Shown here piece by piece: positions 1 through 43,497 of a stretch of DNA of 43,497 nucleotides. Made by a program: the position numbers and the translations under genes. Source of the DNA: Acidobacteriota bacterium. Its GTDB lineage: Bacteria; Acidobacteriota; Terriglobia; Bryobacterales; Bryobacteraceae. The DNA lies in NCBI GenBank assembly GCA_016870915.1, contig VFZY01000026.1, positions 1 to 43,497 on the forward strand, given 5' to 3'. Numbering within the stretch: position 1 is the first letter of the stretch; each line of letters starts with the position of its first letter. A model generated the notes under the pieces. That model searched no databases and was not told where the DNA came from. It was given only the letters and a program-made list of their open reading frames with translations.

Positions 1-1
1 T

Positions 2-91
2 GTCAGTGTGCGCCGGATCGTTTTGTCACTGGCGACGAGCTACCCCTGGCAGGCCCAGTTTGCGCAAGTTCACGCGAACCTGCGCTGCTGA
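2..91 (+). CDS. Possible 3' end of an unidentified gene
   Basis: The second frame is open from the left edge to a TGA at 89-91, giving about 29 residues that end in HANLRC. About three quarters of its codons end in G or C, as in the confirmed genes here. No start lies inside the window and no family is recognisable, so this may be the tail of a gene cut by the window edge or chance. Confidence 0.25.
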   Translation, partial: VSVRRIVLSLATSYPWQAQFAQVHANLRC

Positions 92-354
92 AAAAACTGC
101 GTGAAGCAAACACCGGACTTATTCATTCCGCATTTTTGCAGCGGACCGGAGAAGCGCGTATGGACGGCCCATTTTCACCCTTCGGGTGCTCGGAGCGACG
201 GTATGCGGCAGCCATTTTGCCGCAAATTTCTGACCGAGACACCCGCGGAGGATCCGCACGAGTCATTTCGAGCTTGTCCGCGGCGTCAGTTTGGGCTGCG
301 ATCAGATGCCGTGAGAAAAGCGGGCTAATCAAAGAAAAAGGATGGAGAATACGA
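92..354. other. Leader region of the first PEP-CTERM gene
   Basis: No gene is convincing here. A small perfect hairpin (CACCC, TTC loop, GGGTG) sits near 176-188. From about 325 the sequence is homologous to the leader of the second PEP-CTERM gene (from 1012), which shows that the duplication includes the ribosome-binding region. Possible longer reading frames through this stretch lack a ribosome-binding site and contradict the signal-peptide start at 355. Confidence 0.5.
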
Positions 355-840
355 ATGAGAAAACTGATGATGATGGCCGCGCTCGCCTCGGCCGCCTATG
401 CTGGTCCCATCTCTGTGGGTGGTGGCTGGGAATCGTTTACCTTCGGAGACGTCGGCAGCGGAGCTTCCGGCAACCCCTACACGTTCACGGCGCTTGGTAA
501 CGTCGTGCTGAAGGTGACCGATGCATTCCTTTCGGGCGACCGTTTTGAGGTCTTCGTGAATGCCGTGTCCGCCGGCGAGACGTCGGCCCCTGGCAGCCAG
601 GGCGACCAGATTGGCGACAACTACGACGGCGCGTTTGCGGATGCCCGCTGGAGCAGCGGCATGTGGATGCTGGGTCCGGGCAACTATTCGGTCGATATCG
701 TCACCACGGCTTCCCCGTTCGGTGGCGGCGGCGCGGCTCTCCGGGTTGACGATAAGGTGAATCCGGTTCCCGAGCCGCCCACCTACGCGTTGTTTGTCAG
801 CGGTATCGCGGCAGCGCTCGCGTTCCGCCGCCGGAAGTAG
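355..840 (+). CDS. PEP-CTERM sorting domain protein, copy 1
   Basis: A 161-residue exported protein. The ATG at 355 is preceded by GGAG seven bases upstream and begins a short signal peptide (MRKLMMMAALASAAYA, likely cleavage after AYA). The C-terminus carries a VPEP motif, a hydrophobic segment of about 16 residues and a terminal RRRK, the tripartite PEP-CTERM signal. Proteins of this type are cut and anchored or released at the envelope by an exosortase, which must be encoded elsewhere. The mature part is glycine-rich and predicted beta-rich; its function is unknown. It is the first of a tandem pair about 88% identical by eye, each copy followed by its own terminator. Confidence 0.88.
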   Translation: MRKLMMMAALASAAYAGPISVGGGWESFTFGDVGSGASGNPYTFTALGNVVLKVTDAFLSGDRFEVFVNAVSAGETSAPGSQGDQIGDNYDGAFADARWSSGMWMLGPGNYSVDIVTTASPFGGGGAALRVDDKVNPVPEPPTYALFVSGIAAALAFRRRK

Positions 841-869
841 ACAAAGAGTCGAGATTCTGACTGAACTTG

Positions 870-896
870 AAGCCGGAGGCACCACGCCTCCGGCTT
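870..896 (+). terminator. Rho-independent-type terminator after PEP-CTERM copy 1
   Basis: Perfect 11-bp inverted repeat (AAGCCGGAGGC / GCCTCCGGCTT) with a 5-nt loop, 29 bases after the stop codon. The run of T afterwards is short (CGGCTTTT), so termination may be incomplete. The same hairpin recurs after copy 2. Confidence 0.7.
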
Positions 897-1044
897 CGGC
901 TTTTGTGGGACACCATCGGGAATACCAGTACCAAAGCAGTAGAAAAAAGCAGTACAACATCATACACTTTCGTGGCGCGGTGTGATACCCTGTGCACTTC
1001 AGGCCCTCTGCCTAATCGAAGAAAAAGGAACTTGGAGAAAACAC

Positions 1045-1530
1045 GTGAGAAAACTGATGATGATGGCGGCGCTCGCCTCGGCCGCCTATGCAGGTCCCAT
1101 AGCGGTGGGTGAGGGATGGGTAGAGTTTGGCTTTGATGACGTCGGTAGCCCAGCTTCCGGCAACCCCTACACGTTCACGGCGCTTGGCAGCGTCGTGCTG
1201 AAGGTGACCGATGCATTCCTTTCGGGCGACCGTTTTGAGGTCTTCGTGAATGCCGTGTCCGCCGGCGAGACGTCGGCGCCAGGCAACGTGGGGGACCAGA
1301 TTGGCGGCGACTTCGACGGCGCGTTTGCGGATGCCCGCTGGAGCAGCGGCATGTGGATGCTGGGTCCGGGCAACTATTCGATCGATATCTTTACTACAGT
1401 GTCCCCGCACGGTGGTGGTACCGCGGCTCTCCGGGTTGACGATGAGGTGAACCCGGTTCCCGAGCCGTCCACCTACGCGTTGTTTGTCAGCGGTATCGCG
1501 GCAGCGCTCGCGTTCCGCCGCCGGAAGTAG
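1045..1530 (+). CDS. PEP-CTERM sorting domain protein, copy 2
   Basis: The second of the tandem pair, also 161 residues and without insertions or deletions relative to copy 1. The start is the GTG at 1045, aligned with the ATG of copy 1 and preceded by GGAG seven bases upstream; an in-frame ATG at 982 would add 21 residues before the signal peptide and is less likely. Signal peptide, VPEPS motif, hydrophobic segment and RRRK tail are conserved. About 20 residues differ from copy 1, clustered at 20-37, 74-84, 117-130 and near the PEP motif, while the blocks between them are identical even at nucleotide level. It probably has a related envelope or surface role; the ligand is unknown. Confidence 0.87.
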   Translation: MRKLMMMAALASAAYAGPIAVGEGWVEFGFDDVGSPASGNPYTFTALGSVVLKVTDAFLSGDRFEVFVNAVSAGETSAPGNVGDQIGGDFDGAFADARWSSGMWMLGPGNYSIDIFTTVSPHGGGTAALRVDDEVNPVPEPSTYALFVSGIAAALAFRRRK

Positions 1531-1559
1531 ACAAAGAGTCGAAGTCCCAACTACACTTG

Positions 1560-1588
1560 AAGCCGGAGGCCCTGAAAGCCTCCGGCTT
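1560..1588 (+). terminator. Terminator after PEP-CTERM copy 2
   Basis: The same 11-bp stem as at 870-896 with a 7-nt loop (CCTGAAA), followed by TGTTCGTTTC. It separates the PEP-CTERM pair from the acylase gene starting at 1626. Confidence 0.7.
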
Positions 1589-1625
1589 TGTTCGTTTCGG
1601 GATACTCACCGCGGAGAACCCCAAG

Positions 1626-3902
1626 ATGGCCTCATTTCAATCCAAGACTGGAACTTCCGGACCGGGTTCAGCTGCCGGTCAGCGCCGCACCATTGGCCTG
1701 ACGCTGCTTCTCGCGCTGGCGCCGGTGCTTCCGGCCGCCGAGACGGTGACGGTGAAGGGGTTGAAGCAGCCCGTAGAAATCCTGCGTGACCGGTGGGGTG
1801 TACCGCATATCTATGCGGCCAACGACAGCGACCTTTTCTTCGCCCAGGGCTACCTGGCCGCGCGCGACCGGCTTTTCCAACTGGACCTCTGGCGGCGCCA
1901 GGGCACGGGCCGGCTGGCTGAGGTTCTTGGCCCTGTGGCGGTCAACCGCGACCGCATTGCGCGTCTGGTGCGGTACCGGGGCAATTGGGACGCCGAGTGG
2001 AGCAGCTATTCGCCCGACACCCGGGCGATCGCCGTGGCCTTTACCAGCGGCATCAATGCCTACATCGACTCCCTGCGCGGCCGGCGCACCATTGAGTTCG
2101 AAGCGGCCGGCTTCGACCCTGGCAAGTGGCAGCCCGAAGACGTGGTGGCGCGTGTGGCCGGCCTGCTGATGACCCGCAACATTCCGAGCGAAGTGCAGCG
2201 GTCGCTCGATACCGCGCGTTTCGGCGTGGACACCGTGCAGCGCCTGATGCCGCCGGATCCGTTCCTCAAGCTGGAGGTTCCGCGCGGCCTGAATCTGGCC
2301 GACATCCGGCAGGAGATCCTGAAGGACTACAATGACGCCCTGGCGTTTGCGCGGTTCCCGGACCAGGGGTCGAACAACTGGGTGATGCACGGCTCGATGA
2401 CGGCGACGGGCAAACCGTTGCTGGCCAACGATCCGCACCGGCCGATCCTGAACCCGTCGCTGAGAAAGACCGTGCATCTGGTGGCCCCGGGATGGAACGC
2501 CATCGGCGCCGGGGAGCCGGCCCTGCCCGGAGTCTCGACCGGGCACAACGAAGAGGTGGCCTGGGGCTATACGATCGTTGGAATTGATCAGAACGACCTG
2601 TACGTGGAGAAGATCAACCCGGCCAATCCCGGGGAGTACCTGGACCGCGGGCAGTGGCGAAGGTTCGAAACGGAGACGCAGCGGATCGAGGTGAAGGGGG
2701 AGGCTCCGCGGACGGTGGAACTGAGGTATACCCACCATGGCCCGGTGATTTATGAGGATCGTGCCCGGAACCGGGCGTATGCCCTGAAGTGGGTGGGCAC
2801 GGAGCCGGGTACGGCGGGCTACCTGGCTGGCTTGGCCATGTCGCGCGCCCGGAACTGGAGCGAGTTCAAGGGTGCGCTGGACCGTCACAAGGTGCCCAGC
2901 CTCAATTTCGTCTACGCCGACAGGGCGGGGAACATCGGCTGGGTGCCGCGCGGGCTGACGCCCATCCGCACGGCAGGCGCCGGCCTCTACCCGGTGCCCG
3001 GCGACACGGGCGAGTATGAATGGAAGGGCTTTCTCACGCTCGATCAGCACCCGCAGAAGTTCAATCCGCCGGAGCAGTGGATCGGCACGGCGAACCACAA
3101 CATTCTGCCCGCCGGGTACCCGCATAGGATGAGCCATGAATGGGCGCAGCCCTGGCGCTACGACCGGATCCGGGAGATGGTGGCCGCCCAGAAGGACCGT
3201 AAGTTCACCGTGGACGACTTCATCCGGATGCAACAGGATGTAACGTCGCTGCCGGCGCGGCGCCTTCAGGGGATCCTGCGCAAATGGGACCCGGAGGGGA
3301 ATGCCGCGGCCGCCGGGGTGCGGCAGCGCCTGTTGGCGTGGGACGCCCGTCTGATGGCCGATTCGGTGGAAGCGACGCTGTTTGAGGCGTGGCTGGCGAA
3401 GCTTCCGGCGGCGGTTTTCCCGGAGGCCTACGCGGCGCGGGTACCTCTCGACCGCTTGTTTGGGGAACTGGAAGCACGTCCCAATCCCAAGGCTCTGGCG
3501 GCGGCTCTGGATGCCGCTCTCAAGGACCTGGAGAAGCGGCTGGGAGCCGACCGCGCGCAGTGGCAGTGGGGCAAGCTGCACACCATCATCTTTCGGCATC
3601 CATCGGGCCGGAAGGCGTTTGACCGGGGTCCGGTGGCGCGGCCCGGTGACGGGAATACGGTGAATTCCACCAGCGGGACCGGGTTCGTTCAGACCAACGG
3701 AGCCTCCTACCGCCACATCATGGATCTGGCGGACTGGGACCGTTCCGTGGTGACCAACGTTCCGGGAGAGAGCGGAGACCCGGCGAGCCCCTACTACTCG
3801 AACCTGGTCGACATGTGGGCCGCGGGGCAGTATCACCCGCTGCCGTACTCGCGCAAGGCCGTGGAAGCGGCGACGGCCGAGAAGATCCTGCTGAAGCCGT
3901 AG
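1626..3902 (+). CDS. Penicillin acylase family protein (Ntn hydrolase)
   Basis: A 758-residue secreted amidohydrolase precursor. The ATG at 1626 follows GGAG with a 9-nt gap and gives a signal peptide (hydrophobic core about residues 24-36). Family landmarks are the early RWGVPHIYA block, a propeptide region, and the GSNNWV motif whose Ser249 would become the N-terminal nucleophile after autocatalytic cleavage. Further along are a conserved TGHNEEVAWG block and an NHN motif near the end of the beta subunit. These enzymes act in the periplasm or outside the cell on N-acyl bonds such as acyl-homoserine lactones, lipopeptides or beta-lactams; the substrate cannot be read from the sequence. The length is typical. 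It stands alone after a terminator. Confidence 0.9.
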   Translation: MASFQSKTGTSGPGSAAGQRRTIGLTLLLALAPVLPAAETVTVKGLKQPVEILRDRWGVPHIYAANDSDLFFAQGYLAARDRLFQLDLWRRQGTGRLAEVLGPVAVNRDRIARLVRYRGNWDAEWSSYSPDTRAIAVAFTSGINAYIDSLRGRRTIEFEAAGFDPGKWQPEDVVARVAGLLMTRNIPSEVQRSLDTARFGVDTVQRLMPPDPFLKLEVPRGLNLADIRQEILKDYNDALAFARFPDQGSNNWVMHGSMTATGKPLLANDPHRPILNPSLRKTVHLVAPGWNAIGAGEPALPGVSTGHNEEVAWGYTIVGIDQNDLYVEKINPANPGEYLDRGQWRRFETETQRIEVKGEAPRTVELRYTHHGPVIYEDRARNRAYALKWVGTEPGTAGYLAGLAMSRARNWSEFKGALDRHKVPSLNFVYADRAGNIGWVPRGLTPIRTAGAGLYPVPGDTGEYEWKGFLTLDQHPQKFNPPEQWIGTANHNILPAGYPHRMSHEWAQPWRYDRIREMVAAQKDRKFTVDDFIRMQQDVTSLPARRLQGILRKWDPEGNAAAAGVRQRLLAWDARLMADSVEATLFEAWLAKLPAAVFPEAYAARVPLDRLFGELEARPNPKALAAALDAALKDLEKRLGADRAQWQWGKLHTIIFRHPSGRKAFDRGPVARPGDGNTVNSTSGTGFVQTNGASYRHIMDLADWDRSVVTNVPGESGDPASPYYSNLVDMWAAGQYHPLPYSRKAVEAATAEKILLKP

Positions 3903-4274
3903 GGCATCTGGGGAACCGCCCCAAAAGGGACTCGATCCGGCTTTCGCTCCGTTGCGTGGTTGCGGATGCTTGGAGCCGCGCCGGAGCGGCCTCCGCGCTT
4001 TACACCTTGGAATAAAATCGCCTCGAATTGGATCTTGCACACCAGATGGCGTGAGAGGATTCTATTCCGGCGGCCACTCTCATCATGAAGGCCCTCCGGT
4101 ACTGGAACTCAATTGTCGAAACGTTTGAGCGCCGGATTGCACCTAATAGGTGAGGGCATCTTGTATTGAACGCGCAAAAGTTGAACGCGCAGGTTTGACG
4201 TATCGCGCGGCGGCTTTTGCGCTGATTACGGTGGAAGCCGGCACCCAACCAGGCCGCCGGCGGAGGTGAACGAA
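3903..4274. other. Intergenic region with diverged repeat and direct repeats
   Basis: No gene is supported. It holds the diverged palindromic repeat copy at 3929-4000 and a direct repeat TTGAACGCGCA at 4166-4176 and 4181-4191 (period 15 nt), which could be an operator-like site or chance. A good ribosome-binding site (GGAGG, 4262-4266) precedes the next gene. Confidence 0.5.
3929..4000. repeat. Palindromic interspersed repeat, diverged copy A
   Basis: Shares with the copies at 4616 and 4710 the arms GATCCGGC (3934-3941) and GCCGGAGC (3980-3987) around a 38-nt centre, then GGCC, a variable dinucleotide and GCGCT. The left arm has one mismatch, and the centre is only loosely similar to the other two copies. 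Confidence 0.55.
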
Positions 4275-4595
4275 ATGCAGGTACGAATTCAGGTCAGACG
4301 TGCGGATCCGGCGGCCGCGACGCTCTCCGGCGCCCGTGCTCTCGCCCGTTCCATGGTTGGCGTGCTGATGGCGCAGCTTCTGGTTCCGGCATCCCTGGCG
4401 GCGTACGTGTTGGCGCTTTGGAGGCTGGGGTCCGATCTTCAAATGACTGAGACCTTTGCCATCTCGCAGGGTTTCTTCTCGCACTGGCAGGTGTGGCTGG
4501 GGTTGGCCGCCGGCGCTCACGCCGGTTCGGCTTTCCTGGCCCGGCATCGCGACGAAGCGCCCAAGGAAAGCCGGGTCCGCCGGATGGCTGCCTGA
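4275..4595 (+). CDS. Small membrane protein of unknown function
   Basis: A 106-residue protein I do not recognise. The ATG at 4275 has GGAGG eight bases upstream; an in-frame GTG at 4266 would overlap that site. Two hydrophobic segments (about residues 26-50 and 72-91) suggest two membrane spans with a basic C-terminal tail. It is flanked on both sides by palindromic repeats and has no operon partner. Confidence 0.65.
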   Translation: MQVRIQVRRADPAAATLSGARALARSMVGVLMAQLLVPASLAAYVLALWRLGSDLQMTETFAISQGFFSHWQVWLGLAAGAHAGSAFLARHRDEAPKESRVRRMAA

Positions 4596-4615
4596 AGCGC
4601 TCGCTCTTGAAAAGC

Positions 4616-4699
4616 ACGCGCAAGACGGACTGGCTCCGGCTTTCTCTTAAACCGAGTGTTTCTCGATGTTTGGCGCCGCGCCGGAGCGGCCTTTGCGCT
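4616..4699. repeat. Palindromic interspersed repeat, copy B
   Basis: A unit of about 84 bp built as an imperfect palindrome: GCGCAAG at the left edge against CTTTGCGC at the right, and a perfect inner pair GCTCCGGC (4633-4640) / GCCGGAGC (4680-4687) around a 39-nt centre. Directly repeated 94 bp downstream. Confidence 0.8.
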
Positions 4700-4709
4700 C
4701 TTTAGGAAA

Positions 4710-4793
4710 ACGCGCAAGACGGACTCGCTCCGGCTTTCTCTTGAGCCTGGTGTTTCTCGATGTTCGGTACAGCGCCGGAGCGGCCTTTGCGCT
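4710..4793. repeat. Palindromic interspersed repeat, copy C
   Basis: The same unit as copy B at a 94-bp period. The inner arms are GCTCCGGC (4727-4734) and GCCGGAGC (4774-4781), again with exactly 39 nt between them. The centre keeps the block TGTTTCTCGATGTT seen in copy B. Confidence 0.8.
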
Positions 4794-5014
4794 ATTGAGC
4801 AACCGTGCAAGGCATCCCTCCTCCGCCGCGCTGGGGCGACCAATCCCCATCACCTTTCCACAGGGCTCGTCACGACGCCCGGTGAGCAGAGCGGGTAAGT
4901 TCCCGTAACGGACCCTTCGCGGCAGTCACTATCTGACAGCGATTGAAGCCGACAACGGGAGACAGAATTTCCGGCCTCAATCGGCAGATTGACGGACGCC
5001 AAGGAGGTTCCATC

Positions 5015-6730
5015 ATGATCAGCCGCGCTACCCGTTCGGCGATTGCTGCTCCGCTTTGCATCACGCTTTTTCTCAGCGGATGCCGCTCCACCAACACGGC
5101 CCCCGCACTCACGTCCCAGGCAGAGGCGCTTTTGCCGCATCAGATCCCGGGCCGCGACCTGCGAAGGAATCCTCCCGCGGTGCAGACCGCCGAGATGGAG
5201 TTTCTCACGTCCCCGGCTGGCGGTAACAATGCCCGCCTTACTGTGCGCTTCGGTCCCGGCGAGGGTGTGCCCGCCCAGTTCCAGACGAATCTAGAGGATA
5301 AGCTGGTCACGTTGCGGGACGATGGCCAACAGGGCGATGAGAAGGGCGGCGATGGCATCCATACAGCCCTCATCCAGGCGAACCTCGATGACTTCCGGAA
5401 GGGCCTGGCGGCCAACCGCGAGTTCCCGGTGTTCCAGGGCCGCGAGAAGCTGAGGGATACCCTGCGCGAGCGCATTGACCTTCGGGCGGGGGTGAAGTTC
5501 GGTCTGGTGGATGTCGGCGCCGCGGTGACCGCGGATCCCGCGGTATCGCTTATGGTGAGGAACACCGGCGTGGTGGAGGATCCGGCGCGCACCACCAATC
5601 CGTGCACCGGCGCGGGTACGCCGATGGGCAAGTGGACATTCGGGTATCTCATGCAGCAGATCGCCAACCAGCCGGCGACGGGTATCTCCGGCTCCGTGCT
5701 GGCCAAACGCTGGATGAACAAGTTCGCCGTGAGCCAGACCGTGAATGACTTTGTTGCCCCCGCGCGGCCCGGCGTTGGTTCGCAGATTCTCGCCAACTGG
5801 CAGGCGGCGAGCGGCGTGGGGAATGATCTTGATCTGGGCAAGGCCCCCTTCCGTCTGCTGGCGATCGTCAACCGTGTGGACCTTCGGGAAAACGCAGTCT
5901 ATGGCGGCGGCAACGCCGGTGAGCTCAGGTTCGTGTTCGGAGCCCTTAGCTCCTCGTGCGCGCCGCTCCAGTTCACCGTGATCTTCGAGTTCGGGGTGGA
6001 CAAGAGGAGTTGCCAGGCCATCCGGGGCTGGGCTCAACAATGGGCGAACCTGCCGGCGCCGGTGGGCAGCGCGGCTTACAACACGGCGCTCGAGCAACTG
6101 ACCGAACAGGTGGTGCAGGCCGGCGCCTCTCCTTCCAAACCGAACGGAAGCGCTCTCAATCAACTCCGCACCAATGAATTTGTCCTGGCGCCTCAATGGG
6201 AACTGCGCGAATTCCGGATCTTCTCCACGGATTCCGATGCCGGGCACCTGCGCATGGTGACAATCAAGCAGACACCCGATGGGTCACTGCGTACTCCGGT
6301 CAACGTTCCCGTTCGCGACTATGTCAACGCGAACGCGGCTGTCATCAAGATCGACAAGCACACGGTGCCTCTCGATTTTCCGGCAGGCACGCCGTTCCTC
6401 GGTGCCGCAACAAGGTATCCCCCGGGCGCCATTTGGAATCCCGCGGGCATCGCCGACCGTCCGGCGCGCCACCACTTTTCGCTCAACACGTGCGATGGCT
6501 GTCATGCGGGTGAGACCCAGACCGCGTTCACGCATGTGACACCGGCGCCGTTTGGGACAGAAGCGGGACTCTCCGGATTCATGACGGGCATTACGGTAAA
6601 CGATCCGGCCGATGGCATGCCCAGCCGCACGTTCAACGATCTGCAGCGCCGGAAGTTGGATCTGGAAGGCCTGGCGGGCAGCAGTTGCCTGATGGAAATC
6701 ATCAGGCCCAGGCTCACGGCGATCCATTGA
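5015..6730 (+). CDS. Lipoprotein with one CxxCH haem motif
   Basis: A 571-residue lipoprotein. The ATG at 5015 has AAGGAGG seven bases upstream and is followed by a signal peptide ending in the lipobox LSGC (Cys23). Residues about 55-125 contain a DDGQQGDEKGGDGIHTA block that resembles the choice-of-anchor-X type domain of exported proteins. Near the C-terminus CDGCH (493-497) is a single haem c attachment motif, followed by ETQTAFTHV. It may therefore be a membrane-anchored periplasmic monohaem protein, but the haem could also be absent. No named family is certain and no redox partner lies next to it. It is convergent with the minus-strand operon that ends at 6799. Confidence 0.8.
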   Translation: MISRATRSAIAAPLCITLFLSGCRSTNTAPALTSQAEALLPHQIPGRDLRRNPPAVQTAEMEFLTSPAGGNNARLTVRFGPGEGVPAQFQTNLEDKLVTLRDDGQQGDEKGGDGIHTALIQANLDDFRKGLAANREFPVFQGREKLRDTLRERIDLRAGVKFGLVDVGAAVTADPAVSLMVRNTGVVEDPARTTNPCTGAGTPMGKWTFGYLMQQIANQPATGISGSVLAKRWMNKFAVSQTVNDFVAPARPGVGSQILANWQAASGVGNDLDLGKAPFRLLAIVNRVDLRENAVYGGGNAGELRFVFGALSSSCAPLQFTVIFEFGVDKRSCQAIRGWAQQWANLPAPVGSAAYNTALEQLTEQVVQAGASPSKPNGSALNQLRTNEFVLAPQWELREFRIFSTDSDAGHLRMVTIKQTPDGSLRTPVNVPVRDYVNANAAVIKIDKHTVPLDFPAGTPFLGAATRYPPGAIWNPAGIADRPARHHFSLNTCDGCHAGETQTAFTHVTPAPFGTEAGLSGFMTGITVNDPADGMPSRTFNDLQRRKLDLEGLAGSSCLMEIIRPRLTAIH

Positions 6731-6798
6731 CACCTCAGTTGAACCGGCGACTTAGCCGGGAACCGGGACGGAGGGAGTCCGGTAGTGGCCGTACGCGG

Positions 6799-8190
6799 TT
6801 ACTGTTCGTCGCCGTCGTCGTCCGCCAGACTGAAATCGAAGACGGGATCTTTGCCGGAGAGCATCATGCGCTGGTTGAGGGCCACCATCACCATGTGCTC
6901 CTCGTCTTCGGTGAGTCCTTGTGCTTCCTGCTCGATCTTGTTGAGCAGGGACCGCATGCGGCTGGCGGAAAGATCGGAGGGTGCGCACAGGGCGTAGGCG
7001 AACAGCGCGTCTTCGCGAAGCTCTTCGTGGTTGAAGAGCTTGCGGAGCCGCACGGTTTCGCCGCGCAGGCCGCAATAGCCGATGCCGAAGAGACTGGCCC
7101 GCCGGACGCTGAGATCCGCGTCGTCCACATACTTCAGAAACTCGGGCGCGAACGACTTGTCGAGCGAATTCCACATGGCGTTGAGCGCCCGGGCCCGCGT
7201 GGCGGGATCCTCCGCGAAGCGATACATGAGTGCCCGGATGGGGGCTTCGCCTGAATCCTCGGCCAGGCAGAAGAGGGCACCCAGACGTTCGTCCACGGGG
7301 GCGGCTTCATCGAACACGATGGCACGGGCGGCTTTCTGTACCCGCTCGTCTTCCGAAGAGTCGGCCAGGCTGTGCCAGGCGCGGGTCCGGACGGAGATCT
7401 CCGGGTCGGATTGGGCCAACTCGATGATGCGGGTGAGGATGTGGTCAGGCAGGTCTTCGAGCTTGAGGGAGGCGACCGCGGCCTCACGATAGTCGGCGGC
7501 GGAGAGACCGAGCATCGCCTCGCGTTCCTGGAGCGTGAGGCTGTCGAGGACCGGGACGAGTTCTTCTTCGTACTCGGCCAGCCAGTCGAAGGCCGGCGGA
7601 GGAACATCGGGCGGACGGCCAAGCTGGCTGAGGGCGTGCTTGAGGTCCGGGTCTTCCGGCTCCGATTCCAGCATGGCGAGCAGAGCCGGGCGGGCCGCGG
7701 GATCGCCGTGGAGCCCGATGGCGATGGCGCCCTGGCTCATGTCGAACTCAAGGTGGTCGCAAAGGATCTGAAGGACACGCTTGTCGGGCACCCGGAGCGC
7801 CGCGAGGATGAAAACCACATCGGCGGATGCGTACTCGTCGTCGATCTCGTTGTAGAGAGCCAGCATCGGCTCCAGGGCCGCGGGCCCGTGGTCAACGATG
7901 GCTTCGATGAGTTCCTCGGGGACCTCCTCGGGATCCTGACGCAGGATGGCGGTGAAGACTTCGAGCGCTTCCGGGGACTTGTAGTGCCGGAAGAGAAAGA
8001 TGAGGTCGATGCCGATGGACTGCCAGCCGTCCTGTCCGAAAAACTCAAGGGCGCCGGCGATCACTTCTTCCCGGGGCCGGGCGAGAATCTGCCGGATAAC
8101 GCGGCGGTCCAGCGCAAGGTGATCCACCGCGACGGTGTCCAGAATGTCCTTGATGCCGGCGCCCGCCAGGTTGTTTGGATCGAGGAACAC
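6799..8190 (-). CDS. HEAT-repeat protein
   Basis: A 463-residue cytoplasmic protein with no signal peptide. It is made of degenerate helical repeats of about 30-40 residues, acidic overall, of the HEAT/Armadillo kind, with phrases such as ISVRTRAWHSLADS and LSVRRASLFGIGYCG. Such scaffolds bind proteins or nucleic acids; no catalytic motif is seen. The GTG start at 8190 has GGAGG about five bases upstream. It is the last gene of the ribosomal-protein operon, 20 nt after the SDR gene, so it is probably co-transcribed. Its role in that operon is unknown. Confidence 0.75.
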   Translation of the reverse strand: MFLDPNNLAGAGIKDILDTVAVDHLALDRRVIRQILARPREEVIAGALEFFGQDGWQSIGIDLIFLFRHYKSPEALEVFTAILRQDPEEVPEELIEAIVDHGPAALEPMLALYNEIDDEYASADVVFILAALRVPDKRVLQILCDHLEFDMSQGAIAIGLHGDPAARPALLAMLESEPEDPDLKHALSQLGRPPDVPPPAFDWLAEYEEELVPVLDSLTLQEREAMLGLSAADYREAAVASLKLEDLPDHILTRIIELAQSDPEISVRTRAWHSLADSSEDERVQKAARAIVFDEAAPVDERLGALFCLAEDSGEAPIRALMYRFAEDPATRARALNAMWNSLDKSFAPEFLKYVDDADLSVRRASLFGIGYCGLRGETVRLRKLFNHEELREDALFAYALCAPSDLSASRMRSLLNKIEQEAQGLTEDEEHMVMVALNQRMMLSGKDPVFDFSLADDDGDEQ

Positions 8191-8210
8191 GAGCCCTCCG
8201 TGGGGAGTGA

Positions 8211-8957
8211 TTAGTAGGTGGCGCGGCCGCCGCTTGCGTCGTAGGTTTGGCCGGTGACGAAGGAAGCGTCGGGGCTGGCGAGGAAATGGACCACGGCGGC
8301 GATCTCATCCACGGTGCCGGTGCGGCGCATGGGGATCTTCTGGGTCATGTAGTCCACCTGTTGAGGGGTCAACTGATCCAGGATCTTGGTGCGGACCACG
8401 GCCGGCGTGACGCAGTTGATGCAGATGCCTTCGGTGGCCACTTCCTTGGCGTTCGATTTCGTGAGCCCGATGACCGCCGCCTTGCTGGCCGAATAGGCGG
8501 CCATGTTCGGGTTGCCTTCCTTGCCGGCGATGGAGGCGATGTTCACGATGCGGCCATACTGCCGCCCGCGCATGTGGGGCAGTACGGCGCGGGTGCAGAA
8601 GAAGGGTCCGTTGACGTTGATGGCCATGACACGGAGCCAGTCTTCATCGGACATCTCGTCCACCCGGGTGACCCGTCCGCCGATGCCGGCGTTGTTCACC
8701 AGGATGTCGATGCGGCCGGTGCGTTCGAGAACGGCGGCCATGGTGGCGCCCACCGATGCCGGATCCGAGACGTCGAGCGCGATACCGAAAGAGCCATTGG
8801 GAAGACCGGCGGCGGTCTCCCGCGCGGCTTCCAGGTTGAGATCGGCCACGGCCACGGTGGCTCCGGCGGCGGCCAGGCGCTTGGAGATGGCTTCCCCAAT
8901 GCCCGCCGCGCCGCCGGTCACGATGGCTGTCTGGCCGGTGAGGTCGAAGAAGGCCAC
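8211..8957 (-). CDS. SDR family NAD(P)-dependent oxidoreductase
   Basis: A 248-residue classical short-chain dehydrogenase/reductase. Residues 14-21 form the TGxxxGIG dinucleotide-binding loop, NNAG is at 88-91, and the catalytic set is Asn114, Ser142, Tyr155 and Lys159. The Asp at 39 after the second strand suggests a preference for NAD. It resembles FabG and sugar or hydroxyacid dehydrogenases; the substrate is unresolved. GTG start, two bases after the rplI stop, so it is translated from the ribosomal-protein transcript. Confidence 0.88.
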   Translation of the reverse strand: MAFFDLTGQTAIVTGGAAGIGEAISKRLAAAGATVAVADLNLEAARETAAGLPNGSFGIALDVSDPASVGATMAAVLERTGRIDILVNNAGIGGRVTRVDEMSDEDWLRVMAINVNGPFFCTRAVLPHMRGRQYGRIVNIASIAGKEGNPNMAAYSASKAAVIGLTKSNAKEVATEGICINCVTPAVVRTKILDQLTPQQVDYMTQKIPMRRTGTVDEIAAVVHFLASPDASFVTGQTYDASGGRATY

Positions 8958-8959
8958 GG

Positions 8960-9406
8960 CTAGTCTTCCCGTGTGACTTCGACCGTGATCTCCACCGTCA
9001 CTTCGCGGTGCAGGCGGACCGGCACTTTGAACTCACCCAGCTGCTTGATGGGGCTGTCGAGGTGGATCTTCTTGCGGTCGATGCTGAAGCTCTGCTTTTC
9101 GAGAGCGGTGGCGATATCCTGAGCCGTCACCGAACCGAAAAGCTGATCGTTTTCGCCGGCCCGGTGGGGCAGGGTGATGCGAACGGCGGCAAGCAGCTTG
9201 CCGAGGTCGGCGGCATCGGCCTGAACCTTGGCTTCCCGGCGCAGCCAGGCTTCGCGTTCCTGTTCGACGATCTTCTTATTGCTGGCCGTGGCGGGCACGG
9301 CAAGGCGCTTGGGCATCAGGAAATTGCGGGCGTAACCGGCGGCCACCTTCACCACCTGGCCGCGGTTACCCAGTTTTTCGACGTCTTCTCTGAGGATGAC
9401 TTCCAT
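8960..9406 (-). CDS. rplI: 50S ribosomal protein L9
   Basis: A 148-residue L9, close to the usual length. It begins MEVILREDVEKLG and has the conserved GYARNFLMPKRLA segment of the N-terminal rRNA-binding domain, a charged connecting helix and the C-terminal domain. The ATG at 9406 is preceded by AAGGAG. It follows rpsR by 13 nt in the S6-S18-L9 order. Confidence 0.97.
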   Translation of the reverse strand: MEVILREDVEKLGNRGQVVKVAAGYARNFLMPKRLAVPATASNKKIVEQEREAWLRREAKVQADAADLGKLLAAVRITLPHRAGENDQLFGSVTAQDIATALEKQSFSIDRKKIHLDSPIKQLGEFKVPVRLHREVTVEITVEVTRED

Positions 9407-9419
9407 GACAATCTCCTTG

Positions 9420-9725
9420 CTACTCGGTGGGCATGCCGCCCGCGAAGGGCAGCAGCGCAATGTTCCGCGCCTGCTTGATGGCCTCGCTCAGGCGGCGCTG
9501 ATGCGCGGTGCAGATACCGGAGATGCGGCGCGGGGTGATCTTGCCGCGCTCGGAAATGAAGTTGGACAGTTGCCGGGTGTTCTTGTAGTTGATGTCGTCC
9601 ACCTTCTCCACACAGAACCGGCAGACCTTCTTGCGGCGGAAATACTGCTTCTTGGTGACCAGAGCCTTGTCACCACCGGTGGGCCGCTGCGAAGCGGCGA
9701 CGGGACGTCCTTTGGATTCAGCCAT
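9420..9725 (-). CDS. rpsR: 30S ribosomal protein S18
   Basis: A 101-residue S18 of the small subunit, which binds next to S6. The family blocks [25 protein letters not shown] and [22 protein letters not shown] are present. The N-terminal extension of about 25 residues is Ala/Gly/Thr-rich. ATG start with CAGGAG upstream; it lies 29 nt after rpsF. Confidence 0.97.
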
Positions 9726-9754
9726 GATGTTGTTCTCCTGGGTTCTCTGGCGCC

Positions 9755-10264
9755 TTACTCAGCCTTCGGTTCCGCGGCCGGTGCGGCCGGTGTTGCCGGT
9801 GCTTCCGGGGCGGATGGGGCGGAGGGTTGTCCGGGCGCCGGGGCGGCGGGAGCCGCTGGCGCCGCCGGTGCGGCTGGAGCCGGGGCAGCCGGCGCCGGCA
9901 CCGGAGCCGGAGGCTTGCGGGCGGCACGCTTTTCGCGCTGCTTGCGCCGCTTTTCGATCTTCTTCAGCTTCTCGTCAATGCGGACGGTGATGAACTTGAT
10001 GACCATATCGGTCACCCGCAGGCGCCGTTCGAGTTCGCGCACCACGGTGGGTCCGCTGGTGAATTCGAACAGGATGTAGTAACCGTAGTCCTTCTTGGCG
10101 ACGCGATAGGCCAGCCGGCGCTTGCCCCACTTGTCCGCCTTGGTCACGGTGCCACCCGCCGAGGTGATGACGCCTTTCAACTGCTCGATCAGCGCGTCGA
10201 TCTCCTCTTCGGGAGTCTCCGGCTGAACGATGAACAACTCTTCGTAGATTCTCGAATCTTTCAT
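9755..10264 (-). CDS. rpsF: 30S ribosomal protein S6 with Pro/Ala-rich tail
   Basis: A 169-residue S6. Residues 1-100 are the usual S6 fold ([38 protein letters not shown]), followed by a basic helix (101-116). A tail of about 53 residues is almost entirely Pro and Ala with a few Ser, Gly and Glu. Family members usually end near residue 95-135. The ATG overlaps the stop of pth by 4 nt (ATGA), so the two are translationally coupled. The tail resembles flexible linkers and may be disordered. Confidence 0.96.
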
Positions 10265-10854
10265 TGATCCTCTTCTGTTAAACCTTGGGCGCGGCGATTA
10301 AACTTCGCCATGGCCTTTTCGACGCCTTCGGTGATTACGGACTCGGCGGCCTGCGATGCGAGATCGCAGAGTTCATCCAGGTCCTTCTTCCAGTCCCGCC
10401 TCATCGGCGAGAGCAGAAAATCCTTCCCGCTATCCAGCGGATGCCCCGGGTGAACCCCCACCCGGATGCGAGCAAATCCGTCGGTCCCCAGATGACGGAT
10501 CACCGACGAAACGCCGTTATGACCCGCCGCGGAACCCTTGGGCCTCACCCGGAGGTGTTTCCAGGGCAAAGCCAACTCGTCGTAGACCAGCAGAAGATTC
10601 GCCGGCCCCATCTCATACTTCTCGAACAGCCGCTCCACCGCGCTGCCGCTCTCGTTCATGAACGTTTGCGGCTTCACCACCACAATCCGGTCTCCCGCCA
10701 CCTCGCCCGTTCCCACCAGGGAGCGGGCTTCCGGCCGGCTGATCCGGATCCCGTTGCGTTCCGCGAACCGGTCCGCCACGAGGAACCCCATGTTATGGGG
10801 CGAAAACTCATACTGGGGCCCCGGGTTTCCAAGACCCACCACCATCCAGGGCAC
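10261..10854 (-). CDS. pth: Peptidyl-tRNA hydrolase
   Basis: A 197-residue Pth that releases tRNA from prematurely dropped peptidyl-tRNA. Visible motifs are [10 protein letters not shown] (Asn of the active site), SPHNMGF (catalytic His), [18 protein letters not shown] and GSAAGHNG. The GTG start at 10854 has GAGGGG eight bases upstream; the ATG three codons later is an alternative. It lies 12 nt downstream of the L25 gene and overlaps rpsF by 4 nt. Confidence 0.96.
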
Positions 10855-10866
10855 CGCCGTGCCCCT

Positions 10867-11532
10867 CTACTTCTTCTTCTTCTTGTCTCCGGCTTCCTCT
10901 TCCTTCTTGCCCTTCTTGATGACTTCGGGTTCAGCCGTGGCCACGCTTTCTTCCGTCTTCTCCACTTCGCCCTTGGGCGCAATCACGTGCGAGATTACTG
11001 CTTCGGGCGGAGAAACCAGCTTCATCGAGCCCGTCATCCCGATTTCGCCGGCGCGCACGCTCTGGCCCAGGCCAAGCTGCTGGACATTGATGTCGAAATG
11101 TTCGGGAATGTCGTCGGGCAGGCACTCGATTTCGATCTCGCGGGTCACCAGTTCGTACAGGCCGCCTTGCACTTTGACGCCCACGGGGTCGCCGTGCGTG
11201 TGCACCGGCACCTTCACCGTGATGCGTCTGGTGAGATCGATGCGCTTCAGGTCGGTGTGGAGAAGCTGGCCCTTCACGGGGTCGCGCTGCCAGTCGATGA
11301 TCATCACCGGCGCGGTTTCGCCCGCCTCGACGCTCAGGTTAAAAATGGTGTTGTGGCCGGTGGAGGAGTGGAGAATCTTCTGGATCTCTTTCGGGCTGAC
11401 GGTCACCGCCACCGAGTCCTTGCCCGCTCCGTACAGCACCGCCGGACAGAGGCCGCGCGCGCGCAGCCGCCGCGCTTCGTTTTTCCCGCGCCCCGGGCGC
11501 TCCGCCGCAACAACCGTTATGTCTTTTCGCAT
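10867..11532 (-). CDS. rplY: 50S ribosomal protein L25, Ctc form
   Basis: A 221-residue L25/general stress protein Ctc that binds 5S rRNA. The N-terminal L25 domain spans about 1-95 (EARRLRARGLCPAVLYG, SSTGHNTIF, DPVKGQLLHTDL). The C-terminal TL5-like domain spans about 96-185, ending with VISHVIAPK. A Lys/Glu-rich tail finishes in five lysines. ATG start; 27 nt downstream of prs. The prs-ctc-pth order is common in bacteria. Confidence 0.95.
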   Translation of the reverse strand: MRKDITVVAAERPGRGKNEARRLRARGLCPAVLYGAGKDSVAVTVSPKEIQKILHSSTGHNTIFNLSVEAGETAPVMIIDWQRDPVKGQLLHTDLKRIDLTRRITVKVPVHTHGDPVGVKVQGGLYELVTREIEIECLPDDIPEHFDINVQQLGLGQSVRAGEIGMTGSMKLVSPPEAVISHVIAPKGEVEKTEESVATAEPEVIKKGKKEEEAGDKKKKK

Positions 11533-11559
11533 CGTGAACCTGCTTTCAAACCCGTTGGT

Positions 11560-12507
11560 CTACTCAAACAAAATACTGATGGACGTCTCACCATGAATCG
11601 AGCCGATGGCGCGAGCCAGCAACTCGGCCACCGTCAGAATCCGGATTCGTCCGCACCGGAGAGTCCGCTCGGTGGGCGAGATTGAATCCGTCAGCACCAC
11701 TTCGGTCAGCCTCGAATTCTCAATCCGCTCAAGGGCGGGTCCCGATAAGACTCCATGCGTCGCGCAGGCAGAGACCGAGGTGGCACCCTGCCCCAGAAGC
11801 GCGTCCGCGCACTTTACCAGTGTACCTGCTGTGTCGATGAGGTCGTCAACAATCAGGCAGTTCCGGCCTTCGACGTCCCCGACGATGTTCATCACGTCGG
11901 CCACGTTCGGTTCTTCCCGGCGCTTGTCGATGATGGCGAGCGGGGCGTTCAGACGCTTGGCGAACGCCCGAGCCCGTTCCACGCCTCCGGCATCGGGCGA
12001 AACCACCGTCAACAAGCCCGACGGATCCGGCTTGAAGTACTCCATCATCACCGGGGTGACGAACAGGTGATCCACTGGGATGTCGAAGAAACCCTGAATC
12101 TGGGCGGCGTGAAGATCGAGCGCAAGAATACGGTCCGCCCCGGCGCGTTCCAGAAGGTTCGCCACCAGACGCGCGGAGATGGGCACGCGCGGGCGGTCCT
12201 TCCGGTCCTGCCGTGCGTAGCCGAAGTAGGGGAAGACCGCGGTGATCCGCTCAGCCGAGGAGCGCTTGAGGGCGTCGATGATCACCAGCAGTTCCATCAG
12301 GTGGTGATTCACCGGCGTCGACGTGCTCTGCACCACGAAAACGTCGGCGCCGCGGACGTTTTCCTTGATCTGGATGTAGCTTTCGCCGTCCGAGTAGGTG
12401 CGCACCATCGCGTCGCCCTGATCGACGTTGAGATGGCGGCAAATCCCCGTCACCAACGACGGGTTGGAGTTCCCGGCCAGGATCTTAATGCGTTCGTAGC
12501 GGCCCAC
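11560..12507 (-). CDS. prs: Ribose-phosphate pyrophosphokinase
   Basis: A 315-residue PRPP synthetase, exactly the common length when started at the GTG at 12507; a longer frame opening at 12576 would overlap ispE and add 23 unlike residues. It makes PRPP from ribose 5-phosphate and ATP for nucleotide, His and Trp synthesis. Motifs are the FPYFGYARQDRK catalytic region, LDLHAAQIQGFF, and the PRPP loop IVDDLIDTAGTL. No clear ribosome-binding site precedes the GTG, and it lies 25 nt after ispE, so translation may depend on coupling. Confidence 0.95.
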   Translation of the reverse strand: MGRYERIKILAGNSNPSLVTGICRHLNVDQGDAMVRTYSDGESYIQIKENVRGADVFVVQSTSTPVNHHLMELLVIIDALKRSSAERITAVFPYFGYARQDRKDRPRVPISARLVANLLERAGADRILALDLHAAQIQGFFDIPVDHLFVTPVMMEYFKPDPSGLLTVVSPDAGGVERARAFAKRLNAPLAIIDKRREEPNVADVMNIVGDVEGRNCLIVDDLIDTAGTLVKCADALLGQGATSVSACATHGVLSGPALERIENSRLTEVVLTDSISPTERTLRCGRIRILTVAELLARAIGSIHGETSISILFE

Positions 12508-12532
12508 AAATACAAAACAAAGCCAAAATCGT

Positions 12533-13504
12533 TCATCGCGGCGCCGGCGGCCAAACACCGGGCTGGGCGTAGTCACTCAACTGGCTGGCCCACACCCGGC
12601 GGTACCGGGAGCGGCCGACCAGCGAGACCGGCCGCGCCTTCGCCGCCGTCAACGCACTGCACGCCACCCTCTGGCTTTCGCGATCCTGGAAGAAACCGAA
12701 CAGCGAAGACCCGCTGCCCGACATCAGAGCCGGCGCCGCCCCCAACCGTAACAGCTTGGTTTTAAGCGACTTGAGGATTGGATGCAGGTGAAAGACGGCG
12801 CTTTCGAAGTCGTTGCCGCAGACATCCCGCCAGCCCCCGGCGGACATAGGTTGCCCCAATGCCCATGCCAAGCGCTGCAACTTATTCATCATAAAGGACT
12901 CGGCAGGCAAAGTCAACGCGCCCTCCGCGGGCCTGGCCAGGGACCGGTAGGCATCCGGCGTCGATACGTGGATGCCAGGCGCTAACAATACCCCGAAGCG
13001 CCAGCCAGGCGAGGGCAGCGGGTACAGTTCCTCGCCGCGCCCGGCGCCAAGTGCGCATCCGCCTTCGAGGAAAAACGGGACGTCGCTGCCGAGTCCGGCC
13101 GCCAGCCGTTCCAGTTCGCCAGGTGGCAGGGGCCGGCCTGTCAGCACCGGCAGGGCGAGCAGCACGGCCGCCGCGTCCGTGGACCCTCCGCCCAGGCCGC
13201 CGCCCATCGGAATGCGCTTTTCGATGTTGATTTCCAGGCGGCCCTTGGCCCCGGTGGCATCAAGGACGGCCCGTGCCGCGCGCTCGGCCAGATTGTCGGG
13301 GATGGGCACGCTACATGTGGTGTGGAGTGAGGCGGGAGCGCGGGGCGTCCAGGTGAGATGAATGCGGTCAGCGGCGGAGATGGTGTGAAAGATGGTTCGG
13401 ATTTCGTGGAAGCCGTCGGGCCGCCGGTGGCGCACCTCAAGCGCCAGATTGATCTTGGCGAAGGCCTGCAGCGCGACGTGACGCTGGCCGGAAGATCGAG
13501 TCAC
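12533..13504 (-). CDS. ispE: 4-diphosphocytidyl-2-C-methyl-D-erythritol kinase
   Basis: A 323-residue GHMP kinase of the MEP isoprenoid pathway. Motif 1 is AFAKINLALEV (14-24), the ATP-binding glycine loop PMGGGLGGGSTDAA is at 99-112, GSDVPFFLEGG follows, and the C-terminal motif reads LMSGSGSSLFG. GTG start at 13504; the ribosome-binding site is weak. It is the first gene of the minus-strand operon, divergent from the nucleotidyltransferase gene, so the 13505-13551 gap should hold its promoter. Confidence 0.94.
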   Translation of the reverse strand: MTRSSGQRHVALQAFAKINLALEVRHRRPDGFHEIRTIFHTISAADRIHLTWTPRAPASLHTTCSVPIPDNLAERAARAVLDATGAKGRLEINIEKRIPMGGGLGGGSTDAAAVLLALPVLTGRPLPPGELERLAAGLGSDVPFFLEGGCALGAGRGEELYPLPSPGWRFGVLLAPGIHVSTPDAYRSLARPAEGALTLPAESFMMNKLQRLAWALGQPMSAGGWRDVCGNDFESAVFHLHPILKSLKTKLLRLGAAPALMSGSGSSLFGFFQDRESQRVACSALTAAKARPVSLVGRSRYRRVWASQLSDYAQPGVWPPAPR

Positions 13505-13551
13505 CCTTTCATGCTAGCCTTCCGGGCACCCCCCAGAGGACAATCTGTGAG

Positions 13552-14466
13552 ATGAAGAGCGGCGTTTCAGGGATGTCCCAGGCCAAGCAGGCTGTTCTGG
13601 AGGCGACAGTCGCCGAACTGAAGAACGCGTCGAACGTGGTGGCCGTGGTCCTGGGCGGTTCGCATGCGCGCGGCGTGGCACGGGAGTCATCCGACCTCGA
13701 TCTCGGGATCTACTACCGGGAAGAGGCGCCGCTGGTGATTGAAGAGATCCGGGCAGCGGCCGCCTCGATCTCGGCGGCTGGGACGGTTCCAATGGTCACG
13801 GATTTGTACGGCTGGGGCCCGTGGGTGAATGGCGGAGCCTGGATCCAGACGCCCGCCACCAAGGTCGACTTTGTGTACCGCAACCTCGACCAGGTGGATT
13901 CCGTGATTGAAGAAGGCCTTCGCGGAATCTGGCGCCATGACTATGACCAACAGCCTCCATTCGGGTTCCGGAGCGTTACTTACTTCGCCGAAACTCACTT
14001 CTGTGTGCCGCTGCATGACCCTTGGGGTGAGATCGCCAGACTGAAGCAGGCCGTGGCGGTGTACCCCGGGCCGCTGAAGGCGCGGATTCTTCAGGACGGC
14101 TTGTGGGGCGCCGAGTTCAGCCTGTGGTCCGGCGAAGGGTTCGCTGCCTCGGGCGATGTATTGAACACCGCCGGCTCGCTTGCGCGCGCTTCCCATTACC
14201 TGACGCACGCGATGTTCGCGCTGAACGAAGAGTACCTGCTGAACGACAAGCATGTGAACCGGTTGCTGAATGGATTCTCCAAGGTTCCACACGGGTGCGC
14301 GGAGCGCCTGGCGGAGATTCTGTCACGGCCGGGGCGGAGTCCGGAAGAACTGCGGGCTGCGCTCGATTCGCTGCGGGGTCTGTGGGCGGAGGCGGTGGAG
14401 TTGACAGCGGGAGCCTACCAGGCGCGGTTTAACCTGGCGGCTGCCCGGAACAAGGCAGGGGACTAA
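13552..14466 (+). CDS. Nucleotidyltransferase domain protein
   Basis: A 304-residue protein with an N-terminal pol-beta-type nucleotidyltransferase domain: GGSHARG at 35-41 and carboxylates Asp48 and Asp50 in SSDLDLGIYY. A later VDF (near residue 105) may supply the third carboxylate. The C-terminal half is helical and resembles the substrate domain of aminoglycoside or aminocyclitol adenylyltransferases and related DUF4037-like proteins. The target is unknown. The ATG at 13552 has AGAGGA about 11 bases upstream; an ATG seven codons later is possible. Divergent from ispE, no operon partner. Confidence 0.75.
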   Translation: MKSGVSGMSQAKQAVLEATVAELKNASNVVAVVLGGSHARGVARESSDLDLGIYYREEAPLVIEEIRAAAASISAAGTVPMVTDLYGWGPWVNGGAWIQTPATKVDFVYRNLDQVDSVIEEGLRGIWRHDYDQQPPFGFRSVTYFAETHFCVPLHDPWGEIARLKQAVAVYPGPLKARILQDGLWGAEFSLWSGEGFAASGDVLNTAGSLARASHYLTHAMFALNEEYLLNDKHVNRLLNGFSKVPHGCAERLAEILSRPGRSPEELRAALDSLRGLWAEAVELTAGAYQARFNLAAARNKAGD

Positions 14467-14548
14467 GGTTTCTTCCGGACCCGTTTCGAGCGATTCGCTG
14501 ATACTGCCGGCCTTACATTCAGGTTTTAATCAGGGAGAGGAGATGCAC

Positions 14549-14737
14549 ATGGCACATGCGCTACGGCTCGCCCTGATCCGCCTGGTTCAGGATCGACGAG
14601 GGCAGGATCTGATCGAGTACGCGATGCTCGCGGGTTTTGTGACCTTGGCGGCTTCGGCCGCCGTACCGGGGTTGGGTCCGCCCATTCAGGCGCTATTCGA
14701 CAAGGTGACGGACGTGTTTGCGACTGTGGGAAGCTAA
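14549..14737 (+). CDS. Flp family type IVb pilin
   Basis: A 62-residue pilin subunit. After a short basic leader (LVQDRRG) comes QDLIEYAMLAGFVTLAASAAV, the hydrophobic assembly helix with the Glu-Tyr pair typical of Flp/Fap pilins. A TadV-type prepilin peptidase would be expected to cut after the Gly. The start at 14549 has GAGGAG six bases upstream; the ATG at 14543 is an alternative. No tad/cpa assembly genes are in the window, so it is an isolated pilin gene. Confidence 0.85.
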   Translation: MAHALRLALIRLVQDRRGQDLIEYAMLAGFVTLAASAAVPGLGPPIQALFDKVTDVFATVGS

Positions 14738-14769
14738 CCGGGTTCCCGGCCCTGCTGTAGTATGGGGGC

Positions 14770-15372
14770 ATGCACGCGATCCTGTTCGTGGTTGCGCTGG
14801 GGGCTCAGCAGCACAAGGGCCCTCTGCACCATAGCGCCGAAGAGTACGCCAGGCGGCTGAACGATCCGGCTCGGGACGGCTGGCAGAAGCCCGCGGAGGT
14901 GGTGGCCGCGCTGGCCTTGGCCCCAGGTTCCGTCGTTGCCGATGTCGGCGCCGGAACAGGATACTTCTCGCGCCGGCTGGCGCATCATGCCGGCCATGTG
15001 CTGGCCGTGGACATCGACCCGAAGCTTCTCAAAATGGCCGCCGAGGCGGCACCGTCCAATCTGCGGACTGTGCTTGCCGGGCCGGACGATCCGAAACTGG
15101 AAGCCGGCTCGGTGGATGTCGTGTTCTTCTGTAATGTCGTACACCACATTGACGGGAGACCGGCTTACTACGCCAAGATCCGGCGGGCGCTCAAGCCCGG
15201 CGGACGCGTGGTAGTAATCGATTTTCAGAAGACATCCAGGATGGGTCCTGCCGCGGAGTTGAAGATCGCCCGGGACGCGATGGAGGCCGAGTGGACGGCC
15301 GCCGGCTTCACGCTCTCGGCCGAGCACCGTTTTCTGCCCGAACAGTACTTTCTGGAGTTTCGACCCCGCTAG
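14770..15372 (+). CDS. Class I SAM-dependent methyltransferase, possibly exported
   Basis: A 200-residue Rossmann methyltransferase. Motif I VVADVGAGTGYFSRRL (55-70) binds S-adenosylmethionine, DIDPKLL gives the acidic ribose-binding position, and VFFCNVVHHID with LKPGGRVVVIDF are later motifs. The first 12 residues (MHAILFVVALGA) look like a short signal peptide or anchor, which is unusual for a SAM enzyme. The substrate is unknown. It sits 32 nt after the pilin gene, but coupling is uncertain. Confidence 0.82.
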   Translation: MHAILFVVALGAQQHKGPLHHSAEEYARRLNDPARDGWQKPAEVVAALALAPGSVVADVGAGTGYFSRRLAHHAGHVLAVDIDPKLLKMAAEAAPSNLRTVLAGPDDPKLEAGSVDVVFFCNVVHHIDGRPAYYAKIRRALKPGGRVVVIDFQKTSRMGPAAELKIARDAMEAEWTAAGFTLSAEHRFLPEQYFLEFRPR

Positions 15373-15420
15373 CGCGGGTGGCGGGTCACCAAGAAGCGGA
15401 CAGCGGCCGATAAGCCGGTC

Positions 15421-17442
15421 ATGGTGTTCCGGCTCCGCTCCTTAGCTATCCCGCTGGTAAGTGTTGCCGTGCTCTCCGGTCAGGAGAAAGACCTCGCCGC
15501 ACTCAGCCTTGAAGAGTTGATGAACGTCGAGGTTGTGTCCGTGCGGAAGGGCAGTTCGAAGCTTTCCCGCACGCCGGCTGCCGTTCATGTCGTGACGCAG
15601 GACGATATCCGCCGCAGCGGTGCGCTCAACCTGATGGATGCCATACGTTTGGCGCCGGGTGTCCATGTGGCGCGTATGAATGGCACATCCTGGGCCGTGG
15701 GCATGCGGGGGTTCAACAACTTTGCCAGCAACAAGCTGCTGGTGATGGTCGACGGACGCACGGTGTACAACCCGCTGCTCTCCGGCGTCGTATGGAACCA
15801 CCAGATGGTGATGCTGGAGGACATCGAAAGAATCGAGGTGATTCGCGGTCCGGCCGGAACCATGTGGGGCGCCAATGCTGTGTGCGGTGTGATCAACGTG
15901 GTCACCAAGCGGGCGCAGGATACCGTGGGGGCGCTGGCCTCGTTCTCAGCGGGTTCGATGGACCCGGGACGCGGCAGCCTGCGCTACGGCGCCAAGTGGG
16001 GGACGAACAAGGCCTGGCGGACCTGGCTTCACCAGGAAGTGAACGGGCCCGGGCGCGTGCCCGCGAGCGAACCTCGTCCCGGGAATTGGCTGGCGCGGCG
16101 AAGCGGCGCCCGGTTGGACTGGCAGCCGACGGAACAGGATCAGGTGGAGGTGCAGGGCGAGATTACGGCCTTGGACGCCGGAGTCAATCTGATTCGTTAT
16201 CCACGGCCCGGCCTGCGGCAGGTGGAGAATCGCGAGACCGGGGGCCAAGCCGGCTTCGCACTTGCGAAATGGGCACACACGAATCGCCGGGGCGACACCA
16301 CCCAGGTGCAGACGTTCGCCGATGTTCAGCGAATGGGGTTCGGGTTGTTTGACCTGGATGCGCGGACCGCGGACGTCGACGTTCAGCACTCCGTTTCCCT
16401 GGGTGAGCAGCACGGCCTGCTGGTGGGTGGCGGCTTCCGGGCCAATGCTATTCGGGCGGCGGGCACCAGGGATCTGTTTTTCGATCCCGCGAATCGAACC
16501 TATCTGGTGGCCAACGGGTTCGTGCAGTACGAATGGCAGGCGGTGCCCCAGATACTCGTGCTGACAACGGGTGTGAAGCTGGAGCGGTACACCCTTGCGG
16601 GCAATGCGCTGCAGCCTTCCGTGCGCGTCATGTTCACGCCGACGTCCCGCCAGGGATACTGGGCGGCGTGGTCCGGTGCGGTGCGAGCGCCCGCTCACAC
16701 GGACTACGCCCTGCGCTATCTTCTGGGCGGGCCGGCCACAGGGGGCCTGCTCAGCACCGTCAGCGGCAATCCCTCAATCCGCCCGGAACGAATGCGGGCG
16801 TTGGAAGTTGGCGGCCGCTGGCAGATGAACCGGCGGTCCTTGATAGAAGTGGCGTTGTTCCATAACCGGTATGACCGGTTGAACGGCGCCTACCAGGCGC
16901 CTTTTCCGCTGGACCGGGAGTCCGTGTTTCGCATGATCATGAGCGGCGCGCTTGGGAATCCGTCCGCGCTGAGCCCGATTCCGCTGGTTCAGGTGAACGG
17001 CATGACGGGCACGGCGCGGGGCGGCGAGGTCTCGGTGCACTATGACCTATCCTCGCGGTGGCGGGTGTCGGGGTCCTACGGCGGAGCCTTCTTGAAGACC
17101 GGTCTTGCGAAGGGTATCGACCGGCGCCGGCTGACGGACCTTCAAACGTACTACCCCGACCATCAGTGGCAGGTTCGTTCCTTTTCCGACCTGGGCCGGC
17201 GGTGGTCCCTGGATGTGGAGATCGCCCGGGTTGGACACATCCGCCACGCGGGCCAACTGGTGGTGCCGGGGTTCACGCGGGCCGATCTTCGCATTGAGCG
17301 GAAGCTTGGCGCCCATACCAGCCTGATCGCCAACGGCGCCAATCTGCTGAGGCCCTGGCAGTTCGAGTATCCGGGCGAAACGCTCTACACCGGCGGACTG
17401 ATTGGCCGCTCTCTCTCGATTGGTGTTCGCTGGGAACGCTAG
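15421..17442 (+). CDS. TonB-dependent receptor
   Basis: A 673-residue outer-membrane receptor. A short signal peptide ends near residue 20. A linker (LSLEELMNVEVVSV) is followed by the plug domain (about 45-165: RTPAAVHVVTQDDIRRSGALNLMDAIRLAPGV is its first part, then VMVDGRTVYNPL and IERIEVIRGPAGTMWGANAVCGVINVVTK). The rest is a 22-strand-type barrel ending in the aromatic/arginine strand SLSIGVRWER. The LSLEELMNIEV-type N-terminus is typical of receptors found beside YfiR-family genes. The ligand is unknown. Its stop overlaps the next start by 1 nt; it heads the operon to 23188. Confidence 0.93.
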   Translation: MVFRLRSLAIPLVSVAVLSGQEKDLAALSLEELMNVEVVSVRKGSSKLSRTPAAVHVVTQDDIRRSGALNLMDAIRLAPGVHVARMNGTSWAVGMRGFNNFASNKLLVMVDGRTVYNPLLSGVVWNHQMVMLEDIERIEVIRGPAGTMWGANAVCGVINVVTKRAQDTVGALASFSAGSMDPGRGSLRYGAKWGTNKAWRTWLHQEVNGPGRVPASEPRPGNWLARRSGARLDWQPTEQDQVEVQGEITALDAGVNLIRYPRPGLRQVENRETGGQAGFALAKWAHTNRRGDTTQVQTFADVQRMGFGLFDLDARTADVDVQHSVSLGEQHGLLVGGGFRANAIRAAGTRDLFFDPANRTYLVANGFVQYEWQAVPQILVLTTGVKLERYTLAGNALQPSVRVMFTPTSRQGYWAAWSGAVRAPAHTDYALRYLLGGPATGGLLSTVSGNPSIRPERMRALEVGGRWQMNRRSLIEVALFHNRYDRLNGAYQAPFPLDRESVFRMIMSGALGNPSALSPIPLVQVNGMTGTARGGEVSVHYDLSSRWRVSGSYGGAFLKTGLAKGIDRRRLTDLQTYYPDHQWQVRSFSDLGRRWSLDVEIARVGHIRHAGQLVVPGFTRADLRIERKLGAHTSLIANGANLLRPWQFEYPGETLYTGGLIGRSLSIGVRWER

Positions 17443-18026
17443 TGCTGTTTTCAGGTTCACATCGGCCGGTCCTGGGACCGGCTCTTGGGGCACGCTCCCT
17501 GGCGGGCGCGCTGGCCTTGGTGTGCTCCGCCGGGCTGTTGCCTGGACAGTCTTCGAGGGCCACGGACGAGCAGGTGCGTCCGGTGTTCCTCTATCAGCTG
17601 GCGCAGTACGTGAATTGGCCGGCGGAGAAGGCTGGGGTTCCGCTTCGATTCTGCATCCTGGACGACCCGGATCTGGTTGAGTCTCTCGAAGCCGTCACCC
17701 GAGGGAAGAGCATTCAGGGCCGGCCCGTTCAGGTGGCGCCTGTCCGTGATCTTGACCATTTCCAAGGTTGTGATGTCGGCTTCACGGCAACGGCAAAGCC
17801 GAAACGCTTGCAGGAGTTCTTCGCCAGGTGGACCTACCCGCCGGTGCTGTTGGCCGGCGAACTGAAGGGCTTCGCCGAGGCCGGCGGCATGGTGAATCTG
17901 CGCATCGAGAGCGGACGCGTTGCCTTCGACGTCAACATTGACATTTTGCAGAGGGCCGGACTTTCAGTGCGGTCTCAGCTTCTCCGGCTGGCAAAGATTG
18001 TTCCCACGGGGAAGGTGTCTAAATGA
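17442..18026 (+). CDS. YfiR family (DUF4154) periplasmic protein
   Basis: A 194-residue exported protein beginning at a GTG that overlaps the receptor stop. A signal peptide (about 1-36) is followed by [12 protein letters not shown], the DUF4154 hallmark. The strong C-terminal signature [20 protein letters not shown] ends with [10 protein letters not shown]. YfiR of Pseudomonas binds the periplasmic CHASE8 domain of the cyclase YfiN and represses it. Here the next gene is a CHASE8 histidine kinase, so YfiR probably controls that kinase. Cys71 and Cys110 are present but the later Cys pair described for Pseudomonas YfiR is absent. ATGA overlap with the kinase gene. Confidence 0.9.
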
Positions 18027-20365
18027 CGTGGTTCCGGAACCTTCCCCTGCAGACCCGACTTCTGACCGCCATCGGGTTGATCAATGCCGTGACCGTGATT
18101 CTGGCCGCGGCCGCCTTCGTCACACTGGAATACTCCGAGGCTCGCACCGCCATGGCGGAGGACCTGGACGGCATTGCCCGCCTGGTCGGAGGCAACTCCA
18201 CCGCCGCCCTGAGTTTTGGCGACGCTGTGACGATCAGGGAAAACCTGGAATCCCTCAAGACCGACCAGAGAATTCAAGCAGCGGCCATCTTCAACAGCGT
18301 CGGAGAACTGGTCGACGCCTACCCTTCCGGCGCCCGGGTTCCGCAACGGCTTCTGTCGCTTGCACGAGCCCCGGACGGAACCTACTTTGATGACGATGGA
18401 GTGGTCGCGATTCGCGACGTTCGAATCGACGGGAACAAGCTGGGGCGCGTGGCGGTGTACGCCGGCCTGGCGCAGCTTCGAAAGCGTCTGTGGCGCTATG
18501 CCTGGGCGGCGATGTTTGTTCTGGTCCTGTCGCTCATGATCGGGTTCGCCATCTCAACCCGGATTGCCGGTGCGGTCATCCGGCCCGTGCTGGCGCTGGC
18601 GGAGGCCTCGCGCCGCATTACTCATACGGCGGACTATTCACAACGCATTGCACCGGCCGGCGATGACGAAGTGGGCGAACTTACCGAGTGCTTCAATGGG
18701 ATGCTCGACGCGTTGCGGGAACGTGACCGGCAGCTATCCGAGCATCGCGATCATCTGGAAGAAAAAGTGGCGGCCAGGACCATTGAACTCGAGGCCGCGC
18801 GCGCCAAGGCGGAAGAGTCGGCACGGCTCAAGAGTGAATTCCTCGCCAATATGAGCCATGAGATCCGGACGCCGATGAACGGTGTCATCGGGCTCACCAC
18901 GCTGGCGCTGGATTGTGACCTGCCGCGCGAGGCAAGGGAGCATCTGGAACTGGCGAGTTCTTCCGCTCAAAACCTGCTCACCATCATCAACGACATTCTG
19001 GACTTCTCGAAGATCGAAGCGGGCAAGCTTCAGGTGGAGTCCATTCCATTCCCGCTCGCGGCTACCCTGGCCCGTCTGGCCAAGACGTTTGCCTGGCCCG
19101 CTCAACGCAAGGGCCTGGAACTGATTCTTGACCTGGGGCCCGATCTGCCGGCGAATGTGATGGGTGATCCAACCCGGCTGCAGCAGGTGCTGGCCAATTT
19201 GCTGAGCAATGCCATCAAGTTTACCGGGCAGGGCCAGGTGGAACTGGGCGTGAGCCTGGCGGCCGCACACGGTGAGGTCCCCAGGATCCGGTTCGCCGTG
19301 AAGGATTCAGGCACCGGGATTCCGGCCGAACAGCACAGCCGCATCTTCGAATCGTTCACCCAGGCCGACGGATCCACCACGAGAAAGTTCGGCGGCACGG
19401 GGTTGGGTCTATCGATCGCCAGCCGGCTTGCAGTATTGATGGGCGGCCGCCTGTCGATTGAGAGCCAACCCGGCGAGGGGAGTGTTTTCTGGTTCGAACT
19501 GCCGATGGCGGAGGTTTCGGGGGAGGCGGCAGCGATTCCCGGTTCCGGATCCCTGGAAGGGAAGCGGGTTCTGGTGGTGGACGACCATCCGGCCAATCGG
19601 CGCGTGCTCGATGGGTTTGCGCGCCGTATGGGGATGACTGCCACTCAGGCTGCCGATGCCGCAGAAGCGCTGGAAGTCCTGGCGGCGGGTCTCTACGATC
19701 TGGTGTTGGTCGACTACAGCATGCCTGGAGTGACTGGACTGGAGCTCGCTGAATCGATCCGGTGGCGCCAGTTGCCCATGATCATGCTGACGTCGGTGGA
19801 TCAGGCCGGGGTCGCCGTGCGTGCGCGTGAAGTGGGCGTCGCGCGGTGTCTCACCAAGCCCGTGGCGCCCGATGAACTGCGGGAAGCGGCATTGTACGCG
19901 TTAGGCCAGGCGCTGCAGCCGGAAGCGGTTCCACTTCGGGAGTCAACCAACACCCAGGTGCGGCGTTTGCTGCGCGTTCTGGTGGCTGAGGATAACCTGG
20001 TGAATCAACGCGTGGTGGCCCGCCTGCTCGCGGCGATGGGACACACGGCTACCGTGGTGGAGAATGGCCGTCTGGCAGTGGATGCCGCTGCCTCGCAGGC
20101 CTATGACGTGGTGCTGATGGACTGCCAGATGCCTGAGATGGACGGCTTTGAGGCCACCCGCGCCATCCGCGACGCGGAGAAGCCCCAGAGCGCCCACCTG
20201 CCTATCATCGCGCTTACCGCGAATGCGATGGCCGGCGACCGGGAACGGTGCATGGCCGCGGGCATGGATAACTACCTCGCCAAGCCTATCGATCGCCTTG
20301 AGTTGGCCGCACTGCTTGACGCCGTTGCCAACACCGGAAGCGAGTCTCCCGGCGCCGCATCCTGA
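18023..20365 (+). CDS. CHASE8 hybrid sensor histidine kinase with two receivers
   Basis: A 780-residue membrane kinase. It has TM1 (about 12-34), a periplasmic CHASE8 domain (about 35-150, with [16 protein letters not shown]) and TM2 (about 158-180). A HAMP domain and coiled coil follow, then HisKA with H-box His279 in HEIRTPMN and a HATPase with its N, G1 (DSGTGIP) and G2 (GGTGLGLSI) boxes. Receiver 1 has Asp564 (VDYSMPG) and receiver 2 has Asp700 ([10 protein letters not shown]); both keep the Lys of LTKP or LAKP. No output domain is fused and no Hpt protein is in the window, so the phosphorelay partner is elsewhere. Translationally coupled to the YfiR gene. Confidence 0.94.
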
Positions 20366-20383
20366 TCTGCTACCTTCGTTCGA

Positions 20384-21865
20384 GTGTGCGCGCGGACGAA
20401 TAGCAAGGCAGGGCAACGCGATCAGGAAGACCTGAGCCATTTCGGATACGCCCAGGAACTGTTCCGCAACATGGGCGGGTTTTCGAACTTCGCCATCTCG
20501 TTTTCGATCATCTCCATCCTCACCGGCGCGGTCACGCTCTACGGCTACGGCCTGGAGATGGGAGGCCCGCTGGAGATGGGCGCCGGCTGGCCGATCGCCA
20601 CGCTCTTCACACTGACCGTGGCCGCGAGCATGGCGGAGTTGTGCTCGGCCTATCCCACCTCGGGCGCGCTGTACCACTGGGCCTCGGCGCTGGGCGGACC
20701 AGGCTGGGGCTGGTTCGTCTCCTGGATGAACATCTTCGGCATCTGCGCGGCTCAGGCGGGCATCAACTATAGCTGCGCGCAGTTCATCCTGCCGTTTCTC
20801 GGCCTGGAGTCCAGCCGGACCAATCTGTTTCTGATGTTCTGCCTGATCCTGATGGGGCAGGGCCTGTTCAACCACTGGGGGGTCAGAATCGTCGCGATAC
20901 TCAATGACTTCAGCGTGACGGTGCATATTGCCGGTGTCCTGATCTTTGTCGGGGCCATCGTGTGGCTGGCCCCGCTGCAGCCGGTGGGCTACTTGCTGGA
21001 GCCGGTGAACAGCAACGGGCGCTCGCCATATTGGTGGGCCTTTCTGCTGGGGTTGCTTCAGGCACAGTGGACGTACACGGGGTTCGACGCCTCGGCGCAG
21101 GTGGCCGAGGAGACGCGCGACCCGCGCCGTCACGCTCCCTGGGGCATCGTGCTTTCCGTGGCGATCTCGGGTGTGGTGGGCTTTCTGTTGATCGCGGCGA
21201 TGACTCTGGCTATTCAGGATCTGCCCGCCCTGCTGGCGATGAAGGATGAGGCAGGGAACCCGGTGCCCGCTGCCATCGGCGTGCTGCGCACAGCGCTCGG
21301 CGCGCGTTTCGGCAACGCCTTGGGCGCCATGGCCTCCGTGGCCATGTGGTTCTGCGGGCTTTCGGCGATCACGTCGGGGTCGCGCGCCTTGTATTCACTG
21401 GCGCGCGATGGCGGAGCGCCGGGCGGTGGCCTTCTCGCCCGCGTCAATCCTTCGCGCGGTACGCCGGGCCCCGCCATCTGGACCATCGTGGCGGTCTCCG
21501 CCGCGGCTATGGTGTGGGCCGAAGCGATTCCGGTGGTGACGTCGTTGAGTACCATGGCGCTCTATCTGGCCTATGGGATTCCCGTGGCCCTGGGCTTGCG
21601 CGCGCGCCTGGCCGGCGATGCCTGGCCCTCGGCCGCCGTCTGGAGCCTGGGCCGCTGGGGCTCCGCCGTAAACTGGGTGGCGGTGGTTTACATTGGCAGC
21701 GTCTGCGTGATCCTGACCATGCCGCCGAACGAACTGGCGGGCAAGACGCTGGCCGGCGTGGCGGCAGGGCTGCTGGTGTTGTGGCGCCTGGTGGTGCGTG
21801 GCCGCTTTGCGGGCCCGGCCTGGAGCCGCGCCGGGCACCTCATCCAGGCGCCCCGTGAAGAATAG
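20384..21865 (+). CDS. APC superfamily amino acid/amine permease
   Basis: A 493-residue transporter with about 12 membrane helices. The conserved N-terminal segment GGFSNFAISFSIISILTGAV and AAQAGINYS and GFDASAQVAEETRDPRR motifs belong to the APC/AAT family (GABA- or choline-permease-like). It imports an amino acid or amine by ion coupling; the substrate is not resolved. The GTG start at 20384 lacks a strong ribosome-binding site but lies only 18 nt after the kinase stop. The following glutamine-synthetase-like gene suggests the cargo could be an amine that is glutamylated. Confidence 0.88.
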   Translation: MCARTNSKAGQRDQEDLSHFGYAQELFRNMGGFSNFAISFSIISILTGAVTLYGYGLEMGGPLEMGAGWPIATLFTLTVAASMAELCSAYPTSGALYHWASALGGPGWGWFVSWMNIFGICAAQAGINYSCAQFILPFLGLESSRTNLFLMFCLILMGQGLFNHWGVRIVAILNDFSVTVHIAGVLIFVGAIVWLAPLQPVGYLLEPVNSNGRSPYWWAFLLGLLQAQWTYTGFDASAQVAEETRDPRRHAPWGIVLSVAISGVVGFLLIAAMTLAIQDLPALLAMKDEAGNPVPAAIGVLRTALGARFGNALGAMASVAMWFCGLSAITSGSRALYSLARDGGAPGGGLLARVNPSRGTPGPAIWTIVAVSAAAMVWAEAIPVVTSLSTMALYLAYGIPVALGLRARLAGDAWPSAAVWSLGRWGSAVNWVAVVYIGSVCVILTMPPNELAGKTLAGVAAGLLVLWRLVVRGRFAGPAWSRAGHLIQAPREE

Positions 21866-21874
21866 GAGATGGTG

Positions 21875-23188
21875 ATGGAACGGATCAAGGTTGGCGCGTT
21901 CGATCTGGATGGTGTGCTGCGGGGCAAGTACATCAGCCCGGACAAATTCGCTTCCGCCGCCAAGAGCGGCCTTGGATTCTGCGATGTGATCTTCGGTTGG
22001 GACATCGCCGACGTCCTCTATGAAGGCACGGGCGTTACTCTGACCGGCTGGCACACCGGGTATCCGGATGCGGTGGCCCGGATCGACGAAACCACACGGC
22101 GCGAGATCCCCTGGGAGCCCGCGACCACGTTCTATCTGATGGACCTCTTTCACAAGGACGGGTCACCCATGGAGGTGTCGCCGCGGCAGGTTCTGCGGCA
22201 CACGGTGGCACGGGCCGCAGCGTTGGGCTATGTTCCCTGGATGGGCGCCGAGTATGAGTTCTGGATCTTCCGTGAGACACCGGAGAGCCTGCGCCAGAAG
22301 CACTATCAGGGCCTTACGCCGTTGACGCCGGGTATGTTCGGCTATAGCGTGCTGCGTGCGTCCATGCAGTCCGCCCTGGTGCTGGATCTGATGGATCAGT
22401 TGAACCGGTTTGGCATCGACCTGGAAGGCTTCCACACCGAAACGGGTCCGGGTGTCTATGAAGCCGCCATCGGCGTGGACCTGGCTTTGCGCGCCGCCGA
22501 CAAAGCGGCCCTGTTCAAGACCGCGGTGAAGGAGATCGCCGCCAAGCATGCCGTGATTCCCACATTCATGGCCAAGTGGAATGCCGACCTGCCCGGTTCG
22601 AGCGGCCACATCCACCAGAGCCTGTGGGATCTCGACCGCCAGTGCAATCTGTTCGCGGGCGAAGGCGTGGCGCCGATGTCGCGCGTGATGGCGAGCTACA
22701 TCGCGGGGCTGGTGCGATTCCTGCCGGAGCTGATGGCCATGATCTGCCCAACGGTCAACTCGTACAAGCGCACGGTGCCGGGGACGTGGGCTCCGGTGAA
22801 CGCTACCTGGGGCATCGACAGCCGAACCACGGCCGTGCGGGCGATTCCGGGGGGCGCAAAGTCGACGCGCGTTGAGTTGCGGCTGTCAGGGGCCGACATG
22901 AACGCCTACCTGGCCATGGCCGCCGCCATCGCCGCCGGCGTGGAAGGCGTTCGGCTGGGTCTGGAACCGCCCGAGCCGGTGAACAATGCCTACGCCGCGG
23001 AGAGCGCTCCCGCCCTGCCGCGCAGCCTGGCCGAGGCGTCGCGCGCACTGCGCGGCAGCGAACTGGCCCGGCGCTGGTTTGGCGACGCGTTCGTCGATCA
23101 TTTTGCGGCCACCAGGGACTGGGAAGTTAGGGAGTTCGAACGGGCCGTCACGGATTGGGAGTTGGCGCGCTACTTCGAGTCGATCTAG
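21875..23188 (+). CDS. Glutamine-synthetase family ligase (gamma-glutamyl-amine type)
   Basis: A 437-residue GS-fold enzyme, shorter than housekeeping GlnA. It has the EYEFWIF metal-binding strand, GPGVYEAAI (Glu ligand), SSGHIHQSLWD (His/ATP region), NSYKRTVPGTWAPVN and an arginine-rich substrate loop. Such paralogues join glutamate to amines (PuuA-type gamma-glutamylputrescine synthetases and relatives). The start at 21875 has AGGAG six bases upstream; an ATG at 21869 abuts that site. It follows the permease by 9 nt, supporting uptake and glutamylation of one amine. The adenylylation Tyr of GlnA is not apparent. Confidence 0.88.
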   Translation: MERIKVGAFDLDGVLRGKYISPDKFASAAKSGLGFCDVIFGWDIADVLYEGTGVTLTGWHTGYPDAVARIDETTRREIPWEPATTFYLMDLFHKDGSPMEVSPRQVLRHTVARAAALGYVPWMGAEYEFWIFRETPESLRQKHYQGLTPLTPGMFGYSVLRASMQSALVLDLMDQLNRFGIDLEGFHTETGPGVYEAAIGVDLALRAADKAALFKTAVKEIAAKHAVIPTFMAKWNADLPGSSGHIHQSLWDLDRQCNLFAGEGVAPMSRVMASYIAGLVRFLPELMAMICPTVNSYKRTVPGTWAPVNATWGIDSRTTAVRAIPGGAKSTRVELRLSGADMNAYLAMAAAIAAGVEGVRLGLEPPEPVNNAYAAESAPALPRSLAEASRALRGSELARRWFGDAFVDHFAATRDWEVREFERAVTDWELARYFESI

Positions 23189-23227
23189 CGAGTCGATTTA
23201 GCGAGTCGATTTAGCGAATCGATTTAG
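23177..23227. repeat. Four 13-bp tandem repeats at a gene end
   Basis: Four copies of GAGTCGATTTAGC (the first reads ATC instead of ATT, the last GAA for GAG and lacks the final C). The first copy contains the last codons and the stop of the preceding gene; the other three are intergenic. Confidence 0.85.
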
Positions 23228-23249
23228 TCTCGCCGGGCGCTCCATCCGT

Positions 23250-25607
23250 CTAGTTGTGGCGCAAGGCGACCGCCGGATCGATGCGCGCCGCGCGCCGTGC
23301 GGGCAGGATCAGAGCCGCCGCGGTGCCGATGAAAAGGATAGCAGCCGCGCCAGCGTATGCGGTCCAGTCCGTCGGCTCCACGCTGTACAAGTGGTGGCGG
23401 AGAGAGATCATTACGGGCACAGCGAACGCCAATCCAAGGCCACCGCCTGTGGCCAAAGCAAATAGCGGCTTGCGAACCACGTCGATCAGCACCTGGCGCG
23501 GCTGCGCCCCGACGGCTGTCCGAATCGCGAACTCGCGTACCCGCTGCGACAATCCGAACGCTGTCACCGCGAAAACTCCAATCCCGGCAAGAGCCAGCGC
23601 CAGGCCCGCGAACGTGCCTGCCAGCGCAAGGTTGAAGCGGCGCTCCTCGGTGATCCCCGCGTAGGAGTCCATCATCCACTCCATGCGGCCCACCGGCTGC
23701 ATCCGGTCGAGGTTGGCGACGATGCGCCGAATCGCGGGCCCTAAGGCGGCCACATCACCCGCGGCACGGAGCACCAGCACACTGGAGTTCCAGCGGCCCG
23801 GAACAATCACCTCTGGACGAGGCGCTTTCTCCGGACCGATTTGACGGATGGCTTGAGAAACACCGACGATTTGACAAGACTCCCGGCAGTACGGCCAATC
23901 CGTGGAGGTGATGCCGGTGCCGACGACATCCCCTTTGGGGTGCAGCCGGTGAGCCAGCGTATCGTCCACGATGACGACCCTGGCGTTGCCCAGGGCTACT
24001 TCGGAATCCGTGAAACCGCGTCCTCGGATGATCGGGATACCGAGCGTCGTGAAATAGCCGGCGTCTGCCCAGCGAAAGTCGGCGCCGAGCGCATCGTCCG
24101 CCGCCATGCCCGCTGTCCGGACCCGGCCGCCCATGATGGCCTGCATGGGCAGGTTCGAAGCGGTTCCCACGCTCTGCACGTTCGGCAGAGCGCGGAGACG
24201 CGGCAGAAGGCCGTCGAAGAACTTCACGTCCTTGGCCGCCACTTCAACCGAGAGGACACGCTCCAGCCGCAAGCCGAGGTCGACATCCATCATCTTTCCG
24301 AAGCTCTTGAGCAGAAGGCCCGAAGCGATGAGCAGGATTGCCGTCAGAGAAGCCTCGGAGGCAAGCAGCCAGGCAGCGCCGCGGCTCGGGGTGGCTGGCT
24401 TGACGTTTTCCGGCCTTGCGAGACTCAACGGAGCCAGCCCGAACGCCAGCACGGAAGCCAACGTCAGACACGACGCGAAGAGCAGCACTCTCCAGTCCAC
24501 CGCAACGTCTTCGAGCCGGTGAACCATGCTCGATTGCATGCCAAGAAGCACTCGCGTCGTCCATCGGCTCACGGCCACACCGAGCAGCCCACCGGCAACG
24601 CCGAGAACAGACGCCTCCATCAGCAACTGCCTGGCCACCTGGCCCCGGCTGGCGCCCAGCGCGGCCCGTATGGCGAACTCCCGGCGCCGGCCGGATGCCC
24701 TGGCCAGGAAGAGGTGCCCGATGTTGAAGCACGCAATGAGGAGTACGATGCACGCGGCGGCCAGGAGCACCAGCAGGCTTTGGCGCACCGGTTCGGAGAC
24801 CCGTTCCTCCTGGAGAGGAACCACGTTGATGCTCCACCCCCGGTTTCGCTCCGGGTATTGCCGTGCAAGGTCCTGGCCAAGGGCACCCATCTCCCTGTGC
24901 GCGTTGGGCATCGTGGCGCCCGTCCGGATTCGGCCGGTCACGTACAGGATTCGGTGATGGTTCGATGAACTTGCCCGTTCGTCGGAACTGAAGGCCATCG
25001 GCACCCAAACCTCCGCCGGACGCTGATATCCTCCCCACCGGGGAGGCTCCCTGAACCCCGGTTCGAGGACTCCGATGACCTCGCGCGGCTGGCCGTCAAG
25101 GATCACGCGGCGGCCCACAATGTCCGGCGTTCCCCCGAACCGGCTGCGCCATGCCTGGTCACTCAGGACGGCCACCTGGTCATGGCCCGGAGAATCTTCG
25201 TCCGGACGAAACAGTCTGCCGGTCTGCGCCCGGGCCCCAAGCAACGGGAACAGGTTTCCGGTCGCGCGGAATCCTCGTAAACGCTCGGGAACGTCAGTGC
25301 CCGTGAGTGTGAAGTCGCGGTCCGCGAAGGCGGCGAGTTCCTCGAACGGACCCGGCGTTCTGCTCCATTCCAGATAGTTCTGAACGGACGCCTGTACCTT
25401 CGAACCCGGTATCGGCATCCCAAGCGATGGATTGGATTCCCACACCATGGCCAGCCGCCCGGCGTCCCGGTACCCGAGCGGCCGGAGCAACATGACGTTC
25501 AGCACCGAGAAGACGGAAGCGGTGGCGCCGATGCCGAGAGCCAGGGTCAGGATCACTGCGACAGAGAAGCCGGGTTGACGGCGGATGAACCGAAGAGCCA
25601 ATCGCAT
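23250..25607 (-). CDS. ADOP-type ABC transporter permease
   Basis: A 785-residue permease of the acidobacterial duplicated orphan permease kind. It is a tandem duplication of a MacB periplasmic domain plus FtsX helices: first MacB domain about 45-235, first FtsX block about 275-405, second MacB domain about 445-640 and second FtsX block about 670-785. The start MRLALRFIRRQPGFSVAVILTLALGIGA includes TM1. No ATPase gene is adjacent, as usual for this group. The role is unknown; such proteins could export macrolide-like or peptide molecules or act as signalling subunits. An 88-nt gap separates it from the phosphoesterase. Confidence 0.9.
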   Translation of the reverse strand: MRLALRFIRRQPGFSVAVILTLALGIGATASVFSVLNVMLLRPLGYRDAGRLAMVWESNPSLGMPIPGSKVQASVQNYLEWSRTPGPFEELAAFADRDFTLTGTDVPERLRGFRATGNLFPLLGARAQTGRLFRPDEDSPGHDQVAVLSDQAWRSRFGGTPDIVGRRVILDGQPREVIGVLEPGFREPPRWGGYQRPAEVWVPMAFSSDERASSSNHHRILYVTGRIRTGATMPNAHREMGALGQDLARQYPERNRGWSINVVPLQEERVSEPVRQSLLVLLAAACIVLLIACFNIGHLFLARASGRRREFAIRAALGASRGQVARQLLMEASVLGVAGGLLGVAVSRWTTRVLLGMQSSMVHRLEDVAVDWRVLLFASCLTLASVLAFGLAPLSLARPENVKPATPSRGAAWLLASEASLTAILLIASGLLLKSFGKMMDVDLGLRLERVLSVEVAAKDVKFFDGLLPRLRALPNVQSVGTASNLPMQAIMGGRVRTAGMAADDALGADFRWADAGYFTTLGIPIIRGRGFTDSEVALGNARVVIVDDTLAHRLHPKGDVVGTGITSTDWPYCRESCQIVGVSQAIRQIGPEKAPRPEVIVPGRWNSSVLVLRAAGDVAALGPAIRRIVANLDRMQPVGRMEWMMDSYAGITEERRFNLALAGTFAGLALALAGIGVFAVTAFGLSQRVREFAIRTAVGAQPRQVLIDVVRKPLFALATGGGLGLAFAVPVMISLRHHLYSVEPTDWTAYAGAAAILFIGTAAALILPARRAARIDPAVALRHN

Positions 25608-25695
25608 GCTGGATTGTACGACGATTCCCGGAGAGAATTGTCCCAGGGAACGGCGGCGAAGGAGGAATCGGTGCCCGCTGCCCGATGGGAGAGTC

Positions 25696-26637
25696 TCAGC
25701 CCCGCGTCAGTTCGATCACCGCCACCTCGGCCGGGCAGTTGAAACGCACCGGCAGCATGGAGCAGCCGGCCCCCGCGCTGGTATAGCCGTACATCTCTTC
25801 ATGCCGCCACTGGCCGGCCCGGTAGGCGTAGGGACACTCGGCATTCTGCGCCAGCGCGCCGATCAGGGGAAACCTCACCTGCCCCGCGTGCGTGTGGCCG
25901 CAGAGGTAGAGATGGACCGCAGCCGCCGCGGCCTCATCGTAGATCTCGGGCGAATGCGCAAGGAGCAGCCGGAAATCGGCCTCGCCGCTGTCTTCAAGCG
26001 CCCCGTCCAGATCGTGGCACTCGAACGTGTGCGGATCGTCCACCCCGCCGATCCACAGCCGGGCGCCTCCGTGTTCAATCGCTTCGCCCGCGTTCACCAG
26101 CATGCGCACACCCAGCCGGTGCAGCGCGATCCCAATGTCCGCATCGTCGTGATTGCCAAGGATTCCAAAAACCGGATGGCGCGACCGCACGGCCCCCAGC
26201 ACACGCTCCATGCGCGACATCGCCTCAGTGGCCGGCCCGTGCACCGCAAAGCGGTAGTCGCCCGTCATCACGCACACGTCGTAGTCGAGCTGGCCAATCA
26301 TCGCGGCCAGATTCTCAGCCAGGCCATCCACGCCGTCGATGTGCGGGTCAGCCAGATGCAGAATACGAAAACCATCCAGCGCCCGCGGCAGGCCGGGGTA
26401 TTCGAATCGGATCTGGCGGACGATCGGGGAGCGTGCGTTCGCCAGTCCGCGTTCGTACATTCCGCACCACTGCAAGGCCAGACGGATGAGCGGCTTCAAC
26501 TGCTCGTCAAATCGAAAGATGAAACTGCCGCGGTGGCCCGGCCGGCGCAGGCCCGATCGCATAGCCTGCTCCACTTCCCGGCGCCGCGCCAGTTTCTCTT
26601 CCAGCGCCGCCTGGGCATCAAGCACAACAAGGCTCAT
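25696..26637 (-). CDS. Calcineurin-like metallophosphoesterase
   Basis: A 313-residue enzyme. Metal-binding motifs appear in order: LADPHIDG (DxH), MTGDYR (GD), LGNHDDA (GNHD), LLLAHSPE and LCGHTHAGQ (GHxH). The 95-residue N-terminal part is helical and charged without a clear membrane span, unlike YkuE/LpxG-type homologues. The substrate could be a phospholipid or nucleotide phosphoester. ATG start; 7 nt downstream of the acetyltransferase. Confidence 0.85.
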   Translation of the reverse strand: MSLVVLDAQAALEEKLARRREVEQAMRSGLRRPGHRGSFIFRFDEQLKPLIRLALQWCGMYERGLANARSPIVRQIRFEYPGLPRALDGFRILHLADPHIDGVDGLAENLAAMIGQLDYDVCVMTGDYRFAVHGPATEAMSRMERVLGAVRSRHPVFGILGNHDDADIGIALHRLGVRMLVNAGEAIEHGGARLWIGGVDDPHTFECHDLDGALEDSGEADFRLLLAHSPEIYDEAAAAAVHLYLCGHTHAGQVRFPLIGALAQNAECPYAYRAGQWRHEEMYGYTSAGAGCSMLPVRFNCPAEVAVIELTRG

Positions 26638-26644
26638 GCTCCCC

Positions 26645-27097
26645 TTATCGGCCGCTTGTGCCGCCCTTCCGGTACAGCAGTTGCTTCACGCCACCCGCCG
26701 TACGCGCACGTTCCTTCCTGAAACCCAGCCTCTCGAGCACCGTGGCCCAAGCCGGATCGGTCGTCGCGAATGCCACAAATTCACGCAGGCCCAATTCCAG
26801 GTGAACGGCCTCGATGGCTGCCTCCGCCATTTCCGCCGCAAATCCCCGGTTGCGTACATCCTGCCGGACTACAGCCACCAACTCATTGCCATCATCACCG
26901 TGGCGGAACCCGGCCACACCCACCAGTTTCGCGTCTTCCTTGGACCGGAATAGCCAAACCCCATACCCGTGCCGCGACCAGTGATTGAGCAGTTCGTCGA
27001 ACGCCTCCGTCACTCCGAGTGCTTCCACCGCAGCGCGATCGCCGGGGAAGGGCGGTGCGCCGTGCAACCGCTCGGTTTCGATATGGTCGAGTGTCAT
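26645..27097 (-). CDS. GNAT family N-acetyltransferase
   Basis: A 150-residue acetyltransferase of the RimJ/RimL-like kind (ETERLHGAPPF start, LVGVAGFRH, ELVAVVRQDVRNRGFAAEM acetyl-CoA loop, ERLGFRKE near the end). The loop reads RNRGFA instead of the usual Q/RxxGxG/A. The substrate is unknown. The ATG overlaps the stop of the PaiB-like gene by 4 nt. Confidence 0.86.
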   Translation of the reverse strand: MTLDHIETERLHGAPPFPGDRAAVEALGVTEAFDELLNHWSRHGYGVWLFRSKEDAKLVGVAGFRHGDDGNELVAVVRQDVRNRGFAAEMAEAAIEAVHLELGLREFVAFATTDPAWATVLERLGFRKERARTAGGVKQLLYRKGGTSGR

Positions 27098-27813
27098 GGC
27101 TTCCGCGCCGCACGGCGGCTCCGCGTGAGGTCAAGCAGGGAGATCTCGGTCTTTGACGCCTCCAAGCCCTTCAGCACGCCCTCCTGGTCGGCTTCGCTGC
27201 GTTCCAGGCCCAGCTTGAACTTCGCCTCCAGGCGGTCAATGGGCATCTCGAACATCACCGCGCCGCGCATCGTGCCGCGTTTGTAACCTTCATCCAGCTT
27301 CGAATAGTCCCACGACGTTCCCGCGTAGGCTTCAAACTTTGCCACCATGCGCTCCAGTGACCGTCCGAATGCGGCGGCGTCTTCCACCAGTTTCGGCTTG
27401 CCGGTGGCATGCACCACAGCGAAGTTCCAGGTGGGAACCGCCTGAGGCGCGGCATACCAGGAGGGCGAGATGTAGTGATGAGGTCCACGGAACACCACCA
27501 CCGCCTCATGATTTCCATCCAGCGCGTCCTTCTGTGGATTGCCACGCGCCAGATGCCCGATGAGCCGCCCGAAACGGCCTTCCCCGCGATCGAGCAGGAT
27601 GGGAATGTGGGTCACGCGGATGGGGGGCGCCGTGGTGAGGCTGACGAAGCCGAAGGCGTCCATGAACTCGTGAATCACCGGCAGTTCGGAGATCAGGTGC
27701 CGCTGCGGAATGTACAGCGATCCCGGTCCATCGCCTTCCGCCGCGTACATCTCCTCGCCCGCGCCGGTGGCCGCCGCCACAGCCAGTGCGTCCAGAAATT
27801 GCCGCCTTTCCAT
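27094..27813 (-). CDS. PaiB-like FMN-binding split-barrel protein
   Basis: A 239-residue member of the FMN-binding negative transcriptional regulator family (PaiB of Bacillus). Landmarks are LYIPQRHL near the start of the domain, VTHIPILLD, RLIGHLARGNPQ, the HHYISPSWY motif and VPTWNF. The first 20 residues (MERRQFLDALAVAAATGAG) look like a Tat signal, unlike typical PaiB that starts near MYIP. If translation instead begins at ATG 27750 this signal is lost. It is 9 nt downstream of the DUF1501 gene and overlaps GNAT; the context suggests a redox or flavin protein rather than a regulator, but this is inference. Confidence 0.85.
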   Translation of the reverse strand: MERRQFLDALAVAAATGAGEEMYAAEGDGPGSLYIPQRHLISELPVIHEFMDAFGFVSLTTAPPIRVTHIPILLDRGEGRFGRLIGHLARGNPQKDALDGNHEAVVVFRGPHHYISPSWYAAPQAVPTWNFAVVHATGKPKLVEDAAAFGRSLERMVAKFEAYAGTSWDYSKLDEGYKRGTMRGAVMFEMPIDRLEAKFKLGLERSEADQEGVLKGLEASKTEISLLDLTRSRRAARKP

Positions 27814-27822
27814 GCTTTCAGG

Positions 27823-29235
27823 CTACGCCAAAATCGCCTTCACGGCGTTTCCATGCACGTCGGTGAGGCGGAAATGGCGGCCCTGAAACTTGAACGTCAG
27901 CTTGGTGTGCTCCACGCCCAGGCAGTGGAGAATGGTGGCGTGAAGGTCGTGCACATGCACCGGATCGCGCACGATGTTGTAGCTGTAATCGTCCGTTTCG
28001 CCCACGGTGAGCCCCGGCTTCACGCCGCCGCCCGCCATCCAGACGGAGAAGCAGCGCGGGTGATGATCGCGTCCGTAGTCGGTGGCCGTAAGGCGCCCCT
28101 GGCAGTAGACCGTGCGCCCAAACTCACCGCCCCAGACCACCAGCGTGTCGTCCAGCATGCCCCGTTCGGCCAGATCGGTCACCAGCGCCGCTGAAGCCTG
28201 ATCAGTTTCCTTGGCTCGCGTTGGAATGCCCTTAGGCAGCCCACCATGATGGTCCCAATCGCGATGGAACAGTTGAATGAAACGAACACCTCGCTCAGCC
28301 AGACGCCGCGCCAGCAGGCAGTTCCCCGCGAAGGTGCCTGGTTTGCGTGCGTCTTCGCCATAGAGTTCGAACGTCCGCGCGGGCTCCTTCGAGATGTCGG
28401 TGAGTTCCGGCACAGAGGTCTGCATCTTGAAAGCCATCTCGTACTGCGCGATGCGGGTCTGGATCTCGGGGTCGCCGTACTCGTCGAGTTTCAGTTGATT
28501 CATGGCGCCCAGCGCGTCCAGATAGTCGCGGCGCGCTTCGGCGCTGAAGCCTTCCGGGTTCTTGAGATACAGAACCGGGTCGCCGACGCTGCGGAACTTC
28601 ACGCCCTGGTAGCGCGTCGGCAGAAAGCCACTGCCCCAAAGCCGGTCATAAAGAGGCTGGCCGCCGCCGCCCTGGCCCGGCGAAATCATCACCACGAAGC
28701 CGGGCAGATCCTTCGATTCGCTGCCCAGGCCATAGGCCAGCCATGCGCCCATCGACGGGCGCCCGGCGATCTGGGAACCAGTCATGAAAAGCGTCACCGC
28801 CGGATCATGGTTGATCGCTTCGGTGTGCATGGACCGGATGAGCGTCAAACGGTCCGCGATGCGCGCGGTATGCGGCAACAGTTCGCTCACCCACGCGCCC
28901 GACTGGCCATGCTGCTTGAAATCGAACTTCGACGGCACCACCGGAAAGCTCAACTGCGTGGCGGACATTCCGGTAAGGCGTTGTCCGCGCCGAATCGAGT
29001 CCGGCAGATCGGTGCCGGCGAACTCCTTCAGACGCGGCTTGGGATCGAAGAGTTCAATCTGCGAGGGCCCGCCCGACTGGAAAAGATAGATCACCCGCTT
29101 GGCTTTGGGTGCATGATGCGGTAGCCCAGCCAGACCCTCGCCATGCAGTTCGCCGCCCAGCAGTGACGCAAGTGCCGGAATGCCCAAGCCCAGGGCTGAT
29201 CGGCCGAAAAAGTGGCGTCGCGTGAGTTCGGTCAT
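27823..29235 (-). CDS. DUF1501 domain protein, Tat-exported
   Basis: A 470-residue alkaline-phosphatase/sulfatase-like protein of the DUF1501 family, abundant in Planctomycetes and Solibacter-type Acidobacteria. A twin-arginine signal (Arg6-Arg7 in TRRHFFGRS) is followed by [18 protein letters not shown], a [10 protein letters not shown] block, [10 protein letters not shown] and [19 protein letters not shown], the conserved family regions. The function is not established; proposed roles involve sulfated or aromatic polymers. The ATG overlaps the stop of the upstream cytochrome gene by 4 nt, giving the DUF1553-DUF1501 pair typical of the group. Confidence 0.92.
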
Positions 29236-32200
29236 TCCTTGGTCACCATCTCATCCAGGTTAAGAATCAGGCTGCACAGGCTGGTCCAGGCCGCCAGTTC
29301 CCTCGCGTCCAACGCGGCATTGCGCGGCGATTCGCCCTGAGCAAGATACGCCATTGCCGCCTTCTCGCTGTCCGCGAAGCGCTGCTTCAATCGAGACAGA
29401 GCGCCTCCCAGGATGCCTCGCTCGGCGGGCGACGGTGGGCGGCTCAGGGCCAGCGTCATGGCAGACGTGAGCCGGGCCGCTTCGTCCTTCGGGCCGGTGG
29501 AAAGCACGCGTTCGGCGAAACGGCGGGACGCTTCCAGAAACGCCACGTCGTTCATCAGGTTCAACGCCTGCAGCGGCGTGTTGGTGCGCGTTTCACGCAC
29601 CGAACAGGTTTCCCGATTGGGTGAATCGAAGGTCACCATGGACGGCGGCGCGATAGTCCGCCGCCAGTACGTGTACAGGCTGCGGCGGTAAAGATCGGCG
29701 CCCTTGCCGTGCTGATAACCGCCGCCGCCGGCCAGTTCCTGCCACAGCCCCGCGGGCTGATAGGGTTTCACCGAAGGCCCGCCAACCGCGGTTTCCAGAA
29801 GCCCGGAAACGGCCAGCGCCTGATCGCGAATCATTTCAGCGGAGAGCCGGATGCGCGGCCCTCGCGCCAACAGGCGGTTGTCCGGGTCGCGCGCCAGCAA
29901 CTCCGCCGGGGCCTTCGAGGATTGCCGGTAGGTCGAACTCATCACGATGGTCTTGAGCAGAGCTTTGACGTTCCAGCCTTTTTCCACGAACTCCACGGCC
30001 AGCCAGTCCAGCAACTCCGGCTGCACCGGCCACTCGCCCTGTGAGCCAAAGTCCTCAATGGTCTTCACCAACCCGATGCCGAACAGCATCTGCCAGAGCC
30101 GGTTCACCATCACACGCGCCGTCAGCGGGTTCTCAGGCGATACGATCCAGCGCGCCAGCGCCAGCCGGTCCGCCTGGGTTCCGCCGGGCAATTGGGTGAA
30201 CGCGGAGGGCACGCCAGGCGTCACCTCGTCACTGGGGGCGTCGTAGGCTCCACGCTTCAGCACGAACGTGTCGCGCCGGTCCTTGCGCTCCTCCATCACC
30301 ATCACCGTGGGAATGGCCGCGAAGTAGCGGTTCCGTTCGGTGCGCGCCTCTTCCAGCCGGCATCGGACGCTGTCCAGTTCCGGTGTCAGCGCGGTATCCA
30401 GAAACGCCATGCGCAGTTTCTCGCTCTGCACCCCCGTGCGCCGCGCCGCGGGAATCCGCGCCAGAGCCTCCAGAGGCTCCTGCGACATGAGCACGTCGAT
30501 TTCGCCAGCCGTCAAGGCCCGGTTGTAGATCCGCGCATCCGCCACCTCGCCCTGATAGTCCAGACCGGCGCCGGCGCCAATGCGGAGTTCGGCTTTATGG
30601 GAAAGAGGCCACAATTGCGAGTCGAACAGGACCTTCGTGGCCACCTCTCGCCCATCCACATAGATTCGAACACCGGATGCCCGCATACCGCCGTCGTAGG
30701 TCACGGCGACGTGTTGCAGTTTGTTCAGTGCAATCGGCTCGGCGGTCTCAATGCGCATGCCCAGGTCGGTCCACCGGAAGATGAAGTGGTAGCGAAGCTT
30801 GCCGTCGATCAGAAACAGCCCGTAGCCACTGCCCTCGAAATAGTCGTCGTAGCGCGTCAAGATCGCGCCGCGCGGTGTGGAGGGCTTGATCCAGGCGGCA
30901 AGCGTGATGGGATCGCGATAGTCGAACTTGGCTGCGTCGGTGCCGTACCGCGTGGGCTTGCCGCCCTCGAAGACCTTGGGGTCGTCCGGCTGCTGGTGGA
31001 ACACCATGCCTTTGGTGATGTTCCACGGCCCGGAGGCGCGCCGTTCCCATCGCTTCTGTTCCCGGGCCACCGCAGCCGCCTTTTTCTCCCAAGCCAGTTC
31101 CGCCGCTCGCAGCGTCCCATCCAGCGCGGTCAGCTTCTCTTCCTGTGCCGGTGTGGGAGCCTTGACCACGGGCGGCTCATTGCCGAAATTCCAGATGAAT
31201 CCCCTCTCCGGCACATTGTTGAAGAAGGCGAAGAGCCGGTAGTAATCCTTCTGTGGCAGCGGGTCGTACTTGTGGTCATGGCAGCGCGCGCACCCCATCG
31301 TCAGCCCCAGAAAAACCGTCGATGTAGTCTCGGCGCGGTCAGCCACGTACTCCACGCGCCACTCTTCATCGATGCTGCCGCCCTCGGCCGTCGTGCGATG
31401 ATTCCGGTTGAAACCGGTGGCGACGCGCTGATCGACAGTGGCGCCTGGCAGCAGGTCGCCAGCCAGTTGCTCCACCGTGAACTGATCGAACGGCATGTTG
31501 CGATGGAACGCCCCAATCACCCAGTCGCGCCAACGCCACATGTCCCGCACGCCATCCGTCTGATAGCCGTTTGTATCGGCGTACCGAGCCGCTTCCAGCC
31601 ATCGGATGGCCATGCGTTCGGCATAGGCAGCGGAACCGAGCAGCCGGTCCACCACCTTCTCATAGGCCCGCGCGGAATCGTCGCGCAGAAACGCGGTTAC
31701 CTCCTCAGGCGCGGCCGGAAGCCCTGTTAAATCCAACGTGACACGCCGGAGAAGTGTGGCCTTGCCCGCCTCGGCGGATGGTGTAAGACCCTCCCGTTCC
31801 AGCCGGGCCAGCACCAGCCGGTCCAACCCATTGCGAGCCCAACTCGCCGCGCGCACCGCCGGCGGCTCCACTCTGCGCGGCGGCAAAAAGGACCAGTGCG
31901 CCTGCCAACGCGCCCCCTGCTCAATCCACTGCCGGACAACTTCGATCTCTCGCGGTCTCAACGCGTCGTGGCCCATGTAGGCGGGCGGCATCCGAAGCGC
32001 CTTGTTCTGCGTCACCAGGCGTACGTACAATTCGCTCTTTGCCGGATCGCCGGGAACGATGGCCTGCTTCCCGCCCGTCAGCGCGATCTTCGCGCCAGCC
32101 TCCTGATCGAATCGCAGCTTGGTCTTGCGCTGCCCCGCGTCCGGCCCGTGACATGTGAAGCAACGGTCGGAAAGGATGGGACGAACGTCCCGGTTGAATT

Positions 32201-32258
32201 CGATGGTCTGCCCGGCGGCCAGGCAGGCCGCCGCCATGAATATCGCAAGCGCCCTCAT
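29232..32258 (-). CDS. PSD1 / planctomycete cytochrome C (DUF1549-LamG-DUF1553)
   Basis: A 1008-residue exported protein. The ATG at 32258 has AAGG six bases upstream and gives a signal peptide of about 16 residues. A haem-binding CFTCH (33-37) starts the planctomycete cytochrome C domain (about 20-100, with MPP near its end). DUF1549 follows (about 140-350, ending with [13 protein letters not shown]). A Laminin-G-3 type jelly-roll lies at about 430-610 and DUF1553 from about 700 ([14 protein letters not shown]) to 960. It probably works outside the cytoplasm with the adjacent DUF1501 protein on polymers or small molecules; the reaction is unknown. It is 13 nt after the alpha/beta hydrolase. 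Confidence 0.92.
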
Positions 32259-32271
32259 TCGAACCTTGATT

Positions 32272-33414
32272 CTACTGCTTCGCAAAAGCCGCCACGTCAT
32301 CCAGCAATGCTTCGGATACGTGCCCGGCTCGCCTGTACTCTTCCGGTCCGGGCTTGCCCTCGCCGTCGATCAACTGGTGATTCATCGCCGCATACAATTT
32401 CAGCTTCACGCGCGGCCGGCCTTCAAGTCCCTGGCGCCAGCCTTCGAAATCCACCATGGTCACCTGGTAGTCGCGTTCTCCCTGGGCAATGAAAATGGGA
32501 ATGTCCAGAGCCCGGGCCGCCTTGGCCGGATCATAGCCCGCCAGGTCCTCGCGATATTTGGCCGGCATCATCTTCTTGACGGCATCCCCATCGCTTGCCG
32601 GACGCCCCAGGTACTGCATCTGCGCGTCGATCACTTCGTCCAGGGTCCGCGTGGGGCCGGCCAGGATGATGACACCAGCCAGAGCCGTGTCACGCGCCGC
32701 GATGCGCGGAGCCAGATAACCGCCCAGGCTATGCCCGGCCACGAAGGCGCGCTTGCCGTCCACCCGCGGCTGCGCGCGGGCATAGCGAATGGCTGCCAGG
32801 GCGTCGGCAATCGTTTCTTCCTCCACCGTGATCGCCGACGGGTCGGGGGGTGTCTGCACACGAAACCTCTTCACGTAACGAAGCGTGGCCACGCCGCGTT
32901 TCTTCAGTCCTTCCGCCAGATCCCGGTACGGCTTGTTGGCGCCCTCGGTGCCATCGGCATCCTGCGGACCCGATCCGTGCACGATCACCACCACGGGGAA
33001 TGGCCCCGCCCCCTCCGGCATCGTCAACGTAGCGGGAAGCTTCAACGTGCCAATGTCGATCTCTCCGTTGCCGGGCGCCAGCGCGGGCGGCACCATGTTG
33101 ATGCCCAGCACCATGCCGGCTTCATCCAGAATCACCCGCACGCCAATGAGCGTCTCCCCGCACCTGCCGCTGAATACATGGACCCGCGCCGCGGTGCGGG
33201 TGGCAGGGCCTTCGTTCAGTCCGCAAACGCCCATCTTCTCCCGCACGGTCTTGATGGCCGCCTCGAACTTTTCGCGCGTCACTTTCTCACGCACAACCGG
33301 GGAAAGACGGTCGAACACCGAAAGATCGCCGGCCAGCATGTCCACGGCGGCCTTGCGGGCCACATCTTCCTGCGCCCAGCAGGCCAGAGCGGCACCGAAA
33401 ATCAAACGATTCAT
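32272..33414 (-). CDS. Exported alpha/beta hydrolase
   Basis: A 380-residue hydrolase. The ATG at 33414 is close behind GGGAG and begins a weak signal peptide (MNRLIFGAALACWAQ). Residues about 15-100 form a DUF3887-like N-terminal domain. The hydrolase part has the oxyanion block VVIVHGSGPQDADG, the nucleophile elbow GHSLGG, a later Asp in QGERDYQV and His in AMNHQLI. Such proteins act as esterases or acyl hydrolases; the substrate is unknown. It is the first gene of the seven-gene minus-strand run and diverges from the MFS gene. Confidence 0.88.
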   Translation of the reverse strand: MNRLIFGAALACWAQEDVARKAAVDMLAGDLSVFDRLSPVVREKVTREKFEAAIKTVREKMGVCGLNEGPATRTAARVHVFSGRCGETLIGVRVILDEAGMVLGINMVPPALAPGNGEIDIGTLKLPATLTMPEGAGPFPVVVIVHGSGPQDADGTEGANKPYRDLAEGLKKRGVATLRYVKRFRVQTPPDPSAITVEEETIADALAAIRYARAQPRVDGKRAFVAGHSLGGYLAPRIAARDTALAGVIILAGPTRTLDEVIDAQMQYLGRPASDGDAVKKMMPAKYREDLAGYDPAKAARALDIPIFIAQGERDYQVTMVDFEGWRQGLEGRPRVKLKLYAAMNHQLIDGEGKPGPEEYRRAGHVSEALLDDVAAFAKQ

Positions 33415-33454
33415 CACTCCCAGAGTAGCCCGGCTGGTATGCTGTTGAGCACCC

Positions 33455-34723
33455 ATGCGGGAATCCTCGCACGCACGCCACTTCGTCCTGGCCCTGATTT
33501 TTGCCGGCGCCGTGCTCACGTATCTGGACCGCGTGGCGATGGCCGTGGCGGCTCCCGCGATCATGCAGTCACTGGGCATTTCAGCGCTCAGCTTCGGTTG
33601 GGTCTTCACCATCTTCAACCTGGCCTATGCCATTTTCGAGATGCCCGCGGCTTGGCTTGGCGACCGCTGGGGCCAGCGCCGGACACTGGTGCGCATTGTG
33701 GGCGGCTGGTCCCTGTTCACCGCGCTCACGGGTGCGGTGCAAGGCCTGGGAAGCCTTCTCTCCGTGCGCTTTGTTTTCGGCGCGGCGGAAGCGGGCGCCT
33801 TTCCCACCATGTCCCGTGCCATCGCGCACTGGTTCCCCGCGCTCGAACGCAATCGGGCCAATGGCATCATGTGGACCGGGGCGCGCCTGGGCGGCGCCAT
33901 CTCGCCCGTGATCGCCGCGTGGCTCATCGGCGCTCTCGGCTGGCGGACGGCTTTTCTGGTGCTGGGCGCCGTGGGCTTCGCCTGGGTTGCCGTGTGGGCG
34001 CGTTGGTATCGCGATGATCCGGCGCGGCATCCCGCGGTTTCAGCGTCCGAACTCGCGTTGATCCGCCACGGCGCCGCACCGCCGCCGCAGCCGGGTGAAC
34101 GCGTGCCCTGGCGCCGGATCATCGCCAATCGCACCATGGTCGGGCTCTTCCTTACCTACTTCGCCTCTGGCTACGGCTTTCAGTTCTTCGTCACCTGGCT
34201 GCCCACGTACCTGATGCGGGAACACGGCCTGGATCTCAAGCAATCCAGCTATCTTGCCGCACTGCCCTTGTTGGCCGGCGCCGGCGGCAGTGCGCTGGGC
34301 GGCGTACTGGCGGACTGGCTGGCGCGGCGAACAGGCAGCCTCAAATGGTCGCGCCGGGGCGTCGCCATGGCCGGGTTTCTCGGGGGTGCGCTTGGCTTCA
34401 TCCTCGCCGTGGACGCAGGCTCCGCCCGCACCGCCATACTCTGCCTCATCCTCGCCGCGGGCGCGCACGATCTGGCGCTGCCCGTTGCCTGGGCCACCTG
34501 CGTCGATGCCGGCGGCCGCTTCGGCGGTACGGCCGGCGGCTTCATGAACCTCGCTTCCAGTCTGTCTGGAATGCTGGCGCCCGTTTCGGCGGCGTACATC
34601 GCTCAGGAACTCGGATCGTTTCAGCTTGTCTTTCACTTGGCGGCCGCCGTCTACATCGTTGGCGCCGCGCTATGGCTCATCATCGATACAGGCGATAAGG
34701 ACACACACCATGCCACGAATTGA
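33455..34723 (+). CDS. MFS transporter, ACS family
   Basis: A 422-residue permease with about 12 membrane helices. The signature FAGAVLTYLDRVAMAVAAP and the GDRWGQRR loop between helices 2 and 3 fit the anion:cation symporter family (hexuronate, galactonate or organic-acid uptake). ATG start at 33455, only 40 bp from the divergent hydrolase start. It overlaps the creatininase-family gene by 14 nt, so the two form an operon and may serve one substrate. Confidence 0.9.
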   Translation: MRESSHARHFVLALIFAGAVLTYLDRVAMAVAAPAIMQSLGISALSFGWVFTIFNLAYAIFEMPAAWLGDRWGQRRTLVRIVGGWSLFTALTGAVQGLGSLLSVRFVFGAAEAGAFPTMSRAIAHWFPALERNRANGIMWTGARLGGAISPVIAAWLIGALGWRTAFLVLGAVGFAWVAVWARWYRDDPARHPAVSASELALIRHGAAPPPQPGERVPWRRIIANRTMVGLFLTYFASGYGFQFFVTWLPTYLMREHGLDLKQSSYLAALPLLAGAGGSALGGVLADWLARRTGSLKWSRRGVAMAGFLGGALGFILAVDAGSARTAILCLILAAGAHDLALPVAWATCVDAGGRFGGTAGGFMNLASSLSGMLAPVSAAYIAQELGSFQLVFHLAAAVYIVGAALWLIIDTGDKDTHHATN

Positions 34724-35525
34724 CTATCTCTATCAGCACTACACCTGGGTGGAATTGAAGGAGGTGGCGAAACGCCAGCCCGTCGTCGTTCTGCCGGTCG
34801 GCTCCGTCGAGGACCACGGGCCGCACCTGCCGCTTGACGTCGACAACTTCCTGATTGAGCGCATCTGCACGGAAGCCGCCCGGCGCGCGGACGGCGACAT
34901 TCTGCTGATGCCGCTCATCCCCTACGGTTATGAGACCCACCACATGGACTTCCCGGGGACCATCGACATCCACATGGAGCACATGTTGAACTACGTTCTT
35001 GATGTGACCAAGAGCGTGGCCCATCACGGCTTCACGCGGATCCTCATCGCCGACGGCCATGGGTCCAACATGCCAATCCTCGATCTGGTGGCGCGCCGCA
35101 CCATCGTCGAGACCAACGCCCTCTGCGCGCCCTTCCTCTGGCCCTCGCTTGCCGTGCCGGAGATCCGCAAGATCCGCGAGTCCGGCCGCGGTGGCATGTC
35201 CCATGCCTGCGAACTCGAAACGTCCGTCTACCTCTACCTGGATCAGGAACGCGTCCAGATGGACAAAGCGGTCCGCGAAATGGTGATGCCCCCGTCGGAC
35301 TTCATCTGGAGCGACCTCACCGATGCCGGCCCCGTCCGCATGATGGACTGGTGGACCTGCTTCTCAAAGAGCGGCATCAACGGCGACCCCACCATCGCCA
35401 CCGCCGAAAAAGGCCGCCTGTTCTTCGAAGCCGTGGTAACGAACTTCGTCAAGTTCGCCCGTGAGTTCAAGGCTCGCCCACGCGGCCAGCGCACCGATTG
35501 GCACACCACCGATTGGACCGGCTGA
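34710..35525 (+). CDS. Creatininase family protein
   Basis: A 271-residue metal-dependent amidohydrolase-like protein. The ATG at 34710 has AAGGA eight bases upstream. Metal ligands of the family are Glu34 and His36 (GSVEDHGPHLPLDVD), Asp45, His117 (DGHGSN) and a Glu in HACELETS. Members cleave cyclic or linear amides such as creatinine, or act in redox cofactor maturation. Co-transcribed with the MFS transporter, so probably it processes the imported compound; the substrate is unknown. Confidence 0.9.
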   Translation: MPRIDYLYQHYTWVELKEVAKRQPVVVLPVGSVEDHGPHLPLDVDNFLIERICTEAARRADGDILLMPLIPYGYETHHMDFPGTIDIHMEHMLNYVLDVTKSVAHHGFTRILIADGHGSNMPILDLVARRTIVETNALCAPFLWPSLAVPEIRKIRESGRGGMSHACELETSVYLYLDQERVQMDKAVREMVMPPSDFIWSDLTDAGPVRMMDWWTCFSKSGINGDPTIATAEKGRLFFEAVVTNFVKFAREFKARPRGQRTDWHTTDWTG

Positions 35526-35843
35526 TCCGGCCCGGCCCGTGGCCGCCACCCATGCATTCGAGTTCAACGGCATGTTCCGTCGCGGCTCAGCGCGCCCTCC
35601 GGTCAACGCGCGCCTGAAGTGTCATTGGGCAAAGTGGCGGTTGTGGACGGGAATATGGCAACAAATCGATCCTGGATCCGCCGATCCACCCCCGTGCAGG
35701 CGGGTGAGATGTTCGTTCTTTGTGATGACACTGATTGAATCCATCAGCAATATTGATTGGACTTGGCTATGCGATAGCCGTAGCATGAGGATGAGGGCTC
35801 CACGCAAGCGCCTTTAGGCCCGGAAGGCTTCCAGGAGTTTGTC
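35526..35843. other. Intergenic region before receiver-like gene
   Basis: No gene is supported over 318 bases. Hairpins are possible at 35687-35706 (CACCC...GGGTG) and 35765-35779 (GGCTAT, GCG loop, ATAGCC). The part from 35710 to 35790 is lower in GC than its surroundings. A ribosome-binding AGGAG at 35833-35837 belongs to the next gene. Confidence 0.4.
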
Positions 35844-36224
35844 ATGCTCGACCGTCACCCAAAGATCGTGTTTGCCGGAATCGACTTTCCCCTCAGCGCC
35901 GAACTGACCTCGGCGCTGGAGCCCACGGGCAGCGAAATCGAGACGGCCGCCCTTGAGCCCGAGTCTCTGGCGCACTGCGCCGCCGATGTGATCTTCTGCC
36001 AGTTCGAACCCGCAAGAGTCCGCCGTCTGGCGTCCGCCATCGAATCCCTGCGGCGCCGCGTCCCCATCGTCGTCGTCGGCCGTCTCCCGGAGGTGTCCGA
36101 TTGGCTCGATTCCATCGAGGCCGGCGCCACGGACTACTGCACAGCCCCCTTTGAAACCGCGCAGATCGAATGGGTTCTGGAGACCTGCCTGAAACCAGCC
36201 ACGGCTCGCACGGCCCTGGTCTGA
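35844..36224 (+). CDS. Degenerate receiver-like protein
   Basis: A 126-residue protein with the layout of a CheY-like receiver. It has a first strand KIVFAGIDF, VIFCQFEP where a phosphoacceptor strand would be, PIVVVGRLPE, and AGATDYCTAPFE, which matches the usual AGAxDYLxKPF. The phosphoacceptor Asp position is Gln and the conserved Lys is Ala, so phosphorylation by a kinase is unlikely. It may work as a pseudo-receiver or protein-binding domain. AGGAG lies six bases before the ATG. No partner kinase is adjacent; the family call is based on pattern only. Confidence 0.7.
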   Translation: MLDRHPKIVFAGIDFPLSAELTSALEPTGSEIETAALEPESLAHCAADVIFCQFEPARVRRLASAIESLRRRVPIVVVGRLPEVSDWLDSIEAGATDYCTAPFETAQIEWVLETCLKPATARTALV

Positions 36225-36287
36225 TCTTTCTGGTGATGGTCTGAACTTCTGGGGACCATCTGAAACCAGCCCGCGCCCCCCGTTACA

Positions 36288-37070
36288 ATGAGTGGGGTGA
36301 CAGACGCGCAACAACGGGACCTCGACGAACTCGGCTATACGATCCTTCCCGATTTTCTCCCTACGGATTTGCTGGCCGCCTACCGTGAGGCGGTTGAACG
36401 GCAGTACGCCCTGGAAGGCGACCGCGCCGGCAGCGAGTTCAAGCAGGAAGAACAGACGCGGCGCCTGGCGAACATGGTCGATAAGGGCGAATTGTTCGAA
36501 CAGGTCATCGCATGGCCGGACATCCTGGCGCTGGTGGCCCACGTCCTGGGGCCCGAACTCAAGCTCAGCAGTCTGAACGTTCGCTCCGCCAACCCGCACT
36601 CGGATTGGGTGCAGCCGCTCCATTGCGATATGGGGGCGCTCCCGGACTCCCGTGGCTACTGGGTCTGCAACACGGTCTGGCTGCTCGATGACTTCACTAC
36701 TGAAAACGGCGCCCTGCGCGCTGTTCCCGGCACGCATCGCAGCGGCCAACTGCCGCAGCAGGTGCTGGCGGACCCCAAAGCACCCCACCCGGATGAGGTT
36801 CTCCTCACGGCTCCCGCCGGCACCGTCATCGTCATGAACGCCCACCTGTGGCACGGCGGAACCGCCAATCGCACCGGCCGGCCGCGCACGGCGATGCACG
36901 GTTTCTACTGCCGGCGCGACAAACCACAACAGCAGTATCAGAAGGCCCTTCTGCGCCCTGAGACCCAGGCGCGTCTCACGCCCAATGTCCGGAGGGTGCT
37001 GGCGCTCGATGACCCGCTGAACGACGAACTCAGCCGCCAGGTGGCCACCCTGAGCGGCTTCATGAAATAA
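36288..37070 (+). CDS. Phytanoyl-CoA dioxygenase family protein
   Basis: A 260-residue Fe(II)/2-oxoglutarate dioxygenase. The iron facial triad is visible as His112 and Asp114 (LHCDMG) and His189 (HLWHGG). An Arg about nine residues later (R198 or R200) can bind 2-oxoglutarate. The [12 protein letters not shown] start is typical of PhyH. The substrate is unknown. The ATG at 36288 has no obvious ribosome-binding site; a GTG at 36297 is an alternative. It lies 2 nt ahead of the heptose adenylyltransferase gene and likely shares its transcript. Confidence 0.88.
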
Positions 37071-37072
37071 CC

Positions 37073-37555
37073 ATGGGTACCTTCTACGAACGCCCCGCTC
37101 TCATCGCTGAGCGCGCCCGCTGGAGAGCCGAAGGGCGCCGCGTTGTCTTCACCAACGGCTGCTACGACATTCTCCACCCCGGCCACATCCGCCTGCTGGA
37201 ACAGGCACGCTCGCTGGGCGATATCCTCATCCTCGCGCTCAACACCGACGACAGCGTTCGCCGCCTCAAGGGACCCTCCAGGCCCATGATCTCCGAGCAG
37301 GACCGCTCCTGCATGGCTCTGGCTCTTCAAGCTGTCGACGCCGTCACGCTGTTCGACGAAGACACACCCCGGGAACTGATCGCCGCCGTGCTGCCCGACA
37401 TTCTGGTGAAGGGCTCCGACTGGTCGCACTTCGTGGCGGGAAGGGAAGAGGTGGAGGCCGCCGGTGGCCAGGTGCGCCTCTTGCCCCTGGAACCCGGCTA
37501 TTCCACAACCAATCTGGTCGAAGAGGCTGCCCGCCGCACGGGCCTCGCTGGATGA
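37073..37555 (+). CDS. rfaE2: D-glycero-beta-D-manno-heptose 1-phosphate adenylyltransferase
   Basis: A 160-residue nucleotidyltransferase that makes ADP-heptose for lipopolysaccharide inner core. It has the cytidylyltransferase-fold motif TNGCYDILHPGH (HxGH), DILVKGSDW and the terminal GYSTTNL. It corresponds to the C-terminal domain of HldE alone, without the kinase domain; the kinase (HldA) must be separate. It lies 2 nt after the dioxygenase and overlaps mfd by 4 nt (ATGA). Confidence 0.92.
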   Translation: MGTFYERPALIAERARWRAEGRRVVFTNGCYDILHPGHIRLLEQARSLGDILILALNTDDSVRRLKGPSRPMISEQDRSCMALALQAVDAVTLFDEDTPRELIAAVLPDILVKGSDWSHFVAGREEVEAAGGQVRLLPLEPGYSTTNLVEEAARRTGLAG

Positions 37556-40500
37556 CACACCCTGCCATCCGCGAGCTTCTTCACGGGCTCGCGCGCGGCA
37601 CGAAGTTTCAGGACCTGGCCCGGCGCGTCGCCCCGTCCAGTCAGGATGAACGGATCGTCTCCGTGGCGGGCCTCACCACCACTGCCAAGGCCCTCTACCT
37701 TGCCCTGCTTTGGCAAGCCGCCGGCCGCCCTCTGATCGTCATCACCAGCGGAGCCCGTGAAGCCGAGATCCTCACCGAGTCACTCGAAACATTTTTTGGC
37801 ATTCTTGTGGCGTCCCAGGACCGCCCGCCGCAACTCCTTCCGGCGCTCGACGCCATCCCCTCGCAACGCCTCTCGCCCCACGGTGAGATCCTGGCCCAGC
37901 GCGTGGCGGCTCTATGGCGGCTGGCGCAGTCCCGCGCGCCCATCACCGTTGCGCCCATTGGAAGCGCGCTCCTGCGCAACGCTCCCGCGGCGCAGTACCG
38001 GCAGATTGCCCTCACCTTGCGCAAGGGCGACGAGATTCCGCTGGACGATCTGATCGCCCATCTTGACAACGCCGGCTACGAGCGCCGGGACCCGGTGGAG
38101 ATGGTGGGCGAGTACTCCCTGCGCGGCGGCATTCTCGACATTTTCCCGGCACAGGCCGCGCGGCCTGTCCGAATCGAATTCTTCGGCGATGAAATCGATT
38201 CCATCCGCCGGTTCGACCCCGAGTCCCAGCGAAGCGTCGTCAAAATCGAGGAAGCCCTCGTTCTCCCGCTGCTCGAACTGCCGCGTTCACGCCAGGTGCT
38301 GGCTGAATTGGCGCAGGCCGCCGGACCTGAACGCGCCCCCATCCCGGGCCAGACCTTCGAGGGCTGGGAGTTTTACGCTCTGGCGCGCTCCGAACGCCCC
38401 GCCGCCATCTTCGATCTTGTCCCCGATGCCCTGATCGTTCTGGATGAGCCCGAACAGTCGAAGGCGGCCTCGGAACGTCTTTGGAAACGCCTCAAGGAAT
38501 CGCCGGAAGATCCGGCCGTGCCGCTCGATTCTCTCTATTTCCAATGGGGCGAACTGCTTGCCCGCGCCGAAGAACGCCAGCAACTCCACGTCAGGGAATT
38601 GGGCCTTGCCGATGCCTCCGCGGTGGAGATTCCGGCTCGCCCCACCATCGCGTTCCGCGGCAACATGCGCATGGCCGCCCAGGAGGCGCGCACGCTGGTG
38701 GAACAGGGCAACCGCGTGGTCTTCTTCGCCCCCGCCGCCGGTGAAGTGGAACGCCTGGCCGACGTTTTCCAGGAATACTCCGTGCCCTTCCAGGCCGCGC
38801 TCAGCCCACAGGAAGCCGCCCCGGGATTCCTGGCCGAACGCGCCTACATGACCGGCGCCACCGCCAGCACCTTCCTGGCCAAGGGCCGCATTCGCCGCGG
38901 TGTCTTTCTGCCCGGTGAAAGCATCGCGATCTTTGGCGCCGACGATCTCTTCGACACCTCGGGACTCGAGGCGCGCCCCTCAGCCCCCGCCGTTCGCATG
39001 GGCGCCTTCGCGGCCGATATCGCCGATCTCAAACCCGGCGACTTCGTTGTTCATGCCACCCACGGCGTGGGCAAGTTTCTCGGCATCCGCGAAATCGCCC
39101 AGGGAGATCAGGCCGGCGACTTCATGCTCCTTGAATACGCCGGGGGCGCCCGCCTCTACGTCCCGCTCACCCGCATGGACCTGGTCCAGAAGTTCCGCGG
39201 CTCCGGCGAATCCTCGCCGCCGCTCGACAAACTGGGCGGCGCCACATGGACCAAGACCAAGACGCGCGTCAAGGCCAAGATGCGCGACATGGCGGAAGAG
39301 CTTCTCAAGCTCTATGCCGAACGCCGCGCCGCCACCGGCTTCAGTTTCTCAACGGACTCCAACTGGCAGCGCGAGTTCGAAGATGCCTTCGAGTACGCCC
39401 CCACGCGCGATCAGGTGCAGGCAGTCACCGAAATCAAACGCGACATGGAGTCCGAACAACCCATGGACCGCCTTCTCTGCGGCGATGTCGGTTTCGGAAA
39501 AACCGAAGTCGCCATGCGCGCCGCGTTCAAGGCCCTGGGGGACGGCAAGCAGATAGCCATTCTGGCGCCAACCACCGTCCTGGCCTTCCAGCACTTCGAA
39601 ACGTTCAAACGCCGCTTCGCTTCCTTCCCCGTTCGCGTCGATCTCATCTCCCGCTTCCGCTCGAAAAAGGAGATCGATCAGACCCTCGAGGATCTGAAAG
39701 CCGCCAAGGTTGACCTCCTCATCGGTACTCACCGCCTCCTGTCGAAGGACGTTGAGTTCGCCGACCTCGGCCTCCTGATAGTCGATGAGGAACAACGCTT
39801 CGGTGTCCGGCACAAGGAGCGCCTCAAGCAGATCCGGAAGAGCGTGGATGTCCTCACCATGAGCGCCACACCCATCCCCCGCACACTCCACATGTCGCTG
39901 GTCGGCATGCGCGACATGTCGGTCATCGAAACGCCACCCAAGGACCGGCTTGCCATCCATACCGTGGTCGCGCACTTCGAGCCTGACCTGGTGCGCGCCG
40001 CCATCGACATGGAACTGAGCCGCGGCGGCCAGGTGTACTTCATCCACAACCGCGTGGACAGCATCTACGCACGCGCCGCGTCCATTCAGGAACTGGTGCC
40101 GAACTGCCGTGTCGGCGTCGGCCACGGCCAGATGAATGAGCAGCAACTGGAGCGTGTCCTGCTGGGCTTCATGCGCCATGAATACGATGTCTTTGTCTCC
40201 ACCACCATCGTCGAAAACGGCATCGATATCCCACTCGCCAACACCATCATCATCGAAAACGCCGAACGCTACGGATTGAGCGAACTGTATCAACTACGCG
40301 GCCGCGTCGGGCGCTCCAGCCGCCGGGCCTATGCCTATCTGTTGGTGCCGGCGGACACCGAACTTTCCGAAATCGCCCGCAAACGGCTGGCGGCGCTGAA
40401 GGAATTCAGTGACCTGGGCGCTGGCTTCAAGATCGCGGCGCTCGATCTGGAACTGCGGGGCGCCGGCAACCTGCTGGGCGGCGAACAGCACGGCCACATC

Positions 40501-41019
40501 TCATCGGTTGGCTTCGATACCTACGTTCGCCTGCTCGAGGAAGCCGTGCAGGAACTGAAGGGAGAAGAGGCGCCGCTCGAGATCCACTCCACCATCAGCC
40601 TCGGTCTCGATCTCCGCATCCCCGCCGGCTACATCCAGGAGGATAACCAGCGCCTGCGCGCCTACAAGCGCATCGCCGACTGCCGTGATGACGCCTCCTC
40701 CGCGCAGTTGCTCGCCGAACTGGCGGACCGCTATGGAAAACCGCCCGAGGCTGTCGAAACCCTGCTCTCCTTCACCCGCCTCAAGAACCTCGCCGAGCGG
40801 CTGGGTGTCGAAAACGTCGATCGCCGGCACGGCATCCTGAACATCAAGTTCCACCAGCAATCGAAGATAGACCCGGCGCGCCTCATGCAACTGGTGGGCT
40901 CCACCAGGGATGCCCAGTTCACCCCTGCCGGTGTGCTGCGCGTGCCCGTGGCGGGCGCCACACCCCGCGACCTGATTCAAGGCGTGTCCCTGCTGTTCAC
41001 CGCGCTCGCCCCGGCCTGA
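37552..41019 (+). CDS. mfd: Transcription-repair coupling factor
   Basis: A 1155-residue Mfd, about the E. coli length. It removes stalled RNA polymerase and recruits UvrA. The N-terminal UvrB-like module includes EYSLRGGILDIFP. The RNA-polymerase-interacting CarD-like domain starts near 492 (LKPGDFVVHATHGVGKF). The RecG-like motor has Walker A GDVGFGKT (644-651), the DEEQ box (745-748) and later helicase motifs including QLRGRVGRS. The TRCF domain is C-terminal. Translationally coupled to rfaE2. Confidence 0.97.
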   Translation: MTHPAIRELLHGLARGTKFQDLARRVAPSSQDERIVSVAGLTTTAKALYLALLWQAAGRPLIVITSGAREAEILTESLETFFGILVASQDRPPQLLPALDAIPSQRLSPHGEILAQRVAALWRLAQSRAPITVAPIGSALLRNAPAAQYRQIALTLRKGDEIPLDDLIAHLDNAGYERRDPVEMVGEYSLRGGILDIFPAQAARPVRIEFFGDEIDSIRRFDPESQRSVVKIEEALVLPLLELPRSRQVLAELAQAAGPERAPIPGQTFEGWEFYALARSERPAAIFDLVPDALIVLDEPEQSKAASERLWKRLKESPEDPAVPLDSLYFQWGELLARAEERQQLHVRELGLADASAVEIPARPTIAFRGNMRMAAQEARTLVEQGNRVVFFAPAAGEVERLADVFQEYSVPFQAALSPQEAAPGFLAERAYMTGATASTFLAKGRIRRGVFLPGESIAIFGADDLFDTSGLEARPSAPAVRMGAFAADIADLKPGDFVVHATHGVGKFLGIREIAQGDQAGDFMLLEYAGGARLYVPLTRMDLVQKFRGSGESSPPLDKLGGATWTKTKTRVKAKMRDMAEELLKLYAERRAATGFSFSTDSNWQREFEDAFEYAPTRDQVQAVTEIKRDMESEQPMDRLLCGDVGFGKTEVAMRAAFKALGDGKQIAILAPTTVLAFQHFETFKRRFASFPVRVDLISRFRSKKEIDQTLEDLKAAKVDLLIGTHRLLSKDVEFADLGLLIVDEEQRFGVRHKERLKQIRKSVDVLTMSATPIPRTLHMSLVGMRDMSVIETPPKDRLAIHTVVAHFEPDLVRAAIDMELSRGGQVYFIHNRVDSIYARAASIQELVPNCRVGVGHGQMNEQQLERVLLGFMRHEYDVFVSTTIVENGIDIPLANTIIIENAERYGLSELYQLRGRVGRSSRRAYAYLLVPADTELSEIARKRLAALKEFSDLGAGFKIAALDLELRGAGNLLGGEQHGHISSVGFDTYVRLLEEAVQELKGEEAPLEIHSTISLGLDLRIPAGYIQEDNQRLRAYKRIADCRDDASSAQLLAELADRYGKPPEAVETLLSFTRLKNLAERLGVENVDRRHGILNIKFHQQSKIDPARLMQLVGSTRDAQFTPAGVLRVPVAGATPRDLIQGVSLLFTALAPA

Positions 41020-41057
41020 TCGGGAATATCGCGCGCCCGGCGCGTGATCCACTCAGT

Positions 41058-41079
41058 GTGAGAACCCAATGAGAACCCA
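41058..41079 (+). repeat. 11-bp direct repeat spanning the start of the barrel gene
   Basis: GTGAGAACCCA followed at once by ATGAGAACCCA (10 of 11 identical). Reading from the GTG gives GTG AGA ACC CAA TGA, a four-codon leader whose stop overlaps the real ATG. Confidence 0.6.
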
Positions 41080-41671
41080 ACTCGCCTTGACGGCGCTCCT
41101 CGCCTCCATGCCCGTCCTGGCCCAGCGCCACGAACTCGGCCTCACGCTCGGCCGTTTCGCTGTGTCGAACCCCACCAGCCAGATCCGGTTCGCGGGCGGA
41201 CAGGCCCTGCAGGCCAACTACGCCGTGCGTCTGCTACACACTCCCACGGCCGCTCTTTACTTGGAAACCCACTTCCTTGCCGGGCCCCTGCGGCAGGTGG
41301 CCAGCGGTCAGACCACCGCCACCCGGGACGTGGCGTCGCTCTATCTCACGCCCGGTGTTCGCGTGAAGTTCCTTCCCGGCAACCGGTGGTCTCCGTGGGC
41401 CGCGGGCGGTGGGGGGTATGGCCTCTACGAACACAGCCTGCTGCGGCTGGATGGCAGACCCAATCAGGCCTCGCGCCTCGCCCACCGCGGCGCGTGGATG
41501 GTGGGCGGAGGCCTCGACGTCCGGGTCTGGCGCCTGGTCTCACTGCGAGGCGAAGTTCGCAACTTCCGGGCCGCGCTCCCCGATTTCAACGTTCCGGGTC
41601 CAAGGGGGGCAGGCAACAACCTGGTCGCCGGTGGCGGCTTCGTGCTACGGTTTGGAGAGTCCTCGGAGTAG
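41069..41671 (+). CDS. Outer-membrane beta-barrel protein
   Basis: A 200-residue exported protein. A signal peptide ends near residue 18 (VLAQ). The rest alternates hydrophobic and polar residues in strands with glycine-rich turns and ends in the strand GGGFVLRFGESSE, like small OmpW/OmpA-type eight-strand barrels (inferred). The function is unknown. The ribosome-binding site is weak and an 11-bp repeat covers the start. It is followed 2 nt later by the YceI gene. Confidence 0.75.
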   Translation: MRTQLALTALLASMPVLAQRHELGLTLGRFAVSNPTSQIRFAGGQALQANYAVRLLHTPTAALYLETHFLAGPLRQVASGQTTATRDVASLYLTPGVRVKFLPGNRWSPWAAGGGGYGLYEHSLLRLDGRPNQASRLAHRGAWMVGGGLDVRVWRLVSLRGEVRNFRAALPDFNVPGPRGAGNNLVAGGGFVLRFGESSE

Positions 41672-41673
41672 CG

Positions 41674-42216
41674 ATGAAACTTCTGCTTCTGCTGGCCGCC
41701 GCCTCATCCCTCCGCATCGCGCCCGCGCCCGATGCCCGGTTCCGCCTGCTGGTGGATAAGACCGGCCTGCTCTCCGGCAAGACCCACATCTTCGAATTCT
41801 CCGGCTACGAAGGGTCCATCGAATTCGACGCCGCGAATCCGGAACGGTCCTCGGTCAACTTCTCCGTCGACGCGGCCAGCATTCAATGTCTCGATACCTG
41901 GGTGAATGAAAAGGACCGTGCCAAAGTCCTTGCCACCGCTCGCAAGGAGATGCTCGCCATCGAACAGTTTCCGCGCATCACATTTCAGTCCACGGCGGTC
42001 TCCGGCACCGGGCCCTTCATCGTCCGGGGCCAGTTGACCGTGCGAGGTGTCACACGCCCGGTTGAAGTGAATGTCGAACGCAAAGCCGCGGGCGCCTGGG
42101 AAGGCAAAGCGGCGCTTCGCCTCACCGCCTTCGGCCTGAAGCCCCCTTCGGCGGTCCTTGGCGCCATCGGCACGAAAGACGAGATGCGCATCGAATTCCA
42201 CCTTAAGGCAAACTGA
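41674..42216 (+). CDS. YceI family protein
   Basis: A 180-residue lipocalin-like protein. The ATG at 41674 has GGAG five bases upstream, and a signal peptide of about 12-15 residues precedes the YceI domain (VDKTGLLSGKTHIFEF, FSVDAASI, IEQFPRITFQS, LTVRGVTRPVEV). YceI proteins bind polyisoprenoids or other amphiphiles in the periplasm. It is probably in one transcript with the preceding barrel gene. Confidence 0.9.
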   Translation: MKLLLLLAAASSLRIAPAPDARFRLLVDKTGLLSGKTHIFEFSGYEGSIEFDAANPERSSVNFSVDAASIQCLDTWVNEKDRAKVLATARKEMLAIEQFPRITFQSTAVSGTGPFIVRGQLTVRGVTRPVEVNVERKAAGAWEGKAALRLTAFGLKPPSAVLGAIGTKDEMRIEFHLKAN

Positions 42217-42228
42217 TATCGTGTGAGG

Positions 42229-43203
42229 ATGCCCGCCCGCATCCTGACCCTCACCGCTGCCGCTCTTGCACTGGCCGCCTGTGTTCCCAAGCCTTCCGCG
42301 CCCCTGACGGACCCCTACCCGGCCGAACTCGAAACGGCCGCCATTGTCGCTTTCACCGAAGGACCAGCCTCCGATCTTGAAGGCAACGTCTACTTCACCA
42401 ACACCACCATCCACCGCATCATGAAGCTGGCGCCGGACGGCAAGCTCACCGTCTTTCGCGAAAACTCAAACGGCGCCAACGGGCTCGCCTTCGACGCTCA
42501 AGGCCGGCTTGTCGCCTGTGAAGGCAGCCCCGAACTCCGCAAGCCGCGCGTCACCCGCACGGACATAAAGACCGGCAAGGTGGAAGTGCTCGCCGAATCC
42601 TTTGATGGCAAGCCGCTCAACGCTCCCAACGATCTGGTCATCGACAACAGCGGCCGCATCTACTTTACGGACATGGGCGCCAACCACAAGCCGCCCGTTC
42701 CCCCGGGGCACGGCGCCGTCTATCGCATGGATCCTGATGGCAAACTCGCCCGCATCCTCGTCTCACCCGAAATTGAAAAACCCAACGGCATCACCATTTC
42801 ACCCGATGACCGCACCCTGTACCTCATTGAGGCCAATGGAGCCGAAGGCGGCGCGCGCATGATCCGGGCCTACGATCTGGCGCCCGATGGCAGCGTGTCC
42901 AACATGCGGGTTCACTACAACTTCTCGCCTGGACGCAGCGCCGATGGCATGACCATCGATGCGGCCGGCAACATCTGGGCCGCCGCCGGGCTCCACCGCC
43001 CGCGCGGTACCGCGGAAACGCTCGCCACGCGCTGCGGCGTCCATGTCATCTCGCCGCAAGGCAAGCTGATCCGATTCATCCCCGTACCCGAAGACACCAT
43101 CACCAACACCGCCTTCGGCGGACCCGGCCTCGGCACGCTCTATGTCACCGCCGGCAAGTCGCTCTTCAAGTTCCCGGCGGGCCAGCCCGGTACCCGCCGC
43201 TGA
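42229..43203 (+). CDS. SMP-30/gluconolactonase-like lipoprotein
   Basis: A 324-residue lipoprotein. ATG at 42229; lipobox LAAC at 15-18. It folds as a six-bladed beta-propeller of the SMP-30/LRE lactonase family: FTEGPASDLEGNVYFTN, GANGLAFDAQGRL, NAPNDLVIDNSGRIYFTD, KPNGITISPDDRTLYL, DGMTIDAAGNIWAA. Metal-binding Glu, Asn and Asp residues lie in these blocks. It could hydrolyse lactones in the periplasm; the substrate is unknown. A GTG at 42223 is an alternative start. It lies 12 nt after the YceI gene. Confidence 0.88.
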   Translation: MPARILTLTAAALALAACVPKPSAPLTDPYPAELETAAIVAFTEGPASDLEGNVYFTNTTIHRIMKLAPDGKLTVFRENSNGANGLAFDAQGRLVACEGSPELRKPRVTRTDIKTGKVEVLAESFDGKPLNAPNDLVIDNSGRIYFTDMGANHKPPVPPGHGAVYRMDPDGKLARILVSPEIEKPNGITISPDDRTLYLIEANGAEGGARMIRAYDLAPDGSVSNMRVHYNFSPGRSADGMTIDAAGNIWAAAGLHRPRGTAETLATRCGVHVISPQGKLIRFIPVPEDTITNTAFGGPGLGTLYVTAGKSLFKFPAGQPGTRR

Positions 43204-43441
43204 ACAGCCCACCCGACGCCAGCCCCAAAGGAGGGGTGGCCACAGGGGCGAAACGGATCAAATTGAGGGTGAAGATCGAATTCTTCTGGATTTTTTCGGG
43301 GGAATGCCGTATGCTGAAGGGAATCTAAGAGGGCGCCGCTGCTAAGGACCTAGTTGGGGAAAGGAAGTTTCTTAGCGGAGGCGCCCTTTGTGCTAGTTAT
43401 TAATGAGTGCATAAGTAGGTAGACATCTGGTAAAATGGATC
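43204..43441. other. Lower-GC region before transposase
   Basis: No gene is supported. Base composition drops from about 43250 (for example GAATTCTTCTGGATTTTTTC), suggesting an incoming element boundary near here. It contains the long hairpin at 43330-43387. The left terminal inverted repeat cannot be proven because the right end lies outside the window. Confidence 0.5.
43330..43387. repeat. Long imperfect inverted repeat (17-nt arms)
   Basis: Arms AGGGCGCCGCTGCTAAG (43330-43346) and CTTAGCGGAGGCGCCCT (43371-43387) pair in 14 of 17 positions around a 24-nt loop. It may be a transcription-blocking hairpin upstream of the transposase or a structural end of the element. Confidence 0.7.
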
Positions 43442-43497
43442 ATGCCCAAGCGAGATGCCCGATCTCTTGATCACAAGACCTTGGAAGAGATCCGCAT
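43442..43497 (+). CDS. Transposase, 5' partial, IS630-like
   Basis: The ATG at 43442 opens a frame reading MPKRDARSLDHKTLEEIR before the window ends. This resembles the N-terminus of IS630-type helix-turn-helix transposases (RxLxHxTLEEIR). Only 18 residues are available, so the family call is tentative. The lower GC and the hairpin upstream support a mobile element. Confidence 0.5.
   Translation, partial: MPKRDARSLDHKTLEEIR

What the first reader, a model, noticed from the sequence alone, without database searches (positions are those of the whole stretch)
3929..4793. Unassigned palindromic intergenic repeat, three copies, two in a 94-bp tandem
Copies at 4616 and 4710 have identical inner arms GCTCCGGC/GCCGGAGC exactly 39 nt apart, outer arms GCGCAAG/CTTTGCGC and a partly conserved centre. 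A diverged copy lies at 3929. The geometry (long conserved centre, GC-rich arms, clusters in intergenic space) fits a REP/BIME-like or non-autonomous element I cannot assign to a named family.
Basis: seen in the sequence. Interest (0 to 1): 0.6.

Follow-up and report, generated by a model that had tools for sequence, protein, structure and literature searches.

The report
REP-like mobile hairpin family in Bryobacterales
The repeat is one member of a large family of tiny (about 93 bp) hairpin-forming mobile DNA elements found across one order of soil Acidobacteria; they insert just after a short CTTYT motif, often exactly at a gene's stop codon without harming the gene, and they probably jump as single-stranded DNA like the REP elements of other bacteria.

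Summary
Two 94-bp tandem copies (cores 4617-4699, 4711-4793; 39 nt between identical inner arms) and a diverged copy (3922-3999) exist. It is not a local duplication: the same genome holds about 45 copies on some 30 contigs, including arrays of up to six. The left-end motif occurs in 94 of 257 Bryobacterales genomes, up to 151 copies each, with controls near zero; elsewhere in the phylum it is at background. Inner arms and centre differ between genomes; the ends are constant: RAGGAACNC - GCGCAMA.AC.GG ... CCTKTGCGC - TTYT. The outer stem covaries. One copy interrupts leuB in frame; ten relatives have the empty site, so the mobile unit is 93 bp, equal to the tandem period, inserted after CTTYT. 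At TTY-TRA gene ends the element's first bases (GA/AA) restore the stop codon. Best explanation: a REP-like, IS200/IS605-like single-strand miniature element moved in trans by an HUH (Y1) enzyme. Mobility is well supported; the enzyme is not identified. It lacks the GTAG tag of classical REPs, so it is a new variant, not a member.

The parts
3922..3999 (+). Diverged copy; starts 19 nt after the stop codon of the penicillin-amidase gene
   Evidence: (nhmmer E 2e-16)
4609..4703 (+). Tandem unit 1: tag GAAAAGCA (4609-4616) + 83-nt hairpin core (4617-4699) + right end
4704..4797 (+). Tandem unit 2: tag AGGAAAA (4704-4710) + core 4711-4793 + right end
4633..4640 (+). Inner arm GCTCCGGC of unit 1 (partner 4680-4687); unit 2: 4727-4734 with 4774-4781
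4618..4624 (+). Outer arm GCGCAAG of unit 1 (partner CTTTGCGC 4691-4698); unit 2: 4712-4718 with 4785-4792
1557..3902 (+). Penicillin amidase gene (PF01804) upstream of the diverged copy; host context, not part of the element
4266..4595 (+). Small predicted ORF (109 aa, no Pfam match) between copies; stop codon 21 nt before the core of unit 1

Best explanation
A non-autonomous miniature mobile element of about 93 bp. Shown: the unit RAGGAACNC-hairpin-TTYT is dispersed in 94 of 257 genomes of the order, and one exact 93-bp insertion after CTTYT is proved by empty sites. The hairpin has a covarying outer stem with an invariant 2-nt AC bulge, and its right end carries the same TTYT motif as the target. 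Inferred: the top strand folds during replication; an HUH (Y1) single-strand transposase binds the bulged hairpin and cuts 3' of TTYT at both ends, the cut sites being chosen by pairing of the foot sequence GGAA with TTYT (with G-T wobble), as guides do in IS200/IS605; the single-stranded unit is joined 3' of another CTTYT. Because the unit ends in TTYT, it makes a new target beside itself, which allows tandem arrays; local duplication then homogenises them. At gene ends TTY-TRA the unit's first two bases (GA/AA) rebuild the stop codon, and inside genes the 93-nt length and open frames can extend the protein without stopping it, so such insertions survive.
For: Family size and distribution: about 45 copies in the own genome; same unit in Candidatus Solibacter sp. 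PR.3.38; 94 of 257 genomes of the order, control near 0; background level elsewhere in the phylum. Empty site: leuB of G076 carries the 93-bp unit in frame (+31 aa), ten relatives lack it, and Pfam Iso_dh is split into two stretches. Target: left flank before RAGGAAC is C 79%, T 79%, T 82%, Y 96%, T 96% (n=57); right end after GCGC is T 90%, T 65%, Y 92%, T 55% (n=60). Stem: standard pairs in 98.4% of cells, one pair A-T in 8 and C-G in 5 of 14 genomes, AC bulge invariant; slid controls 28-59% for the structure as a whole. GGAA/TTYT pairs in 78.6% of cells and is part of the predicted minimum-energy fold in several genomes. Stop codons: in 9 of 33 G000 loci and 4 of the 6 full-length PR.3.38 loci a same-strand gene stops exactly in the tag, proteins ending in Phe; five are outer-membrane barrels whose Pfam profile runs to within 2 positions of its end (836-838 of 838) and to within 7-9 residues of the stop, so these are natural C-termini. 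Literature: TnpA-REP recognises bulged single-strand hairpins and cuts at CT 5' or 3' of the REP (PMC8266576); IS200/IS605 guides choose cut sites. Arrays: within-array identity 0.95-0.98 versus 0.88-0.90 to other copies for four arrays; mixed subtypes in some arrays (L202, L209, L111).
Against: No element end lies near 30 Y1 loci of element-rich genomes (only weak 2-4-mismatch hits) or 30 class-3 Y1 loci. Presence of class-3 Y1 does not correlate with the element (Fisher p 0.09, 0.43, 0.28). Some element-rich genomes have few Y1 genes and one (G102, 71% complete) has none detected by PF01797. Only one locus has empty sites aligned at DNA level. The guide pairing is short and its T side is not independent of the target consensus. 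In C108 both flanks read TGATAAAC, which a simple model does not predict.
Confidence: 0.6

Rival explanations
1. A MITE of a conventional DDE transposon: the arms are terminal inverted repeats and TTYT or CTTYT is a short target-site duplication.
For: Inverted arms, small size, no coding capacity, TTYT on both sides of the filled leuB site.
Against: The unit's ends (RAGGAAC... / ...TTYT) are not inverted repeats of each other; the duplicated bases have a fixed sequence rather than a fixed length of random sequence; the invariant asymmetric AC bulge and single orientation in arrays are unexpected; no larger element with the same ends was seen, though only three solo ends were followed with long flanks and those stretches were not annotated.
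Confidence: 0.15
2. A functional 3'-end RNA (terminator or mRNA-stabilising hairpin) that spread by being useful after stop codons, mobility being secondary.
For: About 40% of G000 loci lie within 0-40 nt after a same-strand stop (13 of 33); strong RNA folding (mean z -2.7).
Against: The opposite strand folds nearly as well (z -2.4); no clear terminator T-run after the stem; copies occur inside genes and in either orientation to genes; no Rfam match.
Confidence: 0.12
3. A recombination site of a tyrosine recombinase (integron attC-like or Xer-like) rather than a transposon end.
For: Bulged hairpin directly after stop codons, tandem arrays, site-specific target.
Against: No GTTRRRY/RYYYAAC boxes; arrays hold no gene cassettes; copies are scattered over some 30 contigs.
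Confidence: 0.05

Closest known systems
REP / REPIN elements with TnpA-REP (RAYT)
   Same: Short, numerous, mostly intergenic, imperfect hairpin with bulge, conserved tag at the 5' foot, occasional intragenic copies; TnpA-REP cuts at CT next to the hairpin (PMC8266576).
   Different: Tag is RAGGAACNC, not GTAG; unit 93 nt with a long variable centre; head-to-tail arrays rather than inverted pairs; defined CTTYT target with an empty site; no adjacent transposase found.
Class-3 TnpA-Y1 and its CnGA-footed hairpins (about 600 copies in Solibacter usitatus; PMC6006769)
   Same: Same bacterial group; single-strand hairpin repeats; foot CnGA resembles the TTCTGA of this family; in G072/G099 the two repeat types are fused end to end.
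   Different: In 24 of 30 loci class-3 genes are flanked by a different repeat, CNGAGCCGCGACCGYRAGGGAGCG; this family is not near them and does not co-occur.
TIRtrons/TIRYT repeats of Acidobacteria (PMC3733652)
   Same: Moderately abundant repeats linked to Y1 transposases in Acidobacteria, also in dimers and clusters.
   Different: Those are terminal inverted repeats around the transposase gene, some sharing GGGGWSAS; none of that is seen here.
IS200/IS605 ends (IS608, ISDra2) and their non-autonomous derivatives
   Same: Insertion 3' of a fixed short target, right end carrying a similar motif, foot sequence complementary to the cut site, no target duplication beyond it.
   Different: One hairpin instead of two subterminal ones; no tnpA or tnpB; transposition not demonstrated.

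Membership tests
REP (TnpA-REP associated) | Dispersed palindromic repeat in many copies | tested here: met
REP (TnpA-REP associated) | GTAG/GTGG tetranucleotide at the 5' foot of the hairpin | tested here: not met
   Foot is GGAAYNC in all 14 aligned genomes
REP (TnpA-REP associated) | Cognate tnpA-REP gene flanked by the repeat | tested here: not met
   No clear element end within about 1.5 kb of 30 Y1 loci and 30 class-3 loci; absence elsewhere not excluded
REP (TnpA-REP associated) | Imperfect stem with bulge kept by selection | tested here: met
   Invariant AC bulge and covarying pair in the outer stem
BIME / REPIN | Two repeats in inverted orientation | tested here: not met
   Arrays are head-to-tail
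IS200/IS605 (works like) | Insertion 3' of a fixed short motif, without other target duplication | tested here: met
   leuB empty site and flank counts; one aligned empty site only
IS200/IS605 (works like) | Foot guide complementary to the cut sites | tested here: inconclusive
   GGAA/TTYT pairs in 78.6% of cells, short and not independent
IS200/IS605 (works like) | HUH-Y1 transposase catalyses the movement | not testable with these tools
   Needs biochemistry; Y1 genes present in 19 of 20 element-rich genomes
Class-3 CnGA repeats | Hairpins flank class-3 tnpA-Y1 genes | tested here: not met
Rfam families | Match to a curated RNA family | tested here: not met
Integron attC | RYYYAAC / GTTRRRY core sites around the hairpin | tested here: not met
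   Flanks are TTYTRAGGAAC / TTYT

The most novel reading that the evidence does not exclude
A new class of single-strand miniature transposon whose target is set by base pairing of its own sequence (foot GGAA with TTYT, or the loop GWGTTCCTC, which is complementary to the tag GAGGAACWC), so that it is reprogrammable and tuned to land on stop codons harmlessly.
Probability: 0.22. Interest if true: 0.85.

Novelty: new variant of a known kind. Interest (0 to 1): 0.62.

Why it matters
How REP-like elements spread is described as unresolved (PMC8266576). This family offers what that field lacks: an exact mobile unit, an aligned empty and filled site, a target motif, hundreds of copies with a gradient between species, and arrays. 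It also shows a simple way for an insertion to be harmless: its first two bases restore the stop codon it lands on.

Tried and rejected
Local duplication only: rejected. Known Rfam RNA: none. Cognate Y1 by linkage or co-occurrence: not found. Class-3 transposase as the owner: its genes carry another repeat. The idea that the element supplies a premature stop and truncates genes: rejected for the outer-membrane proteins, the FliN-domain protein and the PP2C protein, whose domains run to or close to their natural ends. Stop codon as the obligatory target: rejected, since only 8 of 61 loci sampled in other genomes have it. Integron-type site and terminator: see rivals. A plasmid search with a flanking protein gave only distant homologues (under 60% identity) and nothing about the repeat. 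Loop-tag pairing: suggestive only (77% of cells, mixed counts).

Full report
1. The observation. Inner arms are identical and 39 nt apart; the period is 94. The third copy is about 75% identical to the pair and its outer stem has decayed.

2. Not a local duplication. A BLAST of the pair against the own genome (G000, 6.6 Mb, 367 contigs) gave 51 matches, and a 19-nt right-arm pattern gave 67 hits against 29 for the reversed control, so about 45 true copies. Profile searches give an 83-nt core, CGCGCAAGACGGACTCGCTCCGGCTTTCnCTTAAGTCGCGTGTTCCTGGACGTTTGGAGCCGCGCCGGAGCGGCCTTTGCGCT. Outside the core most good copies have a tag TTYTRAGGAAC, more or less decayed, on the left and a TTYTRA-like sequence on the right, so the real unit is about 93 nt.

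3. Relatives. The right arm occurs in Candidatus Solibacter sp. PR.3.38, which has about a dozen copies with 93-nt arrays; one unit there has quite different inner arms but the same ends. A search with the left end alone found matches in 94 of 257 genomes of the order, up to 151 per genome, almost none in the control; across 396 genomes of the phylum the hits outside the family are single and at control level. Elements from many genomes share only the ends: RAGGAACNC, GCGCAMA, AC, GG ... CC, TKTGCGC, TTYT. Most units are 93 nt (38 of 72); 44-nt units without centre also exist. Outer stem: 7 pairs never vary, one is A-T in 8 and C-G in 5 of 14 genomes.

4. Mobility and target. In G076 a copy lies inside leuB, antisense and in frame. 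Ten relatives have the uninterrupted gene. Filled: GCCGCTTC TGAGGAACTCGC...CTGTGCGCTTT TCAGATAC; empty in G011: GCCGCTTCTCAGATAC. The insertion is exactly 93 bp and the protein gains 31 residues; Pfam sees the domain in two stretches. Another G076 copy (L144) reads through in frame within a PIN-domain-like gene (domain name from inspection, not from a profile search). Flank counts give the target CTTYT.

5. Stop codons. In G000, 9 of 33 loci have a same-strand gene that stops exactly within the tag (8 single loci or arrays plus the C322 array), while only 12 of 235 predicted genes in the same sequence end Phe-TRA at all. In PR.3.38 it is 4 of the 6 full-length loci. All end in Phe. Five are outer-membrane barrels whose Pfam profile is matched to within two positions of its end, 7-9 residues before the stop, so the ends are natural. 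The unit starts with GA or AA, so insertion at TTY T^RA restores TRA. In a sample of other genomes the fraction is 8 of 61, so this is a tolerated subset of sites, not the rule. The G000 sample was chosen around elements, so the gene fraction is a rough comparison only; genes were called with a simple codon-usage script, not a published gene finder.

6. Arrays. Within-array identity is 0.95-0.98 in four G000 arrays against 0.88-0.90 to other copies, and linkers are array-specific: local duplication. Some arrays mix subtypes: insertion beside an existing copy. Both are expected if the unit's right end recreates the target.

7. Mechanism. The data fit IS200/IS605-type single-strand transposition: fixed 5' target, matching right-end motif, bulged hairpin, foot GGAA able to pair with TTYT. 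That a Y1 enzyme does it is inferred. G000 has one Y1 gene detected (C320), which has the class-3 signature of PMC6006769 (NHVH, Y----Q) and carries the CCGAGCCGCGACCGCAAGGGAGCG repeat, not this element. No Y1 locus examined carries the element's ends. The owner is unknown.

8. Relation to known kinds. It works like a REP or an IS200/IS605 end; it is not filed as a REP because the GTAG foot and the flanking transposase were tested and not met. Quentin et al. 2018 mention about 600 hairpins in S. usitatus with class-3 genes; the repeat beside class-3 genes here is a different one, so that report most likely does not describe this family, though S. usitatus itself could not be searched. The literature searched is open-access only.

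9. Handling note. The joined-flank script processed one segment lying in a PIN-domain-like gene; that segment was not used further.

Noticed in passing
L285-L314 (class-3 Y1 loci); own genome C320 near 4.36 kb (L285:1996): Class-3 TnpA-Y1 genes are flanked by CNGAGCCGCGACCGYRAGGGAGCG repeats in 24 of 30 loci; this probably is the CnGA repeat of PMC6006769.
   Followed up: partly
L157, L172, L173, L174, L186: In G072 and G099 this element's right end is fused directly to the inverted class-3 repeat (GCGC-TCCCTYGCGGTCGCGGCTCAG), making a composite with CTGA-type feet at both outer ends.
   Followed up: partly
L149:510-1300: Another Y1 gene flanked by inverted repeats (GGCAGACACGAGTGTC-type) lies close to a copy of the element.
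   Followed up: no
window 355-840 and 1045-1530: Two adjacent near-identical genes for secreted proteins with PEP-CTERM-like C-termini, a recent tandem gene duplication.
   Followed up: no
G143:C158:7-116, G146:C81:34-231: 44-bp tandem arrays of a centreless form of the element.
   Followed up: no
C108:1900-2015 (L098): Both flanks of this copy read TGATAAAC instead of TGAGGAAC on the left, suggesting a longer duplication or conversion at this locus.
   Followed up: no

Follow-up and report, generated by a model that had tools for sequence, protein, structure and literature searches.

Among the described systems closest to the locus considered here, YfiBNR of Pseudomonas aeruginosa combines YfiR and the YfiB lipoprotein with YfiN, a diguanylate cyclase (GGDEF) that carries a CHASE8 domain. 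For YfiR itself, a passage of PMC4655355 gives two conserved cysteine pairs, 71-110 and 145-152. Another set, TOL_0244/TOL_0243/HK_near_YfiR_like, is represented by three curated NCBIfam models, namely NF053590 (receptor), NF053591 (YfiR) and NF053592 (“HK_near_YfiR_like”, kinase), and among the open-access papers searched for a YfiR-linked kinase, none was listed with a description of a receptor-YfiR-kinase triad. The third relevant system is the gamma-glutamylethanolamide pathway, known from GlnA4 of Streptomyces coelicolor and from the ethanolamine gamma-glutamylase operon of Phaeobacter sp. MED193.

The stretch analyzed (the window, 43,497 nt from an Acidobacteriota genome) contains a run of five genes (Table 1) encoding protein types that recall these systems, and the reading we favor, at a probability of roughly 0.7, is that of two independent modules lying side by side: an envelope-sensing triad, and the remnant of a permease-ligase cassette placed next to it by a rearrangement in this lineage. 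This reading builds on the identity and order of the genes, on the conservation of each module separately and on the lack of conserved linkage between the two in the genomes examined.

Table 1. Features of the five-gene run, in window positions
Feature	Position	Strand	Basis
TonB-dependent receptor, TOL_0244-like (plug + barrel)	15421..17442	+	Pfam, best NCBIfam match NF053590
YfiR/HmsC-like periplasmic protein	17442..18026	+	DUF4154, NF053591, phmmer to PDB YfiR 4zhu
CHASE8-HAMP-HisKA-HATPase-REC-REC hybrid histidine kinase	18023..20365	+	Pfam, motifs, NF053592
APC-family permease, ortholog of the APC-(ALDH)-GS-ADH cassette permease	20384..21865	+	Pfam, cassette identities
GS-like gamma-glutamyl-amine ligase	21875..23188 (likely start; longest ORF starts 21869)	+	Gln-synt_C, orthologs
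13-nt unit, four tandem copies overlapping the ligase gene end	23176..23227	+	sequence

The five genes, their order on one strand and their overlaps or gaps had been set out in a preliminary description of the window, all of which was borne out, as were the receptor-YfiR-CHASE8 triad with its two-receiver kinase (by Pfam and motifs) and the statement that neither an Hpt protein nor an output regulator is encoded within the run. The receptor and YfiR genes overlap by 1 nt, the YfiR and kinase genes by 4 nt, and 18 nt separate the kinase from the permease; a permease-ligase gap of 9 nt is likely, because the ATG at 21875, and not the first ATG of the ligase frame, sits behind AGGAG and because the ortholog alignments start at or beside the residue it encodes (query residue 3-5). 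All five proteins have Pfam matches over the gathering cut-offs: Plug (4e-23) and the TonB barrel (3e-20) for the receptor, among whose matches there is no N-terminal signalling domain; DUF4154 (YfiR/HmsC-like, PF13689; 2e-35) for YfiR; CHASE8 (1e-12), HAMP, HisKA, HATPase_c and two receivers for the kinase, in which a motif check found the putative phosphorelay residues H279, D564 and D700 all in place; AA_permease_2 (3e-52) for the permease; and the catalytic domain Gln-synt_C (3e-91) for the ligase. The other Pfam-tested neighbors are a methyltransferase and a MacB/FtsX-type protein.

The receptor-YfiR-kinase triad

The window resembles YfiBNR in that a YfiR homolog (phmmer match of 1e-8 to P. 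aeruginosa YfiR structures, including PDB 4zhu), whose N-terminus is hydrophobic (by eye only), in keeping with a secretion signal, is encoded beside a CHASE8 inner-membrane protein. It differs in that its CHASE8 domain is joined to HisKA-HATPase-REC-REC and not to a GGDEF domain, in that a TonB-dependent receptor is encoded where YfiBNR has its lipoprotein (no OmpA-like YfiB lipoprotein was found among the Pfam-tested neighbors in the window), and in that the window YfiR, when aligned with that of P. aeruginosa, keeps the Cys71/Cys110 pair but lacks the Cys145/Cys152 one. The three protein types are the same as those of the TOL_0244/TOL_0243/HK_near_YfiR_like set, and the three genes likewise adjoin in one direction (the TOL arrangement being inferred from the model names). 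Each protein matches its own NCBIfam model over nearly the whole model length, yet scores under the curated cut-off (464.5 bits vs. 645 for the receptor, 105.2 vs. 125 for YfiR and 162.7 vs. 194 for the kinase), which marks the triad as a diverged relative; NF053592, moreover, spans only the N-terminal 223 kinase positions and is silent on the two receivers.

The triad is a real, recurrent module: a CHASE8 protein follows YfiR in all 40 other YfiR-selected loci, being a histidine kinase in 39 of them, and YfiR is present in 19/20 kinase-selected loci, counts that rest on a search for which the YfiR and kinase profiles had been built in part with loci taken from the wrong strand. In 43 of the 59 relatives' loci, tblastn places the receptor upstream of YfiR, and in two (L250 and L251) between YfiR and the kinase. 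After realignment, Trp59 is retained in 58/59 and Cys110 in 57/59 of the YfiR sequences (window included), which indicates that genuine YfiR proteins were hit, and Cys71 is found in 34/59. In a plasmid search with the kinase, the ten matches listed all begin at query residue 148 or later and thus come without the sensor domain, and the best PDB matches of the receptor cover mainly the plug and give no ligand.

The outer-membrane receptor and periplasmic YfiR would, on this architecture, control the inner-membrane hybrid kinase, with YfiR probably restraining it through CHASE8 (by analogy with YfiR-YfiN) and an event on the receptor side sequestering or releasing YfiR; H279 may then hand its phosphate to the receiver aspartates D564/D700, and an Hpt protein and a response regulator encoded elsewhere would be next in line. 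The window genome has one YfiR and one free-standing Hpt. As for the output, a GGDEF-EAL response regulator adjoins the triad in 5/40 YfiR-selected loci, as a REC-PAS-GGDEF-EAL gene in four (L062, L065, L070 and L077) and as a GGDEF-EAL match within a receiver-bearing ORF in L063, and one locus (L067) has a CHASE8-PAS-GGDEF-EAL fusion. Given the linked REC-PAS-GGDEF-EAL regulator in some relatives, c-di-GMP would be the likeliest output of the kinase. The contrast drawn earlier between the Yfi cyclase and a kinase here is less unusual than was implied: in most of the YfiR-selected loci of the sampled genomes, YfiR-CHASE8 acts on a histidine kinase and not directly on a cyclase, and a kinase of this kind has its own NCBIfam entry. 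The REC-GGDEF-EAL genes near some of the kinases hint that c-di-GMP may have been retained as the end point, which would offer a testable example of a single sensor whose output has been rewired between a direct form and a phosphorelay.

The permease-ligase pair and its cassette

Judged by their orthologs, the permease and ligase are part of a separate APC-(ALDH)-GS-iron ADH cassette. The permease is about 63-71% identical to the cassette permeases of the family (among the matches listed) and the ligase 60-70% identical to its orthologs, while falling under every NCBIfam cut-off, including those for GlnA, type III GS and gamma-glutamylputrescine synthetase. In DNA fetched around the ligase ortholog of 29 other genomes, an APC gene was found in 23, an ADH gene in 22 and an ALDH gene in 13 (12 of them on the ligase strand), with nine of these loci having less than 4 kb on one side, so that a neighbor could be missed; at 80 named ligase loci, the respective counts were 28/80, 69/80 and 29/80. 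No alcohol or aldehyde dehydrogenase gene is present in the window run. The ADH ortholog of the window genome (65% identity to the ADH of genome G035 and up to 71% to others) lies on another contig, C141, where neither an APC nor a GS gene adjoins it, so the cassette is broken in this genome, where the best ALDH match reaches 38%.

The cassette is best read as one for the gamma-glutamylation of an ethanolamine-type amino alcohol, which its transporter would probably bring in and its ligase gamma-glutamylate before oxidation; the pair in the window would be what is left of it, moved behind the triad by a rearrangement in the window lineage that left the ADH gene elsewhere. Published operons for ethanolamine gamma-glutamylation, as they appear in passages of PMC10132767 and PMC6529630, parallel this pathway. 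The likeness lies in the relatives' GS-like ligase being kept with alcohol/aldehyde dehydrogenase genes and a transporter; the differences lie in the iron-type ADH and APC permease of these relatives, and in the window retaining only the permease and ligase together, with the substrate predicted by analogy. PDB 5dm3, which we take to be Csal0679 of Chromohalobacter and did not use as evidence, is among the top matches of the ligase. In a passage of PMC5299690, a paper found on looking for the neighbors of the Chromohalobacter gene for an ethanolamine-binding protein, Csal0679 is listed only as a putative glutamine synthetase.

Linkage of the two modules

There is no conserved linkage of the triad and the pair in the genomes examined: neither YfiR nor CHASE8 was found near the ligase ortholog in the fetched DNA of the 29 other-genome loci (0/29), neither the receptor nor YfiR was matched by tblastn at the 80 named ligase loci (0/80), and no APC or GS gene was found in the DNA fetched around 59 other YfiR loci (0/59), while 13 other genomes of the family that have both ligase and kinase carry them on separate contigs. 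A conserved five-gene functional unit is consequently not supported, and conservation of the five-gene order was rejected for the genomes examined, the order being absent from all others among them. The preliminary description had taken the permease-ligase pair as a hint that the sensed ligand is an amine or amino acid, while naming conservation of the triad with the pair almost always elsewhere as fatal to the functional link, and this is what was found; the amine link, a potential ligand clue, does not hold beyond the window genome.

The five genes could still form a true operon in the window, with an amine, or a carrier of it, being taken up or sensed by the receptor, signalled to the kinase through YfiR and used by the permease-ligase pair, as would be consistent with the one-strand contiguity, the 18- and 9-nt gaps, a composition of the pair that fits the host genome and a weak ligase-YfiR co-occurrence across genomes. 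We nevertheless consider this unlikely, as the order recurs in no other genome examined, the ligase is separated from its ADH partner, and what follows the kinase in the closest triads varies: by eye, the first residues of the next ORF look SGNH-hydrolase-like in L246 and creatininase-like in L247, while no ORF was found there in L073, L076 and L090.

A weak genome-level co-occurrence does remain: YfiR is present in 8/11 genomes with the ligase vs. 26/90 others (Fisher p 0.006; 0.017 once adjusted for genome size, 0.031 if the window genome is left out and 0.068 if family f3 is), these tests having been made post hoc, with relatedness addressed only by leaving out that family. It is also present in 9/15 genomes with EutB and, as a control, in 8/19 with trehalase (E below 1e-50). 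A size-adjusted p below 0.05 was obtained only for the ligase and for the pooled genomes with either ethanolamine route, ligase or EutB (17/26 vs. 17/75 without either; p 0.005, or 0.064 without family f3). The pooled figures are what prompts the idea, which we regard as a long shot, that the triad of this bacterial class senses phospholipid-derived amino alcohols (e.g., ethanolamine), with the window uniting sensing and use in one operon. The raw association is stronger in a 237-genome set, in which only four candidates per genome were scored in the kinase search: 14 genomes have both (p 8e-6), eight of which belong to one genus (g43), and by genus the figure is 8/13 of those with the ligase (p 0.005).

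Transcription is a separate matter from shared sensing. The 18-nt kinase-permease gap leaves no space for an intergenic promoter, which makes co-transcription a plausible possibility. A scan of 14400-23600 gave no excess over shuffles of motifs that would divide the run (one promoter-like site vs. a shuffle mean of 1.6; nine terminator-like sites vs. a mean of 6.2, sd 2.7), a result that neither proves nor excludes internal promoters, and no Rfam match at gathering scores was found in the run. The two-module reading is compatible with, and would be extended by, a read-through operon, in which the pair, having arrived downstream of the kinase, came to be co-transcribed with it without shared sensing; we would put this at slightly less than an even chance, given the short gap, the single strand, the intact genes on either side and a kinase whose alignment with related kinases extends to about residue 770-775 out of 780, as against a promoter that might lie inside the kinase gene.

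The juxtaposition might, lastly, be an assembly chimera, two unrelated pieces of genome having been joined at about 20370, as the draft nature of the genome (367 contigs) and the absence of this gene order from every other genome examined would allow. We hold this to be very improbable: the tetranucleotide correlation of the pair (r 0.803) lies inside the 5-95% range for pieces of its own genome (0.79-0.857), albeit also inside the broad span seen for other genomes (0.615-0.833), and the ADH gene, which lacks its customary neighbors on C141, is independent evidence of a broken cassette in the window genome.

The five-gene run and the kind of system at its head

The preliminary description had placed five genes on the plus strand as one operon, in which a triad (TonB-dependent receptor, YfiR and CHASE8 hybrid histidine kinase) would sense an amine or amino acid handled by a pair (APC permease and GS-like ligase), and the positions and strand of the genes are borne out by the ORF coordinates, the main Pfam domain calls of the five proteins exceeding gathering cut-offs. 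Because AGGAG stands immediately 5' of ATG 21875 and ligase ortholog alignments begin at query residues 3 to 5, this ATG is the likely ligase start, and the 9-nt permease-ligase gap reported before is likely correct.

Genes of the run, as placed by ORF reading
Gene	Position	Strand
Receptor	15421-17442	+
YfiR	17442-18026	+
Hybrid kinase	18023-20365	+
Permease	20384-21865	+
Ligase	ORF opens 21869, likely start ATG 21875, end 23188	+

A 13-nt unit stands in four tandem copies at 23176-23227, overlapping the ligase 3' end and thereby repeating the final codons and stop of the gene downstream; further along, the minus strand (27094-32300) encodes an FMN-binding protein, a DUF1501 protein and a Planctomycete-type cytochrome protein (DUF1549/DUF1553).

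All three triad members have NCBIfam models: one for receptors of TOL_0244 type, one for YfiR-like proteins of TOL_0243 type and one for a sensor kinase labelled "YfiR-like protein-associated". The first two are the best matches of the window receptor (464.5 bits, cut-off 645) and YfiR (105.2 bits, cut-off 125), while the kinase scores 162.7 bits (cut-off 194) against the third, an N-terminal model covering its residues 9-231 and outscored by several general kinase models; the receptor of one relative's locus (L073) and the N-terminal 530 residues of the kinase of another (L246) give the same pattern. The earlier observation is confirmed, and the triad is real and, by these matches, of a kind already described, of which the window member is a diverged example. 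The window YfiR aligns with that of P. aeruginosa (phmmer 1e-8) and, of the two cysteine pairs named in PMC4655355, retains Cys71/Cys110, whereas Cys145/Cys152 is missing; Cys110 is present in 57 and Cys71 in 34 of 59 aligned YfiR sequences, the window's included. Motif reading of the kinase yields histidine 279 (within SHEIRT) and receiver aspartates 564 and 700 as candidate phosphoacceptors, and a Pfam scan found no Hpt in it.

The triad in relatives and its probable output

DUF4154 was found in 34 of the 101 genomes searched (window genome counted), and 40 of the 50 listed places were read as YfiR-selected loci, the ten omitted comprising the window's own, that of genome G073, the second one in G049, and places that were partial or weak. 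In all 40 the protein after YfiR carries CHASE8; it is a histidine kinase at 39 loci, whereas at L067 it is a GGDEF-EAL protein. Receptors were matched (tblastn) upstream of YfiR in 33 of these 40 and upstream in 10 of 20 loci selected by kinase similarity, counts that miss some through contig ends and divergence from the one query sequence; YfiR precedes the kinase in 19 of those 20 (not L254). At L250 and L251, both in this kinase-selected set, the receptor match falls between YfiR and the CHASE8 kinase, not upstream.

Ten proteins near YfiR were checked with Pfam, four proving to be REC-PAS-GGDEF-EAL (L062, L065, L070, L077), four CHASE8 kinases and one CHASE8-HAMP-PAS-GGDEF-EAL (L067); the protein at L068 5516-7603 had no Pfam match. 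At L063, a GGDEF-EAL match lies upstream of the receptor on the same strand, and the ORF that contains it also matches a receiver. A linked regulator is thereby seen in 5/40 YfiR-selected loci and a fused form in 1/40. The four REC-PAS-GGDEF-EAL proteins (and, at L063, the GGDEF-EAL match only) suggest a phosphorelay ending in c-di-GMP turnover, which is the best-supported output for this triad type in relatives and, by analogy with them, would also be that of the window. L067 (5962-8984), with YfiR followed by CHASE8 fused to PAS-GGDEF-EAL, presents a direct form of the same input in the same family. Searched with the L062 regulator, the window genome gave a single match past E 1e-60; it lies on contig C188 and covers a GGDEF-EAL stretch (query 254-698) but leaves out the receiver part. 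Three Hpt domains occur in this genome, two in one 808-aa open frame (C5) and one in a 120-aa ORF (C7), the latter, free-standing one being a candidate partner of the kinase.

The permease-ligase pair as the probable remainder of a dispersed cassette

At roughly 60% identity and above, ligase orthologs were found in 11/101 genomes and in 26/237 of the window's family, window genome counted in both. Neighbourhoods read in 29 other genomes (10 + 19 loci from two selections, 8 further loci of the first with more distant ligases of 34-37% identity being excluded from the counts) contain APC in 23, iron ADH in 22 and ALDH in 13, of which 12 have it on the same strand as the ligase. Across 80 named ligase loci (best 80 of 380 relatives), 69 show an ADH match, 29 an ALDH match and 28 an APC match, with matches up to E 1e-8, distant and opposite-strand ones included; several of these loci are on contigs already counted among the 29.

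The top ADH models (4-hydroxybutyrate dehydrogenase, ErcA, lactaldehyde reductase, choline dehydrogenase) and the nearest ALDH model (betaine-aldehyde dehydrogenase) all score below cut-offs. According to PMC10132767, one Phaeobacter operon encodes ethanolamine gamma-glutamylase, gamma-glutamylethanolamide dehydrogenase and an aldehyde dehydrogenase, and PMC6529630 describes Streptomyces GlnA4 as a gamma-glutamylethanolamide synthetase whose cluster includes a putative ethanolamine permease in some species. From these model matches and parallels, an amino alcohol is therefore our best guess for the cassette substrate. A search of the window genome for EutB gave no hit, and among the 101 genomes, ligase ortholog (11) and EutB (15) never occur together (overlap 0/101).

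In the window genome the cassette is disrupted: the ADH ortholog, which shares 65% identity with that of genome G035 from the same family, is on contig C141, with no APC or GS beside it and with neighbours that resemble, by eye, a PHP/polymerase-X gene and an aldo/keto-reductase gene; the genome's best ALDH match is only 38% identical to the cassette ALDH. For its APC, GS and ADH alike, identity to the best relative among the loci compared is about 70%, as would be expected of one inherited cassette since split up.

Linkage and co-occurrence of triad and pair

None of the 59 YfiR loci (40 YfiR-selected and 19 kinase-selected) contains an APC, GS, ADH or ALDH match (less than 4 kb read on one YfiR side in 17), and none of the 29 ligase loci a receptor, YfiR, CHASE8 or kinase match (less than 4 kb on one side in 9). 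The 80 named loci (best 80 of 380, many cut by contig ends) have no match to the window receptor or YfiR, and kinase matches in 9; tblastn with one query sequence has little power for YfiR, and the stronger test is the profile search of the 29 loci. Ligase and kinase lie on different contigs in 13/13 other family genomes having both (ligase E up to 1e-120, kinase up to 1e-150); the number of genomes having both is a lower bound, the kinase search having scored only four candidates per genome. The five genes as a conserved functional unit are backed by no other genome examined. With low probability, the triad-pair junction could itself stem from an assembly chimera (the assembly comprises 6.6 Mb in 367 contigs); the pair's composition, however, matches the window genome, which argues weakly against this.

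Counter to a reading of two separate modules, YfiR is commoner with the ligase (8/11 genomes) than without it (26/90), an association that holds up in part when genome size is adjusted for (p 0.017; 0.031 minus the window genome; 0.068 once f3, a family with one YfiR and no ligase here, is omitted). The raw association is stronger in the 237-genome set (p 8e-6; by genus p 0.005), where eight of the 14 double-positive genomes belong to one genus. Trehalase, taken as a control, shows no association (YfiR in 8/19 genomes, p 0.27). The simplest reading is a lifestyle that large soil genomes have in common; with low probability, the triad may be linked to conditions rich in amino alcohols. For EutB, YfiR is present in 9/15 genomes, a raw trend (p 0.023) that is not significant after adjustment (0.22).
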